29,603 bases of DNA from a virus, in the IMG/VR virus record IMGVR_UViG_3300042568_000509, positions 1 to 29,603 of that record. The stretch is one strand, 5' to 3'. The first letter of the stretch is position 1. Every line of letters begins with the position of its first letter. The notes beneath the pieces were generated by a model. The model was not told the DNA's origin, searched no databases, and saw only the letters and a program-made list of their open reading frames with translations. Positions 1-29,603 of the stretch are shown here, piece after piece. Position numbers and translations under genes: made by a program.

Positions 1-2
1 AC

Positions 3-128
3 CACGGCAGACGTGAGCTTTCAGCGCTCGGCATGGGCGTGTCGCTGACAGGAGAGGACAACCAACCAAGGCCGATCGAGGACATCCGCAAGGACGTTGA
101 GCAAATCATGACATCCTACCAGAGCTGA
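3..128 (+). CDS. 3' end of an unidentified gene (partial)
   Basis: An open frame enters from the left edge and stops at TGA 126-128, giving the last 41 residues, beginning HGRRELSALGMG and ending IMTSYQS. It stops two bases before the start of the primase-helicase gene, as expected of the previous gene in the same operon. The tail is polar with alternating charge (RPIEDIRKDVEQ), probably a short helix. No family can be recognised from so few residues. Its position suggests a replication-associated gene, which is inference only. Confidence 0.55.
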   Translation, partial: HGRRELSALGMGVSLTGEDNQPRPIEDIRKDVEQIMTSYQS

Positions 129-130
129 GC

Positions 131-2296
131 ATGAAACAGAGCGCACACACACTCATCGAGCTGGGCTATTCGGTCATCCCAGTAGACAGCCTCAAAAGGC
201 CCATGGTCTCGTTCAAGCGAAGCGGCTACACACAGACACTGCCAGGCAAGGAGCTTGACCTGCTTTTCGACAAGAGCCACGGCATAGCGATCATCGCTGG
301 AAAGGTGTCTAAGAACCTGATTTGCATTGATGTAGATCTGAAGTACGACAACACAGGAACGCTGATGTCTCGGCTCAAGGAAAGACTCATCGAGGCCATA
401 CCAGATTTCTTCCAAAGAGCTGTTCTACAGCAAACACAGTCAGGCGGTTACCATCTGATTTTTAGATGCGATGAAGGCACAACCATCCCTGGCAACAAGA
501 AGCTGGCTATGCGTAACACAACTCCAGAGGAACTAGCTGAGGATAAGAGGAATAACCATCGTCTGACACGCTCAGAAAGGGTTTTGATTGAGACAAGAGG
601 GGAGGGGGGATATTTCCTTGTGACTCCAACACCAAACTATTCACTCAAAAAAAATACATTCGAGACCATCGGCACATTCTCATCGGATGAATTAGATGCC
701 GTTTTTGCCACCTGCCGTTCGTTCTCCGAGACTTTCTATGACGAATCAACCATTGATATACCCCGACCAGAGATCGTGCGTCAGAGAGCCTCTAATGAGA
801 TTTCTCCATGGGATGATTACAACAACAAGACAGACGGTGTGCAATTGTTGCAGATATATGGCTGGACCACAAGCGGTTACATAAACAATACCACGGTTAA
901 GCTGCTTCGCCCTGGTAAGTCAGACTCTCGTGAGCATTCTGCATACTACCACACCGACACCAATAAGCTGGTTGTGTTCTCTACCTCCACGCCTTTTGAT
1001 ACAGAGGTAGGGGGACGTATTCCTGCCTACACCCCATTTGCGATCTTTGCCGTGTACGAGCATAACGGTGACTACCACAAGGCAATCATGCAGTTAAGGG
1101 ACGAGGGGTATGGTACAAAGAACTTTAAGTCCATACCCGAATCCAAGTCAGTGCTTCGTCCTGGTGAGGTGAAATCCAAACCAAGGCCTAGCGAGGAGCC
1201 TTCTCACTCGATGGAGGACCCCGACAATGTGGACTCTGACATCGCCAAGTACATCGGGGACTTCAACAACGCTGTTGGGTATCTTAACATGGCTCGGAGT
1301 AACTCCCTGCCTGAGGGCTTAAAGTTCGGTTACAACGACCTTGACAAGCACTGGAGGCTCAAGAAGGGACAGCTCAACATCGTACACGGCCTTGCCAACG
1401 TGGGTAAGTCAACCTTCATGTGGTATCTAGCAGTGCTGAGCGCTATCGCCCACGGCTGGAAGTGGGTCATCTACACTGGAGAGAATGATTACGAGTTTGT
1501 CATACGAAGGATGATGGAGACCTACACAGGCAAGCAGCTTCACCTGTTCTCACAGACCGAGTGGGACAACGCTGAGGTGTTCATCCGAACACACTTCACC
1601 TTCATCACCAACGAGCATAGCTACTCATTCCGTGACATCCTTGACATCGCAGAGAAGCTACGAAACGACTCGTTCTATTTCGATGCCCTAATGATCGACC
1701 CTTACAATTCATTGGTTGTCGATGATACTATCGCTAAAAGCGTTGGTAAGCTTAGCGGGAACAAGCACGACTACGACTACGCTGCTACAACAGAGATTAG
1801 GATATTCTGCCGCAAGACTGGGGCTAGTGTGTTCTTGAACGTGCATACAGGAACAGACGGTGCTAGGCGTGTAAACCGAGAGCCTAAACACCCACCACGG
1901 ATGTACGAGGTAGAGGGCGGTAACAAGTTTGCTGCACGTGCTGATGATTTTGTTACCGTGCATCGTAACACCAAGAGCGAGGAGTCCTGGATGTTCACCG
2001 AGGTACACGTCGACAAGGTAAAGACACAGGAGACTGGCGGACGCCCTACACCTGAGGACAGCCCTATCCTGCTCAGATTCGTGCCAGAGAAGGGGCGATT
2101 CCTTGCCATGCACGATGGCTTCCATCGATTTGATATCATTGACTACCATCTCACAGGATCTGGCCTAGCTACAGAGAAGAAACCCATCATAACCGAGCAA
2201 CAGTATAGCTCTGGTAAGTCACCTGCTATGGAGGGATTAAACGGCCAAACAAAAAATTATTTTTTGTCTGACGAGGAGGACAATGAGCCTTTTTAA
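131..2296 (+). CDS. Bifunctional primase-polymerase / RepA-DnaB-like helicase
   Basis: This 721-residue protein probably primes and unwinds phage DNA at the fork. The N-terminal part (about 1-200) fits the prim-pol (archaeo-eukaryotic primase-like) fold: an acidic pair in ICIDVD (D67, D69) and the motif SGGYH near 104-108. Around 280-330 a segment ending in HNGDYHKAIMQLRDEGYG resembles the region that follows prim-pol in such fusions. After a charged linker (about 345-375) comes a RecA-type ATPase: Walker A GLANVGKST (420-428), Walker B LMIDP with D523, and a later FLNVH strand, as in RepA/DnaB-type helicases. The length is normal for such a fusion. The protein ends in an acidic tail with a terminal phenylalanine, DEEDNEPF. 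ATG 131 lies two bases after the previous stop, so the start is secure. Confidence 0.9.
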   Translation: MKQSAHTLIELGYSVIPVDSLKRPMVSFKRSGYTQTLPGKELDLLFDKSHGIAIIAGKVSKNLICIDVDLKYDNTGTLMSRLKERLIEAIPDFFQRAVLQQTQSGGYHLIFRCDEGTTIPGNKKLAMRNTTPEELAEDKRNNHRLTRSERVLIETRGEGGYFLVTPTPNYSLKKNTFETIGTFSSDELDAVFATCRSFSETFYDESTIDIPRPEIVRQRASNEISPWDDYNNKTDGVQLLQIYGWTTSGYINNTTVKLLRPGKSDSREHSAYYHTDTNKLVVFSTSTPFDTEVGGRIPAYTPFAIFAVYEHNGDYHKAIMQLRDEGYGTKNFKSIPESKSVLRPGEVKSKPRPSEEPSHSMEDPDNVDSDIAKYIGDFNNAVGYLNMARSNSLPEGLKFGYNDLDKHWRLKKGQLNIVHGLANVGKSTFMWYLAVLSAIAHGWKWVIYTGENDYEFVIRRMMETYTGKQLHLFSQTEWDNAEVFIRTHFTFITNEHSYSFRDILDIAEKLRNDSFYFDALMIDPYNSLVVDDTIAKSVGKLSGNKHDYDYAATTEIRIFCRKTGASVFLNVHTGTDGARRVNREPKHPPRMYEVEGGNKFAARADDFVTVHRNTKSEESWMFTEVHVDKVKTQETGGRPTPEDSPILLRFVPEKGRFLAMHDGFHRFDIIDYHLTGSGLATEKKPIITEQQYSSGKSPAMEGLNGQTKNYFLSDEEDNEPF

Positions 2297-2298
2297 TT

Positions 2299-2306
2299 TA
2301 TCTTTG
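2299..2306 (+). promoter_or_regulatory. Bacteroidota-type -7 promoter box (TATCTTTG)
   Basis: A TAnnTTTG match followed by C lies immediately after the primase-helicase stop codon and 15 bases before the ATG at 2322. This is the consensus -7 element of the Bacteroidota primary sigma factor. I see no well-spaced TTG element upstream. It probably drives the small-gene operon that runs to 3884. Confidence 0.6.
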
Positions 2307-2321
2307 CAAAACCAAAACATC

Positions 2322-2555
2322 ATGAACATAATTATGGCAGAAGGAACAATCAAATTCAACCTACCCGAAGAGCGGGAGGAGTTTATCGACGCGTTCAATG
2401 GGACGTCGTGGAAGATCGTAGTAAGTTGCATACTTGAGTACCTCAGGAGGCAGAACAAGAACGAGGAGGACGAGGTTGCGTACAAGGTTCGCAGCGAGAT
2501 ATTCTCTGAGATTATGGAGATGATCGAGGACAGTTCATTAACGCTTAACGTATGA
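2322..2555 (+). CDS. Small acidic protein of unknown function
   Basis: A 77-residue, glutamate-rich protein (or 73 residues if started at the internal ATG 2334, giving MAEGTIKFNLPEE). I do not choose the earlier in-frame ATG at 2283 because it lies upstream of the promoter box at 2299-2306 and inside the end of the primase-helicase gene. The sequence has a beta-like start (TIKFNLPEEREEF) followed by helical, charged segments containing RRQNKNEEDE. No family is recognised. Its stop overlaps the next start as ATGA, so the two are translationally coupled. First gene of a five-gene operon of small proteins. Confidence 0.7.
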   Translation: MNIIMAEGTIKFNLPEEREEFIDAFNGTSWKIVVSCILEYLRRQNKNEEDEVAYKVRSEIFSEIMEMIEDSSLTLNV

Positions 2556-2935
2556 AAGATAACGGTATGCTGATGATACCATGCTCGATAGAGAACGTAT
2601 CAACTAGAAAAGACAAGACACTAAAGGTTGTTATCGAGACCCAGGAGATCTCGCCAGACAAGATCGCCCAGCTGATGAGCCTATGGGTTAACGGGTACGG
2701 CATCATGTGCTTCAAGGGTGAGCAGTTCTCCCACGACGAGCAGGAGCTGATTAGCTCCATCAAGCTTTCGGCAGAGGAGCTAGGTGCTAAGACACCTTCC
2801 GAGAGGTTGCGTAACACGCTCTATGTGTTGTTCAGGGAAAACCCTAAGGGATTCCAGACATTCGACTCTTTCTACCTCAACCACATGGAGGAGATCATCA
2901 AGATGATTAAACGCAGACTAGACAACAAGATATGA
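2552..2935 (+). CDS. Conserved-looking hypothetical protein, 127 aa
   Basis: The N-terminal third (about 8-40) has strand-like character with the segment VSTRKDKTLKVVIETQEISP, a pattern I associate with small early proteins of Bacteroidota phages, although I cannot name a function. The C-terminal half is helical and charged and ends in IKMIKRRLDNKI. It overlaps the genes on both sides by four bases or so, which indicates coupled translation. It could bind nucleic acid or a host protein; nothing in the sequence decides this. Confidence 0.75.
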   Translation: MKDNGMLMIPCSIENVSTRKDKTLKVVIETQEISPDKIAQLMSLWVNGYGIMCFKGEQFSHDEQELISSIKLSAEELGAKTPSERLRNTLYVLFRENPKGFQTFDSFYLNHMEEIIKMIKRRLDNKI

Positions 2936-3120
2936 AAAAGCGAGGCGGAGCAAGACCAGGCGCTGGTGCTAAGCGCAAGTACGGAGAGGCTACAGAAAAT
3001 CTAACTGTACGCATCCCAGCTTCAAAGAAGCAGGAGGTTCTTGAGCTTATCAGGCACTATCTGAAAGAGAACGAGGTTAATAGGGATGGAATTAAATACG
3101 ATCCGTTATATGGGTGCTGA
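2932..3120 (+). CDS. Small basic protein with GGARPGAG motif, ribbon-helix-helix candidate
   Basis: A 62-residue protein opening with RGGARPGAGAKRKYGE, a motif common in small phage proteins, often ahead of a DNA-binding domain. It is followed by the strand ENLTVRIPASKK and a helix QEVLELIRHYLKEN, matching the beta strand plus helix layout of ribbon-helix-helix (CopG/Arc-like) proteins. A DNA-binding regulator is therefore the likely role, but the second helix is short, so the fold is uncertain. It overlaps the previous gene by four bases (ATGA). Confidence 0.7.
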   Translation: MKKRGGARPGAGAKRKYGEATENLTVRIPASKKQEVLELIRHYLKENEVNRDGIKYDPLYGC

Positions 3121-3322
3121 AACAGCTGTGCAGTACCTTAAGAAGATGGTGTTCCCATACCTAACGCACGAAGAGAAGATGCTTACAGGTCAGTTCTTTT
3201 ATGAAGCAGAGTTGATGGAGAAGGAGCAAATAATGGCATTTGCAAAGTTGTGGGAGGAGAAATTGCTTGATGGTAGAATAGATAGTGTTGATGATTTATA
3301 CAACAAAACATATAAGCAATGA
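3110..3322 (+). CDS. Small helical protein of unknown function, 70-78 aa
   Basis: From ATG 3110 the protein has 70 residues (MGAETAVQYLKKM...). An in-frame ATG at 3086 would add eight residues but overlap the previous gene by 35 bases instead of 11, so I prefer 3110. The sequence is amphipathic helix throughout, with the core LMEKEQIMAFAKLWEEK. That MEKEQI motif recurs in short proteins of Bacteroidota phages without a known function. It overlaps the next gene by four bases (ATGA). Confidence 0.65.
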   Translation: MGAETAVQYLKKMVFPYLTHEEKMLTGQFFYEAELMEKEQIMAFAKLWEEKLLDGRIDSVDDLYNKTYKQ

Positions 3323-3570
3323 AAACAATTGAGCAGATTTACGATGGTTTTGTAACCATGACTACTAACAGGAAGGAAGGCACAATGAATATTGCAACCT
3401 TCAGGGACCTAACATCAGGATCAGAGATACATGACTGCTTTGGATACAAGCTTTTAGTAACCGAGGTTATCGATAGTTGGCGAGCAAAAGGTTTTTTTGA
3501 AGACAACAAAAGACCAACGGTCTATAAGGTAAAGGCTACGATCACTCACACACCAAAGAAGTCTGAATGA
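3319..3570 (+). CDS. Hypothetical protein, 83 aa
   Basis: Mixed alpha/beta composition: a helix at the start (IEQIYDGFVTM), then strand-like segments such as FGYKLLVTEVID and TVYKVKATITH. No motif is recognised. It is coupled on both sides by ATGA overlaps, in the middle of the small-gene operon. An alternative in-frame ATG exists further inside (3384, MNIATFRDL), but the ATGA overlap supports 3319. Confidence 0.7.
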   Translation: MKTIEQIYDGFVTMTTNRKEGTMNIATFRDLTSGSEIHDCFGYKLLVTEVIDSWRAKGFFEDNKRPTVYKVKATITHTPKKSE

Positions 3571-3884
3571 GGACTGGTATTGTAAACAGACTAGGTGTGG
3601 ACCAGCAGTGCAGGTTAACCTTCAAGACAAAGAAGGGAAACAATATGCTGTTCCTGTTCATGGAGATACCATACAACCCAAACCGCATACCTATGGACTG
3701 CTCTGACTTCCTGTACGAGATCATGAACATGGAGAGCGGTGAGCGGTTTGTTATCAGTGGTGGTAAATATGACAACCATGTAAAATCTGGTTACTTCCAC
3801 AGCGTACTTAAGACCGATAAATACGCCCATCTTCAGGACAAGCTTATCGAAGGAACTTCATTAAGATTTATTTATATCTGCTAG
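3567..3884 (+). CDS. Hypothetical protein, 105 aa
   Basis: Unrecognised protein with hydrophobic strand LFLFMEIPY near residues 28-36 and an end rich in aromatic residues (SLRFIYIC). It has no clear signal peptide or membrane helix. The start is set by a four-base ATGA overlap with the previous gene. It is the last gene before the 3901 promoter box. The short AT-rich gap that follows contains an imperfect inverted repeat (AAGATTT near 3865, AAATCTT near 3894) that could act as a weak terminator. Confidence 0.65.
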   Translation: MRTGIVNRLGVDQQCRLTFKTKKGNNMLFLFMEIPYNPNRIPMDCSDFLYEIMNMESGERFVISGGKYDNHVKSGYFHSVLKTDKYAHLQDKLIEGTSLRFIYIC

Positions 3885-3900
3885 AAATAAAAGAAATCTT

Positions 3901-3908
3901 TATTTTTG
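3901..3908 (+). promoter_or_regulatory. Bacteroidota-type -7 promoter box (TATTTTTG)
   Basis: TAnnTTTG match with only four bases between its last G and the ATG at 3913. If transcription begins where it normally does relative to this box, the mRNA has almost no 5' leader. I see no good -33 TTG element. Probably drives the unit carrying terL. Confidence 0.5.
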
Positions 3909-3912
3909 TTTC

Positions 3913-4173
3913 ATGGATGTATATGAAGAAGAGAAGTATGTTGACATTGAGTATGCTGTATTTGCTAATGTCTACCACGCTTGCTATACCAAACAGGAGC
4001 ATGATATTTATGGCAGCGTAGATGCTGTTGTATCATCCTTTATTGATAGCATCAGGACAAATCAATCAAACACGGCTTACATACTTTCTGTTAAGAAGCA
4101 GAACAACTACCTGTATATAAGCTCGGCTAAAAAAAGACAAGACAAGCTATGGCGAAGAAAGCAAAACCAGTAG
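3913..4173 (+). CDS. Hypothetical protein, 86 aa
   Basis: A tyrosine-rich, acidic N-terminal part (MDVYEEEKYVDIEYAV) followed by a basic C-terminus (SAKKRQDKLWRRKQNQ). No family is recognised. First gene of the unit that leads into terL. It overlaps the next gene by 25 bases. Because the promoter box sits directly upstream, its message may be leaderless. Confidence 0.65.
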   Translation: MDVYEEEKYVDIEYAVFANVYHACYTKQEHDIYGSVDAVVSSFIDSIRTNQSNTAYILSVKKQNNYLYISSAKKRQDKLWRRKQNQ

Positions 4174-4562
4174 GAATAAACGGATCTGGTTTCTCTAAGG
4201 AGGACTGGGACCACCTAGAGAAACTATCCGAAAAGGACCCAGTTATCTGGAGCGCTATCGAGGTGCTTAAGATAATATTCTCTAGGGCGCATATCGAGAG
4301 CTTCGTCACACTAAGAGACACCATAGACTTCCTAAACCAGTCTTTAAAGGACGTCGCTTCGCTTCCTAAGGAGCATAGGCCAAACATCCTAAGCAACAAC
4401 CAGGAGAAGGAGTTTGACTCCATCCTGAAGGTTGCTGCTGCTATACCAAAGCTAAACATCGACCTTCAGAACATGAAGGACAACCTGTTCTCTGACGCGG
4501 ATGTCGATGTAAACGATAACATTTCACTGAGCGACAAATGGGCCAACGCGTCAAGAAAGTAA
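4149..4562 (+). CDS. Hypothetical protein, 137 aa; possible small terminase or packaging-associated protein
   Basis: Mostly helical, with a lysine start (MAKKAKPVG), a central region of heptad-like helices (about 30-115) and an acidic stretch near the end (DADVDVNDN). It lies three genes before terL, where phages often place the small terminase subunit. No helix-turn-helix can be picked out with confidence, so the small-terminase idea is only positional. It overlaps its neighbours by about 25 bases on each side. Confidence 0.65.
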   Translation: MAKKAKPVGINGSGFSKEDWDHLEKLSEKDPVIWSAIEVLKIIFSRAHIESFVTLRDTIDFLNQSLKDVASLPKEHRPNILSNNQEKEFDSILKVAAAIPKLNIDLQNMKDNLFSDADVDVNDNISLSDKWANASRK

Positions 4563-4921
4563 GGGAGGTTCCATATAAGGTGATCGAGGAGGGCCACGTA
4601 CCTAGGAAACTTCTTAGTGCAGCCGAGGTGCGCGAGACCGTGTACGGACTCTTTGAGATATATGGCTTCTTTATAGTTGACGGAAGATACCTATACTGCT
4701 TCCTGTCGTTTATAGACCACAAGGGGATGATAAAGTACACCGTAAGGATGTTCATGTCCACCATTGAGTTTATGCCGTTCAAGATGAGGGCCGATATGTA
4801 CAGGGACATTGTCCCATACTTAAAGGAGAACTTCGTGAAGAACCCTCATCTGATGATAACAGACAAGGAAGAGCTAGAGAAGTTCATGCGCTGGAGGCCT
4901 AGGTCAATTGAGATCCTATGA
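4538..4921 (+). CDS. Hypothetical protein, 127 aa
   Basis: Starts with a basic segment (MGQRVKKVREVPYKVIEEG), continues with an alpha/beta core rich in aromatic residues (YGFFIVDGRYLYCFLSF), then a charged helical C-terminus ending in RWRPRSIEIL. No recognised motif. It overlaps the following gene by four bases (ATGA), and its position between two other unknown genes just upstream of terL suggests a packaging or late-gene accessory role; that is inference. Confidence 0.65.
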   Translation: MGQRVKKVREVPYKVIEEGHVPRKLLSAAEVRETVYGLFEIYGFFIVDGRYLYCFLSFIDHKGMIKYTVRMFMSTIEFMPFKMRADMYRDIVPYLKENFVKNPHLMITDKEELEKFMRWRPRSIEIL

Positions 4922-5325
4922 GCGAAGAAGAGAAATATAAACAGCCTTACTGGTTCACGCACTCGAAGTTCTACAAGAAGCTTCGTAAGCATGAGCTATC
5001 TGACGAGAGCTGTTTTAAGCACATAGGCTCGATGCCAGAGCTAGAGCCTGATGAGCTATGGCCTGTTGACAAGCCGCTAACAGCCGAGGAGGTTGACCAG
5101 GCGCTAAGAATGAACAAGCTAAGGAGGCTGTATCTGGAGAACGAGAAGTGGGAGATCGTGCAGCTAGGCAACATACGTGAACCTGTAGATGACGAAGCTT
5201 ACTGGGAATTCACTACCTTTCTTGCTGAATGTTATGAGCTGCTAGGGGAGCAGTACGTAAATTACATCCTGGAGCCTCTAGGCTTCGTACAACATAGATA
5301 TGTCACGAACAAAAGAATCAGGTAA
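4918..5325 (+). CDS. Hypothetical protein upstream of terminase, 135 aa
   Basis: Acidic, helix-rich protein with segments such as SMPELEPDELWPVDKPLTAEE and a tryptophan/tyrosine-rich end. It overlaps the start of terL by 26 bases. Directly upstream of terL it is an alternative candidate for a small terminase-like or terminase-associated factor, but no DNA-binding motif is visible and the function stays open. Confidence 0.65.
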   Translation: MSEEEKYKQPYWFTHSKFYKKLRKHELSDESCFKHIGSMPELEPDELWPVDKPLTAEEVDQALRMNKLRRLYLENEKWEIVQLGNIREPVDDEAYWEFTTFLAECYELLGEQYVNYILEPLGFVQHRYVTNKRIR

Positions 5326-7216
5326 GATAAACATAATTGACTCAAAATCCAAGACCAGGCCGATTTATGAGTGGGAGGGCAAGCCTTCTATATTCAGGAC
5401 CAAGCGTGACGAGGAGGCTTGGTGGGAAAGAGAGAAGAAGCGTTGGCGCGAGGGCTACGGCGGTTTAACTGGCGCCCATTACTTTACCGTAACACAGGGT
5501 ACGTACAAGAGCGCCTTGAACGAGTATATAAGGCCTCAGGTCCGTGATGGGGATATGCTAGTGTTTGAGGAGTATGAGTCGTGCCGAAAGTCGATGGAGG
5601 ACCTGTTTATTGCTAAGCGACGTGGTTTTGCCTTGTCGTCCATATTCGGAGGAGCCATTCCGATGTATACAGCGATCACTAAGCCTGGTTCCACCAATCT
5701 AATTACCTCAGCAGATAAGACCAGGCTAGAGGAACTATACAAGGAGAAGCCGCTAGTGTTCTACTCCGAGATAGATAGTTCCATAAAGCCTAACACAATA
5801 TCACTACGCCAGAGCGGTTACCTTCACTTTGGTAAGAAGGAGTCTGACGGGAGTATATCTGGTCTGAACTCCAAGATAATGCTCATCCAGACCACGGAGT
5901 CTCCTAAGGACGCTACAGCGTTTGAGGCCTATCGTGCTACGACTATATTCATCGACGAGGTATTCCTTCACCCTAGGCCAGATGTTGTTGTGGCATCTAG
6001 TCAGGACTCGATCAAGAACGGCTTTGTTAAGATCAACCCGATCGTACTAGGCGGAAGTTGCGGTGTTGCATCCACAGAGGGCGCAACAAAGATGCAGCAA
6101 TATTGGATGGACGCAGACGCTAATATGGTTAGAACCGTGTTTATCCCAGGTTGGATGTGCATATCGGACGCGCCTGAGCTAGACGATGACGGAAACCAAA
6201 CAGGCCGTATGCTTAACTTCTGCCCTAACGGTCGTAGCGACCAGGCGGCTGCTACGGACTGGATACTCAAGATGCGAGGCAAGCTAGAGAAGGCAAAGAA
6301 CAAGGCCAAGTACTTGCAGTTTGTTAAGGCTTACCCTCTATCTATAGAGGAGGTTTTTGACGTGAACACACAGGGCGTGTTCACAGAGGATGTTATGGAC
6401 CACCTATCTAGCGCATCTATTAGGATACTAAAGGAGAACTACCCAGTAGGACGATATGACCTGTATGAGACACCTTCAGGTCTTATAACAGCGCGTGTGA
6501 ACGCTAACTCTGGCGACTTCTATATCCTAGACCATCCTAACCAGTCTTTGAAGTATGGGGCTGGTAATGACCCTATCCCGTTCGGACACAACGAAGACAT
6601 CACTTATAGACGTTCTGAGAACTCTATAGCCATCGGTTCGTTTAACGAGATGAAGCTAGTGGCCTACCATGCTGAAAGGACTCACGATGCCGATATCGCC
6701 GCGCAGAAGATGATCATGCTTGCTAGGTACTACAACGACGCAAAGATAATGATCGAGCGTAACCGAGGTGGTATGATCATAGACAAGATAAAGCAGCAGG
6801 GCTACACGCATCTACTAGCAAACCAGCCTAAGTGGATGGGAGCCTCTGGGTACGACAAGAGGGCTAGATACGGCTGGTATAAGGACAGCGTGTCTTCACA
6901 GGCCGCATACGCTGAGCTGATTACATACATCACTAAATACTCTGACCAGATATTCATAAAGCGCTTGGTCGATGAGCTTAAGCGGTTTATTGTTGATAAC
7001 ACCGACTTAGCCGATGCCTGGGTGTCGTTCCTGATTTACGCAAGGGAGTACCACGAGCGAATTGCGAAGAAGATTGAGACTAATTTTACTACTGTTGAAA
7101 CATCTGTTGTTACAATTAGGAACGGTCAGCGTCTAGTGGAACGAAAAACTGTGTATATTAAAGGCGAAAATGGAGAGCCTGTAAATCGACCAGATATATT
7201 TAATTATGGTAGGTGA
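5300..7216 (+). CDS. terL: Terminase large subunit
   Basis: A 638-residue DNA-packaging motor that would cut concatemers and pump DNA through the portal using ATP. The ATPase half carries an arginine-containing region AKRRGFALSS (105-114), which stands where a Walker A-type loop is expected but is atypical, and a clear Walker B with catalytic glutamate, TTIFIDE (D219, E220). The C-terminal half fits the RNase H-like nuclease: candidate metal ligands are D424 (GAGNDPIPFG), E486 (IMIERNRGG) and D572 (DLADAWVSF). The combination resembles terminases of crAss-like and marine Bacteroidota podoviruses. Its start overlaps the preceding gene by 26 bases. It lies upstream of a RuvC-like nuclease and the portal, the usual packaging cluster. 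Confidence 0.93.
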   Translation: MSRTKESGKINIIDSKSKTRPIYEWEGKPSIFRTKRDEEAWWEREKKRWREGYGGLTGAHYFTVTQGTYKSALNEYIRPQVRDGDMLVFEEYESCRKSMEDLFIAKRRGFALSSIFGGAIPMYTAITKPGSTNLITSADKTRLEELYKEKPLVFYSEIDSSIKPNTISLRQSGYLHFGKKESDGSISGLNSKIMLIQTTESPKDATAFEAYRATTIFIDEVFLHPRPDVVVASSQDSIKNGFVKINPIVLGGSCGVASTEGATKMQQYWMDADANMVRTVFIPGWMCISDAPELDDDGNQTGRMLNFCPNGRSDQAAATDWILKMRGKLEKAKNKAKYLQFVKAYPLSIEEVFDVNTQGVFTEDVMDHLSSASIRILKENYPVGRYDLYETPSGLITARVNANSGDFYILDHPNQSLKYGAGNDPIPFGHNEDITYRRSENSIAIGSFNEMKLVAYHAERTHDADIAAQKMIMLARYYNDAKIMIERNRGGMIIDKIKQQGYTHLLANQPKWMGASGYDKRARYGWYKDSVSSQAAYAELITYITKYSDQIFIKRLVDELKRFIVDNTDLADAWVSFLIYAREYHERIAKKIETNFTTVETSVVTIRNGQRLVERKTVYIKGENGEPVNRPDIFNYGR

Positions 7217-7406
7217 CATAAGAGAGCAATCGCAGCAGATATCGTATGTTTCGGATAACAAGGTGACCGAGATTGGATACTTCATGCGTTTCGCTGAGTA
7301 CACACCTGAGACCAAGAATGTGGTTGGAATAGTGGCGGTTATACTAGACAAGTCAGGAAAAATAATATACCGTGATCCCAAGTCAATCAGATTTATATTC
7401 GAGTGA
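7206..7406 (+). CDS. Small protein downstream of terL, 66 aa
   Basis: Compact beta-rich sequence with segments VVGIVAVILDKSGKIIYRD, suggesting a small all-beta or alpha/beta fold. No family recognised. It overlaps the end of terL by 11 bases, so it is probably translated from the same message. No signal peptide or membrane helix. Confidence 0.6.
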   Translation: MVGDIREQSQQISYVSDNKVTEIGYFMRFAEYTPETKNVVGIVAVILDKSGKIIYRDPKSIRFIFE

Positions 7407-7437
7407 CGACGGAACACTGATCAAGGCGATACCGTCG

Positions 7438-7683
7438 ATGTCGCTAACCAACCCTAAGGTTAAAAAGGACGGCACCTATACTGGCAATGATAAGAACGGA
7501 GCTGAGTACTCTATAAGAATAGAGGATACCGACCTTGTACACTCTAAGACCAAGAAGCCAGGATACAGAATACATTTCGTAGCAATAACTACTAGACTGT
7601 CTTTCATAAGCTTTGAAGGCAATTCTATAGATATTATAAAGGCTAGGCTAGAAAAAATAGGATATAAGTTTGGTAATCATTAG
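7438..7683 (+). CDS. Small hypothetical protein, 81 aa
   Basis: The first ATG in this frame is at 7438 (MSLTNPKVKKDG). A GTG at 7372 would extend the protein to 103 residues but overlap the previous gene by 35 bases, so the start is uncertain. The sequence has strand-like segments (AEYSIRIED, YRIHFVAIT) and ends in a helix with IIKARLEKIGYKFGNH. No function recognised. It is the last gene before a strong terminator. Confidence 0.55.
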   Translation: MSLTNPKVKKDGTYTGNDKNGAEYSIRIEDTDLVHSKTKKPGYRIHFVAITTRLSFISFEGNSIDIIKARLEKIGYKFGNH

Positions 7684-7736
7684 ATTTGCACCGACTTGTA
7701 AGATGCTGTCTGCTCGCGTCTTGTAATGTTTTGGGT

Positions 7737-7769
7737 TAGCCGATCACTTTTGTGGTCGGCTATTTTTTT
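7737..7769 (+). terminator. Rho-independent terminator after the terL unit
   Basis: Inverted repeat TAGCCGATCAC (7737-7747), loop TTTT, and GTGGTCGGCTA (7752-7762): 11 base pairs with one G-U pair. A T run (to 7769) follows directly. It closes the unit that holds terL. Confidence 0.88.
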
Positions 7770-7786
7770 AATAAAAAAATATTTTA

Positions 7787-7794
7787 TTTCTTTG
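7787..7794 (+). promoter_or_regulatory. Probable -7 promoter box (TTTCTTTG, variant)
   Basis: A variant of TAnnTTTG with TT in place of TA, four bases before the ATG at 7799 and just after the terminator. The location and the same four-base spacing seen at 3913 and 18036 argue that it is a real promoter despite the imperfect match. Confidence 0.4.
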
Positions 7795-7798
7795 CTTC

Positions 7799-8152
7799 AT
7801 GGATAGACGATTTGTAAACGTAAACTATGACGCGCCTATTGAAATACACCTAGCAATCAGAAACATTTGCGATAGGTTGATCATAGAGGCTGGTGAGAAG
7901 AAAAAGATACCTGAGCTGTATCAGGACCTAGTGATATATGCTATATCCACAATAAAGCCTGGAGACAACCTAGAGATAAGCGAGCTGTCTGGCAGGACCT
8001 GTAGGACCATATTCTTTATAAGCCGTGACCAGCGTGATCAGGTAGCAGATATGCTAGGAGGCAGAAGCGAGCTAAGCTTCAGAGAGAAGTACGACATACT
8101 TCTAGAGTATTCGCTAAGAAAACTATACAACGTAGAACTAAAGAGGGCATGA
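7799..8152 (+). CDS. Hypothetical protein, 117 aa
   Basis: Unrecognised, mainly helical protein with a charged middle (EAGEKKKIPELYQDLVIYAI) and a C-terminus of alternating helices ending in LYNVELKRA. The start is fixed by an upstream terminator and promoter box. Its stop overlaps the next gene's start (ATGATG with TGA 8150-8152), so the pair is translationally coupled to the RuvC-like nuclease. It may be a partner of that nuclease, which is only inferred from adjacency. Confidence 0.7.
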   Translation: MDRRFVNVNYDAPIEIHLAIRNICDRLIIEAGEKKKIPELYQDLVIYAISTIKPGDNLEISELSGRTCRTIFFISRDQRDQVADMLGGRSELSFREKYDILLEYSLRKLYNVELKRA

Positions 8153-8616
8153 TGTACTTTATCGGTTGTGACCCAGGCCAGTCTGGTGGCTTTGTAATAA
8201 TTGACCAGGACATGAAGGTTGTTGACGTATTTAAGACACCAGAGGACCGAAACAGCTTCGTTGAAAAGATGCAGGGTATAAAGAACCTACCAGGCCAGAT
8301 ATTCCTAATGAAGGAGCGTGTGCATTCGATGCCAGGCAACGGCGCTAAGTCTAACTTCACGTTTGGGTACAACATCGGAATACTAGAGGCATCGTTGTCT
8401 TTTGCTAAGATACCGTATCAGGACATCACGCCTCAGACATGGATGAAGTCTTATATGCTCAAAAGAGAGAAGGAGGAGTCTGGAACGGCTTGGAAGAACA
8501 GGCTAAAGCAAAGAGCGCAGGAGATATTTCCAGACCAGAAAGTAACGCTGTGGAGTGCGGATGCATTCCTTATAGCTGAGTACTGCCGACGCACGATGTC
8601 TGGCAGAGTGTTCTAA
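8149..8616 (+). CDS. RuvC-like Holliday-junction resolvase / branched-DNA endonuclease
   Basis: A 155-residue protein with the RNase H-like fold of phage RuvC relatives. Visible acidic residues: D8 in FIGCDPGQSGG, E56 in LMKERVHSMPG, and D138 in WSADAFLIAEY, matching the first, second and last carboxylates of the family. The segments TFGYNIGILEA and ITPQTWMKSY also fit. It would cleave branched replication intermediates before or during packaging. Placed between terL and the portal gene, it belongs to the packaging cluster. A second ATG at 8152 is an equally good start. Confidence 0.88.
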   Translation: MMYFIGCDPGQSGGFVIIDQDMKVVDVFKTPEDRNSFVEKMQGIKNLPGQIFLMKERVHSMPGNGAKSNFTFGYNIGILEASLSFAKIPYQDITPQTWMKSYMLKREKEESGTAWKNRLKQRAQEIFPDQKVTLWSADAFLIAEYCRRTMSGRVF

Positions 8617-8633
8617 TAATCAAGAATAAAATG

Positions 8634-8641
8634 TATATTTG
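8634..8641 (+). promoter_or_regulatory. Bacteroidota-type -7 promoter box (TATATTTG)
   Basis: Perfect TAnnTTTG followed by C, 20 bases before the portal ATG at 8662. I see no clear TTG element at the expected distance upstream. Confidence 0.6.
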
Positions 8642-8661
8642 CTCATTGCAACTATATCAAA

Positions 8662-10926
8662 ATGGCAGATAAATTTAAGGACCAAAAGGAGAAGGCGGAC
8701 ATCATAAATTACCAGCCACCTAGACAAGACCTTACTGACCGACAAATCTTAGCGGAGTATGGTAGCATGGAGGCTTACGATCGCCAGATGGTTAGGTACT
8801 GCTGCACATTCTATAATAGACCAAACGAGTTTTACGATATATTCTACCAGCAAATACCGTCAGTACAGTCAACGCTAAAGAAGAGACCGTACTCGCCAGT
8901 TTTGCAGATCCTAGAGAACTACAGATATTACAACGGTGAGCAGTTTAACTTCAACTACGCGTTCTTGTCTAAGACTGTTGGAGGAGAAGAGGTACCAGCC
9001 CCGTTCATACCAGGACAGAAGATATATCAGGTTGTTGAGTTCCTAAAGGGTTCATATGCGTCCGTTATCCGTAATGCCAAGATACGTTGCAGGTCATTGT
9101 CAAAGGAGGCCGAGGGTAACCGATACAAGCGACTAACTCTAGCGATGCTAAAGTACGACTACAAAGACCTGTTCGACATGATGGAGGACGAGTCTGGTGT
9201 AAGCGTCAACCCTGTTCCAGAGGACCAGATGGAAAGCAAGGAGTCGATATACAAGTTCATCGAGGAGAACCCATTCGAGTCATCCGAGAAGCTAGGCAAC
9301 TCGCTAATAGAATTTATAGTAAGAGACAATGACTTCACAAACAAAGCAATTCGAAGCTACTTCGACACTAGGGTTGGAAGATATTCAGGCATGGTTTGTC
9401 GAATCCTTAATGGTAGGGTTGACATCCAGACACTACCTGGGTACCAGCTCATCATCGACAACCGAGTGGACGACGACCTCAACGGACAAGCTAGGTTCAG
9501 AGGAATCATCGAATACCTAACACCAGAGGAGATCTTTGAACGGTTCCCGTGTGAGAAGAGCGAGCGAGATGAGATAATCGCAAACGCAGGAGGCCTGAAC
9601 GAGTTCATGGCTCCTTTTAATAGTTTCTCAGACCCAATAAACTTCAGATGGTGGTCTACTACCAACAGACAGATTGCTGTTGTAACAATGTACTGGATGC
9701 AGCTTGTTGACACACGCTATGTGTACAAGAGAGACAGCAAGGGTCGTATTAAGTACCCATACGAGTACAAGATCCTTTCTGAGTCTGATCCACGCCCTGG
9801 AGAGTTCTTTGTTTCAGTGCCAAGACAAGCCACGCTTATTGGCAACAAGTACATAAAGGAGAACAAGTTCGTAGATGAGATCGTGTACCATCCGAACGAC
9901 AAGAAGCAGCCATTGCTTCCGTTGCATATCATCTGCCCTAACATGGTCAACGGTATATCCAAGAGCGTTGTGGATAGACTACGTGCGCACCAGGATATGC
10001 ACGATGCGATATCGTGGCGCATCCGAGATAAGATGGCAAAGGCGCACGGTAAGGTACCTATCCTTGATGGGTCACAGATACAGGGAGTAAGCGCACTTGA
10101 TATAGAGGAGGACTTCAAGAAGCTTGGATTCACAATACTAAACATGGCATCTACAGAGGCTGGAGACCCAACCGTTAGGCCTCTAGTTCAGTACATGGAC
10201 TTCACTATGGATGCTGACGTAAGGGCTTTGATAAGTCTGAAGCAGGAAGAGGAGCGCTTGATGAACGATATGTACAATACAAGTCCTATCGTTATGGGTA
10301 CTCAGCAGACTTATACTGGTTATGGAACACAGCAGTCTGCTATCTCACAGGCGACAATGAGTATCGTGAACGACACGCAGACTCACGTTCAGTTCCTAGC
10401 AAACGTGCTTCAGTACGCAGTAAACGCCGCTAAGAAGTTCTATACATCAAAGGAAGGAAAGCCATTTGCAAAGGACCTATTCAGCGAAAGGACTATATAT
10501 CTAATGGAGCAGAGCGAGGATCTGCGTTTCGAGGACCTATCTACTATCGTTGATATACTAGACAACATCGACCAGGTAGAGCGCAAGGAGTTGATGATGC
10601 TTGCACAGACAATCATTCCTACAGGAAACCTAGCAGCGCTAGAGTTGATGGTAGACCTCCAGTCTCAGCCAACCAAGACCTCGCTGAAGAACGCTATATC
10701 CTACATCATAAACAAACAGAAGCGCGAACAACAACAGCAGCAAGAACAGGCAATGATGCAACAAGCCATCATGCAGGATGCGGCTGGCCAGCAAGCGATG
10801 GAACGCGAGGCTATGATCCAGGACTCAAAGGGAGACCTAGAGGCGATGAAGGCAGACGCTATGCTAGAGAAGGAGGCTATGAAGATAGACGCAAAGCAGC
10901 CGCCTAGCCAGCAAGCGCCTAGATAA
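8662..10926 (+). CDS. Portal protein
   Basis: A 754-residue protein positioned after terL and before the scaffold and capsid genes. Its size and layout fit portals of crAss-like and similar podoviruses: an N-terminal region with tyrosine-rich helices (QILENYRYYNGEQFNF), a wing/stem region in the middle, and a long C-terminal helical tail (about 680-754) rich in glutamine, methionine and alanine, ending in PPSQQAPR. It would form the dodecameric ring at one capsid vertex through which DNA enters and leaves. No catalytic motifs are expected or seen. The glutamine-rich tail could be the barrel/crown domain or a scaffold contact. Assignment rests on size, order and overall character, not on a diagnostic motif. 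Confidence 0.82.
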   Translation: MADKFKDQKEKADIINYQPPRQDLTDRQILAEYGSMEAYDRQMVRYCCTFYNRPNEFYDIFYQQIPSVQSTLKKRPYSPVLQILENYRYYNGEQFNFNYAFLSKTVGGEEVPAPFIPGQKIYQVVEFLKGSYASVIRNAKIRCRSLSKEAEGNRYKRLTLAMLKYDYKDLFDMMEDESGVSVNPVPEDQMESKESIYKFIEENPFESSEKLGNSLIEFIVRDNDFTNKAIRSYFDTRVGRYSGMVCRILNGRVDIQTLPGYQLIIDNRVDDDLNGQARFRGIIEYLTPEEIFERFPCEKSERDEIIANAGGLNEFMAPFNSFSDPINFRWWSTTNRQIAVVTMYWMQLVDTRYVYKRDSKGRIKYPYEYKILSESDPRPGEFFVSVPRQATLIGNKYIKENKFVDEIVYHPNDKKQPLLPLHIICPNMVNGISKSVVDRLRAHQDMHDAISWRIRDKMAKAHGKVPILDGSQIQGVSALDIEEDFKKLGFTILNMASTEAGDPTVRPLVQYMDFTMDADVRALISLKQEEERLMNDMYNTSPIVMGTQQTYTGYGTQQSAISQATMSIVNDTQTHVQFLANVLQYAVNAAKKFYTSKEGKPFAKDLFSERTIYLMEQSEDLRFEDLSTIVDILDNIDQVERKELMMLAQTIIPTGNLAALELMVDLQSQPTKTSLKNAISYIINKQKREQQQQQEQAMMQQAIMQDAAGQQAMEREAMIQDSKGDLEAMKADAMLEKEAMKIDAKQPPSQQAPR

Positions 10927-10957
10927 CAAAAAATTTTGTTTTGTAACTAATAACCCA

Positions 10958-10965
10958 TAAATTTG
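10958..10965 (+). promoter_or_regulatory. Bacteroidota-type promoter (TAAATTTG with upstream TTG)
   Basis: TAnnTTTG at 10958-10965 with a TTG at 10936-10938, 19 bases upstream, which is the expected -33/-7 arrangement of Bacteroidota promoters. ATG 10971 follows five bases after the box, so the transcript may be leaderless. It drives the scaffold-capsid unit. Confidence 0.7.
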
Positions 10966-10970
10966 CAAGC

Positions 10971-11987
10971 ATGAATAAAGTAGCAGATACTACCATTGAT
11001 CCTGAACTACAGGATGCACAGGTAGAAGAAACAGTAGATCAAACAGAGCAAGCGGCTCCTGATACCCAAAGTCAGGACGACGACATTCTGGATGACGAGT
11101 TAGATGGAGTGGTCGCCACCCCGTCATTTATTTCAACAAAAGCACAAACCCCCGCAACCCCTGCTGATACAGAGTCCGTAGATCGTTCTGAACTAGAGCG
11201 ACTACGTCAAGTAGAGCAGGACTATCTTGCACTAGCTTCAGACCCACTGGTGGAGGCTGCGTTTAACTTCCGTAGGGCTGGTAATAACGACATTATGCAG
11301 TTCGTATCAGAGTTGACAGGAGGCTACAAGGATGTAGCTAAGATGTCAATGGATGAGATGTACGAGCAGCATTACAGGTCATCTATTGCCAAGCGTTACG
11401 CTTTGTCTGAGGACGACATTGAGGAGGCTCTTGACGAGTTTAGATCTAAGTCCCCAGCACAAAAGGCGCAGATTATCGATCCGATCCGCGAGAAGCTAGA
11501 GCAAGATAGTAAGAACTCTATCAAGTCACTTAGCGAGAAGTTCTCTTCTAAAGCTAAGGATGACGAGAAGGCAATCCAAGAATTTCAGGAGAGGGAAAAG
11601 AAGGCCCTCAACTATTTAGATAATAAGCTGAACGAACTAACAGGAAAGACAATCCATCGGGTCCAAGTAACTCCAGAGATAGCCAAGGAAATCCGCGATC
11701 TTTCCACCCAGTTTGCGATCAGAAACCCAGAGACTTTGGAAGCTGATGTGGATGCGACCATATCCATGTGGATGTGGCTCCGACATGGCGACAAGATTCT
11801 CAAACAACACATCCGCTACGGTCAGAACCGTGGACTAGAAACCAGCGTAATCGGTAGGTCGAATGGAAACGCAAGCCCGATTAAGACGAATGGAGTTTCT
11901 CCGTCCTCAACAACTGACAAGTATGAGGAGGTGCTTAAAAAGTCTGGCGGGAAACTCCCGCGGACAGGAAGTCCAACCCCTAATTAA
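10971..11987 (+). CDS. Scaffold-like protein upstream of the capsid gene
   Basis: A 338-residue protein with a strongly acidic, low-complexity N-terminus (about 1-60; DDDILDDELDG), long charged helices in the centre (about 60-230; coiled-coil-like EKFSSKAKDDEKAIQEFQE) and a flexible, basic C-terminus ending in GGKLPRTGSPTPN. This composition, and a place directly before the major capsid gene in the same unit, are typical of scaffolding proteins that shape the procapsid and are then removed. No protease motif is seen. It could instead be a structural inner protein; the scaffold call is context-based. Confidence 0.65.
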   Translation: MNKVADTTIDPELQDAQVEETVDQTEQAAPDTQSQDDDILDDELDGVVATPSFISTKAQTPATPADTESVDRSELERLRQVEQDYLALASDPLVEAAFNFRRAGNNDIMQFVSELTGGYKDVAKMSMDEMYEQHYRSSIAKRYALSEDDIEEALDEFRSKSPAQKAQIIDPIREKLEQDSKNSIKSLSEKFSSKAKDDEKAIQEFQEREKKALNYLDNKLNELTGKTIHRVQVTPEIAKEIRDLSTQFAIRNPETLEADVDATISMWMWLRHGDKILKQHIRYGQNRGLETSVIGRSNGNASPIKTNGVSPSSTTDKYEEVLKKSGGKLPRTGSPTPN

Positions 11988-11998
11988 TCTTTTTAAAA

Positions 11999-13363
11999 AT
12001 GGCTAATCAAGTTTCAACCCTCAATATCGAGGACAATCTTTACAGCCGTGCGTTGAATGATCGTAATGACTTCAGCCGTGTATACGACCTTTCTGGTGGT
12101 TACTCTAAGCTTTTGACTATCGTTAACATCATCAACTCTGGCAATTCTAAGTCTATCGACGTAGACAAATACGAGAAATCGTTCATGACTAATGGATACG
12201 TTATCCAGCAAATAGCAGCAAATGCTTCAGCAGCTGGATCTGTTAACGTAACAGTTACCTTGGCCGACCCTACTTACGACAACTTCCGCATCAATGACCT
12301 CGTTATGAGCGAGTCTTTGACAATCCAAGGTATCGTAGTAGCTAAAGCTCCAGGTGTATTGACCATTGCTCCAGCTCCAGGCGGAACAACTCAAACAGAG
12401 CTTTTGGCTGAATTCCAAGCTAACAAATTCTTGAAGGCTTACGGCGATGCTCAACCTTTGCGTAACTCTGTTGGTCGTGAGTCACTTTATCAGTTCCCTG
12501 ATGTTGACTACAACTACACACAGGTTATCCGTGAAAGCACTTCAGTATCTCGCCGCGATAAAATCCGTTCACGCGTTATGTGGCAAGACGGAATGTGGTG
12601 GGAAGCACAGCAGCCTTTGGCTATCGAGATGATGCTTAAGCGCAAGGAGTTCATGGCTCTTTGGGGTCGTCGTGGTAAAGGCCTTGTTAATGGACAAGAA
12701 ACCAACACCAACGGTGGTATCGACTGGGCTATCAAAGAACGTCCTGTAGGTCGTGGTGTATACTACCCATTAGCAGGTCTTCCTTCTGAGGCTACATTCG
12801 AGAAGTTCCTTTCTGACGTTTATGACCGTAAGGCACAGCAAGGAGAGAAGTTCTTGATGTTAGGTCGCGGTATGTTGCACCACATCCAGAAGAACATGAC
12901 CCGTGATTTCATCCAGTATGCTGGTCAGCTTAACACATTCGGTGGTGCTGATGTATCTGGCTTGAACATCATGCAATATGCTGTTGCTGGTATGAAGTAC
13001 AACTTCATGGAAATGCCTATCCTTAACGACCCAGACTTCTTCCCAGAGGCTGCTGGCGTAACAGGTGCGCAGTTCCGTAAGCGTCAGTACGACTGCTACT
13101 GCTTAGATTTGGATGCTATCCCAGTAAAAGGTGGCGGAACTGCTCCTGCCATCGAGAAAATTCACTTCGGTGATTCTGAGTATTATGAAGCGTTTATCGC
13201 TGGTATGGACTCTGCTCCTTCTGGTGGTGTAACTGATGACGCTATCCGTGCAGCATCTGCTACTCGCGTTGTTACTGATGTGGATAACTCTACATACCAC
13301 GTAATGAGCGACTGCGGATACGACATGATCGGTAAATTCTCAGGCAAAATGGAGCTGATTTAA
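11999..13363 (+). CDS. Major capsid protein
   Basis: A 454-residue protein following portal and scaffold genes, the normal location for the HK97-fold shell protein. It has an insertion-rich N-terminal third with strand segments (SVNVTVTLADPTYDN), a tryptophan-rich helix MWQDGMWWEAQQPLAIEMM, and a C-terminal domain with FGDSEYYEAFIAGMD and a final GKFSGKMELI. Codon use stands out: every arginine codon I read through the gene is CGT or CGC, while neighbouring genes use AGA and AGG often, as expected of a very highly expressed protein. The fold is inferred, since no short motif proves it. ATG 11999 is preceded by an A/T-rich leader with no Shine-Dalgarno. Confidence 0.85.
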   Translation: MANQVSTLNIEDNLYSRALNDRNDFSRVYDLSGGYSKLLTIVNIINSGNSKSIDVDKYEKSFMTNGYVIQQIAANASAAGSVNVTVTLADPTYDNFRINDLVMSESLTIQGIVVAKAPGVLTIAPAPGGTTQTELLAEFQANKFLKAYGDAQPLRNSVGRESLYQFPDVDYNYTQVIRESTSVSRRDKIRSRVMWQDGMWWEAQQPLAIEMMLKRKEFMALWGRRGKGLVNGQETNTNGGIDWAIKERPVGRGVYYPLAGLPSEATFEKFLSDVYDRKAQQGEKFLMLGRGMLHHIQKNMTRDFIQYAGQLNTFGGADVSGLNIMQYAVAGMKYNFMEMPILNDPDFFPEAAGVTGAQFRKRQYDCYCLDLDAIPVKGGGTAPAIEKIHFGDSEYYEAFIAGMDSAPSGGVTDDAIRAASATRVVTDVDNSTYHVMSDCGYDMIGKFSGKMELI

Positions 13364-13394
13364 TTCATTGTTTAACTTTTAAAAACTAGAAAAA

Positions 13395-14165
13395 ATGAAT
13401 AGCACAATTCAGCCAAACTATTTAATCCTTAATACTGCATCTGGATCAGATGTTACAGTATCAGAAGGTAGTGTCGTATTTGGAGCAACAACAAATGTTT
13501 CTAACCCAATTGCCGTTAAAAACATAACTAAGATTACATCTCAGCTTTTCGCTGCTGGTACTAATCAAGTTGTTGAGGTTACTGTTCCTGCATCTGTTGC
13601 AGCTAACACTACATACTCATTTCAGATTTTATTGCAGAATTCACTAGGTGAATATTATGCTGTATATGTTGAGTATGTAACAGCCGCTTCAGGAGACACT
13701 ACAACAACTGTCCGAAACGGATTGAAGGCAGCATTAGATGCGTACATCACTACAGGTTATGCCACTGTAACTAGTGGAACATCTGGTGCAAACATCCTTA
13801 CAATTACAGGGACAGCAACAACTCGTTCATTTGTTACCGAAGCCATGTTAGGTGGACTTACAGTAGCTATTACAACAGCAGGAGTTGCTACGTTCGGAAC
13901 TGGAGCAAGCTTAGTAGCTCAGGGAATTGTTGGAATGGGAACCTCTCAGCCAGCAGCTGGTACAAACTATAGCTTAGCTTTAGTTGAGTATTCAGGACTT
14001 GTTACTGATGGTAATACTATCGAGAGAGAACAGCAAGGAAGTTTGTATATCTACTACATCTCTTCTGGTACTACATTCTTGACGGCAGGTATCCAAGATA
14101 AGCTTACAGCTCCTGCGGCCCTTGCAAATGTTCAAGCCATTGTTGCTGTGCCATCTCAGCCATAA
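13395..14165 (+). CDS. Probable capsid decoration or head-fibre protein
   Basis: A 256-residue protein rich in threonine, serine, alanine, glycine and valine and almost free of cysteine and tryptophan, with repeated beta-strand segments (VVEVTVPASVAANTTYSFQI; ANILTITGTATTRSF; GVATFGTGASLVAQ). This fits an all-beta surface protein. It lies directly after the capsid gene in the same unit and before a terminator, so it should be made in large amounts together with capsid. A decoration protein, head fibre base or tail-tube-type protein are all possible; I favour decoration or head fibre from context. Confidence 0.55.
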   Translation: MNSTIQPNYLILNTASGSDVTVSEGSVVFGATTNVSNPIAVKNITKITSQLFAAGTNQVVEVTVPASVAANTTYSFQILLQNSLGEYYAVYVEYVTAASGDTTTTVRNGLKAALDAYITTGYATVTSGTSGANILTITGTATTRSFVTEAMLGGLTVAITTAGVATFGTGASLVAQGIVGMGTSQPAAGTNYSLALVEYSGLVTDGNTIEREQQGSLYIYYISSGTTFLTAGIQDKLTAPAALANVQAIVAVPSQP

Positions 14166-14189
14166 CAACATACTTAACATTACTTACAG

Positions 14190-14220
14190 GAGGCCAGATT
14201 CGTCTGGCCTCTTTTGTTTT
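14190..14220 (+). terminator. Rho-independent terminator after the capsid unit
   Basis: Perfect nine-base-pair stem GAGGCCAGA (14190-14198) with TTCG loop and TCTGGCCTC (14203-14211), followed by TTTTGTTTTT. The stable UUCG-type tetraloop makes it a strong terminator. Confidence 0.9.
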
Positions 14221-14246
14221 TATACAATAAAAAACAAAAATATTTT

Positions 14247-14254
14247 TATCTTTG
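14247..14254 (+). promoter_or_regulatory. Bacteroidota-type -7 promoter box (TATCTTTG)
   Basis: Perfect TAnnTTTG just past the capsid-unit terminator and 17 bases before the ATG at 14272. No TTG at the ideal distance. Confidence 0.6.
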
Positions 14255-14271
14255 TATAAAATAAAATACAA

Positions 14272-15204
14272 ATGGCAAGAGAAACATTGGTGCTAACGCC
14301 ATACGGCGTTAACGGATCTGGGATAAGAATGTTCCAGTATTCTTACTACGACACACAGAAACGCAAGCAAATCAACTTCTTAGTAAACGGAACCATCTAC
14401 GAAGGTTCACTAGCAAACGGAAAAGATCCTGCGTCTCACAGAGAGGAGAAGAAAATATTCTTTGATGCAAAAGTGCTTCGCTACGTACTTGAGTACGACA
14501 CAGACGAGAAGTCATCATCAGAGTACCAGGAGGCTAAGTTTATCCTAAATCACCCGAACGTACAGAACGTATCAGGAGAGCAGAACTCAAACTATGCTGG
14601 AAAGACTATGTGGTTAGTAGAGCTTGTTCAGCAGAAGCTAGAGCATGGCTATACCCACATGATTGAGTTCTTGAAGGCGCAGAACGAATTCCTAGCAATG
14701 CCTCCAATGGAATGGCGTGAGTGCGCTTTCCACTTCGGACTAAACCCTACAAAGAAGGGGCCTCATGAACTAGCAACAGAGCTAGTAGGACACAAGTCTG
14801 GTATCATCATCTCATCTATTGAGAAATGCGAGGACTTTTTCAGATGGAAGTCTACATACCATAGCGATGATCCAAAGTTTGTTTCAGAAAAGGCAACGGC
14901 ACTAGGTATCATCAGAAAGGACAACGAGGTGTATAAGTTTGATGGTATCCCAATGGGTCGTACAATCGATGAGGTTTCAGCAGCGTTGTCTGTAGACCGA
15001 ACAACACTACGTCAGGTTGTGAAAGACATCGAGACTAGCGACTCAGACCTAGCGGAATATATCGAGAAGCTAAACCGTCACTTCCCAGGATGGGATAGCG
15101 AGGATCGGAAGGAAGGTCCGCCATCAATCGAGCCTAGCGACAAGCCAGTAGAAAATAAGGTCGCAGCAGCAAAAGCGGCGCAAAAGCAAACAATAAAAGC
15201 CTAA
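14272..15204 (+). CDS. Insulated 310-aa protein of unknown function with helix-turn-helix-like segment
   Basis: The N-terminal part (1-75) is beta-like and aromatic (TPYGVNGSGIRMFQYSYYD; KKIFFDAKVLRYVLEYD), the middle is helical (110-200), and the segment TIDEVSAALSVDRTTLRQVV (231-250) looks like a helix-turn-helix. The end is alanine/lysine-rich and flexible (AAAKAAQKQTIKA). The gene has its own promoter box and its own terminator, so it is made apart from both the capsid unit and the basic-protein unit. It may be a virion protein or a late regulator. I do not recognise a family. Confidence 0.75.
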   Translation: MARETLVLTPYGVNGSGIRMFQYSYYDTQKRKQINFLVNGTIYEGSLANGKDPASHREEKKIFFDAKVLRYVLEYDTDEKSSSEYQEAKFILNHPNVQNVSGEQNSNYAGKTMWLVELVQQKLEHGYTHMIEFLKAQNEFLAMPPMEWRECAFHFGLNPTKKGPHELATELVGHKSGIIISSIEKCEDFFRWKSTYHSDDPKFVSEKATALGIIRKDNEVYKFDGIPMGRTIDEVSAALSVDRTTLRQVVKDIETSDSDLAEYIEKLNRHFPGWDSEDRKEGPPSIEPSDKPVENKVAAAKAAQKQTIKA

Positions 15205-15216
15205 CCAGCAAATCAT

Positions 15217-15246
15217 AAAAGCCATTCATTTTCGAATGGCTTTTTT
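15217..15246 (+). terminator. Rho-independent terminator after the 310-aa gene
   Basis: Perfect 11-base-pair stem AAAAGCCATTC (15217-15227) and GAATGGCTTTT (15234-15244) with a six-base loop, continuing into a T run to 15246. Its T run leads almost directly into the next promoter box. Confidence 0.88.
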
Positions 15247-15248
15247 AT

Positions 15249-15256
15249 TATATTTG
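15249..15256 (+). promoter_or_regulatory. Bacteroidota-type -7 promoter box (TATATTTG)
   Basis: Perfect TAnnTTTG followed by C, starting three bases after the terminator T run and 19 bases before ATG 15276. It is the only promoter I can see for the basic small-protein array that runs to 17951. Confidence 0.65.
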
Positions 15257-15275
15257 CTTTCATAACAATCTTATT

Positions 15276-15386
15276 ATGAACAAGCCATCAAAGTCAGCTA
15301 CAATCAAAAGCGTAAGCGCAAAATCAGTACTTGCATTCGCTAAGAAAGGAGCAAGCAAGCCTAAGGGCGGTAAGAAATCCTGCTAA
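15276..15386 (+). CDS. 36-aa lysine/serine-rich microprotein
   Basis: A short frame, MNKPSKSATIKSVSAKSVLA continuing to KPKGGKKSC, lies at the normal distance from a promoter box and its stop overlaps the next start (TAATG, 15384-15388). Those two facts, and a composition like that of its neighbours, support a real gene although it is too short for most gene finders. It has ten lysines and no acidic residue, so it would bind DNA or another anionic surface. The single cysteine is the last residue. Confidence 0.65.
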   Translation: MNKPSKSATIKSVSAKSVLAFAKKGASKPKGGKKSC

Positions 15387-15679
15387 TGGAAAAGAGCGGC
15401 AGATTAAAAGCAGCTCTAAAAAGAGCTGGTGTATCGGCTGTGAACAAGCCGAAGCGGACGCCTAGTCATCCGAAGAAGTCGCACGTTGTTGTGGCTAAGG
15501 AGGGTGACAAGATAAAGGTCGTGCGTTTTGGACAACAGGGCGTAAAGGGTGCTGGTAAGAATCCTAAGTCTGCGAAGGACAAGGCTCGTAAGAAGAGTTA
15601 CTACGCTAGGCATAATGCTCAGGATCCCAATCCTAGCAAGCTTTCGCCTCGATACTGGTCCCACAAAGTTAAATGGTAG
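15386..15679 (+). CDS. Small basic protein, DUF6321-like
   Basis: A 97-residue protein with KAALKRAGVSAVNKPKRTPS, HVVVAKEGDKIKVVRFGQQG and a C-terminus YYARHNAQDP...SPRYWSHKVKW. From memory this is the pattern of the DUF6321 family of small proteins found in phages and some large viruses (unverified here); function unknown. It is strongly basic. It starts within the stop of the 36-residue gene, so it is translationally coupled, and belongs to the array of basic proteins behind the capsid unit. A virion-associated or DNA-binding role is inferred. Confidence 0.8.
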   Translation: MEKSGRLKAALKRAGVSAVNKPKRTPSHPKKSHVVVAKEGDKIKVVRFGQQGVKGAGKNPKSAKDKARKKSYYARHNAQDPNPSKLSPRYWSHKVKW

Positions 15680-15680
15680 T

Positions 15681-15947
15681 ATGGCTCGTAACACACTAGC
15701 AGGTAAGGGGACGGGTAGATATAACAAGTCTACAGGCAGGGACTACGGATATGATAAGGAGTACCAGTCTTCAGAAGAAAGAAAGAGATACAGGGTTCGT
15801 CTTAATAAGAAGAATAGGGAGGCTGGGACATACGGTAACAAGGATGGTAAGGACGCGTCTCATACAAAGAGAGGGGAGCTAGTAATGGAGCCTAAATCAA
15901 AGAACAGAGCTAGAAACGGTCACAACGGTAGATCTACAAAAAAATGA
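15681..15947 (+). CDS. Small basic protein with TYGNKDGKDASH motif
   Basis: An 88-residue protein beginning MARNTLAGKGTGRYNKS. I chose ATG 15681, one base after the preceding stop, rather than the upstream in-frame ATG 15549 that would run through the previous gene. The central stretch KKNREAGTYGNKDGKDASH followed by NRARNG is a pattern I recognise from small proteins near structural genes in aquatic phages; the function is not known. It is rich in lysine, arginine, glycine and tyrosine. It overlaps the next gene by four bases (ATGA). Confidence 0.8.
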   Translation: MARNTLAGKGTGRYNKSTGRDYGYDKEYQSSEERKRYRVRLNKKNREAGTYGNKDGKDASHTKRGELVMEPKSKNRARNGHNGRSTKK

Positions 15948-16324
15948 GCGTCGCCAAGAAATCCAATCCTGCTCTTTGGGAGAAAGCTAAGTCGCAAGCA
16001 AAAGCTCGTATGGGTGGTAAACATTCCGCAAGAGCGATGCAACTAGCTGTCTCCATCTACAAGAAGGCAGGAGGGAAATACAAGGGCGCTAAGGCATCAT
16101 CTAACAAACTAGCCAAGTGGACTAAGCAGAAATGGAGAACAAAGTCTGGTAAGCCATCTGGAGAGACTGGAGAGCGGTACCTACCAGAGAAGGCTATCAA
16201 GTCATTGTCGTCAGCAGAATACGCTGCTACAACAGCTGCTAAGAGAAAAGGAACGAAGAAAGGAAAGCAGTTTGTTAAGCAGCCAAAGTCTATCGCCAAG
16301 AAAGTAAAGCCATATAGAAAATGA
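15944..16324 (+). CDS. Small basic protein, DUF5872-like
   Basis: A 126-residue protein with the family signature: LWEKAKSQAKARMGGKHSAR near the start, KLAKWTKQKW in the centre, and SGKPSGETGERYLPEKAIKS, EYAATTAAKRKG, KGKQFVKQPKSIAKK towards the end. I recall this as DUF5872, a family of unknown function from phages and large DNA viruses (from memory, not checked). It is highly basic and probably virion-associated or DNA-binding. ATGA overlaps join it to both neighbours, so several basic proteins are made from one message. Confidence 0.85.
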   Translation: MSVAKKSNPALWEKAKSQAKARMGGKHSARAMQLAVSIYKKAGGKYKGAKASSNKLAKWTKQKWRTKSGKPSGETGERYLPEKAIKSLSSAEYAATTAAKRKGTKKGKQFVKQPKSIAKKVKPYRK

Positions 16325-16521
16325 AAGCAAAAGCAAAACACAGAGGCTTCAAAGCGGTTCAGAAAGAGATTTCTAAAAAACAAGGCATCTCGATGGAACG
16401 CGCTGGAGCTATTCTAGCAGCTGGGGCAAGAAAGGCCTCGCCAGCTGCAATCAAGGCAAACCCACGCCTTAAGAAAATTAGAGGGGTAGTAAAGAAAAAA
16501 TCATCAGCAAAAAAGAAATAA
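16321..16521 (+). CDS. Small lysine/alanine-rich protein, 66 aa
   Basis: Begins MKAKAKHRGFKAVQKEISKK and contains GISMERAGAILAAGARKASP, which reads as two helices around a conserved-looking core, then a histone-H1-like lysine tail (VVKKKSSAKKK). Similar short proteins occur beside the DUF5872 gene in other phages as far as I recall. No known function. ATGA overlap upstream and a TAA-TC-ATGGC junction downstream. Confidence 0.75.
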   Translation: MKAKAKHRGFKAVQKEISKKQGISMERAGAILAAGARKASPAAIKANPRLKKIRGVVKKKSSAKKK

Positions 16522-16523
16522 TC

Positions 16524-16865
16524 ATGGCAGCAAACAAAAACATCCCACCGAAGGTTAAAGACTTTCTCCAGAATATTGGAGATAAACTTTCGCAAAAAAA
16601 GGCAAACAAGCCTATGAGCCAGAAGAAAATGGACAAGCTAAAGAGAATGGCTACATTTTCAGATAAAGCAAAATCTAATCTTAGAATTGGCGGAACAGCA
16701 GTAGCAGCAACAGTTGGAGCTGCTTATGGAAAGAAAATAGTACAAGGAACAAAAAAGGTTGTAAAAAAGACTAAGAAGGCTGTTAAAAATGTGGTTAATT
16801 CAATGAAGTCCGTTGAACCTAAAAGAAACAAGGACGGCGTACCAATGCGTAGTCCTAAAAAATAA
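16524..16865 (+). CDS. Lysine-rich protein with a short hydrophobic glycine/alanine segment, 113 aa
   Basis: Two basic halves flank a small-residue hydrophobic segment, RIGGTAVAATVGAAYGKKI (about 52-70), which is long enough for a weak membrane or helix-packing segment. The C-terminal half (KKVVKKTKKAVKNVV) is an amphipathic lysine helix like that of histone H1 or antimicrobial peptides. It could insert in membranes during DNA ejection or bind DNA. The start is two bases after the previous stop (TAA-TC-ATG). Confidence 0.7.
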   Translation: MAANKNIPPKVKDFLQNIGDKLSQKKANKPMSQKKMDKLKRMATFSDKAKSNLRIGGTAVAATVGAAYGKKIVQGTKKVVKKTKKAVKNVVNSMKSVEPKRNKDGVPMRSPKK

Positions 16866-16871
16866 ACAACC

Positions 16872-17216
16872 ATGGCAACTAAAAAAAATCCAATTCCTCC
16901 TCAGCTAAAGCAGCAGATGAAGGAACAAGTAAGAGAGGGCTTAAAGAAAGCAGGTAAAGTTATTGCACCAATGGCAGCAGCCACAGTTGCAATGTTCAAA
17001 AGGAAGCCAGAAGTAAAGCTTGAGCAAAAAGGTATGCGCCAAGAGGCAAGAGCAGAAAGAAAGACAGCCCGTGCTGCAAAAATCACTGCAAAAGGCGGTT
17101 CAGCAACAAGAGCCGCTAAGCTCACCAGTAAGGCAAGTAATCTGAAATCAAAGTCAGCTGCCAACCTAAAGGCTGCTGAGGTAATCTACAAATCAAAAAA
17201 CCCTAAAATGAAGTAA
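16872..17216 (+). CDS. Lysine/alanine/arginine-rich protein, 114 aa
   Basis: Very basic, low complexity: QQMKEQVREGLKKAGKVIAP, a short hydrophobic patch MAAATVAMF (about 35-43), then many alanine-lysine-arginine repeats (RAERKTARAAKITAKGG). It has the same plan as the previous gene: basic, hydrophobic patch, basic. The two may be diverged duplicates, but no alignment was run. Role in DNA condensation or membrane interaction is inferred. Confidence 0.7.
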   Translation: MATKKNPIPPQLKQQMKEQVREGLKKAGKVIAPMAAATVAMFKRKPEVKLEQKGMRQEARAERKTARAAKITAKGGSATRAAKLTSKASNLKSKSAANLKAAEVIYKSKNPKMK

Positions 17217-17218
17217 TC

Positions 17219-17410
17219 ATGGCAAACAAGAAATCAAAGGTTCAAGAGGTTATCGACAAGGTAATCGGGACTAAAGAAGAGCAAGTAGTAGAAGCACAAG
17301 TAGTAGAAGAAACGCAGCCAGAACAGCCACAGCCACAAGCAAAGGCTACTGACTATGTTCACAAGGAGCTTCCTAGTCTATTGGCCCTACGTAAAAAATT
17401 TGGAAAATAA
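17219..17410 (+). CDS. Small protein with basic ends and acidic glutamine/proline-rich centre, 63 aa
   Basis: Starts MANKKSKVQEVIDKVIGTKE, then EEQVVEAQVVEETQPEQPQP, and ends in ELPSLLALRKKFGK. It differs from its neighbours in having an acidic, flexible centre, so it might bridge or chaperone the basic proteins. No family recognised. Start two bases after the previous stop. Confidence 0.65.
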   Translation: MANKKSKVQEVIDKVIGTKEEQVVEAQVVEETQPEQPQPQAKATDYVHKELPSLLALRKKFGK

Positions 17411-17428
17411 CCCCTAAAACAAATAATC

Positions 17429-17884
17429 ATGGCAATTTTTAAAAAACAGGACAAGAATCCTAAAGCAAAAACAACAAAACCAGCTGCCGTTTCGCCAGCA
17501 AAAGCAAAAGCTCAAAAAGCAGCGCAAGACTTAAAAGTAAAAGCACTTCAATCTAAGGCTAAAGCAGCTAAGTCAAAAGCAGCATCAAGCAAAATGCGTA
17601 GTGAAAATACTCCTATGCCATTAGCAAAAGGTCAGCCAGTACAAAGATTGATTAGAGCAAGTAATAGAGCAATGGGTCTTTCAGGAAAGGATATTATGAA
17701 AGAGGAAGCAAGAGATAATAGATTTACTGAAGATATGTATCCAGAGATTTACAAAAAAAATAAAACTAAAGCCGAAAAAGCTGATTCAGCCCTTCTTACA
17801 AACAAAGTTTTTGACGCTGCTTTTGGTACTCGTAAAATCCAGTACAATAAAGTACGTAAGCCAAAAATGCGTGGAGGTAAATAA
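17429..17884 (+). CDS. Lysine/alanine-rich protein with a structured C-terminal half, 151 aa
   Basis: The first half (about 1-65) is a histone-H1-like array of alanine, lysine and proline (AKAKAQKAAQDLKVKALQSK). The second half looks folded, with IRASNRAMGLSGKDIMKEEA and FDAAFGTRKIQYNK, ending in the basic tail KPKMRGGK. It is preceded by an 18-base gap ending in ATAATCATGGC, the same start context as several neighbours. Unknown function; probably another DNA- or capsid-associated protein. Confidence 0.7.
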   Translation: MAIFKKQDKNPKAKTTKPAAVSPAKAKAQKAAQDLKVKALQSKAKAAKSKAASSKMRSENTPMPLAKGQPVQRLIRASNRAMGLSGKDIMKEEARDNRFTEDMYPEIYKKNKTKAEKADSALLTNKVFDAAFGTRKIQYNKVRKPKMRGGK

Positions 17885-17886
17885 TT

Positions 17887-17951
17887 ATGGCAGCAATTAA
17901 AAAGGCTCTCAAGGCATGATGGGCTACGGCTCAAAGAGAATGGGTATGTAA
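17887..17951 (+). pseudogene. Frameshifted or recoded microgene, 21 aa if joined
   Basis: After the same TAA-N2-ATGGC start context a frame begins at 17887 but stops after ten codons (MAAIKKALKA, TGA 17917-17919). A second frame reads MMGYGSKRMGM from 17916 to 17951. If one A is added to the A5 run at 17899-17903, or the ribosome slips back one base at AAA-AAG, the two halves join as MAAIKKGSQGMMGYGSKRMG plus M. Either a real frameshift mutation, a sequencing error in a homopolymer, or programmed slippage would explain this. The alternative is two unrelated short peptides coupled by ATGA. Confidence 0.45.
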
Positions 17952-17979
17952 TTACCCGTGTTGTGTGTTTATGTGTTTC

Positions 17980-18008
17980 AGAGAGCCGCGCAAGTGGCTC
18001 TTTGTATT
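17980..18008 (+). terminator. Rho-independent terminator with GCAA tetraloop
   Basis: Stem AGAGCCGC (17982-17989), GCAA loop (GNRA type), and GTGGCTCT (17994-18001) with one G-U pair; flanking pairs can extend it to 17980. It is followed by a broken T run (TTTGTATTT). It closes the basic small-protein unit. Confidence 0.75.
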
Positions 18009-18023
18009 TGACGCTCTTTTTAT

Positions 18024-18031
18024 TACATTTG
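18024..18031 (+). promoter_or_regulatory. Bacteroidota-type promoter (TACATTTG with upstream TTG)
   Basis: TAnnTTTG with a TTG at 18002-18004, exactly 19 bases upstream, inside the preceding terminator's T run. ATG 18036 follows four bases after the box, so the message may start at or very near the start codon. Drives the ring protein and tail-hub unit. Confidence 0.7.
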
Positions 18032-18035
18032 TACT

Positions 18036-18890
18036 ATGACAGGCGTAGAGATAAACCAGATATATTCTCAACAGATAGGCCAGACGTACTCTGGGATAGA
18101 GGATATTCCCAAGAAGAACAGACGCTTCAAGAAGGCTCTAATCAACGCCATCGAGGAGAAGTATCGAAACCTAAACGAGCAACGCGAATTCGATGAGATA
18201 AGGAGCCTGATATCTAGTCAGGAGTTAACTCCTACTAATAACTACATCGATTTTGTTATTAACAATACTGCTCATGTATTAGCCGTAAAGGCTAAGTACA
18301 AGAGAACAATTCCAGGATTGACTATAAAGGACATCACAAACACTAGTCCTATAGTTCTAGACCTGTTCACGCCAAACAACATCAGGACTGGCGATACTAT
18401 CCTGCTAGAGAACGTGCAGGGTAACACAGCCGCAAACGGCGAGTTCACTGCAATCGTAAAGAATAGATTTAAGATTGAGCTTTATACTGCTAACGGTCCT
18501 ACAACAGGTAATGGTAAGTTCGTTCAATCACCACTAACAAAGATCTCAAGGGTGTTCTATAACTATTGTCAGTTCCTAAAGAGCGATGAGAAGATCTCGT
18601 CATTCAAGGGAGCAACAGAGGACTATCCGCTATACGAGATACGAGATGGAGGTATATACTTCTATCCATATGCACAGGGTAGTATAGCGCCGTCAAAAAT
18701 CACTATAGACCAGATAAATACAGTTACACTAGAGTTTGATCTAGCAGATAATTCAATCAACTATTCAGCAACATATCCTGATAAGTTCATTTACCACGTA
18801 ATTGATCTAGCGGCCAAGGACTTCGATATCACATTCAGAGACTATCAGAACTCACAGGCAACGGATCAGCAAATATTACTTAACCCATGA
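18036..18890 (+). CDS. Connector/ring protein with an inserted beta domain
   Basis: A 284-residue protein, first gene of the tail-connector unit. The N-terminal helices (about 20-65) and the segment SRVFYNYCQFLKSDEKISSF fit a portal-proximal ring or head-tail adaptor. Between them lies a compact beta domain (about 97-163) with RTGDTILLENVQGN, TAANGEFTAIVKNRF and GPTTGNGKF. The pattern GD-x-V/I-x-N-V-x-GN-x-AANG is known to me as a small recurring domain of phage tail and connector proteins. The same type of domain appears in the giant gene four positions downstream. By gene order this corresponds to a ring protein of crAss-like phages. The stop overlaps the next start (ATGA). Confidence 0.65.
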   Translation: MTGVEINQIYSQQIGQTYSGIEDIPKKNRRFKKALINAIEEKYRNLNEQREFDEIRSLISSQELTPTNNYIDFVINNTAHVLAVKAKYKRTIPGLTIKDITNTSPIVLDLFTPNNIRTGDTILLENVQGNTAANGEFTAIVKNRFKIELYTANGPTTGNGKFVQSPLTKISRVFYNYCQFLKSDEKISSFKGATEDYPLYEIRDGGIYFYPYAQGSIAPSKITIDQINTVTLEFDLADNSINYSATYPDKFIYHVIDLAAKDFDITFRDYQNSQATDQQILLNP

Positions 18891-19558
18891 CACGCAAACA
18901 ATACGTAGATATATTGCAAGCAGAGACGGCTGGTGGTAACATCACCGATGAGGTTAGAATGGACTACAGGCTCATGGGGGCTATGCTAGACATTGCTAGA
19001 GAGAAGGCTATAGTTACATACGTAACGCAGAAGAAGGTGGTGCCAGCGATGCTGTATCAGACAACATATCCTCAGTTCAGAAGCGAGGTGCAGGAAGATA
19101 ACTGCAATACGCTATTCCCATTCCCATCTAAGACCATCCAGACAGACGCTGCATTCTCAGGTATCGCGTACATCGGTGGCGAGGACGGGAAGACGCCATA
19201 TATAAGGTCAGCAAACCAGGCCGACTACGCCAACCAGATGCAGCACTTCTTGATGTATGCTATATCGTCAAAGAACCCTGTGTCTATTTATATTCCAGAG
19301 TTCAACATGGTTAAGATAAACAAGACCCCAGGCCAGCTTCCAAAGAGAATCATGGTCACAGGTGTGTTTACTAACCCTACGCTAATACCAGAATACAACG
19401 AGCAGTTTGATGACTATCCTATCACAATGGAGATCTTCACAATGGCGAAGGACTACCTGTTACAGATCGACATCAGACAGGTATTATCAACAGTACCAGA
19501 CGACATAAGCAACTCATCAGACGACGCATCAGTAGCGGCACAAGCTCCTAGGAAATGA
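18887..19558 (+). CDS. Ring/connector protein, 223 aa
   Basis: Start RKQYVDILQAETAGGNITDE and MDYRLMGAMLDIAREKAIVT resemble the N-terminal helices of ring proteins of crAss-like phages. The rest is mixed beta, rich in aromatic and proline residues (YIPEFNMVKINKTPG), with a flexible acidic C-terminus (DDISNSSDDASVAAQAP). It would stack under the portal to form the connector. ATGA overlaps with both neighbours indicate near-stoichiometric coupled translation. The assignment rests on order, size and loose resemblance. Confidence 0.6.
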   Translation: MTRKQYVDILQAETAGGNITDEVRMDYRLMGAMLDIAREKAIVTYVTQKKVVPAMLYQTTYPQFRSEVQEDNCNTLFPFPSKTIQTDAAFSGIAYIGGEDGKTPYIRSANQADYANQMQHFLMYAISSKNPVSIYIPEFNMVKINKTPGQLPKRIMVTGVFTNPTLIPEYNEQFDDYPITMEIFTMAKDYLLQIDIRQVLSTVPDDISNSSDDASVAAQAPRK

Positions 19559-20241
19559 AAAGAAGTATAGCCACACCAATAGCACTTAAGTCTGTAGTAG
19601 CCTCGGCTAAGCAGCAGTTAAGAATCGGGCAAACGTCCGAGCATGATGCTATGTTCTATAGACTAGCAGACGAGGCGCTAGGTCAGATAGGATCGCTAGA
19701 TACGTTCGTTAAGCAGACCGAGTGCTTCGATATCGAAGACTATAAGTTCGAGCTTCCTAATGGCTTTGTTCGTCCGATAGCATTAAGGCTTGAGGGCGAC
19801 ACCACGATGAAGGCCAACAGCAATGTGACATACTTCAACCAGGAGTTTATCCGTCAGTGCCAGTGCGACGACCCAGAGGTAAGGAATTATCCAGACCTAC
19901 AGTCCACGGGTGAGATAATCAATGGTTACTGGATGTTCAACACGGATGTGAAGGCTACTAAGGCTGTGATGACCTACCTATCTAGGAACCTAGACGAGGA
20001 CTGCATGATGATCATGTACGAGAACCAGGAACGTGCCGTAAGGTCTTATATTAGCTGGAACTTCACAAGGATGTACTTTGAGATGTTCCCCCCAAATATA
20101 TCGGAGTCATACAGACAAGAATGGATGGCACAGAGAAGATATTTGATAGGTGAATCGTTCCAGCGTGAATACTTGAACAACAGAACGCAGATAGGGTCAA
20201 TCTATCGCGCACTTATCAATAATCAAAACTTCTCTATATAA
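19555..20241 (+). CDS. Ring/connector protein, 228 aa (P22 gp4-like candidate)
   Basis: Helical N-terminus (SVVASAKQQLRIGQTSEHDA, FYRLADEALGQIG), a central beta segment (YKFELPNGFVRPIALRLEGD), then a helical C-terminus with QEWMAQRRYLIGESFQREYL. This two-helix, beta, helix plan resembles adaptor proteins of the P22 gp4 type that sit on the portal. It is coupled to the preceding gene by ATGA and its stop shares a base with the next start (TAATG at 20239-20243). Confidence 0.6.
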   Translation: MKRSIATPIALKSVVASAKQQLRIGQTSEHDAMFYRLADEALGQIGSLDTFVKQTECFDIEDYKFELPNGFVRPIALRLEGDTTMKANSNVTYFNQEFIRQCQCDDPEVRNYPDLQSTGEIINGYWMFNTDVKATKAVMTYLSRNLDEDCMMIMYENQERAVRSYISWNFTRMYFEMFPPNISESYRQEWMAQRRYLIGESFQREYLNNRTQIGSIYRALINNQNFSI

Positions 20242-23200
20242 TGCCATCAGTACAGTTACGAAGCTTTGGGGGACTAAATACAGACAGCCACGTTCAGGAT
20301 ATTCGCAATGGTGACTACACCGATGCGAAGAATATAGAACACGTTAGCGCTGAGAAGGGTGAGTCATTAGCCATCACGCCAAGGACTGGTAACGAGTTTG
20401 CTTTTGACTTAGGTTCTGTTACTGCACAGGGCAAGAGATATCTATTTAAGTTTTCTCTTGAGTCTCCAGATGGTATTTTTTATATCAGAATAAAGAACTC
20501 TAATGGCGTAACTGATTTTATACCAACATTGGTTGGATTAGTTTACATCCCTTCTAGAAATGATTTTGAATCTGCGATTGTATCGGCATGGAACGGCTTT
20601 AGAGTAATAGACGCAACTTCTGATCCTATTATAGCTCCATCTATTGATTCAACAAAAGAGCTTGCTTATATAGTAGAGCCAGATCCGAATTCACCTGTTC
20701 AAGCGAACTATGAATTAACTGTAGTAGAAAACTACTTTATTGTAAATGAAATTATTGAACTAGAAGGTGGAGGTATATCTGGATCTATTGACATAGAATG
20801 CATCACAGAGTGCATACCGCTATCAAGAGAGGGTCAATTAGAGGTTATAGGGTCTAAGGATATACTCGGTGATTTATTTATTATATCGTCAAATAAGAGA
20901 GAGGACCCAGTAGAGGTAAATCTTTTTTTTACTGTTGTAGATATTATAGCTAACGGAGTAGCTGTAAATATAACTTTTAATAGTGAATATCAACAGTATT
21001 TATACCCTGGTCAAGAGATATACATATCAGGCGTAGAAGGCCTTACATCACTTAATGGGTTATACACAATTTCTTCACTTGTTAACCCTTTAACTGTACA
21101 AATACTAAACTTCATAGAGGTACAGAACATAGACAATGGCAACCCATCTCAGCCTTATGTTCAAGGAACAGGAAAGGCTACACTTAATCCATTTGGCATA
21201 GGTGAGATAGGTGTTGCGACAAAGAACGAGTCTAGAAACGAGTGGACATACACCAGGTTACTTAGATCAAGGGAGCTTAACTTCTGGATTAAGCATCAGT
21301 TTGATATGGAGGGCGAGGTTTCTTTTAACAGGAAGTCTTTGTATTTCACAGACGACTTTAACCCGCCTAAGCTTTTCTATTACAGAAACTCAGCCCCGTA
21401 TGTACAGGATGGCGCTATAAAGGGGATATACCCTGATTATGGAATCTTCAACTACGACAGTATATCTGACCAGACAAACCATATACTAGGCCAGCCAAGC
21501 ATAGATATTGATCTAGTAGAGCAGCAACAAGGGGGCGGTGGTTTATATGTTGGGAATCATAGGTATTTTGTTAGAGGCGTTCTTGGAGATGGAAGTTATA
21601 CAGACTGGTCTTTGCCATCTGGTGCTGTACCTGTTTATTTTGAGAGATTTAATGGTGATCCAAGAAAGATTATAGGTAATATATCAGGGACAGCAACATA
21701 TAAGCAGAATGTTCTTAGGATATCAAATCTAAATTCAAGTCTTTATAAATTCATTGAAGTTGCTTGTATTCTATATATTGACCTAGCTGTTGATACTACA
21801 ACATACGGAGTGTTCAATAGATTTGCCGTATCAGAAGATGTAGATTTTCTAATTATAACTCATACAGGAAGAGAGGAGGGCGTAGATCTGATCCCAGAAG
21901 AATTAAGCATTCAGACGGAAGTAGTATCTAAGGCTAAGAATAATGCTATAGTAGATAATAGATATATTCTATCAAATCTTACTATTCCGAACGACGATTT
22001 CTCTGATATACTAAATGCATTTACATATAGTATAAAAAAGAAAGATATATCAAGGGTCAATACATATCCTAACTTTTCTGTTGGCGGGCATCAGGATCCA
22101 ATGAATGTATTTTATTATACAGGCTATATGCTCAATGAGACATATAGAATTGGATGTAGATTCAAGTACAAGAGTGGCTATGCAAGTCCTGTCTATAAAA
22201 TATTTGATGTAACAATAGATACAGAGCAAACATCGTCAGACAATAAAAGAACAGCAGGGCTTGATAATTATGATTTAGTTAGCTTGAGCACAACTAGCCA
22301 AGGAAGACAAAATTACGTGCCTTATATAGAGATATCATCACCAGATCTTTCAAGTTTCCTAATTGATGGAATACAAGCATCTCAAGTTATAGATAGAATA
22401 GAGTATTTTAGGGCTGAAGTAAAGAATCCAACAATTGTAGGATATGGTTTCGCTGTAAATCACGTAAAGGCGATGACATTGGGATCCAAGTGGCCTCCAT
22501 TATTTATTTCATCAACATATAATCAGGTTAGATCTACTGGGTGGTACATAACATCAGCTCAACCAACATCAGCGCAGGATTCATCTAGTCCAATTAGCAA
22601 TGGGCCAATGGTTACTTATGAATTCCCTTTTATAGTGTATAGTCAAGCAAGTCCTGGATCTGGAACTGCAACAGGTGGATTTCCAGGAGGAGTGTCATCA
22701 GAGTACCTATTGCCTTCAAGTGTTCAATATTACGATCCAAATTATACAATGAATTCTGGACCATTATCTGGAAAAGAAGGCGGGTATATTTGGAAGGATG
22801 ATATAGTTAGTATATATTTAATAGATTCTATAATTACTGAAGGTAAGATAGATGTTATTCCTAACGATATAATTATAAATATAGGACAGGCAGATGGTAA
22901 TATAAGATATACATCATATTTAAATCCTCCATACAGTTATTATATAGAGTTATTTAATCAATATAATTCGACTCAAAAACAGGAGGTTCCAATAGAAAAC
23001 TCTGTTTATATTAATTCCAACGAAATTTCTTCATTCGAGGGATCATGGGTCGCTAAATATGCAGGAGTTGATCAAAATACAAATGGGCAAAGAGCTATAT
23101 ATTTTATACCGAATATTGAAGCAGCTATAGACTATTCAAGTTTAGATACTTTTGATTTAACGCAGAATAATATAAGAATTGAATTTGCTGTTTATAACCA

Positions 23201-25346
23201 AAGTGATAATGTTCAGTTATTAATAGCTAGTTGGGAGAATACAGCAAACTTAGATACATTAGAATGGATTACTGCATTTAATAATAGCGCTTCATCTAAT
23301 GGTACTGGAATAATAGCACAGGGGACAGGAACTAGTGGACAAGTAAATATATTAGCACCTGTAAATGATCCATATTGGCTAAGCCCTGCTACAAATACTC
23401 AATTACGGGCATATGGTGTACCAAGTGGCGCTGCTCTTTTTGAGCAATTTGCAGATTTTCAAGGAGCCTCAGTTCAGACAACAACAACAAATATTTTTAA
23501 CTCTAGCTATGTTGCAAAGCTTGAGACTCCTTTAAGTCCATTTTTATCAACAGCATTAGATAAAGGATTTAGGATAATACAAGTAAAAAGATTACTTTCT
23601 CCTGGTACATTTCAGTATTCTCCAGAGGGTCTTGATTCATATGTATACACTGGCTCTTTTCAGAAACCAGGCCAATCAGTTGTTATCGATATATTTGGCG
23701 GTGACACATACACATCTCAAGTATACTATAGAACATTTGTAAATGTAAAAAGCTTACCTAACCCTCTTACAGGCGAATCTGCTCAAGCAATAAATTTTAC
23801 TGGTCAAACAAAGTCTAATTCTTATTTAATATATAAAGACACGGATAATCCAGACCACAAAGTATATCCATTCTCATACACCGATGGGACAAATGAATCT
23901 GGGTTTAATGATTGGCTATCAAAGCAAACACTAGATACATTCTTCTATAATTCTGGGTATGATTTAAGAAATTTATTTTATGGCTTTAGAGCTGGTCCTC
24001 CTATAGATACATTAGAAAAGCTTCCAACCAGAATTATATATTCTGACCTGAAGCCACAGAACGCAAGGAGTGACTTCTACAGAAGGTTTGGCATTCTATC
24101 ATACACAGACCTTGATGCTTCGTTCGGTGAGATCATCGACATGAAGAATATCAACGGTGAGCTGTTCACATTACAGCCAAACAAGTACCAGCGTCAGTTC
24201 TTCAATACAAGGGGTACACTTCAGCTTAGCGACACTAGCCAGATTGTGCTAGGAGACGCTAGTGTGCTTTCTCGCCCTGGTGTTACTATTACATCATACG
24301 GATGTTCAAATAAATGGTCAGTATTCCTTGGTAGATCCCAAGGTGGTGATGATGTGGTATATTGGTACGATAGAATAAGAAAGAAATTCATGAGGTTTGG
24401 CGCAGACGGTGCTGTACCTATTTCAGACAGGGCATTTGTTAGAACTGCTGCGTTAAATGACACAAAATGGGTTTTAGACTTCGATAGCCCTGCTTTGAAT
24501 TATGGTATGCATGGAGTTTGGAACCAGCGATTAGGAGAGGCAATATGGACTATTAGGGCGCATAGGAAGCCAGACCTTGCATGGGTAGGTGTGGAAAGAG
24601 AGCTTCAGCCAGAAGCTGGAGAAAACCCAATCATATACAAAGTAAATGAAATAGTATACCTTGAGGACGAAACTAACTTCTTAAATTTTGAGCAGACTAT
24701 TGTTTTATACGTAGTTATTCAGGAGCATTCATCCGAGCTTAATATAAAACCAGGTGTTACTCAAGGATGGGAAGAGTACTTCTTTAGGCCATCGATTGAT
24801 GATAAGGACTACTATAATATAAACACTATATCATACTCGGAGTTCAAGAATAGATTCAGTCAGTTCCAAGAGACGTACCATCCGCGTATCTATCTTCAAT
24901 GGAATGACACGTTCCTTTCGCCTAGACCAAAGGACCCAGAGTCAAATGTGTACGAGCATAACTCTGGCGACATCATGCGCTGGTATGCTCATAACGGAGA
25001 GGTACAGGAAGAAGAAGGATATATTGAGGTAGTGTTTAACATTGATCCTAATATCACCAAGCGTTACGTGGCTCTTATCTGCAATAGCGAGTTCACCCCG
25101 TATAGACTAGAGCTAGAGACAAGGACTCAGACTACATTTATAAATGGTCCTGATTTTGAGCAGCAGCTTGAACAGTTCTTTGCACCTATTCCAAACGTGG
25201 CTGTAAATGGACAGACTGATCTAGACAAAGACTTCATGTACGGCCAGTGGGTAAAGATTAGGTTCTACTACGAGCCTGGTGAATTCCAGAGGTTTACAAA
25301 TATTGTATTGAAGTTTAATCCAATGGTTAGGCTTTGGAACACATAA
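20241..25346 (+). CDS. Giant tail-hub ('muzzle/stabilization') protein, 1701 aa
   Basis: By size, position and start this matches the large hub protein below the ring proteins in crAss-like phages. The N-terminus reads VQLRSFGGLNTDSHVQDIRN then GDYTDAKNIEH, a GGLN...DY.DA.NI signature that I associate with phage stabilization proteins. A beta domain near residues 225-315 (YPGQEIYISGVEGLTSLNGLY) resembles the insert in the 18036 gene. The body is beta-rich with many aspartate, tyrosine and serine residues. The middle, about 22.0-24.0 kb, is much more AT-rich than the two ends, suggesting a variable or transferred section. It probably makes the tail-tip assembly that attaches and opens for DNA delivery. 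Start is secure (TAATG with the previous stop). Confidence 0.8.
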   Translation: MPSVQLRSFGGLNTDSHVQDIRNGDYTDAKNIEHVSAEKGESLAITPRTGNEFAFDLGSVTAQGKRYLFKFSLESPDGIFYIRIKNSNGVTDFIPTLVGLVYIPSRNDFESAIVSAWNGFRVIDATSDPIIAPSIDSTKELAYIVEPDPNSPVQANYELTVVENYFIVNEIIELEGGGISGSIDIECITECIPLSREGQLEVIGSKDILGDLFIISSNKREDPVEVNLFFTVVDIIANGVAVNITFNSEYQQYLYPGQEIYISGVEGLTSLNGLYTISSLVNPLTVQILNFIEVQNIDNGNPSQPYVQGTGKATLNPFGIGEIGVATKNESRNEWTYTRLLRSRELNFWIKHQFDMEGEVSFNRKSLYFTDDFNPPKLFYYRNSAPYVQDGAIKGIYPDYGIFNYDSISDQTNHILGQPSIDIDLVEQQQGGGGLYVGNHRYFVRGVLGDGSYTDWSLPSGAVPVYFERFNGDPRKIIGNISGTATYKQNVLRISNLNSSLYKFIEVACILYIDLAVDTTTYGVFNRFAVSEDVDFLIITHTGREEGVDLIPEELSIQTEVVSKAKNNAIVDNRYILSNLTIPNDDFSDILNAFTYSIKKKDISRVNTYPNFSVGGHQDPMNVFYYTGYMLNETYRIGCRFKYKSGYASPVYKIFDVTIDTEQTSSDNKRTAGLDNYDLVSLSTTSQGRQNYVPYIEISSPDLSSFLIDGIQASQVIDRIEYFRAEVKNPTIVGYGFAVNHVKAMTLGSKWPPLFISSTYNQVRSTGWYITSAQPTSAQDSSSPISNGPMVTYEFPFIVYSQASPGSGTATGGFPGGVSSEYLLPSSVQYYDPNYTMNSGPLSGKEGGYIWKDDIVSIYLIDSIITEGKIDVIPNDIIINIGQADGNIRYTSYLNPPYSYYIELFNQYNSTQKQEVPIENSVYINSNEISSFEGSWVAKYAGVDQNTNGQRAIYFIPNIEAAIDYSSLDTFDLTQNNIRIEFAVYNQSDNVQLLIASWENTANLDTLEWITAFNNSASSNGTGIIAQGTGTSGQVNILAPVNDPYWLSPATNTQLRAYGVPSGAALFEQFADFQGASVQTTTTNIFNSSYVAKLETPLSPFLSTALDKGFRIIQVKRLLSPGTFQYSPEGLDSYVYTGSFQKPGQSVVIDIFGGDTYTSQVYYRTFVNVKSLPNPLTGESAQAINFTGQTKSNSYLIYKDTDNPDHKVYPFSYTDGTNESGFNDWLSKQTLDTFFYNSGYDLRNLFYGFRAGPPIDTLEKLPTRIIYSDLKPQNARSDFYRRFGILSYTDLDASFGEIIDMKNINGELFTLQPNKYQRQFFNTRGTLQLSDTSQIVLGDASVLSRPGVTITSYGCSNKWSVFLGRSQGGDDVVYWYDRIRKKFMRFGADGAVPISDRAFVRTAALNDTKWVLDFDSPALNYGMHGVWNQRLGEAIWTIRAHRKPDLAWVGVERELQPEAGENPIIYKVNEIVYLEDETNFLNFEQTIVLYVVIQEHSSELNIKPGVTQGWEEYFFRPSIDDKDYYNINTISYSEFKNRFSQFQETYHPRIYLQWNDTFLSPRPKDPESNVYEHNSGDIMRWYAHNGEVQEEEGYIEVVFNIDPNITKRYVALICNSEFTPYRLELETRTQTTFINGPDFEQQLEQFFAPIPNVAVNGQTDLDKDFMYGQWVKIRFYYEPGEFQRFTNIVLKFNPMVRLWNT

Positions 25347-25350
25347 TTTT

Positions 25351-25358
25351 TATCTTTG
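25351..25358 (+). promoter_or_regulatory. Bacteroidota-type -7 promoter box (TATCTTTG)
   Basis: Perfect TAnnTTTG five bases after the tail-hub stop and 21 bases before ATG 25380. A TTTG occurs 14 bases upstream, closer than ideal. No terminator separates the units, so read-through is likely. Confidence 0.6.
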
Positions 25359-25379
25359 TGAAAACAAAAGATTTTAATT

Positions 25380-25991
25380 ATGCCATTACCTGTAGCAGCC
25401 ATAGGCGCAATAGCGGGACTAGCATCAGCTGGTATTAACGCATATATGTCTTATAGGGATCGCCGCAGAGCCGAAAGGGGTTTAGCTGCACTCGGAAAAA
25501 GACCAGAGCTTACGGTTCCAAAAGAAGTGCTTGGAGCATATCAGGAGCGCTTAAGACGGTCAAAGATGTATCAAGGGTTTTCTCAAGCAGAGCTTAACCA
25601 GATGAGATCGGCCCAGGCTCGACAGAATGCAACAATGTTTAATAGAGCTGCTGGCATAGGTTCATCTCCAATGGCACTACAAGCAATTGCTGCAAATACA
25701 GACGCCAGAAACTGGTCTAATGTGGCAGCACAGAACGCTGCTATGAACAGACAAGGGCAGATGGCAAATCTGTCGGCAGCAGACGCATTGGCTGGCCAGG
25801 TAGGTCAATACAGGTCTATGCAAGAAAGAAGCGTTCTAGGCAACTATGATGCTCAGCAGCAAGCATATGGACAAGCAATACAGCAAGCACGTCAGAACCA
25901 AGCTAATGCTATTTCTGGAATTGGCTCTTTGGGAATGACTATGGCAACCAGTCCAGAGTTATGGGGTAATGGAGATTCAGGTGACGAATAA
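25380..25991 (+). CDS. Internal or muzzle-bound virion protein, 203 aa
   Basis: Begins with a hydrophobic stretch of small residues, VAAIGAIAGLASAGINAYMS, followed by arginines (RDRRRAERG), like a membrane-inserting or helix-packing N-terminus. The rest is alanine, glutamine and asparagine-rich helix (LSAADALAGQVGQYRSMQER; YGQAIQQARQNQANAISGIG), without acidic residues until the end (GNGDSGDE). This matches small ejected or muzzle-associated helical proteins of podoviruses. Role is inferred from order and composition. Confidence 0.6.
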   Translation: MPLPVAAIGAIAGLASAGINAYMSYRDRRRAERGLAALGKRPELTVPKEVLGAYQERLRRSKMYQGFSQAELNQMRSAQARQNATMFNRAAGIGSSPMALQAIAANTDARNWSNVAAQNAAMNRQGQMANLSAADALAGQVGQYRSMQERSVLGNYDAQQQAYGQAIQQARQNQANAISGIGSLGMTMATSPELWGNGDSGDE

Positions 25992-26003
25992 TACTTAATC
26001 CAA

Positions 26004-27587
26004 ATGGCAGAACCATCACTAGGACAGGCAATAGGCCTTAGAGTAGAAAGAAAGGATATATTCGCTCCAGCAGCTAAACAGTTAGGCGCTAATCTTGCCG
26101 CTTTCGCAGAGAAGAAAGAAAGAAAACAAAAGGCAAGAGAGGACCAGTACAATAAGTTCCTTGACGAGGTTATAGGACTAAGAAAGACTCCAGTCCATGT
26201 TAGAGAGCAAGCTAATTATGATGCTGCAATAAACGAGCTTAAAAAGGACCTAGATAGTAAGTTTGACTCTGGAGCAAGCCAAAGAGAGCTGGCCGAGTCT
26301 TTTTTTAACTTCTATGATAAGCAAGATTTAATAAAGAAGCGTAGCGATATGCTGCTGGATGATCAGAAAAATGCGTTCCAGAACCCAAGTATAGTAAGTT
26401 CAAGGGTAGCTCAAAAGATATATAGAACAGATCAGCAGTTAACAGCAGATGATCTTACGGAAGCAGCGGCTATGGGTTATGATATTAATCCTGAAACTGG
26501 AGAGATATTAGCTCGAAGGATACAATATACATCCATACCAGAAACAATAAAGAATATAAAATTCGATAAGGCCGAGGCTGATGATGCTGTTGCGTTTGAA
26601 AAAGATATGGCCAATAAGCCTTTAGCAGAGCAAGCTGTATATAAAGGAAGGAAAATACCTGGATTCACGCCAAAAGTAGCTGAAATAACAAGACCTTCTA
26701 AGGTTTTGTATGAAATGAAGGTAGATAACTTCCTTAACTCAGATAGAGGGTATACCGAAAGTGCTTTACAGGAAATAGAGCAATCTCTTCCTGCTAATCA
26801 GTCGTTGGCATCAGTAATAGCAAAAAGACAAGCGGAATTAAAGACCGCTAATAATGGCGTAGAGCCTACCCTAGATCTAGTTAAAAAATCTCTAGCAAAG
26901 GATCATTTCATGAGTATGTATGAAAACTGGGCTAGAGAGAATGCTGTGTCAGATGAGTTACAAAGAGAGCCTAGAGGCAGTAGTACTTCTGGTAAAGATA
27001 CTCCTACTGCAACACAAGGGCGTGTTGTAGAGCAAATGCAAATGACAAACGATTCATACAAAAAGCTAGGAAATGCTGACTATGGACAAGTGTTATCTAC
27101 AATGGGAAAGGAAAGATCAGCAAGCGAAAACGAACCTGATGTAAATAATGCTCTTCTTAAAATTGATAAAGACGGGGGATTTATTGCTAGTTCACCTACA
27201 ATATACTTCAATACAGGAGCAGCAGAGCCACTAACTCTTTCAGGTGGTCAGTCTGTAAATCCACTGAATATGTGGTATAATAAAAAAGATGGAAGTCTAT
27301 ATCTATTGTATGACAATAAAGCGTCAGCAAAGGGAACCTCTCCAAGTTTTAAGGTTAACCAAGTAAGGGTAACTAAGGAAGAAGCTGCATCACTACTAGC
27401 TAATACTGGAACAAATATTAAAGCCACTGTGGAGCAATGGAACCTATATGCAAAACAGAAAGGTTTGCCAACATTGAATGACGTAGCAGATGGTAGAGTG
27501 TCTTCTACTCGGACTACAACAAGAACACCATCAGGTGGTAAAGCAACAAAAACAACTAGCTCATATAATTGGAGCGGAGGTAAATAA
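26004..27587 (+). CDS. Probable internal/cargo virion protein, 527 aa
   Basis: Helix-rich, highly charged in the first half (AEKKERKQKAREDQYNKFL), a coil-like middle, and a C-terminal third with beta segments (GGFIASSPTIYFNTGA, SLYLLYDNKASAKG). It ends in a low-complexity threonine/serine tail (SSTRTTTRTPSGGKATKTTS). The size and place after the 203-residue gene match internal or cargo proteins packaged in podovirus heads and ejected with DNA. No enzymatic motif is visible. Assignment is by position only. Confidence 0.6.
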   Translation: MAEPSLGQAIGLRVERKDIFAPAAKQLGANLAAFAEKKERKQKAREDQYNKFLDEVIGLRKTPVHVREQANYDAAINELKKDLDSKFDSGASQRELAESFFNFYDKQDLIKKRSDMLLDDQKNAFQNPSIVSSRVAQKIYRTDQQLTADDLTEAAAMGYDINPETGEILARRIQYTSIPETIKNIKFDKAEADDAVAFEKDMANKPLAEQAVYKGRKIPGFTPKVAEITRPSKVLYEMKVDNFLNSDRGYTESALQEIEQSLPANQSLASVIAKRQAELKTANNGVEPTLDLVKKSLAKDHFMSMYENWARENAVSDELQREPRGSSTSGKDTPTATQGRVVEQMQMTNDSYKKLGNADYGQVLSTMGKERSASENEPDVNNALLKIDKDGGFIASSPTIYFNTGAAEPLTLSGGQSVNPLNMWYNKKDGSLYLLYDNKASAKGTSPSFKVNQVRVTKEEAASLLANTGTNIKATVEQWNLYAKQKGLPTLNDVADGRVSSTRTTTRTPSGGKATKTTSSYNWSGGK

Positions 27588-27596
27588 TAAAATAAG

Positions 27597-29603
27597 ATGA
27601 ACGAAGACGCAATTGACGATTTATTCAACCATGCTAAAACTCTAGGCTACAAGGATACTAGAGATAACTTCCTTAATCTAATTTATACAGACCAAAGGGC
27701 TTTTAATGATATGTTCTCTTATGCAAAGTCTAAGGGATTCAATAAAAGTGAAGACGACTTCTCAATACTAATTGGGAAGAAGAGCCAAGGCCTGGGAAAG
27801 CCACTCCCTGGAAGCGAAGCTGGACCTTCTGGGGGAAGACGATTACCATCGAAATTAAGCGGACAGCAAGTTAAGGCATACCTCGGCAAGTACGGGGCAT
27901 CGTTCACCGACCAGCAGTACGACCAGATCGCACAACAGGCGGCTGGTAAGTCTTTTGAAGAGGCGATGAATATCGCTAGGAATATTACCACGCCTACACC
28001 AGTTGCGCCTACGCCAGTACAAATGGCTCCGCTAGAAGCTGGAAGGCAAATGCTTGCATCAGCAGCGGAGCAAAGAACAGGCCTTGCTGAGGAAGTACAA
28101 CAGGAGGAAGAGCCAAAAATAAGCGGTTACCTTTCGCCTGAACAGCTCCAAGGTGCTGCAATGGAAGAAGCAAGAATGCCATCGGCCACGATGCCTACAA
28201 TAGAGCAGAAGAAGGCTGAGTTTGCAACTCAGTTTAGGCAACAAGGTGAAGCAAGGGCTGCTGATGTTGTGTCCGAAATGAGTTCGGATACAAAAAAAAG
28301 AATGTTAGCATTGTATGCCGAAGATGCTAAGGTTAATGATAGCGATGAGTTAGACTTAGGCCCGTTTGGAACTATAAAGGTAGGGGAAACTCCAGAGGAG
28401 GCCCAAAGAAACCTAGATCAACTTATAAGCTTTGGTGAACCAAGCTCCATTGGATTTCAATCTGGGTTTAATTCTCAACAAATATATGACAAGCTTAAGT
28501 CCGACCTCGGTTATGAAAATGACAAGAAGCTAGAAGAAGACCTTCTTAAATATTTTATAAGCAACCAAGGCTTAGTGTCTGTTTTGGACGATAGCAAGCA
28601 AAAGCTAAGCTCGTACACCCAGGCATATGAGGCCGCTTCTCAAGACCCACAATCATCTCCAGAGGAACTAGTCGAACTAAAGAAAATGATCGATAAGGAG
28701 CTTAAGATACAGGAGATGGGTTTTATAGTTGAAGGATTGCAGTATCGAGAAAACGTATCATACTTAGAAGGCCTAGGGCTATCTCTTGCGTATGCTGGAT
28801 ACGACGCAGGTTATCTAGCCGAGGGTTTTAGATTGAGCGTAAATGAATTAACAACTACTCTTTTAGAAAATACAATAGAGCCTATTTTTCCTGAGTCATG
28901 GAAGGGTGTGATAAGAGATAATCTTGTTTCCCCTGTTTTGTACTCAAGAAAAAAAATACGCGAGGAGCAAGCTGAGCTTCCATATCAAAGTGTTGCATCT
29001 CAATCAGTTATTGACGGACTTAATTTGATAAACGTAGCACGTACTGGCACCCAAATAGCTGGTTCTATTGGGGTTACAGCGGCTGGAGGGATTATTGGCT
29101 TTATGGCGGGAGGTCCTGTAGGTGCTGAACGCGGTGCAACTTTAGCCGCCGCCTCACTTACATATGGCGAAGCTGCCGATGAGGCAAGGAAGGCTGGCGC
29201 GTCTGAAGCAGAGACTCAAGCATATGCGTTATTAGGGGCTTATATAGATGGTACTTTAGAGAAATTTGGTCTAAAGGGATTGACAAAAACAATTGTGACA
29301 GATGCCGAAAGAAGGTACGTACTATCTGCTATAAAATCAGAATTAAAGAAAGGTGCCAGCGTAGAAAAAGTTGTATCATCAATAGTTAATAGGGTTTCAA
29401 ATGCTGCTGGTTCGCTAGTTAAAGCTGGTACGCCAGAAGCTGGAACAGAGTTTGCTCAAACAGGAAAGGATATTATAATTAAGAAGGGATTCAACGAATT
29501 TATACTAGAAGAGACTGATAAGAAGTTTGAAGAGCCTACAATAGACGAAGCTGGTAGAATGTTAGCAGAGTCGCTTGTAAAATGTTTATTAGGAGCGTCT
29601 TAA
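27597..29603 (+). CDS. Large internal/cargo protein (possibly cut by window or contig end), 668 aa
   Basis: Opens with two copies of a short helical motif (DDLFNHAKTLGYKDTRDNFL and NDMFSYAKSKGFNKSEDDFS, about 5-55), then a third helical unit (QQVKAYLGKYGASFTDQQYD). A proline/glutamine linker follows, and then a longer region with a glycine/alanine hydrophobic stretch (GSIGVTAAGGIIGFMAGGPV, near 490-510) followed by helices. The repeats and the hydrophobic stretch fit ejected internal proteins. The frame ends with TAA on the last three bases of the window (29601-29603). The protein would be short for a final cargo protein, and its end (LVKCLLGAS) is abrupt, so it may be truncated by mutation or by the end of the assembled sequence. 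Confidence 0.6.
   Translation: MNEDAIDDLFNHAKTLGYKDTRDNFLNLIYTDQRAFNDMFSYAKSKGFNKSEDDFSILIGKKSQGLGKPLPGSEAGPSGGRRLPSKLSGQQVKAYLGKYGASFTDQQYDQIAQQAAGKSFEEAMNIARNITTPTPVAPTPVQMAPLEAGRQMLASAAEQRTGLAEEVQQEEEPKISGYLSPEQLQGAAMEEARMPSATMPTIEQKKAEFATQFRQQGEARAADVVSEMSSDTKKRMLALYAEDAKVNDSDELDLGPFGTIKVGETPEEAQRNLDQLISFGEPSSIGFQSGFNSQQIYDKLKSDLGYENDKKLEEDLLKYFISNQGLVSVLDDSKQKLSSYTQAYEAASQDPQSSPEELVELKKMIDKELKIQEMGFIVEGLQYRENVSYLEGLGLSLAYAGYDAGYLAEGFRLSVNELTTTLLENTIEPIFPESWKGVIRDNLVSPVLYSRKKIREEQAELPYQSVASQSVIDGLNLINVARTGTQIAGSIGVTAAGGIIGFMAGGPVGAERGATLAAASLTYGEAADEARKAGASEAETQAYALLGAYIDGTLEKFGLKGLTKTIVTDAERRYVLSAIKSELKKGASVEKVVSSIVNRVSNAAGSLVKAGTPEAGTEFAQTGKDIIIKKGFNEFILEETDKKFEEPTIDEAGRMLAESLVKCLLGAS

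Follow-up and report, generated by a model that had tools for sequence, protein, structure and literature searches.

A single-gene unit between the capsid and tail ring genes

The DNA that we analyzed, referred to here as the window, is a virus record of 29,603 nt (IMGVR_UViG_3300042568_000509, positions 1 to 29,603). Within it, a gene for a 310-aa protein follows the capsid gene, with one auxiliary gene intervening, and precedes the tail ring genes, all on the same strand (the capsid assignment itself is weak; Table 1). This locus had been read from sequence as a single-gene unit with its own promoter and terminators, and our analysis bore this out, since the ORF, a hairpin on either side, and a TAnnTTTG element were all found, an arrangement that is kept in 3/3 members known of its immediate family. 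The upstream hairpin has an MFE of -18.4 kcal/mol (z -6.2) and the downstream hairpin one of -14.1 kcal/mol (z -6.0), and neither was matched by any of 200 shuffles. We take TAnnTTTG to be the Bacteroidota -7 promoter element; no sigma-70-like promoter was found upstream of the gene. An own promoter together with flanking terminators would uncouple the level of the 310-aa protein from that of the capsid protein.

Table 1. Features of the window and their counterparts in two related contigs
Feature	Position	Strand	Details
310-aa protein gene	14272..15204	+	ATG start; probably a distant ortholog of the Crassvirales gene 75 (crAss001 gp33)
Intrinsic terminator hairpin, end of capsid/auxiliary unit	14188..14213	+	11 pairs, T-rich tail
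Intrinsic terminator hairpin, end of single-gene unit	15217..15244	+	11 pairs, T-rich tail
Bacteroidota -7 promoter element TATCTTTG of single-gene unit	14247..14254	+	TAnnTTTG, begins 25 nt 5' of ATG
Promoter element TATATTTG of next unit	15249..15256	+	TAnnTTTG before next ORF
TAnnTTTG-bearing gaps	14247, 15249, 8634 (before portal), 10958, 18024, 25351, and one before 3913	+	7 gaps
Portal protein	8662..10926	+	phrog_6547 E 1.9e-21; phi38:1 portal family hhalign P 6.6e-6
Scaffold-slot protein (phi38:1 gp092 / crAss001 gp31 equivalent by position)	10971..11987	+	top match gp092 family P 0.0043, weak
Major capsid protein	11999..13363	+	top match phi38:1 capsid family P 0.019, weak
Probable capsid auxiliary protein, crAss001 gp36-like	13395..14165	+	hhalign P 3.3e-5, prob 72%
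Tail ring protein, R2/gp40-like	18887..19558	+	top match P 0.018, weak
Tail ring protein, R1/gp43-like	19555..20241	+	P 3e-5; phi38:1 gp096 family E 0.00098
Muzzle/stabilization protein, crAss001 gp44-like	20241..25346	+	P 5.9e-11; tblastn to crAss-like stabilization proteins
RecA-C-terminal-domain-like region (inferred), residues 198-276, incl. suspected helix-turn-helix 231-250	14863..15099	+	fold predicted only for gp33 relative
Upstream hairpin counterparts	L001 2305-2331; L002 7913-7940		stem sequence changed
Promoter element counterparts	L001 2364; L002 7974		same type
Downstream hairpin counterparts	L001 3349-3365; L002 8966-8987		

Across the whole window and on both strands, TAnnTTTG occurs 28 times against 23.1 expected, which is no enrichment, since 21 of 100 shuffles held at least 28 sites. 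When we counted the intergenic gaps of at least 25 nt between 35 ORFs that we had picked, 7/11 carried the motif (0.54 expected, and 7 reached in none of 2000 shuffles), with 1/11 on the minus strand. The element at 10958 precedes the scaffold/capsid/auxiliary unit, the one at 18024 precedes ORF 18036, which is followed by the rings and muzzle, and the one at 25351 precedes a unit at 25380; the elements in the seven gaps mark out several transcription units. Since TAnnTTTG also stands before other units, the single-gene unit of the 310-aa protein is one of several and no exception. From the promoter type, the host of this uncultured phage probably belongs to Bacteroidota.

Relatives of the 310-aa protein in IMG/VR were limited to two contigs, L001 and L002, and scans of viral contigs with the capsid and portal proteins of the window recovered the same two only. 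Both keep the succession of hairpin, TAnnTTTG, gene, hairpin, and TAnnTTTG, while the stem sequences differ. No significant homolog of the protein was found in PDB, PHROGs, Pfam, cultured phages, or GTDB genome contigs. The large terminase (5300-7216, +) was itself only partially recognized, by phrog_6681 over residues 19-361, and a terminase scan of viral contigs, the sister contigs L001 and L002 included, returned no relative. The AlphaFold model of the 310-aa protein, built on a three-sequence alignment, reached a pLDDT of 36 and is too weak to use, and a Foldseek search with it gave nothing usable; the beta-rich N-terminus proposed from sequence agrees with this weak model only.

Profile-profile alignment (hhalign) of 19 window proteins against 26 families drawn from phi38:1-like and crAss-like phages gave 494 comparisons. 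The resulting order runs from portal, scaffold slot, capsid protein, and gp36-like auxiliary through the 310-aa gene to the tail rings and muzzle, with clear matches for the portal, the gp36-like auxiliary, ring R1, and the muzzle. The scaffold slot, capsid, and ring R2 matched weakly, yet they are in order and each match was the best of the 26 families; the capsid ORF also scored against Pfam SU10_MCP (E 4.5e-4), with 20.3 bits falling under the cut-off of 24.1. Two matches were off-order, namely ORF 18036 to the capsid family (P 0.00096, followed by gp095 at 0.0011) and the small ORF 16524 to the gp31 family (P 0.0049). With 494 comparisons, chance alone would yield values near 0.002, so the weak matches carry weight only when position is considered as well. 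As for the order known from Crassvirales, one ring and the muzzle match crAss001, the portal matches the phi38:1 family, and the capsid does so weakly. Judged by gene order and profile comparisons, some of them weak, the window probably lies near the crAss-like phages. The ORF, hairpins, promoter motif, and part of this gene order are shown by the analysis.

Two further genes resemble known phage genes. A Prim-Pol/helicase fusion (131-2296, +) is 29% identical to its phi38:1 counterpart over 88% of its length. A 97-aa protein (15386-15679, +; phrog_7595) is 77% identical to a protein of Roseobacter phage CRP-345 and 74% to one of HMO-2011, and it matches 75 phage records named mostly as Vibrio, Roseobacter, and Synechococcus phages, so that strong similarity across host phyla adjoins otherwise unrecognizable genes.

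The slot behind the capsid and the gp33 family

In phi38:1, Maribacter phage Panino, ctfjg026, and two elemo phages, a "hypothetical protein" of 249-266 aa (gp094) is encoded behind the capsid gene. Its family, which includes Cellulophaga phage phi38:1, Panino, and the Flavobacterium elemo phages, occurs in at least 594 confirmed stretches in IMG/VR (among 600 stretches; 80 were kept). The same slot, after the capsid gene and before a ring gene, is taken by gp33 in crAss001 and gp101 in phi14:2, and the gp33 and gp094 families are homologous (hhalign 2.3e-9). By gene order, we equate the gp33 slot with gene 75 in the study of Yutin et al. (PMC7886860), which describes genes 74 and 75 as uncharacterized and, with IHF, as a genomic signature of crAss-like phages. 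Mapped by order and tandem duplication, gene 74 appears to correspond to gp34/gp35, tail ring proteins that were solved in 2023; in that case, gene 75 would be the one of the pair still lacking a function.

We consider it likely that the 310-aa protein is a very divergent member of this gene 75/gp33 family, on the combined grounds of synteny, helix order, and weak statistics. Residues 198-276 align with the gp33 C-terminal profile at hhalign P 0.0011 and with the RecA C-terminal profile at P 0.0055 over 36 gapless columns, and the gp33 C-terminal HMM stretch covers residues 205-232 only. Among 48 window ORFs, the 310-aa protein scores best against the gp33 C-terminal profile, and its score was reached by 23/10,000 of its own shuffles (46 and 39/10,000 for the two relatives); other runs gave 5/2000 and, in a control run, 5/1000. 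When 19 window proteins were put through the shuffle test, the 310-aa protein was again the best, two longer proteins reached p 0.008 and 0.010, and six had no score. These tests were run after the alignment had been seen, on a 79-residue piece chosen from it, and so they lend support rather than proof. The helix order looks the same in the weak model of the 310-aa protein (helices 123-141, 145-154, 164-172, 180-198, 201-210, 232-241, 244-255, and 257-270) and in the model of phi14:2 gp101 (helices 148-172, 176-187, 197-210, 212-219, and 224-236, a hairpin at 239-248, and helices 263-271 and 273-293).

At full length, the gp33 HMM ranks the 310-aa protein and its relatives 14th to 23rd, under several of 500 shuffles, and hhalign gave P of 0.026, 0.36, and 0.072 (0.1 in another run). 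In the slot matrix, the best match was a one-sequence family (P 0.041), with gp33 (0.044) next. Since no significant full-length similarity to gp33 was found, we regard the protein as a probable remote ortholog and not as a sequence-level member. Direct homology to phi38:1 gp094, our first guess by eye, was unsupported by profiles (no profile match to the gp094 family, and no listing of the 310-aa protein by the gp094 HMM at E 10) and returned only via gp33.

The protein could also be an unrelated, lineage-specific late protein that merely occupies the gene 75 slot. The full-length searches without a significant family match and the off-order slot-matrix matches of similar strength both speak for this, but the weak agreement with gp33 and with RecA C-terminal domains is collinear, and the helix order, slot, size, and a hairpin behind the capsid region (present before crAss001 gp33 as well) coincide, so that we think such an origin improbable.

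A proposed RecA-type fold in place of the suspected helix-turn-helix

The fold was computed for the gp33 relative, phi14:2 gp101, whose confident model (IMG/VR copy L107, 68 sequences) has a pLDDT of 92.3 and a pTM of 0.77. In a Foldseek search of the PDB, the first 21 matches were all RecA at E 0.09 and weaker, with no match at E 0.001. VIA-align superposed gp101 residues ~224-292 on RecA ~270-330 over 60-64 residues, at Z 9.8-10.5 and rmsd 1.2-2.9, and the best 50 rows listed were all RecA; by the tool's own note, unrelated proteins often reach a best Z of 7-8, and helical models up to 14. Since VIA-align covered mainly residues 186-293 of the model, it says nothing on the N-terminal fold. 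At the profile level, gp33 matches the RecA C-terminal domain with P 8.6e-5 (prob 60%), and Pfam RecA_C was found in 1/68 family members (E 0.023). A weaker test with the RecA HMM gave E < 0.01 in 12/63 gp33 proteins against 23/1,260 shuffles (719 listed). The C-terminal domain of gp094 displayed no RecA likeness (hhalign P 0.17; 1/65 with E < 0.01). The gp101 model ends in a RecA C-terminal-domain fold.

GenBank labels crAss001_33 a "double-stranded DNA binding domain containing protein." The RecA link may already stand behind this phrase; we guess that its source was PDB entry 1aa3, the RecA C-terminal fragment. A literature search on double-stranded DNA binding domain, crAss, and capsid found nothing, and the matches listed for RecA together with crAss were unrelated, judged by title. 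In RecA, according to PMC4666392, the C-terminal domain is a gateway for dsDNA in which K286 and K302 are well conserved.

That the 310-aa protein shares this fold and binds DNA is what we infer through the gp33 family. The RecA HMM does not find the protein directly (706/2000 shuffles score as high), residues 198-276 retrieved no RecA from the PDB within E 10, and profile A8 against the PDB returned no RecA. The sequence-only reading had placed DNA binding in a helix-turn-helix at residues 231-250; binding to DNA stays plausible, by analogy through a RecA C-terminal-domain-like fold, while a classical helix-turn-helix is unsupported. The isolated 79-residue piece matched HTH_3 (E 0.046), HTH_17 (0.083), and HTH_28 (0.23) at 14.2, 13.6, and 12.0 bits against Pfam cut-offs of 23, 27, and 25. 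None of the three was found in the two relatives, which are 66-68% identical in this piece. By the model helix order shared with gp101, the suspected helix-turn-helix coincides with the helices that follow the RecA-type hairpin.

These results bear on whether the protein is a late transcription regulator, whose helix-turn-helix would bind the promoter DNA of the phage units and tune late expression. An insulated single-gene unit and the weak matches around residues ~228-271 would suit such a role, but those matches lie under the cut-offs and are missing from both relatives, the equivalent region of the gp33 relative has a predicted RecA-type fold, and the counterpart in crass phages abuts a ring gene. 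The portal gene also has a promoter element, so being a separate unit does not single out regulators. We therefore judge a regulator to be unlikely. The unit itself is real and conserved, and its product is probably a remote member of a hallmark family that is still uncharacterized; a RecA-C-terminal-domain-like reading replaces that of a helix-turn-helix.

Candidate role and comparison with known systems

The gene lies within the structural block, and the protein might accordingly be carried in the virion, as a minor component or an internal head protein accompanying the packaged DNA; a DNA-binding virion protein had also been proposed from sequence. A possible dsDNA-binding domain would fit this, and RefSeq names the phi14:2 counterpart "Putative structural protein." On the other hand, phi14:2 gp100 and gp102 are annotated from MS/MS, while gp101 between them has no MS/MS note, although low-copy proteins can escape MS; gp33 is nowhere mentioned in the main text of PMC10172136, which describes the structure of the crAss001 virion. 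In two elemo phages, phi38:1, and ctfjg026, the counterpart is "hypothetical" between "structural" neighbors, labels that rest, at least in phi38:1, on similarity. A place in the virion is therefore not favored, and we consider it quite unlikely.

The most likely reading makes the 310-aa protein a late, dsDNA-binding factor for assembly or packaging that does not remain in the virion. Its gene directly follows the capsid genes, and its C-terminal ~70 residues would probably form a RecA-C-terminal-domain-like module that holds dsDNA, while the beta-rich and helical N-terminal part would bind a partner in head assembly. The protein would be active inside the cell while heads are assembled and DNA is packaged, where it might bring DNA to the procapsid or retain it there, and would be absent from the finished virion. 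For a gp33 member, a role in head assembly or packaging without staying in the virion is a tentative proposal that we put somewhat short of an even chance, and the whole explanation, combining gp33 membership, a RecA-like DNA module, and a non-virion assembly or packaging role, comes very close to even.

The predicted RecA-type fold, probable virion absence, and insulation from the capsid gene make it a testable hypothesis that gene 75 is a DNA-handling assembly factor, and crAss-like phages dominate many human gut viromes. In its broadest form, the proposal would be that crAss-like and related Bacteroidota podoviruses universally keep an uncharacterized head-region protein family, which carries a dsDNA-gateway domain captured from RecA but no recombinase and serves as a non-virion, DNA-holding assembly or packaging factor, and that this family reaches far beyond Crassvirales to where only gene order and fold reveal it; we hold this wider claim to be doubtful.

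Compared with RecA, whose C-terminal fold is that predicted for the last ~70 residues of the gp33 relative, the 310-aa protein carries the same C-terminal pattern (G-I-I...Y-x-F-x-G...G) but showed no ATPase core, as Pfam RecA gave no match (E 9.3e-143 for the E. coli RecA control). RecA E285/K286 align with R215/K216 in our numbering, whereas K302, one of the two well-conserved DNA-contact lysines, corresponds to I232.

Compared with crAss001 gp33 and phi14:2 gp101, the protein shares the capsid-ring slot, a similar length (330 and 294 aa vs 310 here), and a like C-terminal sequence pattern and helix order. However, gp33 in crass phages adjoins the next gene (median 2 nt) and is not a single-gene unit, whereas the 310-aa gene has its own promoter and downstream terminator; it is also separated from the capsid gene by the gp36-like gene, unlike gp33. 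A strong terminator-like hairpin precedes gp33 in crAss001, as it does the 310-aa gene; in the gap between the crAss001 capsid gene and gp33 (L099, 14821-14891), it has 13 pairs, with -21 kcal/mol for the folded stretch. Across gp33 genes, an upstream hairpin was found in 22/54 and TAnnTTTG in 0/54. The gp094 family occupies the same slot, with a hairpin before the gene in 47/60 and after it in 37/59 (counted over those of the 65 members that have a measurable neighbor); the hairpin counts in both families are without shuffle control. TAnnTTTG stands upstream of 2/60 gp094 genes, which is chance (4 in shuffles), so an own promoter is not general in that family and was seen only in the lineage of the 310-aa protein (3/3). 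What is kept more widely seems to be the putative stop signal in front of the gene.
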